Below the pieces are notes generated by a model that was not told the origin of the DNA, made no database searches, and saw only the letters and a program-made list of their open reading frames with translations. The position numbers were made by a program, and so were the translations under genes. 64,000 bases of DNA from Xanthobacter autotrophicus Py2 (lineage in GTDB: Bacteria > Pseudomonadota > Alphaproteobacteria > Rhizobiales > Xanthobacteraceae). The stretch is from the NCBI GenBank assembly GCA_000017645.1, contig CP000781.1:2074001-2138000 (forward strand). Direction: 5' to 3'. Below are positions 1 through 64,000 of this stretch, piece after piece. Position 1 is the first letter of the stretch. Each line of letters begins with the position of its first letter.

Positions 1-334
1 CCGCCTCCATGGCGGCAAGCTGGGCGTCGAAGGGCAGCACGACGGCGCCCTGCAGCCCGCTTTCGGCGATGTGGCGCAGCTTGCGCGCCTCGGGGGTCAG
101 GCGGAACGGCGCCGAAGCGGGATTGAAGAAGGTGCGCGGATGGGGCTCGAAGGTGACGGCAATGGCCGGCACGCCGGCCTCGGCGGCCATGGCGCGGGCG
201 GTGTCGAACACGGCCCGGTGGCCGCGATGCACCCCGTCGAAATTGCCGATGGCCACCACCGGCCGCGCCAGGGCGGGCGGAAGCTGTGCGTGGCCGCGCA
301 CCAGGAGGAAGTTGGAGGAGAGATCACCTGTCAT
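1..334 (-). CDS. ribF: Bifunctional riboflavin kinase/FAD synthetase, N-terminal part (cut by window edge)
   Basis: Converts riboflavin to FMN and then FAD in the cytoplasm. Only the first 111 codons of the gene lie in the window; the rest runs off the left edge. The translation carries the nucleotidyltransferase hallmark AIGNFDGVHRGH (an HxGH-type site) near residue 27 and later VTFEPHPRTFF, both typical of the RibF FAD-synthetase domain. The ATG at 334 is the first start before these motifs. It follows the HAD phosphatase gene on the same strand after 115 bp, a pairing often seen in Rhizobiales. The family call is firm; the C-terminal kinase domain cannot be seen. Confidence 0.93.
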   Translation of the reverse strand, partial: MTGDLSSNFLLVRGHAQLPPALARPVVAIGNFDGVHRGHRAVFDTARAMAAEAGVPAIAVTFEPHPRTFFNPASAPFRLTPEARKLRHIAESGLQGAVVLPFDAQLAAMEA

Positions 335-449
335 CGGCGGGCTGCGGCCTTGCCTTGTCTTTTCGTCACTCGGCGAAACCGGGCGGCACCCGGCGCGCCA
401 GCGGCGACGGTGATACGTGCTCTAGGCGCCGGGAGGCGTCAAGGGCGCC

Positions 450-1352
450 CTACCAAGCGAGGCGAGGCATGACGCCTCGCGGATGGGCATGGCCGGTGAA
501 CAGATCGGCGAGGCTTTCGGTGTCCGGGATGGCGCCGTCGACCGACTTCAGCTCCTGGGCATGGATGCCGCCGGAGATGAACAGGCTGTCGAAGCCGGCA
601 TCATTGGCCCCGGCGATGTCGGTGCGCAGGGCATCGCCGATGCCGAGCACGCGGGTGCGGTCGATGACGGCGCCACGGATCACCTCGGCATGGGCGAACG
701 CGGTGTCGTAGATGGGCCGGTGCGGCTTGCCACACCAGAAGGCCTTGCCGTCCAGCTCCTCATAGGCCTTGGCGATGGCGCCGGAGCAGAAGATGAGTTG
801 GTCGCCCCGCTCCACCACCAGGTCGGGATTGGCGCAGATCATCGGCAGGTCGCGGGCCTTCATGGCCTTGAGCGCGTCCGCGTAATCGTCCGGGGTTTCC
901 ACGTCGTCGTTGAACAGGCCGGTGACCACCACGAGGTCGGCATCGGCAAGGTCGGTCAGCGTGAGGCCGAGCCCGTCGAACAGGCTCAGGTCGCGCGCGG
1001 GGCCCAGGTGATAGGTGCGTGCGCCGCTGCGGGCGGCCAGCATCTCGCGGGTGACATCGCCGGAGGTGACGATGCCGTCATAGGCGGTGCGCGGCACGCC
1101 GAAGCCGTCCAGCATCTCCATGACGAAGCGGTTGGGCCGCGGCGCGTTGGAGACGAGAATCACGCTGGCCCCGCCGGCACGGGCGCGGGTCAGGGCGTCA
1201 TGGGCACTCTCGAAGGCGACGACGCCATTATGCAGCACGCCCCACACGTCACAGAGAATGAGATCGTACTGGCCCGCATAGGCGGACAGGCCGGACACCA
1301 TGGGCGGTGCGTGGGGGTGTGCCCTGTGCGTGCTGTCGGAGCGCTCGGCCAT
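450..1352 (-). CDS. TIGR01459-type HAD superfamily (class IIA) hydrolase
   Basis: Predicted cytoplasmic phosphatase of about 300 aa. The nucleophile motif is LCDVWGVLHNG, followed by VILVSNAPRP (motif II) and VLGIGDALRTDIAGANDAG (motif III/IV), the layout of NagD-like HAD-IIA enzymes. I chose the ATG at 1352 because homologues begin a short distance before the nucleophile motif; the open frame continues about 107 codons further upstream, but that part is low-complexity sequence reading through the intergenic repeat. The physiological substrate is not known to me. It lies between murD (241 bp upstream) and ribF on the same strand. Confidence 0.88.
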   Translation of the reverse strand: MAERSDSTHRAHPHAPPMVSGLSAYAGQYDLILCDVWGVLHNGVVAFESAHDALTRARAGGASVILVSNAPRPNRFVMEMLDGFGVPRTAYDGIVTSGDVTREMLAARSGARTYHLGPARDLSLFDGLGLTLTDLADADLVVVTGLFNDDVETPDDYADALKAMKARDLPMICANPDLVVERGDQLIFCSGAIAKAYEELDGKAFWCGKPHRPIYDTAFAHAEVIRGAVIDRTRVLGIGDALRTDIAGANDAGFDSLFISGGIHAQELKSVDGAIPDTESLADLFTGHAHPRGVMPRLAW

Positions 1353-1485
1353 AAGTCGTCTTTCTCGGGTCGTCTTTCTCTTGTGCGGCGCACAAGTGCC
1401 ACGACGAAAGGCGGACGACAAGGGCGGCGCGTGGGGAGTGTCTCGGGCAGGACACGGATCGCCGCTCGCGCCGGAAAGAGCGGCT

Positions 1486-1521
1486 GCCCTCTCCCGAGTG
1501 TGGAAGAGGGCAGGGCGGGGG
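1486..1521. repeat. Dispersed GC-rich hairpin element, copy 1
   Basis: Contains inverted arms GCCCTCT (1486-1492) and AGAGGGC (1505-1511) followed by a G-rich run. It belongs to the family CCCTCTCCCG...GGGTTGGGAGGGGG seen again near 12339, 23661, 28138-28240 and 62664. It sits between murD and the HAD gene and may act as a weak terminator or simply be a REP-like element. Confidence 0.55.
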
Positions 1522-1593
1522 CACGGCACGGGCGTAAGCGCGGCCGGCGAGACGCCGTGGCCTTTCGCCGGAAAGCCTCGCCTCAAACCCCGA

Positions 1594-3168
1594 TCAGGGA
1601 TGCCCCTTGCCGGGATGGCCGCCGCCATGGGGATTGCCCATGCCGTGGGGACGGCCGCCGCCGTGTCCGCCACCCATGCCGTGGGGCGCGCCGCCCGGAT
1701 GCCCGCCGGGGTGTCCCCCCGGATGCCCCCCCTTCGGCTGCTCCTTCTGGGCTGCCGGCGTGGTGGAGCGGGTGCGTGCCTCCACCCCCGGCACCTGTTT
1801 CACCAGTTCGCGGAAGGCGTCGCCCCGCACCTCGAAATTGGGGAACTGATCGAAGCTGGCGCAGGCTGGCGACAGCAGCACCACCGGATCCTTCAGCCCG
1901 GAGGCCTCGGCATCCCGCGCGGCGGCGGCCACCGCCTTGTCGAGGGTGCCGGCGATCTCGTGGGCGACGGTGCTGCCCAGGGTCGTGGCGAACTCTTCAG
2001 CCGCCTCGCCGATGAGGTAGGCCTTCGCCACGCGATCGAAGAACGGCGCGAGCGGGGCGATGCCGCCGGTCTTGGGCTTGCCGCCGGCGATCCAGAAGAT
2101 GCTGGTGAAGCTCGCCAGCGCCCGCTCGGCGGCGTCCGCGTTGGTGGCCTTGGAATCGTTGACGAACAGCACCGCGCCCTTGTTGCCCACCTCTTCCATG
2201 CGGTGGGCAAGGCCGGGGAAGCGCTTCATGGCGATGGTGATGATCTCGGGCGCGACCCCCACGCCGCGGCAGGCGGCAAAGGCGGCGGCGGCGTTCTGCG
2301 CATTGTGGGTGCCGCGCAGGGAGCCGATGCCGGCGAGCGGCAGGCGGAAGCGCTCGGCCCCGCCCTCGGACACCACCAGCGTCTCGCCGTCGAGCCAGAT
2401 GCCGTCCGGCAGCGCGCGCTTCACCGAGATGCGCACCACATGCTTGCCCGCCTCGACGGCCCGGTCCGCCATGGCGGCGGAGAAATCGTCGTCCACGCCC
2501 ACCACGGCGGTGCCGCCGCCCTCGACGCCGGCGACGAGCCGCTCCTTGACCGCCGCGTAATGCTCGATGGTGCCGTGGCGGTCGAGATGGTCGGGGGTGA
2601 TGTTCAGCATCACGCCCACGGAGGGGTCGAGGCTCGGGGCGAGGTCCACCTGGTAGGACGAGCACTCCACCACATGAACCCGGCCCGGCTTGGGCGGGGC
2701 GAGGGAGAGGATGGCGGTGCCGATATTGCCGCCCATCTGCACGTCGCGTCCGGCCACCCGCAGGATGTGGGTGATGAGCGCCGTGGTGGTGGACTTGCCG
2801 TTGGTGCCGGTGATGGCGATGAACGGCGAGCGCCGGGCGATGGCGTGCCGTTCCCGGCAGAACAGCTCGATGTCGCCGATCACCTCCGCGCCGGCGTCGC
2901 GCGCCAGCTTCACCGACCAGTGCGGCTCGGGATGGGTGAGCGGCACTCCGGGGGAGAGCACGAGCGCGGCCACGATGGTCCAGTCGATGGACCTTAAGTC
3001 CTGGACCAGGATGCCGGCCTCGCCGGCCTTGCGGCGGGAGGCCTCGGCATCGTCATAGGCGATCACATGGGCGCCGCCGGCCTTGAGCGCTTCGGCGGTG
3101 GCGAGCCCGGAGCCGCCGAGCCCGAAAAGGGCGACGGTCCGGTCCTTGAAGACGGTGACGGGGATCAT
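1594..3168 (-). CDS. murD: UDP-N-acetylmuramoylalanine--D-glutamate ligase with His/Gly/Pro-rich C-terminal tail
   Basis: Adds D-glutamate to UDP-MurNAc-L-Ala in cytoplasmic peptidoglycan precursor synthesis. The protein has the N-terminal nucleotide-binding fold ([17 protein letters not shown]), the Mur ligase P-loop TGTNGKSTT near residues 120-128, [12 protein letters not shown], and a normal end of the catalytic domain ([12 protein letters not shown] and [12 protein letters not shown]). The core is of normal length, but about 70 residues are added, ending in a 46-residue segment with nine histidines arranged as GGHP and PHGMG repeats. Start ATG at 3168 begins MIPVTVF as in rhizobial MurD; an in-frame ATG at 3207 would add 13 residues. 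murD is separated from mraY by a divergent gene and a terminator, so it probably has its own promoter. Confidence 0.95.
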
Positions 3169-3453
3169 GGCTTTGCGAAAATTCCGGTGCGGCAATGGTC
3201 GTCTCATTTCCGTCTAGAGCAAGACGGGCAAAAGTGCGAATGCCTTTCGCAACCACAGAAGCCTTACGGGAAATCCCGTGGTTGACCGCCGACAACATTC
3301 GGAACATTGAATGTTGAACGAGGGGAGCCGGACCAGTTCGGGAGGATCTGCCCGAACGGCAAATCCGTATCTCTCATCATTAAGCGAGACCGTGCTGCCG
3401 GCCCGATGGCGATGCCATTGCGGCGGAACCGGCTCGGGGCAGAGGAGGTGAGC

Positions 3454-3672
3454 ATGGCCAATGTGGGTGGTTTGGATCGCGTGCTGCGGTTCGTCTTCGG
3501 AGTGGTGCTGATCCTGGTGCCGTTCGTCGCGCCCTCGATGCCGGCGCTGGCGGGGCTTGGCAACTGGGGCTGGCTCATCGGGGCCATGGGCGTGGTGATG
3601 CTGCTCACCGCCATCTTCCGCTTCTGCCCGGCCTATGTGCCGTTTGGGATCAGGACCTGCGAGCGGGAGTGA
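3454..3672 (+). CDS. Small DUF2892 (YgaP-type) two-TM membrane protein
   Basis: A 72-aa protein beginning MANVGGLDRVLRFVFG, the start typical of DUF2892 proteins, with two predicted membrane helices (about residues 11-30 and 36-56) and a C-terminal FCPAYVPFGIRTC segment containing two cysteines. A good ribosome-binding site (AGAGGAGGTGAGC) precedes the ATG at 3454. The family is mostly of unknown function; some members are fused to rhodanese domains and the cysteines hint at sulfur or redox chemistry, which is inference. It is the only plus-strand gene inside the dcw cluster and ends at a strong terminator. Confidence 0.85.
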   Translation: MANVGGLDRVLRFVFGVVLILVPFVAPSMPALAGLGNWGWLIGAMGVVMLLTAIFRFCPAYVPFGIRTCERE

Positions 3673-3694
3673 GGCTTTCAGGCCTCCAAGCATG

Positions 3695-3730
3695 AAAAGG
3701 CCCGGGGAGAGTATCCCGCGGGCCTTTTTT
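3695..3730. terminator. Bidirectional rho-independent terminator
   Basis: Stem arms AAGGCCC...GGGA and TCCC...GGGCCTT with a 5-nt loop and one bulge, followed by TTTTTT at 3725-3730 on the plus strand. On the minus strand the stem is followed by CCTTTTC. It lies between convergent DUF2892 and mraY and could stop both transcripts. Confidence 0.85.
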
Positions 3731-3749
3731 CGTCGGATTGAGCCGCCCC

Positions 3750-4835
3750 TCAGCGCAGCTTCAATGTCGCGAGGCCCGCCAGCGCCAGTACCACGGCGAC
3801 GATCCAGAAGCGGATTACCACCTGCGGCTCGGTCCAGCCGAGCTGCTCGAAATGATGGTGGATGGGCGCCATCTTGAACACCCGCTTGCCGGTGAGCTTG
3901 AACGACACCACCTGCACGATCACCGACACCGCCTCCAGCACGAACAGGCCGCCGATGACCGCCAGCACGATCTCGTGCTTGGTCGCCACCGCCACCGTGC
4001 CGAGCAGGCCGCCCAGGGCGAGCGAGCCGGTGTCGCCCATGAACACCTGGGCCGGCGGCGCGTTGAACCACAGGAAGCCGAGGCCCGCCCCCATCAGCGC
4101 CCCGCAGATCACCGCCAGCTCGCCGACGCCGGCCACATAGTGGATCTGCAGATAGTCGGCGAACACCACGTTGCCGGCGAGATAGGCGATGAAGCCGAAC
4201 GAGCCCGCCGCGATCATCACCGGCACGATGGCGAGGCCGTCGAGCCCGTCGGTGAGGTTCACCGCATTGCCCGCCGCCACGATGACGAACATGCCGAAGA
4301 TGGCGAAGAACATGCCGAGGTTGAGCAGCAGGTCCTTGAAGAAGGGGAAGGCCACCGAGGTGGACAGCCCCGGCTTGCCGACGCTCATGACGATGACCAC
4401 CGCGACCCCGGCGATCACCGCCTCGATGGCGAGGCGCGCCTTGCCGGACAGGCCATTGTGGGTTTGCTTGGTCACCTTCAGATAGTCGTCGTAGAAGCCG
4501 ATGAGGCCGAAGCCCAGCGTCACCCCCAGCACCACCCAGACATAGGGGTTGGAGAGGTTCGCCCACAGCAGGGTGGCGACCACGATGCCCGACAGGATCA
4601 TGAGCCCGCCCATGGTGGGCGTGCCCTTCTTGGTGAGCAGGTGCGACTGCGGCCCGTCGGTGCGGATGGGCTGGCCCTTGCCCTGCTTCAGGCGGAGCGT
4701 GGAGATCATGCCCGGCCCGAACAGGAACACGAACAACAGTGCCGTCACCACCGCCCCGCCGGTGCGAAAGGTGATGTAGCGGAACACGTTGAAGGCGGGG
4801 AACGACGCGTGGAATTCGGCAAGCCACTGGAGCAT
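3750..4835 (-). CDS. mraY: Phospho-N-acetylmuramoyl-pentapeptide transferase
   Basis: Integral membrane enzyme that moves phospho-MurNAc-pentapeptide onto undecaprenyl phosphate to make lipid I. The 361-aa translation has about ten hydrophobic segments, the substrate-loop motif GTPTMGG, the catalytic aspartate pair in [16 protein letters not shown] and [11 protein letters not shown], and the conserved C-terminal MAPIHHHFE, all diagnostic. Length matches the family. It begins 7 bp after murF, so the two are co-transcribed. It is the last gene of the mraZ-led run before the bidirectional terminator. Confidence 0.97.
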
Positions 4836-4842
4836 TGAAAAA

Positions 4843-6294
4843 TTATCCTTCGAGCAGCGCGTCCTCGCCGGCGCGGAAGCGCTCGGCGAGCTTCTTGACC
4901 AAGGGTCCCATGCGGCTGCCGTTGGATCCCTTCACCATGAGCGTGTCGCCGACGCGGATGGCGGCGGCCACCATGGGTTCGAGGTGGGTGGCGTGGATGG
5001 CATAGCCGCCCCGCCGTTCCGAGGGGAGCGCCTGCCACAGGGCATGCATCTGGGGTCCGCAGCAATAGACCTGATCGATCTTCGCCGCGACGATGGCCTC
5101 GGCGAGGCCGGCGTGGTGCGCCTCACCGTCCGGACCCAGTTCCAGCATGTCGCCCAGCACCGCGATGCGCCGGCCGCGCGGCCCCACCGGGGTGCGGCTG
5201 AGCACGTCGAGGGCGGCGCGCATGGAGGCGGGATTGGCGTTGTAGCTCTCGTCCAGCAGGGTGGCCTGGCCGCCCTTCAGCTGGAGCTGGAGCGGCACGC
5301 CGCGCCCCGGCGGCGGCTTGAGGTGCGACAGGGCGAGGGCGGCGAGCGCCATGTCGGCGCCGGCGAGCTTGGCGGCGGCGAGCACCGCCAGCATGTTCTG
5401 CACGATGTGGCGGCCGGGCATGCCCACCTTGAAGGTGACCGGCGTGCCCATCACGTCCGCCACCGCCACCGAGCAATAGGATTTCAGCGCGGCATCCTTC
5501 AGCCGCACGTCGGCGCCTTCGCCGGAGCCGAAGCTGACGATGCGGGAGATGCCGCGCGCGGCGGCCGCCGCCTTCAGGCGGTCGAACAGGGGATTGTCGA
5601 GGTTCAGCACCGCTGCCCCGCCCGGCTCCACCCCGTCGAAGATCTCCGCCTTGGCGTCGGCGATCTCCTCGATGGACGAGAACTGGGCGATGTGCACCGG
5701 CTCCACCGTGGTGACGATGGCCACATGCGGGCGCACCAGCCGCACCAAAGGCGTGATCTCGCCCGGATGATTCATGCCGATCTCGAACACGCCGTAGCGC
5801 GCCTCCCGCGGGAAGCGGGCCAGCGACAGGGGCACGCCCCAGTGATTGTTGTAGGAGGCGGCGGAGGCGTGGGTCTCCCCATCGGCGCCCAGCGCGATGC
5901 GCAGGGCCTCCTTGGTGGTGGTCTTGCCCACCGATCCGGTTACCGCCACGATCTGCGCCTTTGAGCGCGCGCGGGCGGCGCGGGCCACGTCGGTGAGGGC
6001 GGCGAGCACGTCGTCCACCACCAGCAGCGGCGCGTCGGCGGGGAAGCCATCGGCCCGATCACGGGCGACGACGCAGAGGGCCGCGCCGGCACCGAGCGCC
6101 TTCTCCACATAGGCGTGGCCGTCGCTGTTCTCGCCGGTGATGGCGAAGAAGGCGTCGCCGGGGACGAGCGTGCGGCTGTCGATGGAGATGCCGGTGACGT
6201 CGTGGGGCGCCCCGCGCACGGCGGCGCCCGTGGCCTCCACCATTTCGCCAACTGTGTGCAGGACCCGACCGCTCATGCCAGCGCTCATGTTCAT
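4843..6294 (-). CDS. murF: UDP-N-acetylmuramoyl-tripeptide--D-alanyl-D-alanine ligase
   Basis: Adds D-Ala-D-Ala to the UDP-MurNAc-tripeptide. Key features are [18 protein letters not shown] at the N-terminus, the P-loop [21 protein letters not shown], and the family signature [13 protein letters not shown], with [10 protein letters not shown] near the C-terminus. I chose the ATG at 6294 (protein starts [11 protein letters not shown], 483 aa) because AGGAGG lies 8 nt upstream; ATGs at 6288 and 6276 are alternatives. The open frame extends much further upstream, into murE, without coding character. It starts 67 bp after murE. Confidence 0.95.
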
Positions 6295-6361
6295 GCCGCT
6301 ACCTCCTGCGAAGCCCGCGCCCATCGTTCCGCTCCGCGCGACGATGGGATGATGCGTGCTC

Positions 6362-7846
6362 TTACCCCAAATTGAGAGACGGACTCCCGGAACCCGACTC
6401 AAGAGCGGCACGGACTTCCGCCGCGTCCGAGAACGGATATGTCCGGTCGCCGATGATTTGGCCGGTTTCGTGACCCTTGCCGGCAACAATGAGCGCATCC
6501 CCAGGCTGAAGCAGCGCCACGGCCGCCTTGATGGCCTCCGCCCGGTCGCCGATTTCCCTGGCGCCGTGGGCACCTTCCAGGATTTCGGCGCGGATGGCGG
6601 CGGGGTCCTCGCTGCGGGGATTGTCGTCGGTGACGATCACCACGTCCGCCTTGGAGGCGGCGATGGCGCCCATGAGGGGGCGCTTGCCCTTGTCCCGGTC
6701 GCCGCCGCAGCCGAACACCACCATGAGCCGCCCCGGCACCGCCGCGCGCAGGGTGTCGAGCACGGTGGCCAGCGCCTCGGGCTTGTGGGCGTAGTCCACG
6801 AACACGGGCCGGCGCGGATCGTCGCCGATGCGCTCCAGCCGGCCGGGCACGCCGGTCAGATATGCGAGGGCCTCCAGCGCCGCCGGCCGCTCCGCCCCGC
6901 AGGCAATGGCAAGGCCGGCGGCGAGCAAAGCGTTGTCGAGCTGGAAGCGGCCCACCAGCGGCACGATGGCATGACTGCCGTCGGCGAACATCACCTTCTG
7001 CCCGGTGCCGGACCCCGTGGTGCCGAAGATGTCGAGACCGGTTGCCTGCCCCTCGCCGATGGGCAGCAGCTTCAGGCCGCGCGTCTCAGCCCAGGCCAGC
7101 GCATTGGCAGCAAATGGCGCGCCGGTCACCGCCACGGCGGTGGCGTCATCCGGCATCACCTGGGTGAAGAGGCGGAGCTTGGCCCGGAAATAGGCGTCGA
7201 TGGTGGGGTGGTAGTCCAGATGGTCGCGGCCGAGATTGGTGAAGCCGCCGGCAGTGAAGTGCACACCGTCGAGCCGCTTCTGGTCCAGCCCGTGGGACGA
7301 GGCCTCCAGCGCCATGTGGGTGACACCCTCGCCGGCGAGGCGGTCGAGGGTGGCGTGCAGCTCCACCGGATCGGGGGTGGTGAGGCTGCCATAGGTGGAG
7401 CCGTCCGGCGCCACCAGGCCAATGGTGCCCAAATAAGCCGCCTTGTGGCCGAGCCGCTCCCAGATCTGCCGCAGGAAGAAGGCGACCGAGGTCTTGCCCG
7501 CCGTCCCGGTCACCGCCGCGATGGTGGCCGGCTGGCGCGGATAGAAGCGCGCCGCCGCCAGCGACAGGGAGTGCCGCACGTCGAGGGAGAAGGCAAGCGC
7601 CACATGGGGCGGCAGCACCGGCCGGGGCGCGGCGGGCTCCATCAGCACCGCCGAAGCGCCGCGCGCCACCGCATCGGCGATGAAGCGGCTGCCGTCCGCA
7701 TGGGTGCCGGGAATGGCGACGAAGAGGTCGCCGGGATTGATCCTGCGGCTGTCGGCGGAGAGGCCGAAGACGGGCTCGTCGCCCGCGCCGGCGGATAGGA
7801 TACGGGCGTGGCCGTCGAGGAGCTGTCCGAGGGAAAGGCTGGTCAT
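6362..7846 (-). CDS. murE: UDP-N-acetylmuramoyl-L-alanyl-D-glutamate--2,6-diaminopimelate ligase
   Basis: Adds the third stem-peptide residue. The 494-aa protein has SADSRRINPGDLFVAIPG, a P-loop AVTGTAGKTSVAFF (alanine where many MurE have asparagine), EASSHGLDQ, and DDNPRSEDP. The DNPR motif is the established marker of meso-diaminopimelate rather than lysine specificity, so a DAP-type wall is expected. AGAGG sits 6 nt before the ATG at 7846, which I prefer to an in-frame ATG at 7867. It follows ftsI after a 157-bp gap on the same strand. Confidence 0.96.
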   Translation of the reverse strand: MTSLSLGQLLDGHARILSAGAGDEPVFGLSADSRRINPGDLFVAIPGTHADGSRFIADAVARGASAVLMEPAAPRPVLPPHVALAFSLDVRHSLSLAAARFYPRQPATIAAVTGTAGKTSVAFFLRQIWERLGHKAAYLGTIGLVAPDGSTYGSLTTPDPVELHATLDRLAGEGVTHMALEASSHGLDQKRLDGVHFTAGGFTNLGRDHLDYHPTIDAYFRAKLRLFTQVMPDDATAVAVTGAPFAANALAWAETRGLKLLPIGEGQATGLDIFGTTGSGTGQKVMFADGSHAIVPLVGRFQLDNALLAAGLAIACGAERPAALEALAYLTGVPGRLERIGDDPRRPVFVDYAHKPEALATVLDTLRAAVPGRLMVVFGCGGDRDKGKRPLMGAIAASKADVVIVTDDNPRSEDPAAIRAEILEGAHGAREIGDRAEAIKAAVALLQPGDALIVAGKGHETGQIIGDRTYPFSDAAEVRAALESGSGSPSLNLG

Positions 7847-8003
7847 CGGACCTCTTTTGGCATCCACCCGCGCCGGTTGTCACCCTCGACCTGAGGTCGC
7901 GTCACGCGGGTGGTATCAATGTGCGGCCAAGGACGATTCCAAGAGCCGGGGCGCGTTTCTCACCGACCAAGGTCAAGCCCGCGCGGCGCTTGAGCGAGGG
8001 CTC

Positions 8004-9950
8004 TCAGTGACGGTCGGCGACCTTGAGCGGCATGCGCAGCAGCTGTTCCGCATTGGGCAGGTTCTGCCGCGGCGCGATGTTCAGCAGGGGCGCGATGCGC
8101 TCCACGATCTTGCCGGCGGTGGGCGCCGCGTTCCAGCCCGAGGTGGCAAAGCCGTAGGTCTCCGAGGTGGCCTTGGGCTCATCCAGCATCACCAGGACCA
8201 GGTAGCGCGGCTTGTCCATGGGGAAGATCGCGGTGAAGGAGGTGAGCAGCTTGTTCTTGGCATAGCGCCCGTTCACCACCTTCTCGGCGGTGCCGGTCTT
8301 GCCGCCCACCAGATAGCCGGGAACCTCCGCCTTGGTGGCGGTGCCCTTCTCGGCGTTGAGGCGCATGATGTAGCGCATCTTGTCCGAGGTCTCGGGCTTC
8401 AGCACCCGCACTGCCACCTTCTGCGCCTCCTCGGGGGTGCGCTTGATGAAGGTGGGGGTGATGAGATAGCCGCCGTTCACCATGGAATTCACCGCCATCA
8501 CCGCCTGCAGCGGGGCGACAGAGAGGCCGTGGCCGAAGGCGATGGTGGCCGAGTTCAGTTCGCCCCAGCGCTTGGGCACGATGGGTTCCGAGCTTTCCGG
8601 CAGCTCGGTGCGCAGCCGGTCGAGCTGGCCCATCTTCTTCAGGAACGCCTTGTGGGCCTCGACCCCGAGGGAGAGCACCATCTTCGCCGTGCCCACGTTG
8701 GACGACGCGAGGAAGATCTCCGGCACCGTCAGCACCCGGTTCTCGGCGTGGTAGTCGGAGATCTTGAAGCGGCCGAAATGCATGGCGCCGCGGGCGTCGA
8801 ACGAGGAGTTCAGCCCGATCTTGCCGGAATCCAGCGCCATGGCGAAGGACAGGGCCTTGAAGGTGGAGCCCATCTCGAACACGCCGGTGGTGAGCCGGTT
8901 GAGATAGGCGTCGTCCTTCGGGTTGCCGGGCACGTTGGGGTCGAAGTCCGGCAGCGACACCATGGAGATGATCTCGCCGGTGTTGACATCGGTCACCACC
9001 GCCATGGCGTGGAGGGCGGAGAACTTGTTCTTGGCCCGGATCAGCTCGTCGCGCACGGCGTGCTGGACCCGCATGTCCATGGACAGCTCCACCGGCTCCT
9101 GCTGGAGGTCGGTGGCAAAGCCCGCGAGGTGCAGCTCGGCGAGGCCCCGGCCGTCGATGTATTTTTCGAGGCCCGAGATGCCCTGGTTGTCCACGTTCAC
9201 GCCGCCCATGACATGGGACAGGATGGGCCCGTCCGGATAGATGCGGCGGTTTTCCTTCAGGAAGCCGATGCCGGGCAGGCCGAGGCGGTGGATGGCGCGC
9301 ATCTGCGCCGGGGTGATCTCCCGCTTCAGCCAGGCGAAGCCCTTGCCGGAATTCAGCCGCTTGCGGCTTTCCTCCACGTCGAGGTCGGGCAGCACCTTCA
9401 GCAGGCCTTCCAGCGCCTCGTCGGGATCGATGAGGCGGCGCGGCTCGGCGAACAGGGACGGCGACTTCACGTCGATGGCAATGATGTCGCCGTTGCGATC
9501 GATGATATCCGGGCGCGCCGAGCTCACCGCGTCCGTGCTGCGGCCGCGGGTGGCGCCGGGATCAGAGATGATGGCGAGGTGCGACAGCTGCGTCGCGATG
9601 GCGATGAACACCGCGCAGAAGGCGAACATGATCAGCTTGATGCGTCCGCGCGCCACCGTGTCCGCATCGCCCCGGTCGAGGCCGAACAAGCCGCGCACCA
9701 TATGCCGGCCGGCGCGCCAGGCGAGGTGGCCGAGGCGCACCGCGAGCGCCGAGGCGACGTTCCAGGTGGCGATGGCGGCGCGGCGCAGGGCGCGCAGCAC
9801 GGCGCGGCCGGCGGCGGCGGCATAGCGGCCGACGGTGTCCAGCAGCACCGCGCAGGCGGCGTCGGCCTTCTGGATCTCCGGACCCAGGGCGGCCGCAGTG
9901 TCGGCGGCGAAACGGGCGATGCGGGCGGAAAAGGGCGTCTTCTCGACCAT
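8004..9950 (-). CDS. ftsI: Penicillin-binding protein 3 / peptidoglycan D,D-transpeptidase FtsI with long cytoplasmic N-terminus
   Basis: Septal cross-linking enzyme of the divisome. From the ATG at 9950 (AGAGG 5 nt upstream) the protein is 648 aa. Active-site motifs are STFK near residues 362-365, SSN near 416-418 and KTGT near 551-554; the dimerisation/pedestal domain precedes them (RPDIIDRNG). The single membrane helix (IKLIMFAFCAVFIAIA) only begins near residue 104, so an Ala/Arg-rich cytoplasmic segment of about 100 residues precedes it, longer than the short N-terminus of E. coli FtsI. It starts 10 bp after the ftsL-like gene. Confidence 0.95.
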   Translation of the reverse strand: MVEKTPFSARIARFAADTAAALGPEIQKADAACAVLLDTVGRYAAAAGRAVLRALRRAAIATWNVASALAVRLGHLAWRAGRHMVRGLFGLDRGDADTVARGRIKLIMFAFCAVFIAIATQLSHLAIISDPGATRGRSTDAVSSARPDIIDRNGDIIAIDVKSPSLFAEPRRLIDPDEALEGLLKVLPDLDVEESRKRLNSGKGFAWLKREITPAQMRAIHRLGLPGIGFLKENRRIYPDGPILSHVMGGVNVDNQGISGLEKYIDGRGLAELHLAGFATDLQQEPVELSMDMRVQHAVRDELIRAKNKFSALHAMAVVTDVNTGEIISMVSLPDFDPNVPGNPKDDAYLNRLTTGVFEMGSTFKALSFAMALDSGKIGLNSSFDARGAMHFGRFKISDYHAENRVLTVPEIFLASSNVGTAKMVLSLGVEAHKAFLKKMGQLDRLRTELPESSEPIVPKRWGELNSATIAFGHGLSVAPLQAVMAVNSMVNGGYLITPTFIKRTPEEAQKVAVRVLKPETSDKMRYIMRLNAEKGTATKAEVPGYLVGGKTGTAEKVVNGRYAKNKLLTSFTAIFPMDKPRYLVLVMLDEPKATSETYGFATSGWNAAPTAGKIVERIAPLLNIAPRQNLPNAEQLLRMPLKVADRH

Positions 9951-9960
9951 GGCGACCTCT

Positions 9961-10572
9961 TCAGCGTTGCCCGGAGAACAGGCGCTTGAGCCCTTCGATG
10001 AGGTCCGGCCCCGGATCGGGACGGGCCTCGGGGGCGGCAGGCGGCGCAGCGGGGGCATTCTGGACAATGGGGGCGGCGCTCGGGCGGGGCGGCCGGGGCG
10101 GGCTCGCCGACGCGGTGCTCGCGGGCGGCTTGGGCGGCGTGGCGGGGCGCAGGGCCGAGGTGGCCGGCACCGAGGCGCCACCGGAGCTGGTGGGTGCGGT
10201 GGGCGAGCCCGACGGCTTCGACGACGTGGAGGAGGTGACCAGCGGCGCGTCCACCAGCGCCTCGAGCAGGCCGCCGATGCCGTCCGCGCTGTTGGCGGGC
10301 TTCTCCGGCAGGTCGTCGAGGCTGGAGATGGAATCGATGTCCAGCCGCTTCATGTCGAGGTGTCGCTCGGCAAGGCCCTGGATATAGATGGGCGAGGTGC
10401 GGCGCGCCCATTCGGCCCGCATCAGGGAGATGGAATCGCGTTCCTTGCGGATTTGCGTGCGCAGGGTGGCGAGGCGTTCGGCTTCGGCGGTGGACGCGTA
10501 TTTCAGCTGGTAGACCACCGCGGCGGTCACCAGAAGCGCGACGACCATCACGACATTGGCGACCCGGAACAT
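9961..10572 (-). CDS. ftsL: FtsL-like cell division protein
   Basis: A 203-aa bitopic protein: a membrane helix at about residues 5-22 (ANVVMVVALLVTAAVVYQLK), then a short coiled-coil-like periplasmic stretch with LRTQIRKERDSISLMRAEW, then YIQGLAERHLDMK, which fits the FtsL/DivIC family where the coiled coil is followed by a conserved Leu-rich segment. The last 100 residues are Pro/Ala/Ser-rich and low-complexity, not part of the classic family core. Assignment rests largely on the rsmH-ftsL-ftsI order with 5-bp and 10-bp gaps. It would link FtsQ/FtsB to FtsI at the septum. Confidence 0.82.
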   Translation of the reverse strand: MFRVANVVMVVALLVTAAVVYQLKYASTAEAERLATLRTQIRKERDSISLMRAEWARRTSPIYIQGLAERHLDMKRLDIDSISSLDDLPEKPANSADGIGGLLEALVDAPLVTSSTSSKPSGSPTAPTSSGGASVPATSALRPATPPKPPASTASASPPRPPRPSAAPIVQNAPAAPPAAPEARPDPGPDLIEGLKRLFSGQR

Positions 10573-10577
10573 GTCTT

Positions 10578-11615
10578 CTAGCGTCTCCGCCCGTGGCGTT
10601 GCGGTGGTGGAGCTGGCAACAGCCCCATCAGGTCACCGCCCGGATGCGCCGGGGCGTTCGTGCGTTCGGCCGCGCGAAGTTTCGCGGACCTTGCGCGCGG
10701 ATTGCCTGCCACTTCGTCGGGACCGGGTTCCACCACGCCTTTCGCCACGAGGCGGAAGGCAGGCTCCGGACCCTCCGCCTGCGGCAGGTGGCGCGACGCG
10801 GACGGTGCCTTTGCCCGGTTTGACAGAAAAGTCTTAACGATCCTGTCCTCTAGGGAATGGAAGGTGACAACCACCAGCCGCCCGCCCGGGGCCAGCGCCC
10901 GTTCGGCGGCCACAAGAGCTTGCACCAGCTCGGATAATTCCTCGTTCACGGCGATGCGCAGGGCCTGGAAGGTGCGGGTCGCCGGGTGCATCTCGCCGGG
11001 CTTCTGCCAGACGATGCGCGACACGATCTCGGCCAGTTGGGCGGTGCGGGTGATGGGCGATTCGTCCCGCGCCTTCACGATGGCGCGGGCGATGGGCCGC
11101 GAGTGCCGCTCTTCCCCGAGGCTCCAGATGAGATGGGCGAGTTGCACCTCGTCCAGCGTCGCAACGAGGTCGGCGGCGGAAGGGCCGGTGTCGCCCATGC
11201 GCATGTCGAGGGGGCCGTCGCGGCGGAACGAGAAGCCCCGCTCGGCCTGGTCGAGCTGCATGGAGGAGACGCCGATGTCCAGCACCACGCCGTCGAGGGG
11301 CGAGAAATCGTGCTCCTGCGCCACCGCGTCGAGCCGGGAAAAGCGGTCGTTCACCAGGGTGAGCCGCCCGGCGGCCTCGGCCACGAGGTCGGCGCCGGCG
11401 GCGATGGCGGTGGGGTCGCGGTCGATGGCCAGCACCCGGCAATCGGCGGCGTTCAGGATGCCCCGCGTGTAACCTCCCGCGCCGAAGGTGCCGTCCACAT
11501 AGCGGCCGGCGTCCTTCGGCGCGAGGTGCGCGAGAACCTCGGCGAGCATCACAGGCAGGTGACGGGCCGGTCCGCCAGCGGCGTCGGCGGGGCCGACCCC
11601 GTGGCCCGTCGTCAT
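10578..11615 (-). CDS. rsmH: 16S rRNA (cytosine1402-N4)-methyltransferase
   Basis: Methylates C1402 of 16S rRNA using S-adenosylmethionine. The 345-aa product has [10 protein letters not shown] at the start, the SAM-binding segment [35 protein letters not shown], and [14 protein letters not shown], all strong RsmH/MraW signatures. The ATG at 11615 overlaps the mraZ stop codon as ATGA, indicating translational coupling. The next gene (ftsL) starts 5 bp after its stop. Confidence 0.96.
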
Positions 11616-12085
11616 GCCTTGGTGCTCCTCGGGTTCTCCGCTCGGGAGCCGATGGCCTGGCGCAGCTCGCGCACCCGTTGGGTGGCCTCCGCGAGATGCG
11701 CCTTCAACCGCTCCGGTTCCCAGATCCGGAATTTGTGCCCCAGCCCCACGAACGCCACCTGGTCGGTGATCGCCGCATGGGCCTTCAAGGTATCGCTCAG
11801 CACCACCCGGCCTTCCGGGTCGATGCGCAGGGTCTCGCTGGTGCCGTAGAGGGCGGCGGCCAGCTCCTCGCGCGCCTCGGAATAGGGCGGGTAGCTCTCG
11901 ATCAGCGCGTCGATCTCGCCGACGAGACGGTTTCCGCCCGCGTCCAGCGCGGGTTCGGCAAGGCTCGGATGGCAGTAGAGGCCGTCCGCGCCGTCCTTGG
12001 CCAGCACCGTGCGGAAGGGCGCGGGGATGGAAACCCGGCCCTTGGCGTCGAGCCGCATCGTGTAGGTGGACACGAAGCGGTCCAT
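11612..12085 (-). CDS. mraZ: Transcriptional regulator MraZ
   Basis: A 157-aa protein with two SpoVT/AbrB-like repeats; the first begins [25 protein letters not shown] and the second contains [19 protein letters not shown], both carrying the DxKGR/DxxGR motif of MraZ. MraZ proteins form ring-shaped oligomers that bind short direct repeats upstream of their own operon and repress or modulate dcw expression; this is known from E. coli and mycoplasmas. A matching direct-repeat array lies 79 bp upstream. It heads the dcw run and overlaps rsmH by 4 bp. Confidence 0.95.
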
Positions 12086-12163
12086 GGCGCCCGGGTGCCC
12101 CTCTCTTCCGGCAGGCTGCGGTCAAGGCCGCCTGCGCGACGGCGAAGGCCGTCCAACGTGTTC

Positions 12164-12218
12164 ATGGGTAATAATGGGCTAACATGGGATTTCATGGGCG
12201 TCAACGGAATGGCATGGG
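12164..12218. promoter_or_regulatory. MraZ-box array upstream of mraZ
   Basis: On the plus strand ATGGG occurs at 12164, 12174, 12184, 12194 and 12214, exactly 10 bp apart, with a degenerate ACGGA at the missing position 12204. Known E. coli MraZ sites are TGGGN repeats separated by 5 nt, the same 10-bp period. The array is 79 bp from the mraZ start, so it fits an autoregulatory operator. The TGGG strand is opposite to the mraZ coding strand. Confidence 0.82.
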
Positions 12219-12251
12219 CGCGGGCATGGTGGGGCGCGCCCTGTCCTGCGC

Positions 12252-12275
12252 TGAGGCCGCATGTTTGCGGCCTCA
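12252..12275. terminator. Perfect hairpin between liuE and the mraZ promoter
   Basis: TGAGGCCGC (12252-12260), loop ATGTTT, GCGGCCTCA (12267-12275): a perfect 9-bp stem. It lacks a T-tract on either strand, so it is at best a weak or Rho-assisted terminator for the liu operon; it may also insulate the mraZ promoter. Confidence 0.5.
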
Positions 12276-12338
12276 GGCGGAAGAGGGTTCACGCTGGTGC
12301 AGGCTGGAAACGGTCGGTGCCACAGACGCACGCCGGCT

Positions 12339-12378
12339 CCCTCTCCCGCGTGCGGGGAGGGTTCTGGAGGGGGCAGGG
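12339..12378. repeat. Dispersed GC-rich hairpin element, copy 2
   Basis: Reads CCCTCTCCCGCGTGCGGGG followed by AGGGTTCTGGAGGGGGCAGGG, the same pattern as the copies near 1486, 23661, 28138-28240 and 62664. It lies in the 374-bp gap between liuE and mraZ; apart from the MraZ boxes and the 12252 hairpin I see nothing else in that gap. Confidence 0.6.
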
Positions 12379-12459
12379 ACGTGGGAGGAGGAGATCGCGC
12401 GGGTTGGCGGCGCGTCTCGTTGAAGTGACTGCCGCGTTCTGGTGGAGCGGACGCCCCCT

Positions 12460-13365
12460 CTACCCCGCCTTGGCGGCCAGCGCCTGTGCGACCTTGGAGG
12501 CCGGCGTGCGGCTCAGCGCGGCGGTGATGGCGCGGCCGGCGCGCGCGAGGGCGTCGAGATCCACGCCGGTGTCCACGCCGAGGCCGTCCAGCATGTAGAC
12601 GAGATCCTCGGTGGCGAGATTCCCAGAGGCGCCCTTGGCATAGGGGCAGCCGCCGAGGCCGGCCGCCGCCGCATCCACCGTGGCGATGCCCAGCTCCAGG
12701 CAGGCCAGCACATTGGCCAGCGCCTGCCCGTAGGTGTCGTGGAAATGCAGGGCGGTGCGCTCCACGCCGATCACGCCAGCCACCGCCTGCGCCATGGCCT
12801 TCGCCTTGTCCGGGGTGCCGACACCGATGGTGTCGCCCAGCGAAACCTCATAGCAGCCCATGGCGATGAGGCGTTCGGACACCTCCACCACCTTGGCCAC
12901 CGGCACCTCGCCCTGATAGGGGCAGCCGAGCACGCAGCTCACATAGCCGCGCACCGCCACCCCCTGCGCCTTCGCGAGGTCGAGCACGGGCGCGAAGCGC
13001 TCCAGGCTCTCGGCGATGGTGCAATTGATGTTCTTCTGGCTGAAGGCCTCGGATGCAGCGGCGAACACCGCCACCTCCTCCACGCCGGAGGCCAGCGCCA
13101 GTTCCAGCCCCTTCAGGTTGGGAGTGAGCACCGGGTAGCGCACGCCGTCGCGCCGGTCGATCTCAGCCAGCACCTGCGCGGTGTCCGCCATCTGCGGCAC
13201 CCATTTGGGGGAGACGAAGGAGCCGCTCTCGATCATCGTCAGCCCGGCTTCGGCCAGCGCATTGATGAGCGCCACCTTGGCGGCGAGCGGGACGACGCCC
13301 GGTTCGTTCTGCAGCCCGTCGCGCGGGCCGACCTCGACGATGCGCACCGACGGGGGGCGGGCCAT
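12460..13365 (-). CDS. liuE: Hydroxymethylglutaryl-CoA lyase
   Basis: Cleaves 3-hydroxy-3-methylglutaryl-CoA to acetoacetate and acetyl-CoA, the last step of leucine breakdown. The 301-aa TIM-barrel protein shows VGPRDGLQNEPG near the N-terminus, the metal-binding HFHDTYGQ, and the family signature GLGGCPYAKGASGN whose cysteine is catalytic. The ATG at 13365 overlaps the liuD stop as TGATG, so it is translationally coupled; a GTG at 13368 is a less likely start. It is the last gene of liuB-C-D-E. The symbol mvaB is also used for this enzyme. Confidence 0.93.
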   Translation of the reverse strand: MARPPSVRIVEVGPRDGLQNEPGVVPLAAKVALINALAEAGLTMIESGSFVSPKWVPQMADTAQVLAEIDRRDGVRYPVLTPNLKGLELALASGVEEVAVFAAASEAFSQKNINCTIAESLERFAPVLDLAKAQGVAVRGYVSCVLGCPYQGEVPVAKVVEVSERLIAMGCYEVSLGDTIGVGTPDKAKAMAQAVAGVIGVERTALHFHDTYGQALANVLACLELGIATVDAAAAGLGGCPYAKGASGNLATEDLVYMLDGLGVDTGVDLDALARAGRAITAALSRTPASKVAQALAAKAG

Positions 13366-15365
13366 CACGCGTCCTCCAGAACCAGAAGCTCGGCACCCTC
13401 GTCCACGAGGTCGCCCACGGCGAATTTCAGCGTCTTCACCTTGCCGTCGCGGGGCGCGGCGACGGTATGCTCCATCTTCATGGCCTCCACCACCACCAGA
13501 GCGGCGCCCTCCGCCACCTCCTGGCCTTCCTCCACCGCGATGCGGATGATGGTGCCGGGCATGGGGGCCACCAGCCGGCCGGCGGTGCCGGTGGCGGCCT
13601 GGGAGGCAAGGCGCGGGTCGATGAACTCAAGGCCATATTCCCCGCCGCGCACGAACACGGTGAGGTGCGCGGCGGTGCGGATCACCCGCGCCGACAAAGC
13701 GACGCCGTCGAGCCGGGCGCGCAGGGTGCCGTCGGCCTCCGCGTCGCCTTCCACGCTCATGTCGCCGCCGGGCAGCGAGAGGATGAAGCCGGAGGGCCGG
13801 AAATGGGCCCGCACGGCGATGCGCCGGTCGCGGTCGGCGAAGGTCAGGTCCACATGGGCGTCGCGGTTCAGCCGCCAGCCCGGCGCGAGGCCCCAGGGCG
13901 ACCAGGGATCGGCCGCGTCCACCGCCTCGGCGGACTGGCGCGCCTCCTCCTTGAGGACGAAGAGGGCGGCCAGCGCCAGCACCGTGTCGTCCACCGGCTC
14001 GGGCGGGGGCAACAGCAGGTCCTGGTGGCGGGCGATGAAGTTGGTGTCCAGCTCCGCAGCGGCGAAGGCGGGATGGGTGGCGATGGCCTTGAGGAACACC
14101 CGGTTGGTGGCAAGGCCCACCACTTCCGTGGCCGCGAGGGCCGCATCCAGCCGGCGCACCGCCTCGGTGCGGTCGGCGCCGGAGACGATGATCTTGGCGA
14201 TCATGGGATCGTAATGGATGGACACCGTGTCGCCGGCGCGCACGCCCGTATCCACCCGCGTGCCATTGAGGTGGAAGGGCAGCACCAGATGGTCGAGCCG
14301 GCCCACCTGCGGCAGGAAATCCCGCGCCGGGTCCTCGGCATAGAGCCGCACCTCGATGGCGTGGCCGTGAAGCGGGATGTCGGCCTGGGCGAGGGGCAGC
14401 TTTTCGCCCTGCGCCACCTTGATCTGCCACTCCACCAGATCTTGCCCGGTGATGCTCTCGGTGACCGGATGCTCCACCTGGAGGCGGGTGTTCATCTCCA
14501 TGAAATAGAAGTTCTCGCTCTCGGCGATGAATTCCACCGTGCCGGCGCCCACATAGCCCACCGCCTTGGCGGCATCCACGGCGGCCTTGCCCATGGCGGC
14601 GCGGCGCTCCGGCGTCATGCCGGGGGCGGGGGCCTCCTCCACCACCTTCTGGTGGCGGCGCTGGATGGAGCAGTCGCGCTCGTGCAGATAGACCGCATTG
14701 CCGTGGCTGTCGGCGAAGACCTGCACCTCGATATGGCGGGGGGTGGTGAGATATTTCTCCACCAGCACCCGGTCGTCGCCGAACGCGCTTTTGGCCTCGC
14801 GCTGGGCCGAGGCGAGGGCATCCGGAAATTCGGCGGCTGAGCGCACCACCTTCATGCCCTTGCCGCCGCCGCCGGCGGACGCCTTGATGAGCACGGGAAA
14901 TCCGATGCGCTCCGCCTCGCGGGCGAGCAGGCCCGCGTCCTGGTCCTCGCCGTGATAGCCGGGCACCAGCGGCACGCCGGCCTTCTCCATCAGTGCCTTG
15001 GCGGCGCTCTTGGAGCCCATGGCGCGGATGGCGGAGGCCGGCGGGCCGACGAAGACGATGCCCGCCTTCTCGCACGCCTCGGCGAAGGCGGCGTTTTCCG
15101 ACAGGAAGCCGTAGCCGGGATGGATGGCATCGGCCCCGCTCTTCCTCGCGGCGTCGAGAATGGCGTCGATGCGCAGGTAGCTCTCGCGGGCCGGCGCCGG
15201 GCCGATGGGATAGGCCTCGTCGGCGCTCGCCACGTGCAGCGCGTTGGCGTCCGCCTGCGAATAGACGGCGACGGTGCGGATGCCCATGGCCTTGGCGGTG
15301 CGCATCACGCGCACGGCGATCTCGCCGCGATTGGCGACGAGCAGGGTGCGGATCGCTTTGGTCAT
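13365..15365 (-). CDS. liuD: Methylcrotonyl-CoA carboxylase, biotin-containing alpha subunit
   Basis: Carries the biotin carboxylase, BT-like and biotin carrier parts of 3-methylcrotonyl-CoA carboxylase. The 666-aa product has the biotin carboxylase N-domain (LLVANRGEIAVRV), the ATP-grasp glycine loop KASAGGGGKGMKVV, MNTRLQVEHPVTE, and the biotinylation site EAMKMEH with the lysine at about residue 630. The domain order matches acyl-CoA carboxylase alpha subunits; the substrate assignment comes from the neighbours liuB, liuC and liuE. The ATG at 15365 overlaps the liuC stop (ATGA). Confidence 0.93.
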   Translation of the reverse strand: MTKAIRTLLVANRGEIAVRVMRTAKAMGIRTVAVYSQADANALHVASADEAYPIGPAPARESYLRIDAILDAARKSGADAIHPGYGFLSENAAFAEACEKAGIVFVGPPASAIRAMGSKSAAKALMEKAGVPLVPGYHGEDQDAGLLAREAERIGFPVLIKASAGGGGKGMKVVRSAAEFPDALASAQREAKSAFGDDRVLVEKYLTTPRHIEVQVFADSHGNAVYLHERDCSIQRRHQKVVEEAPAPGMTPERRAAMGKAAVDAAKAVGYVGAGTVEFIAESENFYFMEMNTRLQVEHPVTESITGQDLVEWQIKVAQGEKLPLAQADIPLHGHAIEVRLYAEDPARDFLPQVGRLDHLVLPFHLNGTRVDTGVRAGDTVSIHYDPMIAKIIVSGADRTEAVRRLDAALAATEVVGLATNRVFLKAIATHPAFAAAELDTNFIARHQDLLLPPPEPVDDTVLALAALFVLKEEARQSAEAVDAADPWSPWGLAPGWRLNRDAHVDLTFADRDRRIAVRAHFRPSGFILSLPGGDMSVEGDAEADGTLRARLDGVALSARVIRTAAHLTVFVRGGEYGLEFIDPRLASQAATGTAGRLVAPMPGTIIRIAVEEGQEVAEGAALVVVEAMKMEHTVAAPRDGKVKTLKFAVGDLVDEGAELLVLEDA

Positions 15366-16153
15366 GCGGCCCCCCAAGTGGGTTTTCTTTTTTCGAGGAA
15401 GGCGGAAACGCCCTCGCGTCCGTCGGCGCTCACGCGCTGGTCGGCGATGCGGCGGGCGGTGTCCTGCAGCACGGTCTGGTCGAAGGGCCGGTCCACGGCG
15501 GCGATCAGAGCCTTTGTGGCGGCCATGGCGCCGGGGCTCGCGGCCTTCAGCGCCTTGAGGTGCCGGACGATGGCGGCGTCCAGTTCCTCTGCGCTCACCA
15601 CCTCATGCACGAGGCCGAGGGCGAGCGCCGTTTCGGCGGAAAAGCGCTCGGCGGTGAGGAAATAGCGCCGCGCCTGCCGCGCCCCCATGGCCCGCACCAG
15701 ATAGGGGCTGATGACCGAGGGGATGAGGCCGATGCGCACCTCGGTGATCGCGAATTCCGCCTCCGGCACCGCGACGACGATGTCGCTGGCCGCGATCAGC
15801 CCGGTGGCGCCGGCAAAGGCCGAGCCGTGCACTCGCACCAGGGTGGGCTTGGGGCACAGGTCGATGGTGCGCATGAGCGTCGCCAGCGCCATGGCGTCGG
15901 CGAGGTTCTCCTGCCGGCTATAGGTCGCCATGCGACGCATCCAGTTGAGGTCCGCCCCGGCACAAAAGGTGGGGCCGTTGGCCTTCAGCAGGACGGCGTA
16001 GACCTGTGGATCGACGGCGGCGGCATCATAGGCGCGGGTCAGCGCGGCGATGAGCGCATCGTCGAAGGCGTTGCGCACCTCCGGACGGTCGAGGGTGATG
16101 ACGGCGACGCCATCCTCGACGGTGGTGATGAGGCCGGTGGTGTTGAGGCTCAT
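15362..16153 (-). CDS. liuC: Methylglutaconyl-CoA hydratase (crotonase family)
   Basis: Hydrates 3-methylglutaconyl-CoA to HMG-CoA. The 263-aa protein has the crotonase oxyanion-hole segments FCAGADLNWM and GSAFAGATGLIAASDIVVA, plus EVRIGLIPSVISPYLV, which resembles methylglutaconyl-CoA hydratases more than generic enoyl-CoA hydratases. Family membership is certain; the substrate is inferred from its place between the two carboxylase subunits. It begins 37 bp after liuB and overlaps liuD by 4 bp. Confidence 0.9.
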   Translation of the reverse strand: MSLNTTGLITTVEDGVAVITLDRPEVRNAFDDALIAALTRAYDAAAVDPQVYAVLLKANGPTFCAGADLNWMRRMATYSRQENLADAMALATLMRTIDLCPKPTLVRVHGSAFAGATGLIAASDIVVAVPEAEFAITEVRIGLIPSVISPYLVRAMGARQARRYFLTAERFSAETALALGLVHEVVSAEELDAAIVRHLKALKAASPGAMAATKALIAAVDRPFDQTVLQDTARRIADQRVSADGREGVSAFLEKRKPTWGAA

Positions 16154-16190
16154 GGGATGGTGCTCCGGACTTGGCCGTCAACGCGCGCCA

Positions 16191-17798
16191 TCACATGCGG
16201 AACACGCCGAAGCGCGTCTCCTGCTCGGGGGCGTTGAGCGCGGCGGAGAGGGCGAGGGCCAGCACCATGCGGGTGTCGGCGGGGTCGATGACGCCATCGT
16301 CCCACAGCCGCGCGGAGGAATAATAGGGATGGCCCTGCACCTCGTACTGGGTGCGGATGGGAGCCTTGAACGCCTCTTCCTCCTCGGCCGACCAGGTGCC
16401 GCCACGGGCCTCGATGCCGTCGCGCTTCACCTGGCCGAGCACGCCGGCCGCCTGCTCGCCGCCCATCACCGAGATGCGGGCATTGGGCCACATCCACAAA
16501 AACCGCGGATCGAAGGCGCGCCCGCACATGCCGTAATTGCCGGCGCCGAAGGAATTGCCGATCACCACCGTGAACTTGGGCACGGCGGCGCACGACACGG
16601 CGGTGACGAACTTCGCCCCGTCCTTGGCGATGCCGCCCGCCTCATACTTCCGCCCCACCATGAAGCCGGTGATGTTCTGCAGGAACACGAGGGGAATATT
16701 GCGCTGGCAGCACAATTCCACGAAGTGCGCGCCCTTCAGCGCGCTCTCGGAGAACAGGATGCCGTTGTTGGCGATGATGCCCACCGGATAGCCGAAGATG
16801 CGGGCAAAGCCGGTCACCAGCGTGGGGCCATAAAGCGGCTTGAACTCGTCGAATTCGGACCCGTCCACGATGCGGGCGATGATCTGCCTCACGTCGAAGG
16901 GCTGCTTGGGGTCGGCCGAGACGATGCCGTAAATGTCCTTCGTGTCGTAGAGCGGCGCGCGGGGCTCGCGGATGTCGAGGGAATGGGCCTTGGTGGCGTT
17001 GAGATCGGCGACGATGGAGCGGGCGATGCCCAGCGCGTGGGCGTCGTTCTCCGCCATGTGGTCGGCGACGCCGGAGGTGCGGGTGTGCACGTCCGCCCCG
17101 CCCAGCTCCTCGGCGGTGACCACCTCGCCGGTGGCGGCCTTTACCAGCGGCGGGCCGCCAAGGAAGATGGTGGCCTGGTTCTTCACCATGATGGACTGGT
17201 CGGCCATGGCTGGCACATAGGCGCCGCCCGCCGTGCACGAGCCCATGACCACGGCGATCTGCGGGATGCCTTCCGCCGACATGTTGGCCTGGTTGAAGAA
17301 GATCCGGCCGAAATGCTCGCGGTCGGGAAAGACCTCGTCCTGGTTCGGCAGGTTGGCGCCGCCGGAATCCACCAGATAGATGCAGGGCAAATGGTTTTCG
17401 CGGGCGATGGCCTGGGCCCGCAGGTGCTTCTTCACGGTGATGGGATAATAGGTGCCGCCCTTCACCGTGGCGTCGTTGGCGACGATGACGCATTCGCGGC
17501 CCGAGACGCGGCCGATGCCGGTGATGATGCCGGCGGCGGGCACCTCGTCGCCATACATGCCGTGGGCGGCAAGCTGCGACAGTTCGAGGAAGGGCGAGCC
17601 GGTGTCGAGCAGGGTGCGGATGCGGTCCCGCGGCAAGAGCTTGCCGCGCTTCAGGTGTCGCTCGCGCGCCACTTCCCCGCCGCCCTCGGCGACGCGCTCC
17701 ACCGTGGTGCGCAAGTCGGCGACGGAGGCTTCCAGGGCCTGACTGTTGCGGCGGAAGGTGTCGGAGCGGCGGTCCACCGCGTCCTCAATGATCGCCAT
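16191..17798 (-). CDS. liuB: Methylcrotonyl-CoA carboxylase beta (carboxyltransferase) subunit
   Basis: Transfers carboxyl from biotin to 3-methylcrotonyl-CoA. The 535-aa length is exactly that expected for MCC beta. Carboxyltransferase motifs visible are [43 protein letters not shown] and [16 protein letters not shown]. The ATG at 17798 gives the usual MCC start; upstream in-frame codons lack a better ribosome site. It is the first gene of the liu operon; no isovaleryl-CoA dehydrogenase (liuA) is next to it, so that step must be encoded elsewhere. Confidence 0.94.
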
Positions 17799-17942
17799 GA
17801 GCGCTCTCGCCCCCGAAAAGACGGGCCGATGAAAGCGGCCCAACTGCCATTGACCGAACGGAGACTGACGCGCGCCCGTCGCCTCAATGGGCGGGCGGCA
17901 GGTGGGCGCGTCATCCTCCGGTGCCGGTCATTGCCGGCTTGG

Positions 17943-17958
17943 AAACGATCGTACGTTT
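17943..17958. promoter_or_regulatory. Candidate TetR-type operator upstream of liuB
   Basis: AAACGATCGTACGTTT has inverted arms AAACG/CGTTT and an inner perfect palindrome ACGATCGT. It is in the 203-bp gap between the TetR gene and liuB, about 145 bp before the liuB start. TetR regulators of fatty-acid or branched-chain catabolism often bind such AAACG-type palindromes; assignment to the neighbouring TetR gene is inference. Confidence 0.45.
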
Positions 17959-18001
17959 TTTTCTGGGCCGCGCAAGGGCCATGGCGGCGGGAAGGGGGCT
18001 T

Positions 18002-18706
18002 TTACGCGCGCGCCGTCTTGGGCCGGGCAACGCGGGGTTTGGCGCGCGCGCCGCTGTCGCGCGGCTGGGCGGCGGCGGCCTCAAGCGGTTTGGCGCGGGC
18101 GGCGGTTGCCGGGCCGGGCCCGGTGGCGCCGTCCACCACGAGACCGGTGTAGATGTCCACCAGTTCGTCCTGGGAGAGGCGCCCGCCGGGTCGGTACCAC
18201 ATGCAGATGCCGGTGAGCATGGAGATGATGGCGTAGGTGGCGACCTTGGGCTCACTCACCTGGAACACGCCTTCCTGCGCGCCCTGCCGCAGGATCTCCT
18301 CCAGCAGGCCCTCGTAGCGCCGGCGCAGGGCGACCACCACGGCGCGGTGCTCGTCCTCCAGGCTGCGGATCTCCATGTTGGCGATGAAGACATGGGCCAT
18401 GCGCGTCATGTGATAGCGCAGGTGAAAGGCGGAGAAGGTCTTCAGCCGCGCCAGCGGGTCGGTGATGCCCTCCAGGTCCGCCTCGGCCTTGCCGAGCAGG
18501 TCCTCCATGTGGTCGCGCACGATGTCGAACAGCAGGTTCTGCTTGTTCTCAAAATATTTGTAGAGCGAGCCGGACTGCAGCCCCACCTCGGCGGCGAGCT
18601 GGCGCAGGCTCATGGCCTCGTAGCCGTGCTTGTAGATGAGCTTGACGCCCGCCTGGCGGATGGCTTCGGCGGTACGGGCGCCGTTGGAACCGATGGTGCG
18701 CGCCAT
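18002..18706 (-). CDS. TetR/AcrR-family transcriptional regulator
   Basis: A 234-aa regulator. The N-terminal helix-turn-helix spans AEAIRQAGVKLIYKHGYEAMSLRQLAAEVGLQSGSLYKYFENKQNLLF, in which the recognition helix GLQSGSLYKYF is typical TetR. The rest is a helical ligand-binding domain of unknown specificity, ending in an Ala/Pro/Lys-rich tail. The ATG at 18706 starts close to the HTH; a GTG at 18736 would add ten residues. It lies directly upstream of liuB on the same strand, so control of leucine/isovalerate catabolism is the simplest inference. A 15-bp palindrome CGGATCGATGATCCG at 18761-18775 could be an autoregulatory site. Confidence 0.88.
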   Translation of the reverse strand: MARTIGSNGARTAEAIRQAGVKLIYKHGYEAMSLRQLAAEVGLQSGSLYKYFENKQNLLFDIVRDHMEDLLGKAEADLEGITDPLARLKTFSAFHLRYHMTRMAHVFIANMEIRSLEDEHRAVVVALRRRYEGLLEEILRQGAQEGVFQVSEPKVATYAIISMLTGICMWYRPGGRLSQDELVDIYTGLVVDGATGPGPATAARAKPLEAAAAQPRDSGARAKPRVARPKTARA

Positions 18707-18760
18707 GGCCTTCCGGAACTCTGTGCGCCCGGCCACGGGGTCGGGAGCGGGTGGGACATG

Positions 18761-18775
18761 CGGATCGATGATCCG
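18761..18775. promoter_or_regulatory. Palindrome upstream of the TetR gene
   Basis: CGGATC-GAT-GATCCG, perfect 6-bp arms, 55 bp before the TetR start codon. A possible operator, but one palindrome of this size can occur by chance. The rest of 18776-18983 contains an AT-rich stretch near 18850-18890 that may hold the TetR promoter; I could not define it. Confidence 0.3.
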
Positions 18776-18983
18776 GCCGGAGGGGCGACTTTAGTCTGAC
18801 GCGCGCCACCCCCGTTTGGCAATGGCATCCTGCGACAAGAATTGCCGCTTGACCACAATAAAAAAGAACGCTTGATTGTTTATTGAACCCGGCGAAACGA
18901 CCGGGCACGCGCCAGGCCAGCCGCATGAGCGGGGCGCAAAGAACGCAGGGAGACGACGACATGGCGACCGACAGGGCGCGATA

Positions 18984-20618
18984 TCAATCCGTGTGCATCG
19001 AGATGGCGTGGGATGCCTGTCCGCTGTAGTGGACGCAGCCGTCGGCATCCATGTGCCCGGTATCCCCGATGATGTAATAGGCGCTTCCGAACCTGAATCT
19101 GGCTTTCGTCGCGACCTCGTCCTTGCTGTAGGCGCGAAACCAGAAAAGCGGCGAGCGCCGGACGTGGATCGCCAGTATTCCTTCGGCGCCCACGCCCAGT
19201 TCTGCACCCTTGTCGTCGAGGACGACGAGGGAAAAGCCGGGCGCGACCCGGCCGACGGAAACCCGGTTCAGGGAGCGTGGATCGTGCGGGTCATGCTTCA
19301 TGCCTATGATCATCCCCGCTTCGCGGTGTCCGTACTGGTTGATCAGGGGCACGCCGAGCTTCTGCGTCACCCAGGCGATGATGTCCCGAGGCAGCGGCTC
19401 GCCGCCGACGGTCACCACGCGCAGCGCGAGCTGGTGCGAGGCCGCGCTGGGATCGCCGCGCCGCCAAGCCTTGATCTGGGAGGGGGCGGCGGTGAGGTTG
19501 GTGACACGGAATTTCGACAGGACGCGATAGCCCTGCGAGACATCGTAGGGTCCATCGCAGAACAGGATGGACGTGCCGATCAGGAGCGGGCCGACGAGAC
19601 CGTAGAAGATCCCGTATTCCCAGCCCTGATCCGTCATGTTCCAGAACACGTCCTCGTCCCGGACATCAAGCCCGAGGCGCATGTATTGCTCGATTGCGGC
19701 CAGGGCGCGGACAGGGGTGAACAGTCCGTACCTGGGTTCGACCGTTTTCGTTGAATATGTCATGAGGAAAGGGTCGTCTGCCGCATAGGTCGCGGCCTCG
19801 GCCAGCGGCTCGGCCTCGTAGATCGATGACCAGAACTGGGTGACCCGGCCTTCTATGCGGTTGATGTGGTCTCCTTCCACGAGAAAGACCGGCGTTGATG
19901 GCTTGATGTATTTGCGGGCGCGCTCCACCAGCACCCGATTTGCAACGATGGCTTTTACGTCGCTCGACTCCAGGCGGGCGTTCACCGCCGAGGCGGAATA
20001 GGTGGAGAACAGCGGCATGTAGACGGCGCCAACCCGCCAGATGGCGAGCGCGGCGATGATCAGTTCGACGCCCTTCGGCAGCATGACGGCAACGCAATCG
20101 CCTTTCCTGATGCCGATGGTCGCCAATACACGAGCAAAGCGAGATGAATAGTCGGCAAGCCTGCCAAAGCTCAGTTCCGATGTCTGGCCCGAGACGGATT
20201 CATGGATCATGGCCGGATGCGAGCGCTTGCCGGGCAGGTGCCGGTCGCACAGCAGATGAGCGAGGGGAATGGCGTCGCCACGATATTCCGGCCGTTGGTA
20301 CAGGCTCGGAACCGATGCGGCATCGCTTTCCGTCGCGGCCTCCGCCGGCATCGCGCTCGCACGGCGGCCGAGGCTCAGGCAGAAGGCGCCGAGGGTGTAG
20401 AGGCGGGACGCCGGGTCATAGGCGAGCAGGCCCTCGTGAACCAGCGTCGCCGCCAGGCGGTGGGTCGTGGGCTTCGACAGGCCGGTGTGCGCCATGAGGT
20501 CGGCAAGCCGCGCGCCATGGGTCGGCGCGTCGACCACCGCCCGCAGAACGGCAACGGCGCGGGACAAGCTTTGAGCCCCCTTGGGGGAGGTAGAGTCTGG
20601 ATCCAAAGGCGCAGTCAT
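18984..20618 (-). CDS. IclR-type HTH domain fused to a truncated, degenerate acyl-CoA synthetase (AMP-binding) domain
   Basis: A 544-aa hybrid. Residues about 15-85 form an IclR N-terminal winged helix (SLSRAVAVLRAVVD, then ADLMAHTGLSKPTTHRLAATL and YDPASRLYTLG). Residues about 105-544 are an ANL-family adenylation fold: FSTYSASAVNARLESSDVKA, NMTDQGWEYGIFYG, AAPSQIKAW, VVTVGGEPLP, NQYGHREAG (A5-like) and IIGDTGHMDADG (A7-like). The ATP-binding P-loop, normally TSGTTGxPK, reads TYSTKTVEP, and the protein stops at the hinge, lacking the C-terminal lid with the catalytic lysine. The usual IclR effector domain is absent. It is probably a ligand-sensing regulator with a dead synthetase domain, but this is inference. 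It is divergent from the ABC/CoA-ligase operon and its start codon abuts a palindromic operator. Confidence 0.85.
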   Translation of the reverse strand: MTAPLDPDSTSPKGAQSLSRAVAVLRAVVDAPTHGARLADLMAHTGLSKPTTHRLAATLVHEGLLAYDPASRLYTLGAFCLSLGRRASAMPAEAATESDAASVPSLYQRPEYRGDAIPLAHLLCDRHLPGKRSHPAMIHESVSGQTSELSFGRLADYSSRFARVLATIGIRKGDCVAVMLPKGVELIIAALAIWRVGAVYMPLFSTYSASAVNARLESSDVKAIVANRVLVERARKYIKPSTPVFLVEGDHINRIEGRVTQFWSSIYEAEPLAEAATYAADDPFLMTYSTKTVEPRYGLFTPVRALAAIEQYMRLGLDVRDEDVFWNMTDQGWEYGIFYGLVGPLLIGTSILFCDGPYDVSQGYRVLSKFRVTNLTAAPSQIKAWRRGDPSAASHQLALRVVTVGGEPLPRDIIAWVTQKLGVPLINQYGHREAGMIIGMKHDPHDPRSLNRVSVGRVAPGFSLVVLDDKGAELGVGAEGILAIHVRRSPLFWFRAYSKDEVATKARFRFGSAYYIIGDTGHMDADGCVHYSGQASHAISMHTD

Positions 20619-20635
20619 GTCTCACAATGTGAGAC
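20619..20635. promoter_or_regulatory. Operator O1, perfect 17-bp palindrome
   Basis: GTCTCACA-A-TGTGAGAC, perfect 8-bp arms. It directly touches the ATG (20618) of the IclR/synthetase hybrid gene, leaving no clear Shine-Dalgarno sequence, so binding would block that gene's expression. Shares the consensus GTCTCAYANTRTGAGAC with O2 at 20724. Confidence 0.88.
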
Positions 20636-20681
20636 TAACAGGGGGAGTTGGCAATATTTTTTGGAAGTTGTCCGGATGCTC

Positions 20682-20710
20682 TTGAAACATCTGAGATGAC
20701 GCTAGATAAT
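20682..20710 (+). promoter_or_regulatory. Candidate sigma-70 promoter of the ABC/CoA-ligase operon
   Basis: TTGAAA (20682-20687), 17-bp spacer, GATAAT (20705-20710). Transcription would start near 20717, 7 bp before operator O2. The match is good for both boxes, but no transcript data are available. Confidence 0.6.
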
Positions 20711-20723
20711 GATGATCAATATC

Positions 20724-20740
20724 GTCTCATAATATGAGAC
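20724..20740. promoter_or_regulatory. Operator O2, perfect 17-bp palindrome
   Basis: GTCTCATA-A-TATGAGAC, perfect 8-bp arms, just downstream of the predicted start of the ABC operon transcript. Its centre (20732) is 105 bp from the centre of O1 (20627), close to ten helical turns, which would place bound proteins on the same DNA face and allow looping over the promoter. Confidence 0.88.
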
Positions 20741-20786
20741 ATGGCTCAGAGAAGCCGCCCCGTGTACGGGAATGAGGGAGGGGAAT

Positions 20787-21629
20787 ATGGCGCTACCCGC
20801 AGCTTCGGCTGGGGCTGATCCGGGCACGGCTGCCCTCTTGAGCATCGAGGCGATCTCGCTCCGGTTCGGCGGCCTCAAGGCGCTGAGCGATGTGAGCTTC
20901 CATGTGCGCAATGGCGAGCTGTTCTCCATCATCGGGCCGAACGGCGCCGGCAAGACCTCCATGCTCAACTGCATCTCCGGGCGCTATACGCCGAGCGAGG
21001 GGCGGGTGGTGTTCGACGGCCAGGATGTGACCCGGCTGAAGCCCAACCGTCGCGCCGCCATCGGCATCGGCCGCACCTTCCAGAACCTGGCCCTGTTCAG
21101 CCACATGAGCGTGCTCGACAACATCATGGTCGGCCGCCATCACTTGTTAAAGAACAACTTCCTTACCGGTGCGCTCTACTGGATCGGCGGCGCACAGAAG
21201 GAAGAGCTGGAGCATCGCCGCAAGGTGGAGGAGGTGATCGACTTCCTCGACATCCAGCACGTGCGCAAGGCTGCCGCCGGCACCCTGTCCTACGGCCTCA
21301 GGAAGCGGGTGGAGCTGGCCCGCGCGGTGGCGCTGGAGCCCAAGCTCATCCTGCTCGACGAGCCCATGGCGGGCATGAACCTGGAAGAGAAGGAGGACAT
21401 GGCCCGCTACATCGTCGATCTCAACGAGGAGTGGGGCATGACCATCATCATGATCGAGCACGACATGGGGGTGGTGATGGACATTTCCCACCGCGTCATG
21501 GTGCTGGATTTCGGCCGCAAACTGGTGGAGGGCGAGCCTGCCGAGGTGCTGGCCGATCCCCATGTGCGCAAGGCCTATCTGGGCGAGGACGATCTCGATG
21601 AAGCGGCCCCCGCCGCCATGACCGCGTGA
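20787..21629 (+). CDS. Branched-chain-amino-acid-type ABC transporter ATPase (LivG-like)
   Basis: One of two ATPases of a Liv-type importer. The 280-aa protein has Walker A GPNGAGKTS, the signature LSYGLRKRVELARAV, Walker B LILLDEPMAG and the LivG-type phrase MNLEEKEDMARYI, with the H-loop IMIEHDMGVV. The ATG at 20787 follows GAGGGAGGGGAAT, a strong ribosome site. It is the first gene of a long plus-strand operon and ends 8 bp before an acyl-CoA ligase gene. Liv-type transporters in such CoA-ligase clusters usually import carboxylic or aromatic acids rather than amino acids, which is inference here. Confidence 0.93.
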   Translation: MALPAASAGADPGTAALLSIEAISLRFGGLKALSDVSFHVRNGELFSIIGPNGAGKTSMLNCISGRYTPSEGRVVFDGQDVTRLKPNRRAAIGIGRTFQNLALFSHMSVLDNIMVGRHHLLKNNFLTGALYWIGGAQKEELEHRRKVEEVIDFLDIQHVRKAAAGTLSYGLRKRVELARAVALEPKLILLDEPMAGMNLEEKEDMARYIVDLNEEWGMTIIMIEHDMGVVMDISHRVMVLDFGRKLVEGEPAEVLADPHVRKAYLGEDDLDEAAPAAMTA

Positions 21630-21637
21630 GGTCCGCC

Positions 21638-23590
21638 ATGGCCGAAATCACCGCGACCTATCCGGACATCACCGTCCACGACACCATGCCGAAGCTGCTG
21701 GCGCTCAACGCCCGCACCCATCCCAACGACACCTGGCTGCGCGAGAAGGACCTCGGCATCTGGATTTCCTACACCTGGGCGCAGGTGGCCGAACGGGTGC
21801 GCAACATCACCCTCGGCTTCACCACGCTGGGCGTCGCCCGCGGCGACGTGGTGGGCCTGCTCGGCGACAACCGCCCCGAATGGCTGATGGGGGAGATCGC
21901 CACCCATGCGCTGGGCGGCATGAGCCTTGGCATCTATCGCGATGCGCTGGCCGACGAGGTGGCCTATCTCGTCACCTACGCGGACGTGGCGGTGGTGTTC
22001 GCCGAGGACGAGGAGCAGGTGGACAAGCTGCTCTCCCTCGATGAAAAGATCCCCACCGTCCGCCACATCGTCTATGCCGACCCGCGCGGCATCCGCAAAT
22101 ACGACGACCCGCGCCTCATCTCCCTGAAGGAGCTGGAAGCGCGCGGCGCGGTGGAGGCGGCGCGCGATTCCGGGGCCTATGACCGGCTGGTGGCCCAGGG
22201 CAAGGCCGAGGACGTGGCCATCCTGTGCACCACCTCGGGCACCACCTCCCACCCCAAGCTCGCCATGCTCACCGGCGGCGCGCTGCTGCGCCACTGCCGC
22301 GCCTATCTGGAGATGGACCCGCGCACCAGCGCCGACGAATATGTCAGCGTGCTGCAGATGCCGTGGATCATGGAACAGATCTACGCCTTCGGTCAGGCGC
22401 TCATCTCCCGCATGAAGGTGAACTTCGTGGAGGAGCAGGAAACGCTCATGGCCGACATGCGCGAGATCGGCCCCTCCTTCGTGCTGTTCGCCCCGCGCGT
22501 ATGGGAGCAGATCGCCGCCGACGTGCGCTCGCGCATGATGGATTCCTCGGCGCTCAAGCGCGGCATGTTCGAGCTGGGCATGAAGCTCGGGCTTAAGGCC
22601 CTGGAGCAGGGCCGCCGCTCGCCGCTCGCGGACTTCATCCTGTTCCGGGCGCTGCGCGACCGGCTCGGTTTTTCGCACCTGAAATCCGCCGCCACCGGCG
22701 GGGCGGCGCTGGGGCCGGACACCTTCCGCTTCTTCCTCGCGCTGGGCGTGCCCATGCGCCAGCTCTATGGCCAGACCGAGCTGCTCGGCGCCTACACGCT
22801 GCACAAGGCGCAGGACGTGGATTTCGATACCGTGGGCGTGCCCTTCGACGGCGTCGAGATCCGCATCGACGATCCCGACCCCAACGGCCTTGGCGAGGTG
22901 GTGACGCGTCACGGCAATGCCTTCACCGGCTATTTCCGCAATGACGAGGAAACCGCGAAATCCTTCGTGGACGGCGGCTGGATGCGCACCGGCGATGCCG
23001 GCTTCTTCAACGATCGCGGCCACCTTGTGGTCATCGACCGCATCCGCGACATGGCGCGGACCGAGCACGGCGATCGCTTCTCGCCGCAATACATCGAGAA
23101 CAAGCTGAAATTCTCGCCCTATGTGGCCGAGGCGGTGGTGCTGGGCGACGGGCGCGACAGCCTCGCCGCGCTCATCTGCATCCGCTTCTCCATCGTCTCC
23201 AAATGGGCGGAGAAGAACCGCATTTCCTTCACCACCTATACGGACCTGTCGGCCCGGCCCGAAGTCATCGCGCTGCTGCGCAAGGAAGTGGAGGCGGTGA
23301 ACCGCACCCTGCCGGAGAAGCAGCGCATCGGCCGCTTCCTGCTGCTCTACAAGGAGCTGGATGCCGACGACGGCGAACTGACGCGTACCCGCAAGGTGCG
23401 CAGGGGCGTCATCAACGAGCGCTACGGCACCATCATCGACGCCATGTATGCGGGCGAGAAGGTGATCGACGTGGACACCACCATCACCTTCCAGGACGGC
23501 ACCCGCCAGCGCATCAAGACCACACTGGACGTGATCGACCTCGGCGCACCCCCGCGCCGGGACGACGATACAAGGCGGAGGGCGGCGTGA
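21638..23590 (+). CDS. Long-chain-type acyl-CoA synthetase (AMP-forming)
   Basis: Activates a carboxylic acid to its CoA thioester via an acyl-adenylate. The 650-aa protein has an intact ATP-binding P-loop LCTTSGTTSHPKLAML near residue 200, the A5-like motif QLYGQTELLGAY, and A7/A8 motifs WMRTGDAGFFNDRGH and VIDRIRDMA. It resembles the ACSL/FadD15 group by length and by the segment between P-loop and A5. The ATG at 21638 has GAGG 6 nt upstream; an overlapping GTG at 21626 is a weaker option. It lies between the two halves of the ABC transporter operon, suggesting capture of the imported acid as CoA ester. Confidence 0.9.
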   Translation: MAEITATYPDITVHDTMPKLLALNARTHPNDTWLREKDLGIWISYTWAQVAERVRNITLGFTTLGVARGDVVGLLGDNRPEWLMGEIATHALGGMSLGIYRDALADEVAYLVTYADVAVVFAEDEEQVDKLLSLDEKIPTVRHIVYADPRGIRKYDDPRLISLKELEARGAVEAARDSGAYDRLVAQGKAEDVAILCTTSGTTSHPKLAMLTGGALLRHCRAYLEMDPRTSADEYVSVLQMPWIMEQIYAFGQALISRMKVNFVEEQETLMADMREIGPSFVLFAPRVWEQIAADVRSRMMDSSALKRGMFELGMKLGLKALEQGRRSPLADFILFRALRDRLGFSHLKSAATGGAALGPDTFRFFLALGVPMRQLYGQTELLGAYTLHKAQDVDFDTVGVPFDGVEIRIDDPDPNGLGEVVTRHGNAFTGYFRNDEETAKSFVDGGWMRTGDAGFFNDRGHLVVIDRIRDMARTEHGDRFSPQYIENKLKFSPYVAEAVVLGDGRDSLAALICIRFSIVSKWAEKNRISFTTYTDLSARPEVIALLRKEVEAVNRTLPEKQRIGRFLLLYKELDADDGELTRTRKVRRGVINERYGTIIDAMYAGEKVIDVDTTITFQDGTRQRIKTTLDVIDLGAPPRRDDDTRRRAA

Positions 23591-23660
23591 TGGGGCTGAG
23601 CGCTCAAACCAAGGCTGCGCCTGCCCGGATCACGGCCGCCGGCATCTGTTTTCACCATCC

Positions 23661-23700
23661 CTTCCCCCTCCCAACCCTCCCCCGCAAGCGGGAGAGGGCC
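23661..23700. repeat. Dispersed GC-rich hairpin element, copy 3
   Basis: CCCCCTCCCAACCCTCCCC followed by CGCAAGCGGGAGAGGG, a hairpin-forming element between the acyl-CoA synthetase and livH-like genes. It may attenuate or stabilise the mRNA. Same family as copies near 1486, 12339, 28138-28240 and 62664. Confidence 0.65.
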
Positions 23701-23717
23701 TTTGAAGGGAGCCTCTG

Positions 23718-24611
23718 ATGCAATCCCAGCTCCTGCTCCAGCTCATCATCAACGGGCTCATCATCGGCACGCTCTATGGCGTGGTCGGCATGTGCTTCGT
23801 GCTCATCTACAAGGCCTCGCAGGTGGTGAACTTCGCCCAGGGCGAGTTCCTGCTCATCGGCGCCTGGACCTGCTGGTGGCTGCTCACGGCGTGGAACATC
23901 CCCTTCTTCTGGGGCTTCCTCATCGCCGTGTGCTTCATGATGGTGTTCGGCATCGTGGTGCAGATGGTGGTGCTGCGCCCGCTCATCGGCGAGCCGATCA
24001 TCTCGGTGATCATGGTCACCATCGGCATGTCCATCTTCTTCCAGGCGCTGATGAAGTGGATGTTCGGCACCTTCGCCCAGCCGTTCCCGCCCATCTTCAG
24101 CGTGGACAAGGTGAACATCATGGGCCTGCAGGTGCAGACGGCCTATCTCATGTCCACCGGCGTGAGTTTGGCCATCATGGCGGGGTTCGCCTGGTTCTTT
24201 AAGTATTCGCGCCTCGGCCTTGCCATGCGCGCCACCGCCTTCTCCCAGCAGGTGGCGCAGTCGCTCGGCATCTCGGTGCGCCAGGTGTTCGCTTTGTCCT
24301 GGGGCATCTCGGCGGCGGTGTCGGCGGTGGCCGGCGTGGTGGTGGGCATCGTGAACGGGGTGTCCTCGGCGCTGTCCTACTTCGGCATCAAGGTGTTCCC
24401 GGCGGTGATCCTCGGCGGCCTCGACAGCGTGTTCGGGGCGGTGGTGGGCGGCCTCATCATGGGCCTGCTGGAAAACCTCGCCCAGTTCTTCGACAGCCAG
24501 TACCTGAAGTGGGGCAACCTCTACGAGATCGTCCCGTTCTACGCGCTCATCATCATCCTGATGATCAAGCCCTACGGGCTGTTCGGCACCCGCGACATCG
24601 AGAGGGTCTGA
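23718..24611 (+). CDS. Liv-type ABC transporter permease (LivH-like)
   Basis: Inner-membrane permease of 297 aa with about eight hydrophobic helices. The N-terminal NGLIIGTLYGVVGMCFVLIY and NFAQGEFLLIGAW are hallmarks of LivH-family permeases, as are ATAFSQQVAQSLGI and GVVVGIVNGVSS. It is followed after 3 bp by the second permease, so the two are surely co-translated. Its partners are the ATPases at 20787 and 27275 and the binding protein at 25748. Confidence 0.94.
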   Translation: MQSQLLLQLIINGLIIGTLYGVVGMCFVLIYKASQVVNFAQGEFLLIGAWTCWWLLTAWNIPFFWGFLIAVCFMMVFGIVVQMVVLRPLIGEPIISVIMVTIGMSIFFQALMKWMFGTFAQPFPPIFSVDKVNIMGLQVQTAYLMSTGVSLAIMAGFAWFFKYSRLGLAMRATAFSQQVAQSLGISVRQVFALSWGISAAVSAVAGVVVGIVNGVSSALSYFGIKVFPAVILGGLDSVFGAVVGGLIMGLLENLAQFFDSQYLKWGNLYEIVPFYALIIILMIKPYGLFGTRDIERV

Positions 24612-24614
24612 TCC

Positions 24615-25685
24615 ATGGCCATCGACACCCTTCGCCCGTGCGGCGACTACCGCACCAGCTACAAGGCCGACCAGACCATCTTCGCGACCCGGCTCACCAT
24701 GCTGTTCTGCGTGGCGGGCGTGGTGCTGGCCTGCTTCGCGCCGTTCTTCTTCTCGCGCTACATCCTGAGCCTGATGATCCAGATCGGGTATCTGGGCATC
24801 GCCGCGCTGGGGCTGAACATCCTCGTCGGCTTTTCCGGGCAGATCTCGGTGGGCCATGCGGTGTTCTTCGGCTTCGGCGGATTCGCCTCCGCCTTCCTCG
24901 CCGACAAGGGCGTGCCGGTGCCGCTGGCTATCGTGCTTGCGGGACTGTGGACCACGGCGGTGGGCCTGTTGTTCGGACTGCCCGCCGCGCGGGTGAAGGG
25001 GCTCTATCTCGCCATCGCGACGCTGGCCGCCCAGTTCATCCTGCAGGATTTCTTCGTGCGGGCGGAATGGTTCACCGGCGGCACCCACGGCGCCATGGCC
25101 GCGCCCTTCACCCTGTTCGGCTATGACCTCTCCGGCGACGACCGCTATTTCTACGTGGTGCTGTTCTTCGTGGTGGTCATGTATCTGGGCGCCGCCAACC
25201 TGATGCGCAGCCGCGACGGCCGGGCGCTGATCGCGGTGCGCGACCATTATCTCTCGGCGGAGATGATGGGGGTGAACCTCACCAAGTATCGCACCATGGC
25301 GTTCGGCATCTCCTCCTTCTATGCCGGCATCGGCGGCGCGCTCTATGCCCATTATGTGGGGTTCATGTCAGTGGAGGGGCTGGATATCCTGTTCTCCATC
25401 CAGTTCCTGGGCATGATCATCATCGGCGGGCTCGGCTCCATCATGGGCTCGCTCATGGGCACCATCTTCATGGTGCTTTTGCCCGAGGCCACCGGCTGGC
25501 TCGCCTCCGCGCTGTCGGGTAGCGTCATCGACCAGGTGCTTCACCTGAAGGACGGCCTCACCTACATGCGCGAGATGCTGATCGGCCTCACCATCATCCT
25601 GTTCCTGATCTTCGAGCCGGACGGCCTCGCCCACCGCTGGCGCCTCATCAAGGCCTATTGGAAGCTCTATCCCTTCTCTTACTGA
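24615..25685 (+). CDS. Liv-type ABC transporter permease (LivM-like)
   Basis: A 356-aa inner-membrane permease. IAALGLNILVGFSGQISVGHAVFFG is the LivM family hallmark (GLNILVGFSGQ shown in part), followed by RVKGLYLAIATLAAQFI, SRDGRALIAVRDHYLSAEMMG and a C-terminal IIGGLGSIMGSLMGT. It starts 3 bp after livH. The segment after residue 330 ends in HRWRLIKAYWKLYPFSY, usual for this family. Confidence 0.94.
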   Translation: MAIDTLRPCGDYRTSYKADQTIFATRLTMLFCVAGVVLACFAPFFFSRYILSLMIQIGYLGIAALGLNILVGFSGQISVGHAVFFGFGGFASAFLADKGVPVPLAIVLAGLWTTAVGLLFGLPAARVKGLYLAIATLAAQFILQDFFVRAEWFTGGTHGAMAAPFTLFGYDLSGDDRYFYVVLFFVVVMYLGAANLMRSRDGRALIAVRDHYLSAEMMGVNLTKYRTMAFGISSFYAGIGGALYAHYVGFMSVEGLDILFSIQFLGMIIIGGLGSIMGSLMGTIFMVLLPEATGWLASALSGSVIDQVLHLKDGLTYMREMLIGLTIILFLIFEPDGLAHRWRLIKAYWKLYPFSY

Positions 25686-25747
25686 TCAAAAGGACAGAGG
25701 CCACGCAGAACGGCCCGTCCAAAACGGAAACCCAAGGAGAGAACAAG

Positions 25748-27028
25748 ATGAAGAAGCTCACCCTGTCCCTCGTCTCGGCGCTGGCGCTCACGGCCGCAGC
25801 GCCCGCTCTGGCCCAGTCCATCAACATCGGCCATCTCGCCGATTATTCCGGCGGCACCTCGGACGTGGGCCAGCCCTACGGGCAGGCCATCCAGGACACC
25901 ATCGCGTGGATCAACGCCAATGGCGGCGTCAACGGCAAGAAGATCGATTCCGACTTCAACGAATACGGCTACCAGGTGCCCCGCGCGCTCGCCGCCTTCA
26001 AGAAGTGGGTGGGCACCAACAAGGTGGTGGCCATCCAGGGCTGGGGCACGGCGGACACCGAGGCCCTCGTGGGCATGGTGACCAAGGAAGAGATTCCCTA
26101 TTATTCCGGCTCCTACTCCGCCTCTCTCACCGACCCGAAGGGCAAGGTGAACGAGAAGAGCGAGCGGGCCGCGCCGTTCAACTTCTTCTACGGCCCGTCC
26201 TATTCGGATGCCGCCCGCGCCATGGTGAAGTGGGCCGCCGACGACTGGAAGGCCAAGGGCAAGCCCGGCAAGCCCAAGTGGGTGCACATGGGCGCCAACC
26301 ACCCCTTCCCCAACTCGCCCAAGGCGGCGGCCGAGGCCTATGCCAAGGAGCTGGGCTTCGAGGTGCTGGACCCCATCACCTTCGCCCTCACGCCGGGTGA
26401 CTACACCCCCCAGTGCCTGACGCTGAAGCAGTCGGGCGCCAACTACGCCTATCTCGGCAACACCGCCGGCTCCAACATCTCGGTGCTGAAGGCCTGCAAG
26501 ACGGCGGGCGTGGACGTACAGTTCTTCGGCAACGTGTGGGGCATGGACGAGAACGCCGCCAAGGCCGCCGGCGAGGCGGCGAACGGCGTCGTCTTCCCGG
26601 TGCGCACCGGCGTCACCTGGGCCGGCAGCGCGCCCGGCATGGCGACCATGAAGGAGATTTCCAAGATCTCCGATCCCTCGGGCACGGCCTATCGCCCGGT
26701 GCACTACCTCGCCGCCGTCTGCACCGCCCTCTACATGAAGGAGGCCATGGAGTGGGCGGACAAGAACGGCGGCGTGACCGGCGTGAAGATCCGCGACGGC
26801 ATGTACCAGAAGAGCGACTGGGTGCCGAAGGGCACCGAGGGCGTGTGCAATCCCTCCACCTGGACCGCCACCGACCACCGCCCCACCACCCGCGTGGACC
26901 TCTACCGCTCGGTGGTGAACGGCGCCACCGACGCCTCGGTGGCGGACCTGGTGAAGAGCGGCGTCATCAAGCTGGAGAAGGTCGCCACCATCGACCTGCC
27001 CCGCAAGACGGAACTGCAGGGCTGGTGA
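25748..27028 (+). CDS. Periplasmic substrate-binding protein of the Liv-type transporter
   Basis: A 426-aa type I periplasmic binding protein with a signal peptide (MKKLTLSLVSALALTAAAPA, cleavage after ALAQ). The mature part starts SINIGHLADYSGGTSDVG, typical of the Peripla_BP_6 family linked to aromatic and short-chain acid uptake. AAGGAGAGAACAAG precedes the ATG at 25748. It is the most highly expressed type of component in such operons, which may be why a REP pair follows the gene. Ligand unknown; the neighbouring CoA ligases suggest a carboxylate. Confidence 0.9.
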   Translation: MKKLTLSLVSALALTAAAPALAQSINIGHLADYSGGTSDVGQPYGQAIQDTIAWINANGGVNGKKIDSDFNEYGYQVPRALAAFKKWVGTNKVVAIQGWGTADTEALVGMVTKEEIPYYSGSYSASLTDPKGKVNEKSERAAPFNFFYGPSYSDAARAMVKWAADDWKAKGKPGKPKWVHMGANHPFPNSPKAAAEAYAKELGFEVLDPITFALTPGDYTPQCLTLKQSGANYAYLGNTAGSNISVLKACKTAGVDVQFFGNVWGMDENAAKAAGEAANGVVFPVRTGVTWAGSAPGMATMKEISKISDPSGTAYRPVHYLAAVCTALYMKEAMEWADKNGGVTGVKIRDGMYQKSDWVPKGTEGVCNPSTWTATDHRPTTRVDLYRSVVNGATDASVADLVKSGVIKLEKVATIDLPRKTELQGW

Positions 27029-27098
27029 GGCCCGCCGGGCGGCAGGCGCGGCTGGTGACGGCGGCGCCCGTTTCCTGCGCCCGCCTCCCGAACGAACC

Positions 27099-27207
27099 GT
27101 CATCCCCCGGCCTGACCGGGGGATCCACCCTTGCGTTCGGCGGGTGCCGAACATCCGGGAGCTGACCCGGCCCTGCCATGGATCCCCCGGTCAAGCCGGG
27201 GGATGAC
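27099..27207. repeat. Inverted REP pair between binding-protein and ATPase genes
   Basis: Two 29-bp units at 27099-27127 (GTCATCCCCCGGCCTGACCG...) and 27179-27207 are inverted with a single mismatch and 51 bp between them. Each unit is itself a hairpin (CCCCCGG / CCGGGGG). Such structures commonly protect upstream mRNA and lower expression of downstream genes. Related single units are at 29622, 46463 and 62911. Confidence 0.85.
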
Positions 27208-27274
27208 GCCGGTGCGGCAGGGCCGATCGGGGCCGCTCCACCGGGATGCTGGCAAGACATATGAGGCAAACGCC

Positions 27275-28111
27275 ATGGCAGAGGCCGCACTGAAGTTCGA
27301 ACCATCCGCCGAGACCGCGTCGCCGCTGCTGGCGGTGGACAATATCGAGGTGGTCTACAACGACGTCATCCTGGTGCTGCGCGGGCTTTCGCTGAAGGTG
27401 CCCAAGGGCCAGATCGTCGCCCTGCTCGGCTCCAATGGCGCCGGCAAGTCCACCACGCTGAAGGCCATCTCCGGCCTGCTCAGGACCGAGGACGGCGAGA
27501 TCACGCGCGGCGACGTCACCTTCCTCGGCGAGCGGATCAACGGCATCGAGCCGGACAAGATCGTGCGGCGCGGCATCTTCCAGGTGATGGAGGGCCGCCG
27601 CATCATCGCCGACATGACGTGCCTGGAAAACCTGCGCCTCGGCGCCTTCACCCGGCGCGACAACGAGGTGAAGAGCGACATCGAGCGGGTCTACGAATAC
27701 TTCCCGCGCCTGAAGGAGCGCACCGGGCTCGCCGGCTATCTGTCCGGCGGCGAACAGCAGATGCTGGCCATTGGCCGCGCCGTGATGGCCCGGCCCAAGC
27801 TCATCCTCATGGACGAGCCCTCCATGGGCCTGTCGCCGCTGCTGGTGAAGGAGGTGTTCGCCATCATCAAGAAGCTCAACGAGGATCTGGGCGTGACCAT
27901 CCTCCTGGTGGAGCAGAATGCGCGGGTGGCGCTCTCGGTGGCGGACTACGGCTACATCATGGAGCAGGGCAAGATCGTGCTCGACGGCACGGCCGACATG
28001 CTGCGCTCCAACGAGGACGTGAAGGAATTCTACCTCGGCCAGGGCGGCGGCGAGGAGCGCAAGTCGTTCAAGAACCTCAAGAGTTTCAAGCGCCGCAAAC
28101 GGTGGTTGTGA
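27275..28111 (+). CDS. Branched-chain-amino-acid-type ABC transporter ATPase (LivF-like)
   Basis: Second ATPase of the importer, 278 aa. Walker A GSNGAGKST, signature YLSGGEQQMLAIGRAV, Walker B LILMDEPSMGLSP and the LivF-type phrase LLVEQNARVALSVADYGYI are all intact. The ATG at 27275 is preceded by GAGG 9 nt away. The C-terminus ends in a Lys/Arg-rich stretch (SFKNLKSFKRRKRWL) longer than in standard LivF. It lies 246 bp after the binding-protein gene, past the REP pair. Confidence 0.93.
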   Translation: MAEAALKFEPSAETASPLLAVDNIEVVYNDVILVLRGLSLKVPKGQIVALLGSNGAGKSTTLKAISGLLRTEDGEITRGDVTFLGERINGIEPDKIVRRGIFQVMEGRRIIADMTCLENLRLGAFTRRDNEVKSDIERVYEYFPRLKERTGLAGYLSGGEQQMLAIGRAVMARPKLILMDEPSMGLSPLLVKEVFAIIKKLNEDLGVTILLVEQNARVALSVADYGYIMEQGKIVLDGTADMLRSNEDVKEFYLGQGGGEERKSFKNLKSFKRRKRWL

Positions 28112-28137
28112 CGGCTTGAACATGGCTTTCGGCTCCG

Positions 28138-28240
28138 CCCCCTCCCAACCCTCGCCCGCGAGCGGGAGAGGGCTTTTCCCGCTCTCTCCGCCATGGCCCC
28201 CTCTCCCGCTTGCAGGGGTGGGCTGGGGAGGGGGAAGGGG
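28138..28240. repeat. Two inverted copies of the dispersed GC-rich element
   Basis: The unit at 28138-28173 (CCCTCCCAACCCTCGCCCGC...) and the unit at 28196-28240 (CCCCCTCTCCCGCTTGCAGG...) are inverted relatives. The first hairpin is followed by CTTTT and could act as a terminator after the livF-like gene, with the next gene depending on read-through or its own promoter. Confidence 0.65.
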
Positions 28241-28270
28241 CGTCCGGATTCTGGCAATAGAGACTGTCAC

Positions 28271-29515
28271 ATGACCGATCCGAACCGCCATTACGATGCG
28301 TGCGAGACCCGCGATCCCGAAGCCCGTGAACAGGCACTGATGGCGGCGCTTGCCGCCCAGGTCGCTCACGCCAAGGCGAAGGCGCCCTATTTCGCGCGCC
28401 TCTTCAAGGACGTGGACCCGCAGGCGGTGACCACCCGCGCGGCGCTGGCGAAGCTCCCCGTCACCCGCAAGTCGGACCTTTTGGAGATCCAGCCGAAGAG
28501 CTATCCCTTCGGCGGCCTCAATGCGACGGCGCCGGGCAAGCTGGCGCGCATCTTCATGTCGCCGGGGCCGATCTATGATCCGGAAGGCCATGGCGCCGAC
28601 TTCTGGCGCTTCGCCCGCGGCCTGTTCGCGGCCGGCTTCCGGGCCGGCGACATCGTCCACAACTGCTTTTCCTATCACCTCACCCCGGCCGGCTCGATGA
28701 TCGAGAGCGGCGCCCATGCGCTCGGCTGCGCGGTGGTTCCGGCGGGGGTCGGCCAGACCGACCTGCAATTGCGCGCCATCGCCGACATCCGACCCCAGGG
28801 CTATGGCGGCACGCCGTCCTTCCTGAAGATCCTGGTGGACAAGGCGCGGGAGACCGGCACCGACATTTCCTCCCTCAAGAAGGCTCTGGTGACGGGGGAA
28901 GCCTTCCTGCCCGCCCATCGCGCCGAGCTGAAGGCCGCGGGCATTGCCGCCCGGCAGTGCTATGGCTCCGCCGACCTCGGCCTCGTCGCTTACGAGAGCG
29001 AGGCGGAAGAGGGCATGATCGTGGACGAGGGCTGCCTCGTGGAAATCCTGCGCCCCGGCACCGGCGATCCGGTGGAAGCCGATGGTGAGGTCGGCGAGGT
29101 GGTCGTCACCCTGTTCGAGCCCGACTATCCCCTGGTGCGTTTCGCCACCGGCGATCTTTCGGCGGTGCTGCCGGGCTTCAGCCCCTGCGGGCGCACCAAC
29201 GTCCGCCTCAAGGGCTGGATGGGCCGCGCCGACCAGGTGACCAAGATCCGCGGCATGTTCGTGCACCCGGTGCAGGTGAGCGCGGCGGTGAAGAAGCATC
29301 CGGCGGTGGCGAAGGCCCGCCTCGTGGTGGATCGCATCGGCGATGCCGACGACATGCTGCTGGAGGTGGAAGTTCAGGACGCCGCAGCGCTGTCGCAGGA
29401 GGCGCTGCTGGACGACCTGCGCGCCACCACCAAGCTGCGCGGCCGCGTGGCCCTGCTGGTGCCGGGTACGCTGCCGGCTGACGCCAAGACCATCGAGGAC
29501 CGCCGGCCGGTGTGA
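28271..29515 (+). CDS. PaaK-like (phenylacetate-CoA ligase family) adenylate-forming protein
   Basis: A 414-aa member of the PaaK family. It has KAPYFARLFKD at the start, GYGGTPSFLKIL, QCYGSADLGLVAYE (A5-like), VRFATGDLSAVLPG and the lid domain KGWMGRADQVTKIRGMFVHP. The P-loop region reads FMSPGPIYDPEG instead of the SSGTTGKPT of true PaaK, so ATP binding may differ. A role in activating an aromatic or other acid taken up by the adjacent transporter is inferred. It starts at the ATG at 28271, beyond two repeat units, and is the last gene of the plus-strand cluster. Confidence 0.85.
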   Translation: MTDPNRHYDACETRDPEAREQALMAALAAQVAHAKAKAPYFARLFKDVDPQAVTTRAALAKLPVTRKSDLLEIQPKSYPFGGLNATAPGKLARIFMSPGPIYDPEGHGADFWRFARGLFAAGFRAGDIVHNCFSYHLTPAGSMIESGAHALGCAVVPAGVGQTDLQLRAIADIRPQGYGGTPSFLKILVDKARETGTDISSLKKALVTGEAFLPAHRAELKAAGIAARQCYGSADLGLVAYESEAEEGMIVDEGCLVEILRPGTGDPVEADGEVGEVVVTLFEPDYPLVRFATGDLSAVLPGFSPCGRTNVRLKGWMGRADQVTKIRGMFVHPVQVSAAVKKHPAVAKARLVVDRIGDADDMLLEVEVQDAAALSQEALLDDLRATTKLRGRVALLVPGTLPADAKTIEDRRPV

Positions 29516-29621
29516 GGCCGGTGCGGCGCCGGTAACGACTCAGCGTGGGTTTGAGAACTCTCCCGGTTGGACGCTGTCAGCTCTCACTGACGCTTAATTG
29601 CCTGCTTCAAGCGGTTCGGCG

Positions 29622-29650
29622 TGGATACCCGGGACAAGCCCGGCCATGAC
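29622..29650. repeat. Single REP-like unit
   Basis: TGGATACCCGGGACAAGCCC followed by GGCCATGAC; related to the units at 27099 and 46463. It lies in the 178-bp gap between the PaaK-like gene and convergent thiE and could serve as terminator for both. Confidence 0.55.
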
Positions 29651-29693
29651 GGGGTGCCGGGAGTTGCGCCGTTTTGAATTTCCAGACCGGCGC

Positions 29694-30329
29694 TCAGCGC
29701 GCGGCCAGGACCGCCGCCTTCAACGCGCGGGCGGCCTGCTCGGGGTCGCTCGCGGCGCAGATGGAGGAGACCACCGCCACCCCATCCGCCCCGGCGCGGA
29801 TCACGTCTGCCACGTCTGCCGTAGCAAGGCCGCCGATGCCCACGAGGGGAAGGCGCGTCAGCGCCCGCACGGCGCCGACACCCGCCGCGCCGATGGCGCC
29901 GCCGGCATCGGCCTTGGTGCCGGTGGCCTTCACCGGACCGACGCCGAGATAATCCACGCCGGAAAGATCCGACGCGGCATATTCGGCCGGATTGCCCACC
30001 GACAGGCCGAGGATGCGCTGCGGCCCCAGCACTGCGCGGGCGTCGGCGGGGGTCATGTCGTCCTGGCCCAGATGCACCCCGTCCGCATCCGCCGCCACCG
30101 CCACGTCCACCCGGTCATTGATGATGAGCGGGATGCCGAGCGGGGCGAGCAGCGCCTTCAGCGCGCGGGCCTGTTCCACCAGAGCCCGGCCATGGGCGTC
30201 AGGATCGCGCAGCTGGACGATGGTGGCGCCGCCCTTCACCGCCGCGTCCACCGTCGTCAGCAGGCCGCGTGCCGCAACCAGGCGCGGGTCGGTGACGAGA
30301 TAGAGGGTGAGGTCGAAGGGCTTGGGCAT
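29694..30329 (-). CDS. thiE: Thiamine-phosphate synthase
   Basis: Joins HMP-pyrophosphate and thiazole phosphate to make thiamine phosphate. The 211-aa TIM barrel carries LYLVTDPRL, ATIVQLRDPDAHGR, PLIINDRVDVAVAADADGVH, HLGQDDMTPADAR and VDYLGVGPVKATGTKADA, all ThiE signatures. The ATG at 30329 has AGGA 7 nt upstream; a farther in-frame ATG at 30359 has no ribosome site. It lies 86 bp downstream of glcF on the same strand; no TPP riboswitch was seen and no other thi genes are nearby. Confidence 0.93.
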   Translation of the reverse strand: MPKPFDLTLYLVTDPRLVAARGLLTTVDAAVKGGATIVQLRDPDAHGRALVEQARALKALLAPLGIPLIINDRVDVAVAADADGVHLGQDDMTPADARAVLGPQRILGLSVGNPAEYAASDLSGVDYLGVGPVKATGTKADAGGAIGAAGVGAVRALTRLPLVGIGGLATADVADVIRAGADGVAVVSSICAASDPEQAARALKAAVLAAR

Positions 30330-30415
30330 CTTTGGTCCTGCGGGGGAGGGGAAAATCATGCCAGCGGTGGGGGATCGATGGTGACCCCCTCACGCTGCAG
30401 TCTTACGGGGCAGTC

Positions 30416-31735
30416 TCACGCCGCCTTCGCGGTTCCGGAAATCCCCGCCGGCGCCGGGCCGCCCGTGGCCCAGTCCAGCAGTTCCACCGTGTGCGCCACC
30501 GGCACGTCGGTGCCGGAGCCGATCTGTGCCATGCAGCCGATGTTGCCGGCGGCGATGATGTCGGGCGAGAGCGCCTCCAGCGTCCCCACCTTCTTCGCCT
30601 TGAGCTGGTCGGCGATCTCGCTCTGGAGCATGTTGTAGGTGCCCGCCGAGCCGCAGCACAGATGCGGGTCGAACGGCTCGGCCACCTCGAAGCCCACGGC
30701 GCGCAGCAGCTCCACCGGCGGCCCCTTCACCTTCTGCCCGTGCTGGAGCGAGCAGGCCGAGTGATAGGCCACCCGCCGGCCCAGCGGCGCGTCGGCCTTG
30801 GGCAGGTCGAGTGTCACCAGGAATTCGCTGATGTCGCGGGTGATGGCCGAGACCCGCGCCGCCTTGTCCTTGTAGGCGGCATCAAGGCGCAGCATGTGGC
30901 CGTAATCCTTGATGGGCGTGCCGCAGCCCGAAGTGGTGACGAGGATGGCGTCGAGGCCCGGCCCGTCCATCTCGCGGGTCCAGGCATCCACATTGTTGCG
31001 GGCGAAGGCGTGGGCCTCCTCCTCCCGCCCCATGTGGTGGACCAGGGCGCCGCAGCAGCCCTCGCCCTCCACCCGCACCACCTCCACCCCGAGGCGGGTG
31101 AGCAGGCGGATGGCGGCGTCGTCGATGGAAGGGCGCAGCACCGGCTGGGCGCAGCCGCGCAGCAGGGCCACCCGCGCCCGCCGCGTGCCCTGGGCCGGGA
31201 AGGTGCCGGGCGCCTCGTGGTGGGCGCGGCCATTGGGCATGCCGGGCGACAGCCGGAGCATGGCGGCCAGCGGCTTCAGCCCGGGGATCTTCGCCAGCAG
31301 AGGTGCGAACGGCTTGCCCACCATGGCGCCCATGAGGGCGAGGCGGAAGCGGTCCGGATAGGGCAGCACCTTGGCGAGCATGGCCCGCATGAGCCGGTCC
31401 TGGGGCGGCCGCACATAGGTCTTCTCGATGTGGACGCGGGCCTGATCCACCAAGTGCATGTAGTTCACGCCCGAGGGGCAGGTGGTCATGCAGGACAGGC
31501 AGGAGAGGCAGCGGTCGATATGCTTGACCTCCTGCTCGGTCGCAGGCCGGTCGTTCTCCAGCATATCCTTGATGAGATAGATGCGCCCGCGCGGGGAATC
31601 CAGCTCGTCGCCGAGCAGCACATAGGTGGGGCAGGTGGCGGTGCAGAACCCGCAATGCACGCAGGTGCGCAGGATCTTTTCCGCCTCCGCCACGTGGGGA
31701 TCGGCGAGCTGGGCGAGGGAGAAATGGGTCTGCAT
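30416..31735 (-). CDS. glcF: Glycolate oxidase, iron-sulfur subunit
   Basis: Electron-transfer subunit of the membrane-associated glycolate oxidase GlcDEF. Two [4Fe-4S] motifs are visible near the N-terminus, CVHCGFCTATCPTY and CLSCLSCMTTCPSG, followed by two CCG domains including GCCGALVHHMGRE and LCCGSAGTYNML. At 439 aa it is of normal length. It follows glcE after 73 bp. Confidence 0.95.
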   Translation of the reverse strand: MQTHFSLAQLADPHVAEAEKILRTCVHCGFCTATCPTYVLLGDELDSPRGRIYLIKDMLENDRPATEQEVKHIDRCLSCLSCMTTCPSGVNYMHLVDQARVHIEKTYVRPPQDRLMRAMLAKVLPYPDRFRLALMGAMVGKPFAPLLAKIPGLKPLAAMLRLSPGMPNGRAHHEAPGTFPAQGTRRARVALLRGCAQPVLRPSIDDAAIRLLTRLGVEVVRVEGEGCCGALVHHMGREEEAHAFARNNVDAWTREMDGPGLDAILVTTSGCGTPIKDYGHMLRLDAAYKDKAARVSAITRDISEFLVTLDLPKADAPLGRRVAYHSACSLQHGQKVKGPPVELLRAVGFEVAEPFDPHLCCGSAGTYNMLQSEIADQLKAKKVGTLEALSPDIIAAGNIGCMAQIGSGTDVPVAHTVELLDWATGGPAPAGISGTAKAA

Positions 31736-31808
31736 GGGCGCTCAGCCGTGAAAAGGAGGCAGGGGGCGGGAAGGATGTCGACGGAAAGGACGCGGACGGC
31801 TTGCCATC

Positions 31809-33020
31809 TCACATCCCCGCATGCATGCGGCCGGGGTTCAGCACCAGGCCGGGGTCGAAGCTTTCCTTGACCCTTTTGGTCAGGGCCGCCAATGCGGTGT
31901 CGAGGGGCTGGAACACCGAGGTGCGGGCCCGTTCGGCGGCGGTGGCGCGGATCAGGGTCGCATGGCCGCCGTGGGGGGCGAGCGCGGCGCGCACCTTATC
32001 CCCGTGGGCGCTCTCGCCGGGCAGGCACAGCCAGATCAGGCCGCCGGCCCAGTCGCAAAACGCCTCGCCGCCGAGATCCGCCGCAAGGCGCGCGGCCAGG
32101 GCCGGCCCGGCCACCGGCTCGGTGGAAATGCGCCACACCGCCCGCTCGCCGAGGCCGCAGAAGGGGGCCACATCGCGCACACCCAGCCACAGGGCGCGGG
32201 AGGCTTCGGTTTCCAGCACCTCCGCCGCGCCGAAGGGGGCGAGCACGGCGCGCAGCATGGTCCGCCGCGCGCTCACCGACGGCGCGACGCCCTCGAGGCG
32301 CAGCGCCACCACGGTGGGCGATCCCGACAGGCCCGGCAGGCGGCCGGCCACGCCCTCGGGCAGGAAGGCGGCGCCGGACACCTCGCATGACGAGCCCATG
32401 GCGGCGGACAGCGCGGCCGCGGCCGCCTCGGGCGAGGCGACCTTCGCCACCAGCGTCTCTTCCATGGGCGGGCGGGGCAGCACTTTCAGCGTGATCTCGG
32501 TGGCGATGCACAGGGTGCCGAAGGCGCCGGCCATGAGGCGCGGCAGGTCGTAGCCGGTGACGTTCTTCACCACCCGGCCGCCGGACTTGAACGGCTCGCC
32601 GCGCCCGGACACCGCCTTGATGCCCAGCGCGTGGTCGCGCACGGCGCCGTGGCTGATGCGGCGGGGGCCCGAAAGATTGACCGCGAACAAGCCTCCGAGG
32701 GTGCCGGCCCCGGCCGCGCTGCCGAGGAGGGGGGCGGGGTCCATGGGCTCGAAAGCGAGCATCTGGCCGCTCGCCGCCAGCATGTCCTCGATGTCCGCGC
32801 GCGGGGTGGCGGCGCGGGCGGAGAGCACCAGCTCTTCCGGCTCGTAGAGGGTGACGCCGGTGAGGGCGGACAGGTCGAGGGTGAGATCGGTCTGGCTCGG
32901 GCGGCCGACGGCGCGCTTGGAGCCGTGCCCGCGGATCTCAAGCGTCTTGCCGGCGGAAAGCGCGGTGCGGACCGCGTCCGCGACCTCGCCGTCGTCGCGC
33001 GCTGCGATGATGTCGCTCAT
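31809..33020 (-). CDS. glcE: Glycolate oxidase, FAD-binding subunit
   Basis: Second flavoprotein-like subunit of GlcDEF, 403 aa. It has an FAD-binding PCMH-type domain with LEIRGHGSKRAVGRP, LAFEPMDPAPLLG, AGTLGGLFAVNLSGPRRIS and GGRVVKNVTGYDLPRLM, the last being highly characteristic of GlcE. It starts 30 bp after glcD. Substrate assignment rests on the D-E-F gene order. Confidence 0.94.
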   Translation of the reverse strand: MSDIIAARDDGEVADAVRTALSAGKTLEIRGHGSKRAVGRPSQTDLTLDLSALTGVTLYEPEELVLSARAATPRADIEDMLAASGQMLAFEPMDPAPLLGSAAGAGTLGGLFAVNLSGPRRISHGAVRDHALGIKAVSGRGEPFKSGGRVVKNVTGYDLPRLMAGAFGTLCIATEITLKVLPRPPMEETLVAKVASPEAAAAALSAAMGSSCEVSGAAFLPEGVAGRLPGLSGSPTVVALRLEGVAPSVSARRTMLRAVLAPFGAAEVLETEASRALWLGVRDVAPFCGLGERAVWRISTEPVAGPALAARLAADLGGEAFCDWAGGLIWLCLPGESAHGDKVRAALAPHGGHATLIRATAAERARTSVFQPLDTALAALTKRVKESFDPGLVLNPGRMHAGM

Positions 33021-33050
33021 CGGATGGCCTTAGGCTGTTGGGCACGCGCC

Positions 33051-34559
33051 TTAGAAGCGCGGCAGGTCCGGGAAGGGCAGGGCGCCGCCGCTCACATGCA
33101 TGCGGCCGAATTCGGCGCAGCGGTGGAGGGTGGGGAACACCTTGCCGGGATTGAGCAGGCTCTTGTCGTCGAACGCGCATTTCATGCGCTGCTGCTGGGC
33201 GAGATCGACCTCGTTGAACATGGTGTCCATGAGGTCGCGCTTCTCCACCCCCACGCCATGCTCGCCAGTGAGCACGCCTCCCACCTCCACGCAGAGGCGC
33301 AGGATGTCGGCGCCGAAGCTCTCGGCCGCGTGCAGTTCACCGGGCGCGTTCGCGTCATAGAGGATGAGCGGGTGCAGGTTGCCGTCGCCGGCATGGAACA
33401 CGTTGGCGCAGCGCAGGCCGTATTTCGCCCCGAGCTCCCGCATGCGGGCGAGCACGAAGGGCAATTGCCGGCGCGGGATGGTGCCGTCCATGCACAGATA
33501 GTCGGGCGACAGCCGCCCCACCGCCGGGAAGGCGGCCTTGCGCCCGGCCCAGAAGCCGAGCCGTTCGGCCTCGCTGGTGGAGACCCGCAGGGTGACCGAA
33601 TTACAGGCCTGCGCGATGCGGGTCACCTCTTCCAGCAGATGGGCGCACTCCGCCTCCGGCCCGTCCAGCTCGACGATGAGCAGGGCTTCCACGTCGAGGG
33701 GATAGCCCACGTTCACGAAGGCCTCGGCGGCGGCGATGGCGTCCTTGTCCATCATCTCGATGCCGGCCGGGATGATGCCGGCCGCGATGATCCGCGCCAC
33801 GCATTCGCCGGCGTCTTCCGAGGTGGGGAAGCCCACCAGCACGGCGCGGGCGGTGTCCGGCTTCTTCAGCAGGCGCACGGTGACTTCCGTCACCACCCCC
33901 AGCAGCCCCTCCGAGCCGATGACTACGGACAAAAGGTCCAGTCCGCCGGCGTCGAGGTGCTTGCCGCCGAGGCGCACGATCTCGCCGGTGATGAGCACCA
34001 GCTCGGCGCCGAGTACATTGTTGGTGGTGAGGCCGTATTTCAGGCAGTGCACGCCGCCGGAATTCTCCGCCACATTGCCGCCGATGGTGCAGGCGATCTG
34101 GGAGGAGGGGTCGGGCGCGTAATAGAAGCCGAGATGGTCCACCGCCTTGGAGATGCCGAGATTGGTCACCCCCGGCTGCACCACGGCGCAGCGGTTGGGG
34201 GTGTCGATCTCCAGGATCTTGTTGAACTTGCCCAGGCCGAGCAGCACCGCATCTTCCAGCGGCAGCGCACCGCCGGAGAGCGAGGTGCCGGCGCCACGGG
34301 GCACCACGCGGATCTCGTTGTCGTGGCAATATTTCAGCACGGCCGCCACCTGCGCGGTGGTGGAGGGCAGCACCACCACGAGGGGCAATTGCTTGTAGGC
34401 GGTGAGGGCGTCCGATTCGTAAGGGCGCATCTCCCGTTCATGGGCGATGACGCCCTCGCCGGGGACGATGGCCTTGAGATCGGCGATGATGTCATTGCGG
34501 CGGGCGAGCACCCGCGCGTCTGCGTCCGGCATCCTGAGGCCCGGAGCTGTTCCCGTCAT
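33051..34559 (-). CDS. glcD: Glycolate oxidase, catalytic FAD subunit
   Basis: Oxidises glycolate (or D-lactate) to glyoxylate. The 502-aa protein has the FAD-binding segments VVPRGAGTSLSGGALP, DPSSQIACTIGGNVAENSGG, KYGLTTNNVLGAELVL and the C-terminal HAGDGNLHPLIL and LTGEHGVGVEKRD, typical of GlcD/FAD-oxidase C. It is the first gene of glcD-E-F and is divergent from a LysR gene with a 149-bp intergenic region. In autotrophic or photorespiring bacteria this enzyme handles phosphoglycolate-derived glycolate, which is inference. Confidence 0.95.
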   Translation of the reverse strand: MTGTAPGLRMPDADARVLARRNDIIADLKAIVPGEGVIAHEREMRPYESDALTAYKQLPLVVVLPSTTAQVAAVLKYCHDNEIRVVPRGAGTSLSGGALPLEDAVLLGLGKFNKILEIDTPNRCAVVQPGVTNLGISKAVDHLGFYYAPDPSSQIACTIGGNVAENSGGVHCLKYGLTTNNVLGAELVLITGEIVRLGGKHLDAGGLDLLSVVIGSEGLLGVVTEVTVRLLKKPDTARAVLVGFPTSEDAGECVARIIAAGIIPAGIEMMDKDAIAAAEAFVNVGYPLDVEALLIVELDGPEAECAHLLEEVTRIAQACNSVTLRVSTSEAERLGFWAGRKAAFPAVGRLSPDYLCMDGTIPRRQLPFVLARMRELGAKYGLRCANVFHAGDGNLHPLILYDANAPGELHAAESFGADILRLCVEVGGVLTGEHGVGVEKRDLMDTMFNEVDLAQQQRMKCAFDDKSLLNPGKVFPTLHRCAEFGRMHVSGGALPFPDLPRF

Positions 34560-34708
34560 GTGGCGGTCCCTCGTTGAGCCCGTTCTCTTTAGGGGAACTA
34601 TAATCGGTTCACCGGGAAAAAACGTCGCAGATTGTTTCCGTGGCGGATAAAGTCGTCCGCGCGATCCAAAACAATCGGTCCCTCAGGCGGACGGAGGCGG
34701 GCCGGCGC

Positions 34709-35641
34709 ATGATCGGCAATCTGGGTGATCTGGAAATCTTCGCGCGCATCGTGACTGCGGGCAGCCTGTCGGCGGCCGGGCGGGAGATGGGCCTGTCGCC
34801 GCCGGTGGTGTCCAAGAGGGTGCAGCGGCTGGAGGAGCGGCTCGGCGCGCGGCTGTTCCAGCGCACCACCCGCAAGGTGACCCTCACCGAGGCCGGGCAG
34901 GGTTTCTACGATCGGGTGGTGGCCATCCTCGCCTCCATCGAGGAGGCGGAGAGCCAGCTCGCCCGCAAGTCGTCGGAGGCGCGGGGGCTGTTGCGGGTCT
35001 CGGCGCCCACCTCGTTCGGGCGGCTGCATATCGCGCCCCACCTGCGCCCGCTGCTCGACGCCAATCCGGGCCTCACCATCGATCTTGAGCTGTCGGATTC
35101 CTTCGTGGACATCGTGGGCGAGGGCTTCGACGTGGCGGTGCGCATCGCCGACCTCGATGATTCGAGCCTGGTCGCCCGCCGCCTCGCCTCGGTCCACCGG
35201 GTGCTGTGCGCGACACCGGACTATCTGGCGCGGGTGGGCGAGCCCGGGCACATTTCCGACCTCTCGGGCCACGTGCTGCTGGCCACCCACGGGCAGGACC
35301 CGTGGCGGCTGGAGGGGCCGGACGGGCCGGTGACGCTGCGGGTGCATTCCCAATTGCGCACCAATTCCAACGAGGTGGTGCGCGAGGCGGTGCTGGCCTC
35401 GGTGGGCATCGCCCTGCGCTCCACCTGGGACGTGGGGCCGGAACTGCGCTCCGGCGCGCTGAAGGTGGTGCTGCCGCGCTGGCGGGCCTCCCACCGGGTG
35501 GGACTGTTCGCGGTCTATCCCTCGCGTCGCTTCCTGCCGCAGAAGGTGCGGGTGTTCATCGACCACCTCGCCGCGCTCTACGGCCAGGTGCCGCCCTGGG
35601 ACGAGGGCCTCGACCAGCTTCTGGAGCAGCAGGCGGCTTGA
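34709..35641 (+). CDS. LysR-family transcriptional regulator
   Basis: A 310-aa LysR protein. The HTH lies at about residues 4-62 (LEIFARIVTAGSLSAAGREM, then LSPPVVSKRVQRLEERLGARLF), followed by a PBP2-like effector domain with AVRIADLDDSSLVARRL, as in the CrgA/AphB-like subgroup. I chose the ATG at 34709 because LysR proteins usually start a few residues before the HTH; a GTG at 34640 would add 23 residues. The divergent position relative to glcDEF suggests it controls glycolate oxidation. Confidence 0.88.
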   Translation: MIGNLGDLEIFARIVTAGSLSAAGREMGLSPPVVSKRVQRLEERLGARLFQRTTRKVTLTEAGQGFYDRVVAILASIEEAESQLARKSSEARGLLRVSAPTSFGRLHIAPHLRPLLDANPGLTIDLELSDSFVDIVGEGFDVAVRIADLDDSSLVARRLASVHRVLCATPDYLARVGEPGHISDLSGHVLLATHGQDPWRLEGPDGPVTLRVHSQLRTNSNEVVREAVLASVGIALRSTWDVGPELRSGALKVVLPRWRASHRVGLFAVYPSRRFLPQKVRVFIDHLAALYGQVPPWDEGLDQLLEQQAA

Positions 35642-35725
35642 CGCGTCCCCTTCCGCATTCCTCCGGAATGTCGCGGAACCGGTCCCTATGGTACCCGGAT
35701 CGCTTCACGCGAGGCGGTGAAAGCC

Positions 35726-36118
35726 ATGAAAATTGCGATTCCCACCGGGGACTGGGCCTCTGTGGCCGGCCACGCCGGCAAGGCGCGGCGCTGGTTCATC
35801 TATGATCTGGACGGCGTTGTCGCCGGCGATGCCCTGCCGGCGGCGGCGCGGGTGGAGCTTGGCAAGGAGGAAATCCTCCACCATTTCACCGACGATCGCC
35901 CGCATCCCCTCGACGGGGTGGCCCTGGTGGTGGCGGGCAGCGCGGGTGACGGCTTCCTGCGTCACATGAAGAAGCGGGGCACCGATGTGCTGCTGACCGG
36001 AGAGAGCGATCCGGCCACCGCGCTGGCGAAGATCCTCGCCGGCGAGGCGCTGCCGGACCAGCGCTTCGATGTCACCACCACCCTGTGCAAGGTGCGCGAC
36101 CTGTTCTCGCGGCATTAA
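35726..36118 (+). CDS. NifX/NafY-like (dinitrogenase iron-molybdenum cofactor family) protein
   Basis: A 130-aa single-domain protein of the NifB/NifX/NafY cofactor-binding fold. It begins MKIAIPTGDWASVAGHAGKARRWFIYDL, and has LVVAGSAGDGFLRHMKKRGTDVLLTG, which matches the Nif-FeMo cofactor-binding domain. The histidine near residue 17 and others could hold an Fe-S or Fe-Mo precursor. No other nif genes are in the window, and such domains also occur in non-diazotrophs, so a nitrogen-fixation role is open. It converges with gyrB across a terminator. Confidence 0.82.
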   Translation: MKIAIPTGDWASVAGHAGKARRWFIYDLDGVVAGDALPAAARVELGKEEILHHFTDDRPHPLDGVALVVAGSAGDGFLRHMKKRGTDVLLTGESDPATALAKILAGEALPDQRFDVTTTLCKVRDLFSRH

Positions 36119-36138
36119 GGCGCCCAGCGGGGCGCCTT
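36117..36138. terminator. Hairpin terminator between convergent NifX-like gene and gyrB
   Basis: AAGGCGCCC-AGCG-GGGCGCCTT, a perfect 9-bp stem whose 5' arm overlaps the stop codon of the NifX-like gene. Only a short T pair follows, so it may be shared by both strands as a weak intrinsic terminator. Confidence 0.65.
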
Positions 36139-36145
36139 ACCCGGA

Positions 36146-38623
<2,478 letters not shown>

Positions 38624-38640
38624 CTAGCGCAAAGTGGCGG

Positions 38641-39390
38641 TTATTTGGTGGCGGCCGCGCGTCTTTCCACGCCTTGGCCGGCGCGGTAGCGTGCAAAGCC
38701 ATCCGCGCGCAACTTGCAGGCGGGGCATTCACCGCAGCCGTAGCCCCAGGCATGGCGCTTGCCACGCTCGCCCAGGTAGCAGGTGTGGGCGTCCTCCACG
38801 ATCAGGTCCACGAGGGCGGTGCCCCCGAGCCGTTCCGCGAGGCCCCAGGTCTCGGCCTTGTCGATCCACATGAGCGGGGTGTGGAGGACGAAGCGCTTCT
38901 CCATGCCGAGGTTCAGCGCCACCTGCATGGCCTTGACGGTGTCGTCCCGGCAGTCGGGATAGCCGGAAAAATCGGTCTCGCACATGCCGCCGATGATGTG
39001 CCGCAGGCCCCGCCGGTAGGCCAGCGCCGCCGCGAAGGTGAGGAACACCAGGTTGCGGCCGGGCACGAAGGTGTTGGGCAGGCCGCCTTCCGCCATTTCC
39101 ACTGCCACGTCGCGGGTGAGGGCGGTCTCGGAGATCTGGCCCAGGACCGGCATGTCCAGCATGTGGTCGGCACCGAGCCGTGAGGCCCACGCGGGCTTCA
39201 GGGTGGCGAAGGCATCGCGCAGCACCGGGCGGCGCTCCAGCTCCACCGCGTGGCGCTGGCCGTAATGGAAGCCGAGGGTCTCCACCCGCCCGAAGCGCTC
39301 CAGCGCATAGGCAAGGCAGGTGGCCGAATCCTGCCCGCCGGAGAAGAGCACCAGCGCGCCCTCCTCCGCATGGGCCTGTGCCTCAGTCAT
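38641..39390 (-). CDS. queC: 7-cyano-7-deazaguanine (preQ0) synthase
   Basis: Converts 7-carboxy-7-deazaguanine to preQ0 with ATP and ammonia for queuosine synthesis. The 249-aa protein has the PP-loop [47 protein letters not shown] and a zinc site [10 protein letters not shown] after an upstream cysteine (HTCYLG). preQ0 can also feed DNA-modification pathways, but no tgtA5/dpd genes are in the window. It lies between bolA and gyrB on the same strand. Confidence 0.95.
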
Positions 39391-39434
39391 TCAGGAAGGG
39401 TCCCCGATGCTGCGCCCGCACGCATTCGCCTGGC

Positions 39435-39737
39435 TCATTCACCCGGGGCCTTGGCCTCGATGGCGATGGCGTGCAGGCCCTTGGCGATCTCGCCCTGGAG
39501 CAAGCCGTTGACGATGCGGTGGCGCTCGATGCGGCTCTTGCCGGTGAAGTCGGTGGCGACGACCCGCACGCGCAGGTGCGTCACTCCGCCATCCTCGCGG
39601 TGCTCGGCGCCCTTGAGCTGGTGGCTCACGCCGGCATGGCCGGCATGCTTGTGGCTCTCGTCCTCGAGCTCGAGAAACACAGGCGTCAGGCCCTGTTCGA
39701 GGGTCTGGCGGATGGCGGAAAGGGAGGTCTGCGACAT
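39435..39737 (-). CDS. bolA: BolA family protein
   Basis: A 100-aa protein with the BolA fold: LTPVFLELEDESHKHAGHAG, FTGKSRIERHRIVNGLLQGE and GLHAIAIEAKAPGE. The conserved RhR-hR segment and the histidines used for sharing a [2Fe-2S] cluster with monothiol glutaredoxins are visible. The ATG at 39737 gives the usual short N-terminus; an upstream frame extension to 39809 lacks homology. It lies 44 bp before queC and is divergent from the J-domain gene. Confidence 0.9.
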   Translation of the reverse strand: MSQTSLSAIRQTLEQGLTPVFLELEDESHKHAGHAGVSHQLKGAEHREDGGVTHLRVRVVATDFTGKSRIERHRIVNGLLQGEIAKGLHAIAIEAKAPGE

Positions 39738-39966
39738 GGAAAATCCAATGGCTGAAATGGAACCGGTGAAAGGCGGGGCGCCCAAGTGGCGCTTCGCCGG
39801 AGCGCGCATTATATGGGGATTGTCGCGGCCCGCCTAATCCACGCGCGGGCAGGGGGTCAAGGCTCAGCCGATGCCCGCGACGATGCACCTGTTACCACCC
39901 CTTCCCTGGGTCATCTCCACCACGTTTCTTGCCGCGCCGCGGGACGGCGCTCATAATCGCTGCGCC

Positions 39967-40584
39967 ATGAAATTGAATTCCCCCCTCTTCGACCGAATCC
40001 GGGTGAAGCCCGCGGAGGACCGGCGTACCCGCCGGTTCCTCCAGGGCTGCCAATGGCCCGGCTGTACGGCGGAGGGGACCCACAAGGCGCCCAAGGGTCG
40101 GCACCAGGAAGGTCAGTACTGGCACTACTGCATCGACCACGTGAAGGCCTACAACCAGTCGTACAATTATTTCGCCGGCATGTCCGACGACGCCGTCTAC
40201 GCCTACCAGAAGGACGCGCTGACCGGCCATCGCCCCACCTGGAAGATGGGTGCGAAGGGCGACGGCCAGCCCGGCGCCTCCGCCCATGGCGCCCCCGATC
40301 CGGACGGCATGCGCGACCCCTTCGGCTTCACCGCCGAAATGGGCGGCGCCTTCCGCGCCGACCGGCCGGAGCCCGACGGGCGCATCGTGCGCACCACCGA
40401 GCGCCGGGCGCTGGAGCTGATGGGGCTGGAGATGTCCGCCGAGCCGGCGGAGATCAAGGCCCGCTACAAGGCGCTGGTGAAGCTGCACCACCCGGACGCC
40501 AACGGCGGCGACCGCTCGTCCGAGGACCGGCTGCGCAGCGTCATTCAGGCTTATAACAGCCTCAAGCAGGCAGGTTTCTGCTGA
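39967..40584 (+). CDS. J-domain (DnaJ-like) protein with N-terminal Cys-rich segment
   Basis: A 205-aa protein. The C-terminal 60 residues form a J domain ([20 protein letters not shown], with the HPD triad in [11 protein letters not shown]). The N-terminal half contains CQWPGC and [19 protein letters not shown], suggesting a small metal-binding module. This architecture is common in alphaproteobacteria next to cobS, as here (103 bp upstream of cobS). It presumably works with DnaK; a role in cobaltochelatase assembly is only inferred from position. Confidence 0.86.
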
Positions 40585-40687
40585 CCGATCCGAAGGATGG
40601 CCGGCTTCACGCGGCTGCGGACCGAAACGGCCCCGCACCGGAACGAACACAGGGAAGAGACGCGCCCGGCGCGTCGACGGAGGAGTT

Positions 40688-41671
40688 ATGAGCGTCACGG
40701 AGACCATTGCCCCGACCCCGGACATGAAGGTGTCGGTTCGCCAGACGTTCGGCATCGACATCGACATGGAAGTTCCGGCCTTCTCCGAGGCGGACCCCCA
40801 CGTGCCGGAGCTCGACCCCGACTATCTGTTCGATCGGCCCACCACCCTTGCCATCCTTGCCGGTTTTGCCCGCAACCGTCGTGTGATGGTGACTGGATAC
40901 CACGGCACCGGCAAATCCACCCATATCGAGCAGGTGGCGGCGCGGCTGAACTGGCCGTGCGTGCGCATCAACCTCGACAGCCACATCTCGCGCATCGACC
41001 TCATCGGCAAGGATGCGATCGTGGTGAAGGACGGCCTGCAGGTCACTGAATTCCGCGACGGCATCCTGCCCTGGGCCTACCAGAACAATGTCGCCCTGGT
41101 GTTCGACGAATATGACGCCGGCCGCCCGGACGTGATGTTCGTGATCCAGCGCGTGCTGGAGAGCTCCGGCCGCCTGACCCTGCTCGACCAGAGCCGGGTG
41201 ATCCGCCCCCACCCCGCGTTCCGGCTGTTCGCCACCGCCAACACCATCGGCCTCGGCGACACCACCGGCCTTTATCACGGCACCCAGCAGATCAACCAGG
41301 CGCAGATGGACCGCTGGTCCATCGTCACCTCGCTGAACTATCTGGCCCACGACAAGGAAGTGGACATCGTGCTCGCCAAGGCGAAGCACTTCCAGAACGC
41401 CGAGGGGCGCGACACGGTGAACCGCATGGTGCGCCTCGCCGACCTCACCCGGCAGGCCTTCATGAACGGCGATCTCTCCACCGTCATGAGCCCGCGCACG
41501 GTGATCACCTGGGCGGAGAATGCGGACATCTTCCGCGATATCGCGTTCGCGCTCCGGGTCACCTTCCTCAACAAGTGCGACGAGCTGGAGCGGCCGCTGG
41601 TGGCCGAGTTCTTCCAGCGCTGCTTCGGCCAGGAGCTGACCGAGAGCACCGTGAACGTCGCCTTGTCCTGA
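40688..41671 (+). CDS. cobS: Cobaltochelatase AAA+ subunit CobS
   Basis: ATPase subunit of the aerobic cobaltochelatase CobNST, which inserts cobalt into hydrogenobyrinate diamide. The 327-aa protein has a Walker [35 protein letters not shown], Walker B-like [13 protein letters not shown] and sensor segments ([19 protein letters not shown]). GGAGGAGTT precedes the ATG. It is followed after 45 bp by cobT. Confidence 0.97.
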
Positions 41672-41716
41672 GCCGGGATCTCCCGGCTCCCTTCTCCTGA
41701 CTTGCGAGACGCCGCC

Positions 41717-43615
41717 ATGGCCCCGACCAACCGCACTCCCGGAAAGGCGCCGAAGGAAGCCCCCGCCGAGCCCTTCAAGCGGGCGGTGGCGGGCTGCTTC
41801 AAGGCCATCGCCGGCGTCTCCGAGTTCGAGGTGACCTTCGCCTCGGAGCGGCCGGCGCTGGCGCCTGACCGGGTCCGCCTGCCCGAGCCGCCCCGCCGCT
41901 TCACCCTGCAGGATGCGGCCATCGTGCGCGGCCATGCGGACAGCCTCGCCCTGCGCCGGGCGTGCCACGACCCCAAGGTCCATCGCAAGATGCTGCCCCA
42001 GGGCGAGGTCGCACGCGCCGTGTTCGAGGCGGTGGAGCAGGCCCGGGTGGAGGCCATCGGCGGCATCCGCATGCCGGGGGTGAAGCGCAACCTCGCGGCC
42101 ATGCTGCAGGACCGCTACCACCGCGGCAGCTTCGCCGACATCACCGAGCGCTCGGAAGCGCCCATCGAGGACGCCATCGCCCTCCTGGTGCGCGAGCGCC
42201 TCACCGGCGAGCCGCCGCCGCCGGACGCGCGCAAGATCGTGGAGCTGTGGCGCTCCTATATCGAGGACCGCGGCTCCGCCGACCTCGCCCGCCTGTCCGA
42301 CAGCATCGAGAACCAGAAGCGCTTCGGCGAGATCGCCCGCGACCTGCTCGCCTCCCTGGACATGGGCGAGGAGAGCGGCCTCGACACCGAGCAGGAGCCC
42401 GACGATTCCGACGCCGAGGGCGGCTCGCAGGAGGAGGGTGGCGAGAGCGGCGACGCCAAGGAGGACGAGAGCCAGCAGGGCGCTACCGAAGTCGAGGCCG
42501 AACTGTCCGAGGAGGACATGCCCGACAGCGCCGCCGAAAGCGATGCCGCCCCGCCCGCCGAGGCGCCGGACGGCACCGAATTGGGCGACAGCGAGGAGCC
42601 GGCCGAGCCCTGGCAGCCGCGCCCGCCCGTCACCCACGACAATCGCGGGCCGGAATACCACGCCTTCACCACCAAGTTCGATGAGGAGACCACGGCGGAG
42701 GACCTGTGCGACCCCGAGGAGCTGACGCGGCTGCGGTCCTATCTGGACAAGCAGCTCGCCCATCTCCAGGGCGTGGTGGCGCGCCTCGCCAACCGCTTGC
42801 AGCGGCGCCTGATGGCCCAGCAGAACCGGGCCTGGGAGTTCGACCTGGAAGAGGGCGTGCTCGATCCGGCGCGGCTTGCCCGCGTCATCATGGATCCCAC
42901 CGCCGCCCTGTCCTTCAAGCGCGAGCGCGACACCGACTTCCGCGACACGGTGGTGACGCTGCTCATCGACAATTCCGGCTCCATGCGCGGCCGGCCCATC
43001 ACGGTGGCCGCCACCTGCGCCGACATCCTCGCCCGCACGCTGGAGCGCTGTGGGGTGAAGGTGGAGGTGCTGGGCTTCACCACCAAGGCGTGGAAGGGCG
43101 GCCAATCCCGCGAGGGGTGGCTTGCCGCCGGCAAGCCGGTGGGTCCCGGCCGGCTGAACGACCTGCGCCATATCATCTACAAGGCGGCCGACGCCCCATG
43201 GCGGCGGGCCCGGCGCAACCTCGGCCTGATGATGCGCGAGGGCCTGCTGAAGGAGAATATCGACGGCGAGGCGCTGGACTGGGCGCACAAGCGCCTGCTG
43301 GCCCGCACCGAATCCCGCCGCATCCTGATGATGATCTCCGACGGCGCGCCGGTGGACGACAGCACCCTCTCCGTGAATGCCGGCAACTATCTGGAGCGCC
43401 ACCTGCGGCACATCATCTCCGAGATCGAGACCCGCTCGCCGGTGGAGCTGATCGCCATCGGCATCGGCCATGACGTGACGCGCTATTATCGCCGCGCCGT
43501 CACCATCGTGGATGCCGAGGAACTGGGCGGGGTGATGACCGAGAAGCTGGCCGAGCTGTTCGAGGACGAACCGAGGGCCGCCCCCAAGGCCGCGGCGCGC
43601 GGTCGGCTTCATTGA
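41717..43615 (+). CDS. cobT: Cobaltochelatase subunit CobT
   Basis: A 632-aa partner of CobS. The N-terminal region binds CobS, a highly acidic Glu/Asp/Ser linker (about residues 220-310) follows, and the C-terminal von Willebrand A domain has a MIDAS motif in [14 protein letters not shown], with [17 protein letters not shown] and [15 protein letters not shown]. This is the usual CobT architecture. The ATG at 41717 is preceded by GAG-type spacing; an in-frame TTG at 41702 is less likely. The last codons overlap the next gene. Confidence 0.96.
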
Positions 43616-44637
43616 GGCGGCGCACCCGCTTCGCTTTCGGTTTCGCGGCGGCGGGGCTGGGCCTCGCCGCCGTGATCGCGGTGGCTACGTCCGCGCTCCT
43701 GGCCAAGCCGCTGGCGCTGCCGGTGACGCCGGAGGCGATCACGGTCGCCGCCCGGCCCATCGCCAGCTTCCGCTCGGGCGAGGACAAGAGTCGGTTCGGC
43801 GCCCTCGATTTCCGCGGCGGGCTGGTGCTGTCGTCCGATTTTGCCGGGTTTGGCGGCATTTCCGGCTTTTCGCTGGGGCCCGACGATCGCTTCATCGCCG
43901 TCACCGACGCCGGCCTGTTCCTCTCCGGCCGGCTCGACACCGACGGTGACCGCCCCACCGGCCTGTCCGACGTTCAGGCCGCCGCGCTGCTGGACGGGCA
44001 GGGCCGGGTGCAGGCCAGCCGTGGACGCGGCGACGTGGAGGCGGTGACGGTGGCGCCCGACGCCGTCTATGTGGCCATGGAGACCATCAACGAGATCTGG
44101 CGCTATCCGCGCGATCCCCTGGGCCAGAAGGGCACGCAGGTGCCGGCTCCCGCCATTCGCGGCCTGCGCATGAATCTCGGCGTGGAAAGCCTCGCCTATG
44201 TTCCGACCGGGGCGCTGAAGGGCACGCTGATCGCCATCGGCGAGCAGGGCGCCGACAAGGCCGCGGACCTTCCCGGCTTCCTCATCGGCGGACCGAAGCC
44301 CGGCACCTTCATCGTGGCGAAGAGTGGTCCGTTCAGCGCCACCGATCTCGCGCTCGGCTCCGAGGGCGAGATGTATCTGCTGGAGCGCCATTTCTCGCCC
44401 CTCACGGGCGTGAAGATGCAGATCCGCCGCTTTGCCCTCGCCGACGTGCAGCCGGGCGCGCGGCTGGAAGGCGAGGTGCTGGGCACCTTCGACATGAGCT
44501 TCGATATCGACAACATGGAAGGCCTCGCGGTGACCCGCAACGCCGCCGGCGAGACCCTGCTGACCCTGGTGTCCGACGACAATTTCAGCATGCTCCAGCG
44601 CACCATCCTGCTGCGTTTCGCCGTGGTCCGGGACTAA
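43612..44637 (+). CDS. Esterase-like-activity-of-phytase family protein, membrane-anchored or secreted
   Basis: A 341-aa protein with an N-terminal hydrophobic segment ([20 protein letters not shown] onwards) that could be a signal anchor, then a beta-propeller-like domain with [47 protein letters not shown] and [14 protein letters not shown], matching the phytase-like domain common in Rhizobiales. No ATG precedes the signal; the only start is a TTG at 43612 overlapping the cobT stop (TTGA), implying translational coupling to cobT. The activity is not established. No link to cobalamin is known. Confidence 0.75.
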
Positions 44638-44953
44638 GGCGGCCCGGTCCCGAAACGGGACGGTGGAGCTGCGTCCGGGGAACCAGCCGGGAACGAAAGG
44701 CGCGCGAATCGCGGCGCGGTGCGCAAACCGCCTTTGTTCCTTCTGTCCCGTTCCGGCACGGCTTTCGCCACCTTGCCGTCCAACGGCGGAACACATGAGG
44801 AACGGAGCCGGACCGAATCGGCTGCGGCCAGCAGATCTCGTTCGGTTCCGTGGCGGCCCGTCTGTTCCCGCCTGCGGTCCCGGCTCCCTTGCCGGGCCGG
44901 GCGCCCCATGCCCATATGCGCCCGGCCCCAAGGGCCAAGCGAAAGGGCGTACC
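44638..44953. other. 316-bp noncoding gap before the SPFH gene
   Basis: No convincing gene. It contains CGGTCCCGAAACGGGAC (short palindrome near 44645) and GACCGAATCGGCTGCGGCCA at 44811-44830, nearly identical to a stretch at 62794. A promoter for the SPFH/nfeD pair is expected here but I could not define one. Confidence 0.5.
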
Positions 44954-45958
44954 ATGCTGCTGACCGGACCGAACGTGTTCGTGCTCGTCCTGCTCGTGCT
45001 CGCAGTGGCGGTGGTCTTCTCCGGGGTGAAGACGGTGCCGCAGGGCTACCAGTACACGGTGGAGCGCTTCCGCCGGTACACCAAGACGCTGCAGCCGGGC
45101 CTCAACCTCATCGTCCCGTTCATCGACCGCATCGGCAACAAGGTGAACGTGATGGAGCAGGTGCTCCCGGTGCCGACCCAGGAGGTCATCACCAAGGACA
45201 ACGCCACCGTGGCGGTGGACGGGGTCGCCTTCTACCAGGTGTTCGACGCGGCGCGCGCGTCCTACGAGGTGGCCCGGCTCGACACCGCCATCCTGGCCCT
45301 GACCATGACCAATATCCGCACCGTCATGGGCTCCATGGACCTCGACCAGCTGCTCTCCCACCGCGACGAGATCAACGTGCGCCTGCTGCGGGTGGTGGAT
45401 GCCGCCGCCTCGCCCTGGGGCATCAAGATCACCCGCGTGGAGATCAAGGACATCGTGCCGCCGGCGGACCTCGTCAACGCCATGGGCCGGCAGATGAAGG
45501 CGGAGCGCGAGAAGCGCGCCATCATCCTGGAGGCCGAGGGCCAGCGCCAGTCCGAGATCCTGAAGGCGGAGGGCCAGAAGCAGGGCCAGATCCTCCAGGC
45601 CGAGGGCCGGCGCGAGGCCGCCTTCCGCGACGCCGAGGCGCGGGAGCGCCTGGCCGAGGCCGACGCCAAGGCCACCCAGATGCTCTCCGCCGCGGTGGAG
45701 AGCGGCGATCCGGCGGCGCTGAACTATTACATCGCCGAGAAATACGTGAAGGCGTTCGAGGCCATGGGTACCGCGCCCAACCAGAAGGTGGTGCTGGTGC
45801 CCTATGAGGGCACGGCGCTCCTGGGCTCGCTCACCGGCATAGGCGAGATCGCCCGCGCGGCGTTCGGCGGCGAGGGGCCGGCGGGTCCCCGTCCGCCCGT
45901 TCCCGGCAGCCGGCGGCCCACCGGGCCCGCGACGGTGCCGCCCCCGAGCCACGGCTGA
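44954..45958 (+). CDS. SPFH/band-7 (stomatin/QmcA-like) membrane protein
   Basis: A 334-aa protein: an N-terminal membrane segment (VFVLVLLVLAVAVVFSGVKT), the SPFH domain (TVPQGYQYTVERFRRYTKTL, QEVITKDNATVAVDGVAFYQ, RTVMGSMDLDQLLSHRDEIN), then an Ala/Glu coiled coil (EGQRQSEILKAEGQKQGQIL) and a Pro-rich tail. Such proteins form oligomers in membrane microdomains and often pair with NfeD, which here follows after 8 bp. A role in membrane protein quality control is inferred from the family. Confidence 0.92.
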   Translation: MLLTGPNVFVLVLLVLAVAVVFSGVKTVPQGYQYTVERFRRYTKTLQPGLNLIVPFIDRIGNKVNVMEQVLPVPTQEVITKDNATVAVDGVAFYQVFDAARASYEVARLDTAILALTMTNIRTVMGSMDLDQLLSHRDEINVRLLRVVDAAASPWGIKITRVEIKDIVPPADLVNAMGRQMKAEREKRAIILEAEGQRQSEILKAEGQKQGQILQAEGRREAAFRDAEARERLAEADAKATQMLSAAVESGDPAALNYYIAEKYVKAFEAMGTAPNQKVVLVPYEGTALLGSLTGIGEIARAAFGGEGPAGPRPPVPGSRRPTGPATVPPPSHG

Positions 45959-45966
45959 GGCGCGCC

Positions 45967-46419
45967 ATGCTCGCCGATCTCGGACCTCTTCTGGGACCCT
46001 GGGCCTGGTTCATCCTGGGCGGGGTGCTGCTGGTGGCGGAGATCGCCGCGCCGGGCGCCTTCCTGCTCTGGCTGGGCCTCGCGGCGCTCGTCACCGGCGC
46101 CCTGTCCTATGTGGTGGGCCTCACCTGGCAGAGCGAAGTGCTGGCGTTCGCGGCGCTGGCGGTGATCGCGGTGCTTATCGGCCGCAGGATCAGCCCGGCG
46201 CCGGGGCGCGCCTCGGACAGGCCGTTCCTCAACCGGCGGTCGGAAGGCTTCGTCGGGCGGGTGTTCACGCTGGACGAGCCCATCCTCGGCGGCGTCGGCC
46301 GGGTGCGGATCGACGACACGGTCTGGCGCATCGAAGGACCGGACCTTGCCGCCGGCCGGGACGTGAAGGTGATCGCGGCCGATGGCGCCACCCTGAAGGT
46401 GGAAGCGGTGGAGGGCTGA
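45967..46419 (+). CDS. NfeD family protein
   Basis: A 150-aa protein with two or three membrane helices (WAWFILGGVLLVAEIAAPGA, GLAALVTGALSYVVGL, VLAFAALAVIAVLIGRRI) and a C-terminal OB-fold of the NfeD1b type (GRVFTLDEPILGGVGRVRID, DDTVWRIEGPDLAAGRDVKV). It is the usual operon partner of the SPFH protein upstream. Function unknown beyond a structural link to the SPFH oligomer. Confidence 0.9.
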   Translation: MLADLGPLLGPWAWFILGGVLLVAEIAAPGAFLLWLGLAALVTGALSYVVGLTWQSEVLAFAALAVIAVLIGRRISPAPGRASDRPFLNRRSEGFVGRVFTLDEPILGGVGRVRIDDTVWRIEGPDLAAGRDVKVIAADGATLKVEAVEG

Positions 46420-46462
46420 GCGGCCTTCTGGAACGTCAAAGCGGCGCTGCCGCGCTGACCCC

Positions 46463-46490
46463 GTCATGGCCGGGCTTGTTGCGACCATCA
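46463..46490. repeat. REP-like unit with tandem ATGGCC runs
   Basis: GTCATGGCCGGGCTTGTTGC followed by GACCATCA; related to the units at 27099 and 29622. It sits in the 148-bp gap between nfeD and the convergent TIGR02302 gene. Confidence 0.5.
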
Positions 46491-46567
46491 TGGCCGACAT
46501 CATGGCCGAACCGCTTGCGACGCCGGACGAAACTCCTGCCCGGCCGCGCCGGCCAGCCCCAGCAGCC

Positions 46568-49168
46568 TCAGTTCAGCCCGCGCAGCAGGCGATCGAGATA
46601 GTCGAGTTCGAGCTGCGGACGGGTCGGCTCCTCAAGGCGCCGGCGCAGTTCCTCCAGCACGCGGCGGGCGCGCTGGGCGTCCACCTCGTCGGGCACCTTC
46701 ACCGAGAAGTCGTCGCCATAATCCTGGCTGCGTAGCGGCCGGCCCATGGGGTCGGTGCGCTGGGCGGCTTCCTCGCCGGGGCCGCCGGGACCCTGGCCGT
46801 CCTGGTTGCCACGCTGGCCCTCGGCCATGGCCTGCGCGCCCTGGCGCAGGGCCTGGAGCGCCCGGCCCTCGGCGTCGAGGGCGCCCTGGCCTTCGCCACG
46901 GCCCAGAGCCTCCTCGGCCTCGCGCATGGCGTCGCCCGCGCGGCCCAAAGCATCGCCGGCCCGGTCCATGGCCTCGTTGCCTTCGCCGTTCTGGCCCTGC
47001 TGGCCGGGGCCGCCCTGCTGTCCTTGCTGGCTCTGCTGCATGCGGCGCATCTCGTCCAGCATGCGGCCGAGGCGGCGGCGCAGCTCCTGCTGGTTCTGCT
47101 GGAGGTCGCCGAAGTCGTTCTCCCCCTGCTGACCTTGCTGCCCCTGCTGGCCGCGCTGTCCCTGTTGCCCCTGCTGTCCGTTCTGCTGGCCCTGCCGGTT
47201 CTGGCGCCAGGTGCGGTCGCGCAGGCGCTGCTGCTCCTGGATCATCTTGCCCAGCTCGTTCTGCTGCTGGTTCTGGCGCCCGGCCTGCTGGCGGCCGCCG
47301 GGCTTCATGTTCTCCATCATGGCCTGCATCTCGTCGAGCAGGGCCTTGGCCGCGTCGCGATTGCCGGAGCGGGCGAGATTCTCGATGCGGTCCAGCATGC
47401 GCTGGAGATCCTGCGGGCGCACGATACGGGTGTTGGGATCGAGCGGGCGCGCATCGGTGTTGCCGTCGCGCTGCGCCTGCTCGGCGAGCTGGCGCATCAT
47501 CTTGTCCATGGCGGCGCGCAGGTCCTGGGTGAGGCGCTTGATCTCCTCCTCGCTGGCGCCACGCTCCAGCGCCTCGCGCAGGGCCTCCTGCGCGGCTTTC
47601 AGCTCGCGCTCGGCCTCGGAGAGGGTGCCGTCCTCGATCAGCACCGCCACTTCCCACAGATAGTCCACCAGCGCGCGCAGATCGTCGTCGTTGCGGGCGG
47701 TCTTGGCCCGGGCGAGGGCGGTGGTGAGGCCGAGATATTCGCCTGCCGCCGGGGTGAACTGCTCGGGGGCGGTGGTGAGGGCATTGAGCACCGCCACCAG
47801 CCGCCGCCGGTTGGCGGGATCGAAGGCAAGGCGCCGCCGCTCGTCGATGAGGGCGCGGGCGAGCGGCTTGGAGAAGCTGCGCGCGGGCAGGCGCACGGTC
47901 TTGGTCTCGCTCACCCCTTCGTTGCCCGCCTCGTCGCGGGCCTTGAGGGTCACGCTCACCCGGGCGCCGGCCCAGGGATGGGCGATGAGGTCCTTGGAGG
48001 TCTGCGCCGCGCCGCTCTTGCCGCCCGCGGGCAGGGACAGCTTGAAGTCGGGCGCCGGCACCAGCGGCTGCGCCAGCTTGGGAGGTGTCGCGCCGGGCCG
48101 CGGGAACAAGGGCGGCTCGGGCGGCAGCGGGGTGAATACCGCTTCGGCCTCTTTCACCCCGTAGTCGTCCTCCATGCGGTAGGCCAGCACGAGGGCGTTG
48201 CGCGGCCCGGCCTGAGGGTCCTTGGCGAAGGCTATGGAGGGGGCGAGGTCCGGCAATGCCTTGAAATGCCACATGAGGCGGCGCTGGTCGGGACCGAGGA
48301 AGGTCACGTCCGCATCGGTCTTGATCACATAGCGCCGCTCGCCGCTGGCGGCGGGGGCATCGCCCTCGGGCTTCACTTCCGAGACGCCGCCTTCCAGCTT
48401 GAGGGAGGCGGCATCGATGCCGGCGCCGCGCACCACCAGCACGCTGCCCGTGGGCACCTGCAGCGCCGCGGCGTTCAGGGATGAGGGATCATCCGAGCGC
48501 AGGCCCGGCAGCACCACGGGCGGGCGGCCGGTATAGCCGGGCGGATCGACCCAGGCATCCAGGCGATAGGGCGTGGGCGGGATCACGGCCTTCCAGTCGA
48601 AGGCGGCGCCGATGCGCGACAGGTGCGCGCCGGGCGCCATGAAGAAGGTCGCGAAGAGGCCCAGCACTGCCAGCGCCCGCACCGCGCGGGGATCGAGCCG
48701 GGCAAGGCCGGGTTCCGGCGGGCCGGCGCGCAGGGTGCGGGCGGCGGCCAGCGCCCGGGCGAGATGGGCGCGCCACAAGGCGGCGCCGACGGGATCGTCG
48801 GGCTTGGTGGCGAGACTGTCGGAAATGGCGGTGGCGGGCCGGTGGGCCAGCGCGCTCCTGCGGTCGAGGCGGGCGACGCCGTCCTCCTCGCTGGGCCAGC
48901 GCAGGGTCAGGAGCGGGCGGGCGGCGAGCACCAGCAGGATGGCGAAGGCGACGACACCGGCGATGCGCACCGCCACCGGAACTGACAGCCACAGGCCGGC
49001 GAAGGACAGGGCGAGGAAGGCGCTGATCACGATGCCCACGCGCGCGAGGCCCGGCCAGGCGCGTTCCCAGAACAGGGCAAGGCGAGCGCGGCTGACGGCG
49101 CGGGCCAGAAGGAAGCGCGCGTCACCTTCCGGCGTGCGCGGGAGCTTTCCGTCGCGAGGTGCGCTCAC
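46568..49168 (-). CDS. TIGR02302 family (DUF4175) membrane protein with Gln/Gly-rich region
   Basis: An 866-aa protein of a family restricted mostly to alphaproteobacteria and of unknown function. Two or three membrane helices lie in the first 200 residues (VGIVISAFLALSFAGLWLSV and VAGVVAFAILLVLAAR-type segments), then a large soluble, probably periplasmic part with Ig-like or bacterial-type beta regions (YRLDAWVDPPGYTGRPPVVL) and a Gln/Gly-rich stretch near residues 655-760 with repeated GQQGQ units. I chose the GTG at 49168 because GGGAGAGAG lies 7 nt upstream; the frame extends to a TTG at 49213. Confidence 0.85.
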   Translation of the reverse strand: MSAPRDGKLPRTPEGDARFLLARAVSRARLALFWERAWPGLARVGIVISAFLALSFAGLWLSVPVAVRIAGVVAFAILLVLAARPLLTLRWPSEEDGVARLDRRSALAHRPATAISDSLATKPDDPVGAALWRAHLARALAAARTLRAGPPEPGLARLDPRAVRALAVLGLFATFFMAPGAHLSRIGAAFDWKAVIPPTPYRLDAWVDPPGYTGRPPVVLPGLRSDDPSSLNAAALQVPTGSVLVVRGAGIDAASLKLEGGVSEVKPEGDAPAASGERRYVIKTDADVTFLGPDQRRLMWHFKALPDLAPSIAFAKDPQAGPRNALVLAYRMEDDYGVKEAEAVFTPLPPEPPLFPRPGATPPKLAQPLVPAPDFKLSLPAGGKSGAAQTSKDLIAHPWAGARVSVTLKARDEAGNEGVSETKTVRLPARSFSKPLARALIDERRRLAFDPANRRRLVAVLNALTTAPEQFTPAAGEYLGLTTALARAKTARNDDDLRALVDYLWEVAVLIEDGTLSEAERELKAAQEALREALERGASEEEIKRLTQDLRAAMDKMMRQLAEQAQRDGNTDARPLDPNTRIVRPQDLQRMLDRIENLARSGNRDAAKALLDEMQAMMENMKPGGRQQAGRQNQQQNELGKMIQEQQRLRDRTWRQNRQGQQNGQQGQQGQRGQQGQQGQQGENDFGDLQQNQQELRRRLGRMLDEMRRMQQSQQGQQGGPGQQGQNGEGNEAMDRAGDALGRAGDAMREAEEALGRGEGQGALDAEGRALQALRQGAQAMAEGQRGNQDGQGPGGPGEEAAQRTDPMGRPLRSQDYGDDFSVKVPDEVDAQRARRVLEELRRRLEEPTRPQLELDYLDRLLRGLN

Positions 49169-49309
49169 ACTCTCTCCCTTCTTCCCGCCGGCGGCCGGAC
49201 GCGGCACACGCAAAGCCAGCTTAAAAGCAGCCTAGCATGGCGCAAGGAGCGGGCCAGCGCACGCCCTTCGCGTCGGCTTCACAACTGGGTCATGCGCTGC
49301 AACATGGCG

Positions 49310-50104
49310 CTATGGACGCTTCGCGCCAGGTATTTTGGCGTCCCATTCCACCGCATCCGCCGCGCGGCCGATCTCGTCCGGTGAAAGGCCCAGCGACGAA
49401 AGCGTCTCGCAGATATGCGGCGGCAAAGGGGCGCTGGCCGCAACCGCCGGGCCGTTGGCCTTAAGCGGCACCACGATACGGCGGGAATGCAGGTGCAGCG
49501 TCGGCCCGCCCGGCAGGCGGGAGGCGCCGCCATAGATGGCATCGCCGAAGATGGGGTGGCCGAGGTTGGACAGATGCGCCCGCAGCTGGTGGGTGCGGCC
49601 GGTGACCGGGCTGAGGGCCATCACGGCGAAGCCGCCGGCGCGGTGGAGCACGCGGTAGTCGGTGATCGCCTCCTGCGCGCCGGGTGTGCCCTTGGGCACC
49701 GCCTGCATCCACCAGCCGCGATGGGGCGAGCGCTTGGCCAGAGGCTGGTCGATGCGGCCGGCATCCTCCGCCGGCGAACCCTGGGTCACCGCCAAATAGG
49801 TCTTGCCCACGCTCCCGTTGGCAAACAGCTTCCCCAGCAATGCCAGAGCCTTGGCGTGGCGTCCCAGCACCAGGCAGCCGGAGGTGTCCTTGTCGAGCCG
49901 GTGGGCCAGCTCCGGCGCGCGGGGCAGGCCGAAGCGCAGGGCGTCGAGATGGTCGGCCAGCGTCTCCCCGCCCTTGGGGCCGGCATGGACCGGCAGGCCG
50001 TGGGGCTTGTCGATGATCAACATCATGCCGTCGCGGTAAAGCACCGGCAGGTCGGGGGCGGGCTCAGGCGGACGGGGTGATGCCGTGGGCGCGGAAGGCG
50101 TCAT
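49310..50104 (-). CDS. RluA-family pseudouridine synthase
   Basis: Isomerises uridine to pseudouridine in rRNA or tRNA; the exact target is not evident. The 264-aa protein has [17 protein letters not shown], the catalytic motif [15 protein letters not shown] with its aspartate, [30 protein letters not shown] and GDAIYGG, all RluA/RsuA-superfamily hallmarks. No S4 domain is present. The ATG at 50104 lies inside the 3' end of the macro-domain gene (41-bp overlap, different frame), with no clear ribosome site, so coupled translation is likely. Confidence 0.9.
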
Positions 50105-50645
50105 GATGAAGGTCGGCGGCCTCTTGCGAAAAGCAGCAGAACACCACGCGGGTGACACTGCCGGGTGCCCCAAGATGGGCCAGCACGGTGCCGACCGCCA
50201 GTGGCGCGGCGCGATCGGCTGGAAATCCATAGATGCCGGTGGAGATCGCAGGGAAGGCGATGGAGGCAAGCCCGGCCCCATCCGCGAGCTTCAGGCTCTC
50301 GCGGTAGCAGGAGCCTAGAAGCCCCTCCTCGCCCGCGCCGCCGCCGTGCCATACCGGACCTACGGTGTGGATCACATGGGCCGCCGGCAGGCGAAAGCCC
50401 GGCGTCAGGCGAGCCTCGCCCGTGGGGCAGCCGCCGAGGGTACGGCAATAGGCGAGAAGCTCAGGCCCCGCCGCCCGGTGGATCGCTCCATCCACCCCGC
50501 CACCGCCGAGCAGGCTGGAATTGGCCGCGTTGACGATGGCATCGAGGGCGAGGCGGGTGATGTCGCCCACCACGATGTCGAGCCGCGCCTGCCGGGGGCC
50601 GGCAACCGCACCGGACGCGATGCGGAATTCGGGGGGCTGGGCCAT
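50064..50645 (-). CDS. Macro-domain protein (O-acetyl-ADP-ribose deacetylase type)
   Basis: A 193-aa protein of the YmdB/MacroD group. It carries [36 protein letters not shown] and [17 protein letters not shown], the three ADP-ribose-binding loops, intact. It probably removes ADP-ribose or hydrolyses O-acetyl-ADP-ribose. It is transcribed into the overlapping rluA-type gene; the functional link is unknown. Confidence 0.92.
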
Positions 50646-50768
50646 GGCAAGGTCCCTCCGGGGCGGGCTGTTCCGGCATTACAGGTCCGCGATCACATGG
50701 GCGTCAACATCGTCGTATCTCCACGTTTTCTGAATATGCCGGCGGTCCCGTACAGAAGGACCAGCATC

Positions 50769-51293
50769 ATGGCACATACGCGCAAGAACGAACGGCGGCT
50801 CCTGACCGGCGACGAAATGGAGTTCGTTGAGAAGGCCCGTCACCCGGTGCTGGGAGCACTTTCCGATGACGATCTGCACCACCTTGTCGGCTATCTCAGC
50901 GATCGCCGTGCGCGGGCGCTCACCATCGCCAACAACCAGCGACGGGCGTTGCGCGGCAAGGGCGGCAGGGGCGAGGTGACGTTCGAGAAGGCGGATTCCG
51001 GCAACCGCCAGAAGGCCGCCGTGCTCACCGACGCCCTCACCCGCGCCCGGCGCGAGGCGAGCCGCCGGGCCACCGAGGTGGCGCGCGACGAGCTGATGGC
51101 CAATGCCCAGCGCGCTCTGGAGCTGAAGCGCGATTCCAAGCGCGCCAAGCGCCCGGCCAACCTGCCCCGTCCCAACCAGGGCATGCGCGCCAAGGCCCGG
51201 ACCCGCGTCGATCCCATCGGCTCTGTGGGCGAGGCCGGCCGGGTCACCAAGTTCGTGGCGGTGGCGCAGGCCAAGAAGGATTCGCGCGGCTGA
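50769..51293 (+). CDS. Basic conserved protein of unknown function
   Basis: I do not recognise a named family. The 174-aa product begins MAHTRKNERRLLTGDEMEFV, contains DDDLHHLVGYLSDRRARALT and an Arg/Lys/Ala-rich helical middle (DALTRARREASRRATEVARD, KRDSKRAKRPANLPRPN), so it is strongly basic and may bind nucleic acid. AAGGA precedes the ATG at 50769 by 8 nt and a strong terminator follows, so it is very likely expressed as a single gene. Confidence 0.7.
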   Translation: MAHTRKNERRLLTGDEMEFVEKARHPVLGALSDDDLHHLVGYLSDRRARALTIANNQRRALRGKGGRGEVTFEKADSGNRQKAAVLTDALTRARREASRRATEVARDELMANAQRALELKRDSKRAKRPANLPRPNQGMRAKARTRVDPIGSVGEAGRVTKFVAVAQAKKDSRG

Positions 51294-51321
51294 GCCTTGC
51301 GGAAAACCAGGTCTTGAGTGG

Positions 51322-51345
51322 GGGCAGGCCATCGGCCTGCCCTTT
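51322..51345. terminator. Perfect hairpin terminator between convergent genes
   Basis: GGGCAGGCC-ATC-GGCCTGCCC followed by TTT, a perfect 9-bp stem, between the basic protein gene (ends 51293) and the convergent patatin gene (ends 51370). Confidence 0.8.
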
Positions 51346-51369
51346 CACGTTTGTGTCAGATGGTCCCGG

Positions 51370-52410
51370 TCAGTCCGCCAGCTCCAGCTTGAGGTCGAGG
51401 GTGGAGCGGCGGCCGAGATCGTCGAAATGGGCCTCCAGGAAAACCTCGGCGGCCTCGCGGCCAAGGTCGCGCAGGTGCTGGAGGAAGGTCCATTCCGCAT
51501 TCATCTTCGAGGTGGCGTCCAGCGTCATCATCTGGTCCTCGCCGCCGATGCGGTGCAGCCGCACCCGCCGGAAGCTCGATCCGCCCAGGGTCCAGCGGCT
51601 GAGCAGGCCCTGGTCGATGAGCTTGGCCGCATGGTCGATGGCGCGCAACTGGGCCAGCAGCGAGGCGTTGAAGGTGATCTCGTTGATGCGGTTCTGGATT
51701 TCAGCCGCGGTGCGGGGCGTGGTCTCGCGCATCACCGGGTTGATCTGGACCAGGATGATATCGTCGGCGTCCGCCTTCTCGTAGAGCGGGAACAGCGGCG
51801 GGTTGCCCATGTAGCCGCCGTCCCAATAGGGCACGCCGTCGATCTCCACCGCCTGGAACAGGAACGGCAGGCAGGCCGAGGCCATCACCGCGTCCGCGCT
51901 CATCTCGTCGTGGCCGAAGATGCGGGCGCGGCCGGTGTGCACGTTGGTGGCGGAGATGAAGATCTTCACCTGCGAGCGGCGCAGGGCCTCGAAATCCACG
52001 TGCGCTTCCAGGATCTCGCGCAGCGGATTGATGTTCAGCGGGTTGAAGTCGTAGGGCGAGAAGAAGCGCGAGGCCACCTCGAAGGCGAGATAGGCCGGGT
52101 TGCGCGCCAGCGACCAGTTGCCCATCACCCGGTCGAACGCCGTGCGCTGGAGCGGCGACATGCGCCCGTCGCGGGACACGTCGCGCCAGAACTGGCTCAG
52201 GGCGTGGCGGGCCTCCTCCGGGTCGCCCTTGGCGAGGCCCGAGGCCAGCACCACCGCGTTCATGGCGCCGGCGCTGGTGCCGGTGATGCCGGAGACCTCC
52301 AGCCGGTCGTCCTGAAGCAGCCGGTCCAGCACGCCCCAGGTGAAGGCGCCATGGGCGCCTCCCCCCTGGAGCGCGAGGCTCACCGGCTTGGCGCCGTCGC
52401 GGCGACTCAC
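51370..52410 (-). CDS. Patatin-like phospholipase/esterase
   Basis: A 346-aa lipid acyl hydrolase. It has the oxyanion-hole motif LALQGGGAHGAFTWGVL, the nucleophile motif GTSAGAMNA (GxSxG), and the catalytic aspartate in YWDGGYMGNPP. No signal peptide is seen, so it is probably cytoplasmic. It starts 25 bp after bdhA on the same strand. In this neighbourhood it may act on intracellular lipid or polyhydroxybutyrate-associated substrates; this is inference from the 3-hydroxybutyrate dehydrogenase next door. Confidence 0.9.
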   Translation of the reverse strand: MSRRDGAKPVSLALQGGGAHGAFTWGVLDRLLQDDRLEVSGITGTSAGAMNAVVLASGLAKGDPEEARHALSQFWRDVSRDGRMSPLQRTAFDRVMGNWSLARNPAYLAFEVASRFFSPYDFNPLNINPLREILEAHVDFEALRRSQVKIFISATNVHTGRARIFGHDEMSADAVMASACLPFLFQAVEIDGVPYWDGGYMGNPPLFPLYEKADADDIILVQINPVMRETTPRTAAEIQNRINEITFNASLLAQLRAIDHAAKLIDQGLLSRWTLGGSSFRRVRLHRIGGEDQMMTLDATSKMNAEWTFLQHLRDLGREAAEVFLEAHFDDLGRRSTLDLKLELAD

Positions 52411-52435
52411 GGTGTGTCTCCGGGTCGGGCCGCGC

Positions 52436-53218
52436 TCACGCAGCGGTCCAGCCGCCGTCGATCACCTGCATGGCGCCGGTGATGGAGCGGGCGTTGTCGG
52501 AGGCAAGGAACACCGCGTAGGCCGCGACCTCTTCCACCGTCACGAATTCCTTCGTGGGCTGGGCGGCGAGAATCACCTCCTTCTTCACCTGCTCCTCGGT
52601 CATGCCGCGGGCCTTGGCGGTGTCGGGGATCTGCTTCTCGACGAGGGGCGTCCACACGTAGCCGGGGCAGATGGCGTTGACGGTGATGCCGAATTCCGCC
52701 GTCTCCAGCGCCGCGGTCTTGGTCAGGCCGGCGATGCCGTGCTTGGCCGAGACGTAGGCCGACTTGAAGGGCGAGGCCACCAGCGCATGGGCGGAGGCAG
52801 TGTTGATGATGCGGCCCCACTTGCGCGCCTTCATGCCGGGAATGGCCGCGCGCATGGCGAAGAAGGCCGCCGACAGGTTGATGGCGATGATGGTGTTCCA
52901 GGTGTCGATCGGGAACTCCTCGATGGGCGCCACATGCTGGATGCCCGCATTGTTCACGAGGATATCGCAGGCGCCCAGCTCGGTCTCGGCCAGCTGCACC
53001 ATGCCGGCGATTTCATCGGGCTTCAGCATGTTGGCGGGCGAATAGAGGCACTTCACGCCGAATTCGCTCTCGATCGCGGCACGCTCCTTCTCGATGGCGG
53101 CGGCGTCACCGAGACCGTTGATCACGATGTTCGCGCCTTCCTTGGCGAAGGCCCGGGCATAGGCGAGCCCGATTCCGCTGGTGGATCCGGTGACGACGGC
53201 GACTTTACCCTTGAGCAT
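52436..53218 (-). CDS. bdhA: 3-hydroxybutyrate dehydrogenase
   Basis: Oxidises D-3-hydroxybutyrate to acetoacetate with NAD+, feeding polyhydroxybutyrate or ketone use into central metabolism. The 260-aa SDR protein has VTGSTSGIGLAYARAFAKEG, NNAGIQHVAPIEEF, the catalytic SAHALVASPFKSAYVSAKHG (Ser, Tyr, Lys) and GYVWTPLVEKQIPDTAK, which is distinctive for this enzyme. GGGGA lies 7 nt before the ATG at 53218. It is followed by the patatin gene and preceded by adjacent palindromes. Confidence 0.94.
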   Translation of the reverse strand: MLKGKVAVVTGSTSGIGLAYARAFAKEGANIVINGLGDAAAIEKERAAIESEFGVKCLYSPANMLKPDEIAGMVQLAETELGACDILVNNAGIQHVAPIEEFPIDTWNTIIAINLSAAFFAMRAAIPGMKARKWGRIINTASAHALVASPFKSAYVSAKHGIAGLTKTAALETAEFGITVNAICPGYVWTPLVEKQIPDTAKARGMTEEQVKKEVILAAQPTKEFVTVEEVAAYAVFLASDNARSITGAMQVIDGGWTAA

Positions 53219-53285
53219 GGCTGTTCCCCAACAAGGCGCGACGTGGCCCGGCCTGCGGCCGAGGCTCACGGTTTAGCGAAGCGGT

Positions 53286-53320
53286 GTGACGGTGCCGTCA
53301 CGCGCACAGGCGAACCTGTG
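53286..53320. promoter_or_regulatory. Two adjacent palindromes between bdhA and zur
   Basis: GTGACGG-TG-CCGTCAC (53286-53301) and CACAGG-CGAA-CCTGTG (53305-53320), both perfect and 3 bp apart, 68-102 bp upstream of the bdhA start. The first resembles a CRP/FNR-type site with 8-bp spacing (TGTGA-N8-TCACG). They may be operators for bdhA, or leader hairpins; I cannot distinguish. Confidence 0.5.
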
Positions 53321-53424
53321 GCCGGCAGATTGCAACGCTCCTCCCCGTGGCGCAACGCGACGTTGGATTGGATGTTGCATACCCGCGGATGGCAGGACGT
53401 GCGGCGATGTACTAAATAGGAAGC

Positions 53425-53952
53425 GTGACCCATTCTGGCGACCATCCTAGTGATCATGATCACGGCCAATGCGTGGCCGGCGCCCTGGCGCGCATGGAGA
53501 AGTGCTGCGCGGAGAAAGGCCTGCGCCTGACGCCGCTGCGCCGTAGCGTCATGAAGGCGCTGGCCGAGACCCACGTGCCGCTCGGCGCCTACGAGATCGT
53601 GGAGCGCCTGGCCGCCGGCGGCGAGCCGACGCCGCCCATGTCGGTCTACCGGGTGCTGGATTTCCTGGTGGCCGAGGGGCTCGCCCACCGCATCGAGAGC
53701 CGCAACGCGTTCCTGGCCTGCGGCCATCCCCATGATGCCGAAGAGGTGGTGGTGTTCCTCATCTGCGAACGCTGCGGCCTGACCAAGGAAGTGGCCTCCC
53801 ACGCGGTCGGGCGCGACCTTGCCTGGGCGGCGCGGGCCGCCGGCTTCGAGCCGCGCCAGCGGGTGCTGGAGGTGGCTGGCACCTGCGCCAGCTGCCGGGA
53901 AGCGGCGTCCGCAGCCGCGCCGGGAGCGGCCGAGACGGCCGGCGCCGGTTGA
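53425..53952 (+). CDS. zur: Zinc uptake regulator Zur (Fur family)
   Basis: A 175-aa Fur-family repressor. The HTH part contains [20 protein letters not shown] and [20 protein letters not shown]; the latter with NAFLACGHP closely follows the pattern of E. coli Zur (YRALDFLLEQG) rather than Fur. Structural zinc cysteines are in CERCG and CASCRE. The N-terminus is His/Asp-rich ([12 protein letters not shown]), a possible extra zinc site. The start is a GTG at 53425 after AGGA. It is divergent from bdhA; no znuABC genes are adjacent. Confidence 0.85.
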
Positions 53953-54067
53953 CGCTCGCCGCCGCCCGGCCTACTCGAAACCCGTCCGTGCCCCCTCCCG
54001 CGCCGTATCAGGGCCGGACGTGCCGGTCGCGGACGTGTCTGCGTGCGGACGATTTGCCGAGGATGGA

Positions 54068-55414
54068 ATGCCCATGACCACCCTTCAGTCCACGCCTGCG
54101 ACCCAGGTTCCCCCGGCCACCACTGCCGTGGTCCCCGCCGAGCTGCTTGAGGCGGGTCCCGCCGCGCGGCGTCCGACGGTGGGCGTTCCGGTGGGCCGGG
54201 TGATGGTGGGCGGCGGCGCGCCGGTGGTGGTGCAGTCCATGACCAACACCGACACCGCCGACATCGAGGGCACCGTGCGCCAGGTGGCCGCGCTGGCCCG
54301 CGCCGGCTCGGAAATCGTGCGCATCACGGTGGACCGCAACGAGGCCGCCGCCGCCGTGCCGCACATCAAGGAAAAGCTGCTGGCGCAGGGCATCGACGTG
54401 CCGCTGGTGGGCGATTTCCATTACATCGGCCACAAGCTGCTGGCCGATTATCCGGCCTGCGCCGAGGCGCTCGACAAATACCGCATCAATCCGGGCAACG
54501 TGGGCTTCGGCGACAAGAAGGACCGGCAGTTCGCCGCCATCGTCGAGACCGCCATCCGCCACGACAAGCCGGTGCGCATCGGCGCCAACTGGGGCTCCCT
54601 CGATGGTGAGCTGCTGACCCGCCTGATGGACGAGAACGCCTTGCTGCCACAGCCGGCGGAAGCCCGCGCCGTGACCCGCGAGGCGCTGGTGCGCTCGGCC
54701 CTGCTCTCGGCGGGGCTGGCGGAGGAGATCGGCCTTCCCCGCAACCGCATCATCCTCTCGGCCAAGGTCTCGGCGGTGCAGGACCTCATCGCCGTCTATG
54801 GCGAGCTGTCCCGCCGCGCCGACTATGCGCTGCATCTCGGCCTGACCGAGGCGGGCATGGGCTCGAAGGGCATCGTTGCTTCCACGGCGGCCATGGGGGT
54901 GGTGTTGCAGGCCGGCATCGGCGACACCATCCGCGTCTCCCTGACCCCGGAGCCCAACGGCGATCGCACCCGCGAGGTGCAGGTGGCGCAGGAAATACTG
55001 CAGACCATGGGCCTGCGCACCTTCGTGCCGCTGGTGGCCGCCTGCCCCGGCTGCGGGCGCACCACCTCCACCGTGTTCCAGGAGCTGGCGCAGAGCGTGC
55101 AGGAGATGATCCGCACCCGCATGCCGGTCTGGAAGGCGAAATTTCCCGGCGTCGAGACCCTGAACGTGGCGGTGATGGGCTGCATCGTGAACGGCCCGGG
55201 AGAGAGCAAGCATGCCGACATCGGCATCTCCCTGCCCGGCACCGGGGAGACCCCGTCCGCCCCGGTCTTCATCGACGGCAAGAAGGTGGCGACCCTGCGC
55301 GGCGCCAACATCCAGGACGAGTTCCGCCGGATGGTGGAGGCCTATGTGGAGCAGCGCTTCGGCGTCGGCGGCACGGCGGCGGCAGGGGCATCCCCGGCGG
55401 ACGCGGCGGAGTAG
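54068..55414 (+). CDS. ispG: 4-hydroxy-3-methylbut-2-enyl diphosphate synthase
   Basis: Iron-sulfur enzyme of the MEP isoprenoid pathway (also gcpE). The 448-aa protein has [49 protein letters not shown] and the [4Fe-4S] ligands in CPGCGRTT and [16 protein letters not shown]. The first 35 residues before [14 protein letters not shown] are Ala/Pro-rich and longer than in many homologues. ATGs at 54068 and 54074 are both possible; GAGGA fits both. It lies 115 bp after zur on the same strand. Confidence 0.95.
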
Positions 55415-55624
55415 GGCGAAGGAAGCCGTGAGCCGGCCCATGGGCCTTCGGCCAAGCCCGCGCGGCGCCTGAGCGTGACCCACCTGGCGCCGGTCGAAGA
55501 CCGGGGCCGATGGTACAAGGCGCTTCCGTTACCTCTGCCGTTACCAAAATTTCATGGAGTTCCGCCCTTCCTGCGCCATGGCCGGCTGCTCATATGCGTC
55601 TCGTCCAACCCAGTGGAGACGGAT

Positions 55625-56461
55625 ATGACTCCCGAGGAACGTGCCCTGATCGACGGCCTGTTCGACCGCATGCGCGGTGTCGCGAACCAGCCGCGTGACG
55701 CGGAAGCCGAGGCGCTGATTGCGCGCCGCGTCGCTGAGGCACCCCATGCCACCTACGCCCTCGCGCAGAGCGTGCTGGTGCAGGAGCATGCGCTCCAGCA
55801 GTCCTATGCTCACATCCAGGATCTGGAAGCCCAGCTTCAGGACGCCCAGGCCCGCGCCGCGGAGGCGCAGTCGCGTCCGTCCGGCGGCGGCTTTCTCGGC
55901 GGCCTGTTCGGCGGCGGCTCCCGCAGTTCCGTGCCCTCGGCCGGCACGCGCACGGCCGATGCCCCCATGGGGGTTCCGCCCGGATACGCCCAGCAGGGCT
56001 ACGGGCAGCAAGGCTATCCCCAGCAGGGCGGTGGTTATCAGCAACAGGGTTACCCGCAGCAGGGCTATCCCCAGCCGCAACAGGGCGGCCCGTGGGGGCA
56101 GCAGCCCCCGCAGCAGCGCGGCGGATTTGGTGGCGGCGGCGGTGGTGGCTTCCTTCAGGGTGCGCTGGCGACGGCGGCCGGCGTGGCCGGTGGTGCGCTG
56201 CTGTTCGACGGCATCAAGGGCATGATGTCCGGCGGCTCCGGCCCCGTGGCCACTGCGGCGGCGGCCGAGTTCGGCAAGCCGGCGGTCGAGCCCGGCAGCG
56301 GCAATCTCGGCCACGACGCCCAGACCGCGCTGGGTGGACAGGATCCGAGCCAGGGTGCGGGACAGGACGACGGCTGGAACGCCGACCCCCAGGATGTCAA
56401 CTTCGACGACGGCGGCGACTGGGGCAGCGACGACAGCTCGGACGACGGCTCCTGGACCTGA
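55625..56461 (+). CDS. DUF2076 protein with Gln/Gly/Tyr-rich low-complexity region
   Basis: A 278-aa protein. The N-terminal part (MTPEERALIDGLFDRMRGVA, then LIARRVAEAPHATYALAQSVLVQE) is typical of DUF2076. The middle (about residues 112-160) consists of PQQGY, QQGYP and QGGP units rich in Gln, Gly, Tyr and Pro, followed by a Gly-rich stretch and a hydrophobic segment (LQGALATAAGVAGGALLFDG), then an acidic Asp/Ser/Gly tail. GGAGAC precedes the ATG at 55625. Function unknown; a prion-like disordered region or periplasmic/membrane-associated role is possible. Confidence 0.85.
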   Translation: MTPEERALIDGLFDRMRGVANQPRDAEAEALIARRVAEAPHATYALAQSVLVQEHALQQSYAHIQDLEAQLQDAQARAAEAQSRPSGGGFLGGLFGGGSRSSVPSAGTRTADAPMGVPPGYAQQGYGQQGYPQQGGGYQQQGYPQQGYPQPQQGGPWGQQPPQQRGGFGGGGGGGFLQGALATAAGVAGGALLFDGIKGMMSGGSGPVATAAAAEFGKPAVEPGSGNLGHDAQTALGGQDPSQGAGQDDGWNADPQDVNFDDGGDWGSDDSSDDGSWT

Positions 56462-56496
56462 GGGACTGGCTCTGGCCCCACTTGATCAAGGTTTCG

Positions 56497-56523
56497 AACG
56501 GCGGTGCCCAGCACCGCCGTTTT
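56497..56523 (+). terminator. Rho-independent terminator after the DUF2076 gene
   Basis: AACGGCGGTGC-CCA-GCACCGCCGTT followed by TT and CGTTT; a perfect 11-bp stem 36 bp after the stop codon. Confidence 0.88.
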
Positions 56524-56636
56524 CGTTTGGCGGCCTGCGTGTCCGGCGTCTCATGATCAGCCGGCTTTCGTTTCCCGCCCCGACATTCTAGCTTCTGCGC
56601 CAATGCCCCGATGCGCGGGGGCGGCAGGGACAGACG

Positions 56637-57002
56637 ATGACGCCGTTCGGAAGGCGGGTGCGCGACCTGCGCGCCGCCCGCGACGTGACACTCACGGAAA
56701 TGGCCCGCGCCATCGGGGTCACGCCCACCTATCTGTCGGCTCTGGAAACCGGCAAGAGGGGCAAGCCCACCTGGGCGCTGGTGCAGCGGATCATCGCCTA
56801 TTTCAATGTGATCTGGGACGAGGCGGAGGATCTCCAGCGCCTCGCCGAACTGTCCCAGCCCCGGGTGGTGGTGGACACCGCGGACCTGAGCCCGCAGGCC
56901 ACCGAGCTCGCCAACCTGCTGGCCCGCGAGATCAGCCACCTGCCGCCGGAGGCGGTGGCCGAACTGCTGGGGCGCCTCAAGATCCTGCGCCGGCGCGGCT
57001 GA
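56637..57002 (+). CDS. XRE-family transcriptional regulator
   Basis: A 121-aa protein with an N-terminal Cro/C1-type HTH (FGRRVRDLRAARDVTLTEMA, then GVTPTYLSALETGKRGKP, residues about 4-60), followed by a short helical region. It is of the type annotated as XRE HTH in many Rhizobiales. Its targets are unknown. It is convergent with the cNMP-binding protein gene, with only 26 bp between stops. Confidence 0.88.
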   Translation: MTPFGRRVRDLRAARDVTLTEMARAIGVTPTYLSALETGKRGKPTWALVQRIIAYFNVIWDEAEDLQRLAELSQPRVVVDTADLSPQATELANLLAREISHLPPEAVAELLGRLKILRRRG

Positions 57003-57028
57003 AGCCGAGCCCCCTTACCCTCTCACCG

Positions 57029-57472
57029 TCACCCTCTCGCCTTTACCAGGGCCTGCGTGGTCTCCTGCAGGCGAAAGGCGAGGTCGCGCAGCACCGAGCG
57101 GGCCAGCGACGGAGTCTTGTCCAGGAGGTTCAGGAACAGGTCGGTCTCCATGCGCAGCACGCTCATGGGCTCGCCGGCCCGCACCGTGGCGGTGCGCGGC
57201 TCGCCGGTGAGCACGCCCATCTCGCCCACCACCGTGTCGCGGCCGAGCCGCGCCACCTCATGGGCTGCGCCGCCCGCCGCCACCTCGATCACCGCGGTGC
57301 CCTCAAGCACCACATAGGCGGCGTCGGGCGCCTCGCCCTGGGTGAACAGCACGTCGCCCGGCGCCACATCGAGCCGCGCCGCCGAGAAGGCGAGCAGCCG
57401 CAGCTGGCTCGGCTCCAGGTCGCGGAACATGGGGATGCGGGCGAGCGTGCGGGCCTCGTCTTCGATACTCAT
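57029..57472 (-). CDS. Cyclic-nucleotide-binding domain protein (stand-alone CNB)
   Basis: A 147-aa protein made almost entirely of one CNB domain: LRLLAFSAARLDVAPGDVLF, then EGTAVIEVAAGG, and the phosphate-binding cassette VVGEMGVLTGEPRTATVRAG, where the Glu and Arg that hold the cyclic nucleotide are present. No DNA-binding domain or channel is attached, so it would work through a partner. It is the last gene after a cyclase and an ABC-like protein on the same strand, 169 bp downstream of the latter, suggesting it reads the cyclase signal. Confidence 0.88.
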   Translation of the reverse strand: MSIEDEARTLARIPMFRDLEPSQLRLLAFSAARLDVAPGDVLFTQGEAPDAAYVVLEGTAVIEVAAGGAAHEVARLGRDTVVGEMGVLTGEPRTATVRAGEPMSVLRMETDLFLNLLDKTPSLARSVLRDLAFRLQETTQALVKARG

Positions 57473-57641
57473 GGGTCTATGATGCCCCCGTGCCTTGCGG
57501 GCACTTGCGGCATCCCTCCTGCAACGGGATCTCGCCCCCTGTGGGGCGCCCCGGATGTCCACACGTCCTGATGAAACGTGGGAACCTCCGGGCGGGCATT
57601 TTAGCGCGTTTTCGTTACGTGAAACTCTCTTCTTTTCAGGC

Positions 57642-60305
57642 TCATGCGCCCACGGCGGCCAGCCCCACCCCGGCCTCCACCCGCTCCACCTGTCCGTGGG
57701 CAAGCACGATCACCTGCGCGAACAGGTCGAGCGGCTCGCCGGCATCCAGCACCACCAGGGTGGTGCGTCCCGTCCGCCCCCCCAGCACCGAGCCGATGAG
57801 CTGGCTCTGCTCGGCCGGCGACAGGGGCACTAGCGCATCGTCGATGACGAGGATGGCGGGGTCGGCCAGAAGGCAGCGCGCCAGCGTGAGCTTGCCGCGC
57901 TCCGCCGCCGACAGGGGCAGGCCGCCTTCGCCCACCGCCACGTCGAGGCTGAGGCGTTCCACCTGGCCGATCAGGGCATCCTGCGCCAAGCATTCGCGGA
58001 CGATCTCGTCCACCACCGCCGCGGCGCCGGCCCGATCGGCGGCGATGCGGCCGAACAGCAGATTGTCGCGCACCGTCAGTGCCCGGCAATAGCTGTCGGG
58101 CTGGTAGCGGGCGAGGGCGATGCCCGACACGTCCTTCAGGTGCGCAAGCTGGGCGCGGCCGGCCAGCGCCCGGTCCTGCCAGTCCTCGTCGATGAGGCCG
58201 AAGCGGTGGCGCGGCTCGCAATAGCGGCCGGCGATGCGCAGCAGCAGCCCCCGCTCGTCCGCCGAGGGGTCATCCTCGATCCGGGTGGCGAGCGCGCGGG
58301 CCTCGCCCATCTCCTCTGCGCGCAGCAGGCCCTTGGTGTCGATCCCGGCGAGGTCCTCGGGACCGCCGGCCAGCTCGGACAGGATGCGCAGGGCGGAACG
58401 GCCCAGCGCGATCAGGTCAGCCGCGAGCCCGGCCTTCTCCAGCAGCGGCAACAGCGCCGGCTCGGCCAGCAGGGAAGCGGCGCCACGGGTGTCGTTCAGC
58501 GGGGTGGCGAACAGGATGTTCTCGGCCAGCGTCATCCAGCGGTTGAATGCGGCGAAGCGGAACGGCTCGATCAGCATCCGCCCGCTCTGCGCCTGCCGCT
58601 GGGCGACGGCATCGGTGACCGCCGCGCGCAGGGACACGATGCGCTCCGCGAGCGCCGGGGCCTGGTCCGGATCAAGCCGCCGCTCCAGGCCGAGCCGCAC
58701 CACGAGATCCCCCAGCCCGGCCCCGGCGAGGGCGGCAAGCGCCTTGCGGTCGAGCGCCGCCTCGTCGGCAAGGCCGAGGGCGGCGAGGTCCACGGCCTCC
58801 GTCAGGGCGCGGCCCGGCCGGCGCTCCAGCGCGAACAGAAGGTTGGTGCGCAGCGTGCCGGTGATGACGATGGGGTCGCCGCCCGCATAGGCCACGTGCC
58901 GCCCCACCACGGCCTCCGGGACATGGGCGAGATCGTGCCCGCCCATGCGCACGGTGCCGCTGTAGAGCGAGATGGCGCGGCCGCAGACGCGCGCCACCGC
59001 ATGCTTGCCGCCGGCATCGGGTCCCTTCAGCGCCACCGCCGTGCCGGGGGGCACCTCGAAACTCACGCTTTCCAGCAACAGGCTGCCGGCCGGGTCCACC
59101 ACGCCGAGGTCCGCCACCTTGAGGCTGCCGTCGAAGGCCGGTTCCGGACCGGGCGGCAGCTCCTGCGAGCCCTGCGGCCAGACCTCCCGGGTTTCAAGGT
59201 AATAGCGGGCGAAATCGTAGCGCACCTGGGCGATCAGGCGCTTCTCGTCCCAGTCGATCAGCTCCTTCAGCGGCTCGGGGATCTGGCCATAGGCCGCCAC
59301 CACCGCCACCAGCTGGCCGATGTTGATGGCCCCCGACAGGGCCAGCCAGCCGCCGACGGAGTAGAACACCAGCGTCGGCACGTCCGACATCAGCAGGTTC
59401 AGCACCCGGTCGGTGAAATTCTGCCGTTTGAGGTCGAGGCTGGCCTCGGAGACGACGCCAAGGCGGTGGTCCACCGCGCCGCGCTCGAACGGGCTGGTGG
59501 CGAAGCCGTGGACGAGGGGCAGGCGGTCGATGCCCGCCATCACCCGTTTGCCCAGCGCCACCGCCTCGCGCTGGTAGACTTGCAGCTTGCGCGCATTGTC
59601 TGCCCGCTGGATGCCCAGCAGCACATAATTCAGCACCAGGATGCCGATGGCGAAGCCACCCAGCACCGCGTTCTGGGTGAAGATGAGCAGGGTCGCCGAG
59701 CCGATCAGGCCGGCGGACTTCAGCGGCTGGGCGAAGGCCATGCCGGCGAAGGGGGAGATGGGCCCCACCTCGAACCGCATCATGTTGCCTACTTCCAGCG
59801 CCTTGCTCTTCATGGGCGCTTCCGGCCGCAGCCGCTGGATCACGTCGAACAGCTGCCGCCTGAGGCCGACGATGATGCGCTCGCCAAGCCGCGCCTTCGC
59901 CATCTCGATCAGGCGGGTGATGTGCTGCTGGATCAGCTGGAGCGCGAACAGCACCAGCGCGAGCCCGGCGAGCAGACCGAAGGCGCTCACCTCGAAGCCC
60001 TTCGAGCGGAACAGCACGAAGCCGCCCAGTGCGTCGGGCAGGCCGATGTCGAGCTCGAGCAGGCGCGGAACCGTGCCGCCGATGGCGTCGGTCACGCCGT
60101 TGACGATGAGGCGCGGCAGTTCCAGCGAGGCATAGTTGAAGGGCAGCAGCAGCAGGACGAGGGCGAACAGCTTGATATGGCTCGCCGGAGCCACTCTCCA
60201 GAGGTAGCTGAGCACGTCGCGGGGCAGGGCGCCATTGGATGCCGCGCCCTGCCGGGCCGGAGCGTGTGTCTTGCTGTCAGGAGGGGTGGAAGGCACGCCG
60301 CTCAT
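57642..60305 (-). CDS. ABC-transporter-like membrane protein with degenerate, expanded ATPase domain
   Basis: An 887-aa protein. Residues about 35-370 form an ABC-exporter-like membrane domain (hydrophobic helices such as IKLFALVLLLLPFNYASLEL and VSAFGLLAGLALVLFALQLI). The nucleotide-binding part has lost or altered every key motif: the P-loop region reads KGPDAGGKHAV (about 427), the signature reads LSAAERGK (about 798), Walker B is AILVIDDA with Asp for the catalytic Glu, and the H-loop site is VVLDAGEP. Between P-loop and signature is a 370-residue region with three copies of the ABC helical motif: TLRTNLLFA, TLAENILFA and TVRDNLLFG. Start at ATG 60305. It lies between a cyclase and a cNMP-binding protein. 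ATP hydrolysis is doubtful. Confidence 0.85.
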   Translation of the reverse strand: MSGVPSTPPDSKTHAPARQGAASNGALPRDVLSYLWRVAPASHIKLFALVLLLLPFNYASLELPRLIVNGVTDAIGGTVPRLLELDIGLPDALGGFVLFRSKGFEVSAFGLLAGLALVLFALQLIQQHITRLIEMAKARLGERIIVGLRRQLFDVIQRLRPEAPMKSKALEVGNMMRFEVGPISPFAGMAFAQPLKSAGLIGSATLLIFTQNAVLGGFAIGILVLNYVLLGIQRADNARKLQVYQREAVALGKRVMAGIDRLPLVHGFATSPFERGAVDHRLGVVSEASLDLKRQNFTDRVLNLLMSDVPTLVFYSVGGWLALSGAINIGQLVAVVAAYGQIPEPLKELIDWDEKRLIAQVRYDFARYYLETREVWPQGSQELPPGPEPAFDGSLKVADLGVVDPAGSLLLESVSFEVPPGTAVALKGPDAGGKHAVARVCGRAISLYSGTVRMGGHDLAHVPEAVVGRHVAYAGGDPIVITGTLRTNLLFALERRPGRALTEAVDLAALGLADEAALDRKALAALAGAGLGDLVVRLGLERRLDPDQAPALAERIVSLRAAVTDAVAQRQAQSGRMLIEPFRFAAFNRWMTLAENILFATPLNDTRGAASLLAEPALLPLLEKAGLAADLIALGRSALRILSELAGGPEDLAGIDTKGLLRAEEMGEARALATRIEDDPSADERGLLLRIAGRYCEPRHRFGLIDEDWQDRALAGRAQLAHLKDVSGIALARYQPDSYCRALTVRDNLLFGRIAADRAGAAAVVDEIVRECLAQDALIGQVERLSLDVAVGEGGLPLSAAERGKLTLARCLLADPAILVIDDALVPLSPAEQSQLIGSVLGGRTGRTTLVVLDAGEPLDLFAQVIVLAHGQVERVEAGVGLAAVGA

Positions 60306-60365
60306 GTAACCGTTTTGCTGACGCAACGGCCGCTTTGCAAGCGCGAAGCGGCCCAAGGATACGCT

Positions 60366-62555
60366 CTAGTTGATGCTTCCGGCAGGCGTCGGGGTGGTGG
60401 AGGCATTCGCGCACCTCTCGGCATAGAGCGTGTAGAAGCGCGAGAGGCGGTCCGGACCTTCGCTCGCCAGCGCCTCGGCGGCGGCGAGGGCCAGCGCAAA
60501 ATGCCCGGCGCCATAGGCCGACATGAGCGCGGCGTGGCGCCGGGCCAGCGCGTCGAACGCGCCGGAGCCGGCGAAGGCGGCGTCTCCCGCCAGCAGATAG
60601 AGCTGGCTTGCCCGCGACTTGCCCTTCAGCATCAGGAGGTCGGCTTCCAGGAACGGCAGGTCGGCCACGGCGGCGCGCGTCGCCTCGGAGACCAGGATGT
60701 CCACGCGCATGGACTTGGTCGCCCCCTCGATGCGCGAGGCGAGGTTCACGTCATCGCCCAGGCAGGAATATTCCAGCCGCTGGTCGGAGCCGAGGTTGCC
60801 CACGCAGCACGGCCCGGTGGCGAGCCCGATGCCGCAGCGCACCGGCGAGAACGGCCGGCCCGCCGCCTCCGCCTGCCGGCTCCATTCCACGTTCAGGGCA
60901 TCGAGCCGGGCCGACATGGCCAGCGCGCACAGGGCCGCGTTGCGGGCGTGGGCCGGATCGTCCACGGGCGCGTTCCAGAACGCCATGATGGCGTCGCCGA
61001 TATATTTGTCGATGGTGCCGCCATGGGCCAGCACCACCTGCGTCATGGGGGTGAGATAGGCATTCATGAAGCGGGTGAGCGCCTGCGCGTCCATGGTCTC
61101 CGACAGCGAGGTGAAATCGCGCAGGTCGCAGAACAGGATGGTGATCTCCCGCGTCTCGCCGCCGAGCACCAGGCGCTCGGGATTTTCCGCCAGCTTCTCC
61201 ACCACCTGGGGCGAGACGAAGCGGCCGAACACCGAGCGCACCCATTTCTTCTGCTGCTGCTCGTCGCGATAGAGCGCCAGCACTCCCATGAGATAGACGC
61301 CGAGCACCGCCCACCCCGGCCCCATGGGATCGAGCAGCAGGTCGAGACGGGTGAAGGCGAACCATGCCCCCGCCGCCAGCGCCGCCAGCACCCCCAGCCC
61401 GGCCACCCCCGCCGCCAGCGCCGGGACGCGGGGCAGGATCAGGGCCAGCAGCAGGCCCAGCACCGCCGTGAGCACCATTTCCGCCCCGCGCGCCCAGTCC
61501 GGCCGCACCAGGTTGGCCCCGGTCACCATGTGCTCGATGAGCTGGGCCTGGATTTCCACCCCCGCCACCGCCGCGTCGATGGGGGTGGCGCGCGTGTCCA
61601 TGAGGCCGGCGGCGCTGGTACCCACCAGCACGATCCGCCCCTCCAGCTCCTCCCGCGGCACGGTGCCATCCAGCACGGCGGCGGCGGAGAGGAAGCGGCG
61701 CGGGTCGGTGGGGGTAAAGCGCACCCGCACTTCCCCCTGGGCGTCGGTGGGCACGTCGAGGGCACCGATCTTCACCGCGGTGATGCCGGACTTGGTGCCG
61801 AAGCCCTCGTCGCCGCTGGCGTTGGAGGCGCGCACCACATAGGTGGTCGCCCCCTGCGCCACCCTGAGCGCCTCGGCGCCGAGGCCGGGCACCAGCTTGC
61901 CGTCGAACGCGAGCAGCAGGGGCACGCGGCGCACCACCTGGTCGCGGTCGGGCAGCCAGTTCAGCGCCCCGATGCCTTTTGCCGCCGCCGCAAGGCCGGG
62001 CAGGGGCGCCACCGCGCCGGCGAAGCGCGGCGCGAAAGCGAGCGGATCGTCGCCGGCGGCGGCGATGCCCCATTTCGCCGGATAGGTGGTGCCGGTACGC
62101 GTTCCCGTGAGCACCGCGCCCAGCACGGACGGGCTTTCCGCAAGCGCGCGGGCGAGGATCTCATCGTTGCTCTCGCGGCCGGCCAAAGCGGTCTGGACCG
62201 GTGCGCGCACATCCTCGGGCAGCAGGCCCACCACGGCGGCGGGGTCGAGCCGGTCCGGTTCGGAGAACACCATGTCGAAGGCGATGGCGCCGGCGCCCGA
62301 TGCGGCAAGCTTGTCCACCAGCCGGGCAACTGTGGCGCGGGGCCAGGGCCATTGGCCGATGCGGGCAAGCGAGGCCTCGTCCACATCCACCACGCGCACC
62401 GGCAGGTCCGGGTCGTAGGCACGGGGAGCGGCGCGCTGGTAGAGGTCGAACAGGCCGTTGCGCGCGTCCGCCAGCGGGCCGGGATCGGCGCCCATGACCA
62501 GGAGGCCGGCGGCGAGGGGGCCGCCCACGGCGAGCCAATAGAGGCGGGACCACAT
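60366..62555 (-). CDS. CHASE2-domain adenylate/guanylate cyclase (class III)
   Basis: A 729-aa membrane cyclase. An N-terminal membrane helix is followed by an extracytoplasmic CHASE2 sensor (VRVVDVDEASLARIGQWPWP, AIAFDMVFSEPD, RIVLVGTSAAGLMDTRATPI), then about three membrane helices (residues 355-430) and a class III cyclase domain: ITILFCDLRDFTSLSE with the first metal aspartate, GGTIDKYIGDAIMAFWNAP with the second, and YSCLGDDVNLASRIEG. Substrate-defining residues were not checked, so cAMP versus cGMP is open. It is the first gene of the three-gene minus-strand cluster. Confidence 0.92.
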   Translation of the reverse strand: MWSRLYWLAVGGPLAAGLLVMGADPGPLADARNGLFDLYQRAAPRAYDPDLPVRVVDVDEASLARIGQWPWPRATVARLVDKLAASGAGAIAFDMVFSEPDRLDPAAVVGLLPEDVRAPVQTALAGRESNDEILARALAESPSVLGAVLTGTRTGTTYPAKWGIAAAGDDPLAFAPRFAGAVAPLPGLAAAAKGIGALNWLPDRDQVVRRVPLLLAFDGKLVPGLGAEALRVAQGATTYVVRASNASGDEGFGTKSGITAVKIGALDVPTDAQGEVRVRFTPTDPRRFLSAAAVLDGTVPREELEGRIVLVGTSAAGLMDTRATPIDAAVAGVEIQAQLIEHMVTGANLVRPDWARGAEMVLTAVLGLLLALILPRVPALAAGVAGLGVLAALAAGAWFAFTRLDLLLDPMGPGWAVLGVYLMGVLALYRDEQQQKKWVRSVFGRFVSPQVVEKLAENPERLVLGGETREITILFCDLRDFTSLSETMDAQALTRFMNAYLTPMTQVVLAHGGTIDKYIGDAIMAFWNAPVDDPAHARNAALCALAMSARLDALNVEWSRQAEAAGRPFSPVRCGIGLATGPCCVGNLGSDQRLEYSCLGDDVNLASRIEGATKSMRVDILVSEATRAAVADLPFLEADLLMLKGKSRASQLYLLAGDAAFAGSGAFDALARRHAALMSAYGAGHFALALAAAEALASEGPDRLSRFYTLYAERCANASTTPTPAGSIN

Positions 62556-63175
62556 GCGGCCGGCGCGCTTTCGCTGGATCGAACGGGTGGATCGAACGGC
62601 GCAACCCTAGAGCAAATCGGCGGCGATCGGAATCGGGGGCGGGGTGTGGAGACGGGCCGGGAGCCCTCTCCCGCGTGCAGGCAGGGTTGGGAGGGGGAAG
62701 CGGCCTCCGCAGATCCGGCTCAACGGGACAAGGCTGCGTCCCATTCCAGAACACCCGCTGGCCCAAGGCCTGCACGCAGAGGGAACGCAGCATGACCGAA
62801 TCGGTTGCGGCCAGGTTTTCGCGGTTCGTTCCCAAGGCTCGCCGCGATCCTGGCGCCTTGTCTCCTCCCCTCCCGCGTGGGAGAGAGCCGGCGCTTCTCC
62901 ACCCCGTCGCCCTCCGGCTTGACCGGAGGGTCCATCTCGCCGCGTTGCCCCGGCCGTTCAGTGGGCCGTCCGGTCAAGCCGTCCGGCGACGGTGCTCTCT
63001 CGTCCTAAGGCGCCGCCCCGCCCCATCCTCGACGCTCGGCTGCGCGCAAACCCCAAATGGAGGCGGTTGACCGCACGCGGGAGAGGGAGCTTGGCCGGTT
63101 CTCTCCGCAACCGGGCGCTCGCCCCGTGGCGGGGCGTCTCTCCCCTTTGGCGGCGATCGGTGCTATCCAGTCGCG
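62556..63175. other. 620-bp noncoding, repeat-rich region between divergent genes
   Basis: No gene recognised on either strand. It holds the dispersed GC-rich element at 62664-62700, a 21-bp motif at 62794-62814 shared with 44811-44831, a hairpin CCTCCGG-CTTGA-CCGGAGG at 62911-62929, and a related half site near 62968. Promoters of the divergent cyclase and kdsD-type genes must lie here. Confidence 0.6.
62664..62700. repeat. Dispersed GC-rich hairpin element, copy 6
   Basis: CCCTCTCCCGCGTGCAGGCA followed by GGGTTGGGAGGGGGAAG. The best match to the family consensus; compare 1486, 12339, 23661, 28138 and 28196. Confidence 0.65.
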
Positions 63176-64000
63176 ATGATGCGTTCTCCGGCAAATAAAG
63201 TCCCGGCCGACGACGGGCCGCACGTGCATCCCGCCTCGGTGGTCTCCGCGCTTGCAACCCTCGATGCGGAAAAGGCGGGCCTCGCGGCCCTGGCCGAAGC
63301 CATGGCAGGCCCTTTGGGCGCGGCCTTCGACGTGGCGGTGGCCACCATCCAGAATTCCCACGGCCGGGTCATCGTCACCGGCATGGGCAAGAGCGGGCAC
63401 GTGGCGCGCAAGATTGCCGCGACGCTGGCCTCCACCGGCACGCCGGCCCATTATGTCCACCCCGCCGAGGCCAGTCACGGCGACCTCGGCATGATCACCA
63501 CCGACGACGTGATCGTGGCCCTCTCCTGGTCCGGCGAGACGGTGGAACTGCACGATATCGTGGACTATTCGCGCCGCTTCGACGTGCCACTCATCGCCTT
63601 CACCTCCAATACCGAGAGCGCGCTGGCTTCCAGCGCCAGCGTGGTGCTGAGCCTGCCGGTGGCGCAGGAGGCCTGCCCCCACGGGCTCGCCCCCACCACC
63701 TCCACCCTCATGCAGCTGGCGCTGGGCGACGCGCTGGCGGTGGCGCTGCTGCAGAGCCGGGGCTTCACCGCCCTGGATTTCCGCCAGTTCCATCCCGGCG
63801 GCAAGCTGGGCGCGAGCCTGAAGTTCGTGCGCGACGTGATGCGCCAGGGCGATGCGGTGCCGGTGGTGGCGGCCGGCACCCTCATGGGCGCCGCGCTGGT
63901 GGAGATGAGCACCAAGGGCCTCGGCTGCGTGGGCGTCGTGGGGCCGGACGGCGCGCTGACCGGCATCGTCACCGACGGCGACCTGCGCCGCCACATGGCC
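63176..64000 (+). CDS. Arabinose-5-phosphate isomerase (KdsD/KpsF family), cut by window end
   Basis: Interconverts ribulose-5-phosphate and arabinose-5-phosphate for KDO of lipopolysaccharide. The first 275 residues are visible: SIS domain with GRVIVTGMGKSGHVARKIAA, HPAEASHGDLGMIT, ALSWSGETVEL and ACPHGLAPTTSTLMQLALGD, then FHPGGKLGASL and the start of the first CBS domain (VRDVMRQGDAVPVV, GALTGIVTDGDLRRHMA). The sequence ends in the CBS region. Two consecutive ATG codons (63176 and 63179) could start it. Expected full length is about 320-335 aa. Confidence 0.94.
   Translation, partial: MMRSPANKVPADDGPHVHPASVVSALATLDAEKAGLAALAEAMAGPLGAAFDVAVATIQNSHGRVIVTGMGKSGHVARKIAATLASTGTPAHYVHPAEASHGDLGMITTDDVIVALSWSGETVELHDIVDYSRRFDVPLIAFTSNTESALASSASVVLSLPVAQEACPHGLAPTTSTLMQLALGDALAVALLQSRGFTALDFRQFHPGGKLGASLKFVRDVMRQGDAVPVVAAGTLMGAALVEMSTKGLGCVGVVGPDGALTGIVTDGDLRRHMA

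Follow-up and report, generated by a model that had tools for sequence, protein, structure and literature searches.

What does a protein do in which the winged helix of an IclR-type regulator is joined to the core of an acyl-CoA synthetase? The question is raised by a 544-aa protein encoded at 18984..20618 on the minus strand of the window, a 64,000-nucleotide stretch of the Xanthobacter autotrophicus Py2 genome (contig CP000781.1, positions 2,074,001 to 2,138,000). It combines an IclR winged helix with a lid-less ANL adenylation core, and we propose it to be an autorepressing regulator. In our assessment it very probably binds DNA, regulates the divergent operon and senses through a non-catalytic ANL domain, whatever its ligand. 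This reading draws on features legible in the sequence: the fusion, the loss of catalytic motifs, purifying selection, a tree compatible with a single origin, synteny, and operators that share helical phase and overlap a promoter region.

The open reading frame contains no internal stop over its 544 codons, as the original prediction had stated. A Pfam profile search placed the predicted winged helix (HTH_IclR, PF09339) at residues 17-69 (20412..20570, minus strand), with 50.9 bits against a cut-off of 22, and the predicted ANL fold (AMP-binding, PF00501) at residues 131-485 (19164..20228, minus strand), with 165 bits against a cut-off of 29.9; similarity of the core to ligases extends to approximately residue 540. 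Both motifs named beforehand are present, A5 as YGHREAG at residues 429-435 (19314..19334, minus strand; Glu is kept and the usual Thr/Ser is replaced by Arg) and A7 as YIIGDTG at residues 515-521 (19056..19076, minus strand; Asp519 is kept). The earlier description had missed that the A3 phosphate loop (residues 288-298; 19725..19757, minus strand) is degenerate, reading YSTKTVEPRYG against the canonical YTSGTTGxPKG. The A8 position is Gln. Only 8 residues follow the hinge position, Ser536; the C-terminal lid and its A10 motif are therefore absent, and Pfam found no lid domain in the window protein. The IclR effector domain is likewise absent: PF01614 (IclR_C) was not listed for the window protein at a maximum E of 10, a setting at which HMMER filters still remove most matches above approximately E 0.1, and a classic IclR of the same genome scored 53 bits as a control. 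An ordinary IclR protein with an overlooked effector domain was rejected on this comparison. The best NCBIfam model for the ANL core was acetate--CoA ligase PRK04319 (203.6 bits against a cut-off of 729), and the best solved-structure match of the protein was PDB 5u2a. Within its own genome the gene is its sole full-length match; each of the 18 other matches is confined to the ANL part or the winged helix.

The fused architecture is real and conserved. Both domains are carried by 50 of the 117 homologues of the first search (precomputed Pfam); 48 of these are without the lid domain PF13193 and two possess it. A second search, with P0051 as the query, added lid-bearing fusions, 31 of which were aligned from the best 120 of 1460 matches; homologue searches scored the 8000 candidates sharing most words. 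Public-genome contigs, scanned for 80 of 120 relatives, yielded at least 39 lid-less loci with a winged helix (L020-L057 and L061) and a fragment, L058, in Xanthobacter, Aquabacter, Azospirillum, Arenibaculum, a record titled Roseomonas and metagenome-assembled genomes. The lid-bearing form appeared in the same scan in two Bradyrhizobium records (L059 and L060). Full-length relatives are 95-96% identical in other Xanthobacter and approximately 50% identical in Azospirillum, which excludes a sequencing, frameshift or assembly artefact, including the break between the domains that had been set beforehand as refuting the fusion. The C-terminal end is common to 38 of 40 lid-less loci (the fragment included) within 0-5 residues; L053 is 27 residues longer than this common end point. 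The frame of L052 (9743-11677) is interrupted in the draft genome of Azospirillum sp. B506, with an open stretch of 378 codons only, reflecting either a draft error or a broken copy.

The fusion occurs in 12 of 149 sampled genomes and four of 47 genera of the window's family, and few more turned up in wider samples. Among 397 genomes of the order, 16 had a match at the cut-off; of these matches, the window's alone extended into the winged helix. Matches were found in three of 385 genomes of the class sample (all fused) and in two of 378 of the phylum sample (one free-standing). The family of G809 contributed one of 39 genomes, and the genus of G024 three of 265, namely the L059 and L060 loci again and L141. 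In 13 Azospirillum records the fusion is borne on large replicons recorded as plasmids (H1-H13, L172); it is annotated as an AMP-binding protein in 10 of these, two are unannotated and one has no feature at that position.

Directly across from the fusion gene lies a plus-strand operon. It begins with a livG-like ABC ATPase gene (20772..21629), whose start is probably the ATG at 20787, behind GGGAGGGG, and continues with a FadD-like acyl-CoA synthetase that has its own lid domain (21626..23590; PF00501 and PF23562), a livH-like permease (23718..24611) and a livM-like permease (24615..25685), the latter named from position, conservation and the annotation of its Azospirillum counterpart. A livK-like solute-binding protein (25658..27028) and a livF-like ABC ATPase (27131..28111) follow, the starts of both reading frames probably being placed too far upstream, and a PaaK-like CoA ligase (28193..29515) is the last conserved gene. 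The livG and fadD genes adjoin the fusion gene divergently in 39 of 39 lid-less loci with flank. They are followed by livHMKF in 37 of the 39, the remaining contigs ending first, and by paaK in 36, the other three contigs ending. Since many loci come from closely related strains, these counts refer to loci and not to independent events.

Two predicted 17-bp operators, neither assigned a strand, lie between the fusion gene and this operon. O1 (GTCTCACAATGTGAGAC, 20619..20635) abuts the ATG of the regulator, and O2 (GTCTCATAATATGAGAC, 20724..20740) lies 105 bp from O1 and 13 bp past the -10 hexamer of a sigma-70-like promoter for the divergent operon (TTGAAA-17-GATAAT, 20682..20710, plus strand). 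A 400-bp stretch contained no other promoter of this kind, where 0.1 were expected. Two 17-bp palindromes occur between the regulator and livG in 38 of 39 lid-less loci; most Azospirillum loci have sites like GGTCCATATTGTGGACC and GGTCCATAATATGGACC. Their spacing is 104-106 bp in 10 loci (9.9-10.1 turns at 10.5 bp per turn) and 116-118 bp, the Azospirillum spacing, in 28 loci (11.0-11.2 turns). At L057 (Azospirillum sp. SYSU D00513) a single site, GTTCCAAAATATGGAAC, is recognisable, and the operator may therefore have drifted there. Of 39 sequences (the window plus 38 loci), 38 have such a promoter between their operators, at a distance of 11-24 bp from the end of the -10 hexamer to O2; no promoter was found between the operators of L042 by the rule used. 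L058, a fragment that has no winged helix and no upstream flank, was left out of the operator and promoter counts, L057 was left out of the promoter count, and L059 and L060 were counted separately as lid-bearing.

Operator mismatch counts across the loci, here and below, ignore the three central bases. Measured against a consensus drawn from the same loci, sites with 0-1 mismatches numbered 70 in 10,381 intergenic positions as opposed to none in 769,950 other positions of these loci; the respective numbers were five and 12 at two mismatches, and four and 166 at three. The window pattern had four matches in the 64 kb, that is, the two sites on both strands, against 0.08 expected by chance. No site other than O1 and O2 was found in the genome for this pattern at up to two mismatches; at three mismatches there were four more places, near background, as a reversed control gave three. 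This layout would suit a looping repressor that also controls its own gene, and, with the synteny, it strongly suggests that the fusion protein regulates the divergent operon. The original prediction had named this CoA-ligase/transporter operon as the source of the sensed molecule. Synteny and the paired operators fit this operon as the target, and we infer DNA binding, repression and looping from them.

A different gene faces the lid-bearing fusions. In all four loci examined (L059 and L060 from Bradyrhizobium, L141 from the same genus sample and L136 from G809), the fusion gene stands opposite a tannase/feruloyl esterase gene, identified by PF07519 in L059, L060 and L136 and by 94% identity in L141. 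Paired sites are present here too, with mismatches of 0 and 2 in L059, 0 and 1 in L060, 0 and 2 in L141, and 2 and 2 in L136. Their spacing is 104 bp in L059 and L141, 105 bp in L060 and 138 bp, approximately 13.1 turns at 10.5 bp, in L136; the start codons in these four loci are unsure. The same type of regulator would thus appear to control acid-related targets of different kinds.

Relatives of the operon also exist apart from the fusion. FadD relatives were found in 58 of the 149 genomes sampled in the family, all 12 fusion-bearing ones among them, and the operon start was examined in six of the 46 FadD-bearing genomes without it. In three close relatives tetR is directly opposite livG. Of three more distant ones, two have a Crp/Fnr-type gene (PF00027 and HTH_Crp_2) opposite livG, and the third (L176) has a frame at that position that is similar by appearance. 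No operator at up to two mismatches was found in any of the six operon-start stretches, and matches at three mismatches occurred in four. The fusion gene and its operators thus resemble a cassette inserted where tetR and livG meet in the Xanthobacter line, though loss from the other genomes is conceivable. Upstream of the TetR gene of the window (18002-18736) is a AAAAAAGAACGCTTGATTGTTTA-like box at 18860-18882, and relatives without the fusion (L173-L175) have a comparable box in the tetR-livG interval. Being common to these, it may be a TetR operator, and the operon may have changed its regulator.

The lid-bearing relatives bear on the origin of the protein. In P0051, which has the lid, the part ending at residue 108 matches a classic IclR of the window's genome with 57% identity over 95 residues, a similarity that ends near the start of the latter's effector domain; the window protein is 41% identical to the same IclR over 80 residues. 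The claim that a synthetase fold stands in place of the effector domain is thereby well supported. A tree was built from 64 ANL cores selected from the sets (19 lid-less, 18 lid-bearing and 27 free-standing); it was a quick, unrooted tree that had no bootstrap and included the A3 columns. All fused rows fell on one side of a branch with an SH-aLRT of 99, and within that side all lid-less rows fell on one branch with an SH-aLRT of 100; lid-bearing rows did not form a single clade. The topology fits a single fusion followed by a single later loss of the lid. On the simplest reading, an ANL enzyme replaced the effector domain of an IclR protein, and one branch afterwards lost its lid. In the window's genome, the classic IclR gene whose winged helix is the genome's best match to the fusions (L011:1411-2331) lies approximately 0.8 kb from another ANL gene (G000:C1:3125737), an arrangement from which such a fusion could arise.

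Could the fused core still be a working acyl-CoA ligase that also binds DNA? Such a bifunctional trigger enzyme would agree with a fold that is complete to the hinge, with intact A5 and A7, and with the names that relatives bear in their sources (AMP-binding protein, acetyl-CoA synthetase or similar). In ANL enzymes the positions compared here serve phosphate, hinge and ribose binding. Canonical A3 is kept in 57 of 60 free-standing rows, in none of 34 lid-bearing fused rows and in none of 52 lid-less fused rows, and its Lys in 58 of 60, 20 of 34 and none of 52. Among readable rows, the hinge Asp is found in 59 of 59 free-standing, five of 32 lid-bearing and none of 51 lid-less rows, all 51 of the last having Ser. 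The A10 Lys is present in 59 of 59 readable free-standing and 20 of 29 readable lid-bearing rows, and 50 of 52 lid-less rows have no residue at that position. By comparison, the A5 Glu is invariant (60 of 60, 34 of 34 and 52 of 52), as is the A7 Asp in readable rows (59 of 59, 33 of 33 and 51 of 51). The A5 Thr/Ser has become Arg in 49 of 52 lid-less rows, and Arg occupies A8 in four of 33 readable lid-bearing and 39 of 51 readable lid-less rows. The fragment P0147 was left out of these counts, and P0148 was counted as free-standing. The A3, A10 and hinge losses rule against a working ligase in the lid-less form, and we regard a trigger enzyme as very improbable. Some lid-bearing fusions may have residual activity, which is conceivable because of their numbers for the A3 Lys, A10 Lys and A8 Arg. 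A decaying or accidental fusion that serves no function, at the other extreme, would also explain lost catalytic motifs and the interrupted frame of L052. Against this, six Xanthobacter pairs gave a dN/dS of 0.05-0.12 in the ANL part, compared with 0.16-0.28 in the winged helix and 0.27-0.95 in the short linker (one pair saturated). Purifying selection acts on the ANL part, which speaks against a pseudogene, and conservation extends from Xanthobacter to Azospirillum together with operators and synteny; we consider a functionless fusion barely credible. With its catalytic motifs lost and its dN/dS low, the core is therefore maintained although catalysis is very unlikely. These data fit a pseudoenzyme sensor, although the retained pocket residues may be structural only.

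Two further readings concern what the core senses. Pseudoenzymes often act by pairing, and the pseudo-ligase core might pair with active FadD or PaaK, whose substrate load would then release the DNA; both genes are within the same conserved operon. The examined lid-bearing relatives face a tannase gene and not a ligase operon, however, which makes a fixed partner unlikely across the family. Moreover, the ANL core is best matched by acetate--CoA ligase models and FadD by FadD11, so the two are not close kin. Regulation by protein contact is accordingly improbable in our estimate. The other reading is a variant inside our preferred explanation, with which its odds overlap: the sensor may recognise an acyl-CoA instead of an acid or adenylate. 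In such pathways the CoA ester is often what the regulator senses, and BzdR, which reads benzoyl-CoA, is a precedent (PMC3602430). Yet the lid is deleted in the lid-less clade and the A5 and A7 positions are invariant, and we consider this variant unlikely.

We therefore return to the regulator with a non-catalytic sensor as the preferred explanation. The protein would be a one-component transcriptional regulator whose IclR-type winged helix binds O1 and O2, which lie in phase on the DNA. The complex would probably loop the segment of approximately 105 bp that contains the promoter of the livG-fadD-livHMKF-paaK operon and so repress both the divergent operon and the regulator's own gene. Its sensor would be an acyl-CoA synthetase core minus the triphosphate loop and the mobile lid, with the acid- and adenosine-pocket positions kept. 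The DNA would be released once the sensor binds a small molecule that the operon handles. This is most likely a carboxylic acid, either by itself or, possibly, together with AMP or in adenylate form.

The absent lid bears on the class of this ligand. The lid of ANL enzymes completes the CoA site, and because it is missing here an acyl-CoA is less likely to be the ligand. An acid alone, an acid with AMP or an adenylate appears reasonably likely; a CoA ester would be a minority candidate, and a protein with no ligand somewhat less probable again. More specifically, it is possible, though we hold this tentatively, that the family forms a regulator class of its own, in which the dead adenylation domain reads the adenylate, either as acid plus AMP or as acyl-AMP from the operon's own ligase. 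If so, the cell would sense flux through acid activation and not the acid or the CoA ester, and loss of the lid would have converted a passing stage of catalysis into a lasting sensing state.

As to the identity of the acid, the fusion gene of the window lies beside a cluster (12460-18736) of HMG-CoA lyase, biotin-carboxylase-type subunit, enoyl-CoA hydratase, carboxyltransferase and FadR-like TetR genes. The Xanthobacter and Aquabacter neighbours, named from domain and order, resemble genes for 3-methylcrotonyl-CoA carboxylation and HMG-CoA lyase. Such a cluster was adjacent to the fusion in none of 29 other lid-less loci with flank, and related genes lay 6-10 kb away in five of the 29 (L046, L048, L050, L052 and L054). 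One annotated Azospirillum plasmid has mmsB, isobutyryl-CoA dehydrogenase and malonyl-CoA synthase as neighbours and names the fusion AMP-binding protein. Among solved structures, the solute-binding protein matches generic branched-chain-type binding proteins, and FadD best matches aryl-acid and feruloyl ligases, at low score and over part of its length; neither match settles a substrate. Taken together, gene context suggests an acid linked to branched-chain catabolism for the lid-less clade and aromatic acids for the tannase-linked clade.

No IclR-ANL regulator was named in the papers listed by searches of one open-access library, and we treat the architecture as a tentative lead to something undescribed so far. 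To our knowledge, no ANL adenylation enzyme has been described as a transcription-factor sensor, though we put this forward with little weight. ANL adenylation enzymes are a very large superfamily covering many acids, and a modular design of this kind would be usable for acid biosensors. Annotations as acetyl-CoA synthetase or AMP-binding protein would be corrected, and the repression model can be tested directly on the paired operators with their helical phasing.

Compared with known systems, the fusion shares its adenylation core and its A5 and A7 motifs with AcsA-like synthetases (PRK04319, 5u2a) but differs from them by a dead phosphate loop, the lack of a lid and a DNA-binding domain in front. 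HutC and FarR have DNA-binding domains of the GntR family, unlike the IclR type of the fusion. They resemble it in a sensor derived from an enzyme fold, described as chorismate lyase-like effector domains (PMC3602430), although that fold is other than ANL. With the IclR family, which includes BhcR (PMC11323563) and of which the solved members 1mkm and TtgV 2xrn were matched by the classic IclR of the window's genome as query, the fusion has in common PF09339 above the cut-off and, in its candidate operators, palindromic sites near a divergent promoter; it differs in having an ANL core instead of the defining PF01614. A parallel is BzdR of Azoarcus sp. CIB, described as an HTH-XRE domain joined to a shikimate-kinase-like domain: it too couples a DNA-binding domain with an effector domain of enzyme origin, controls genes for an acid and lost the activity in evolution (PMC3602430). 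The folds of BzdR are of other origin, XRE and shikimate-kinase-like as opposed to IclR winged helix and ANL core, and its path from enzyme to regulator had to be rebuilt with synthetic chimeras, according to the same account. For the fusion described here, the free-standing enzyme, the lid-bearing inactivated fusion and the lid-less fusion would together form a naturally occurring series that documents how an enzyme turns into a regulator.
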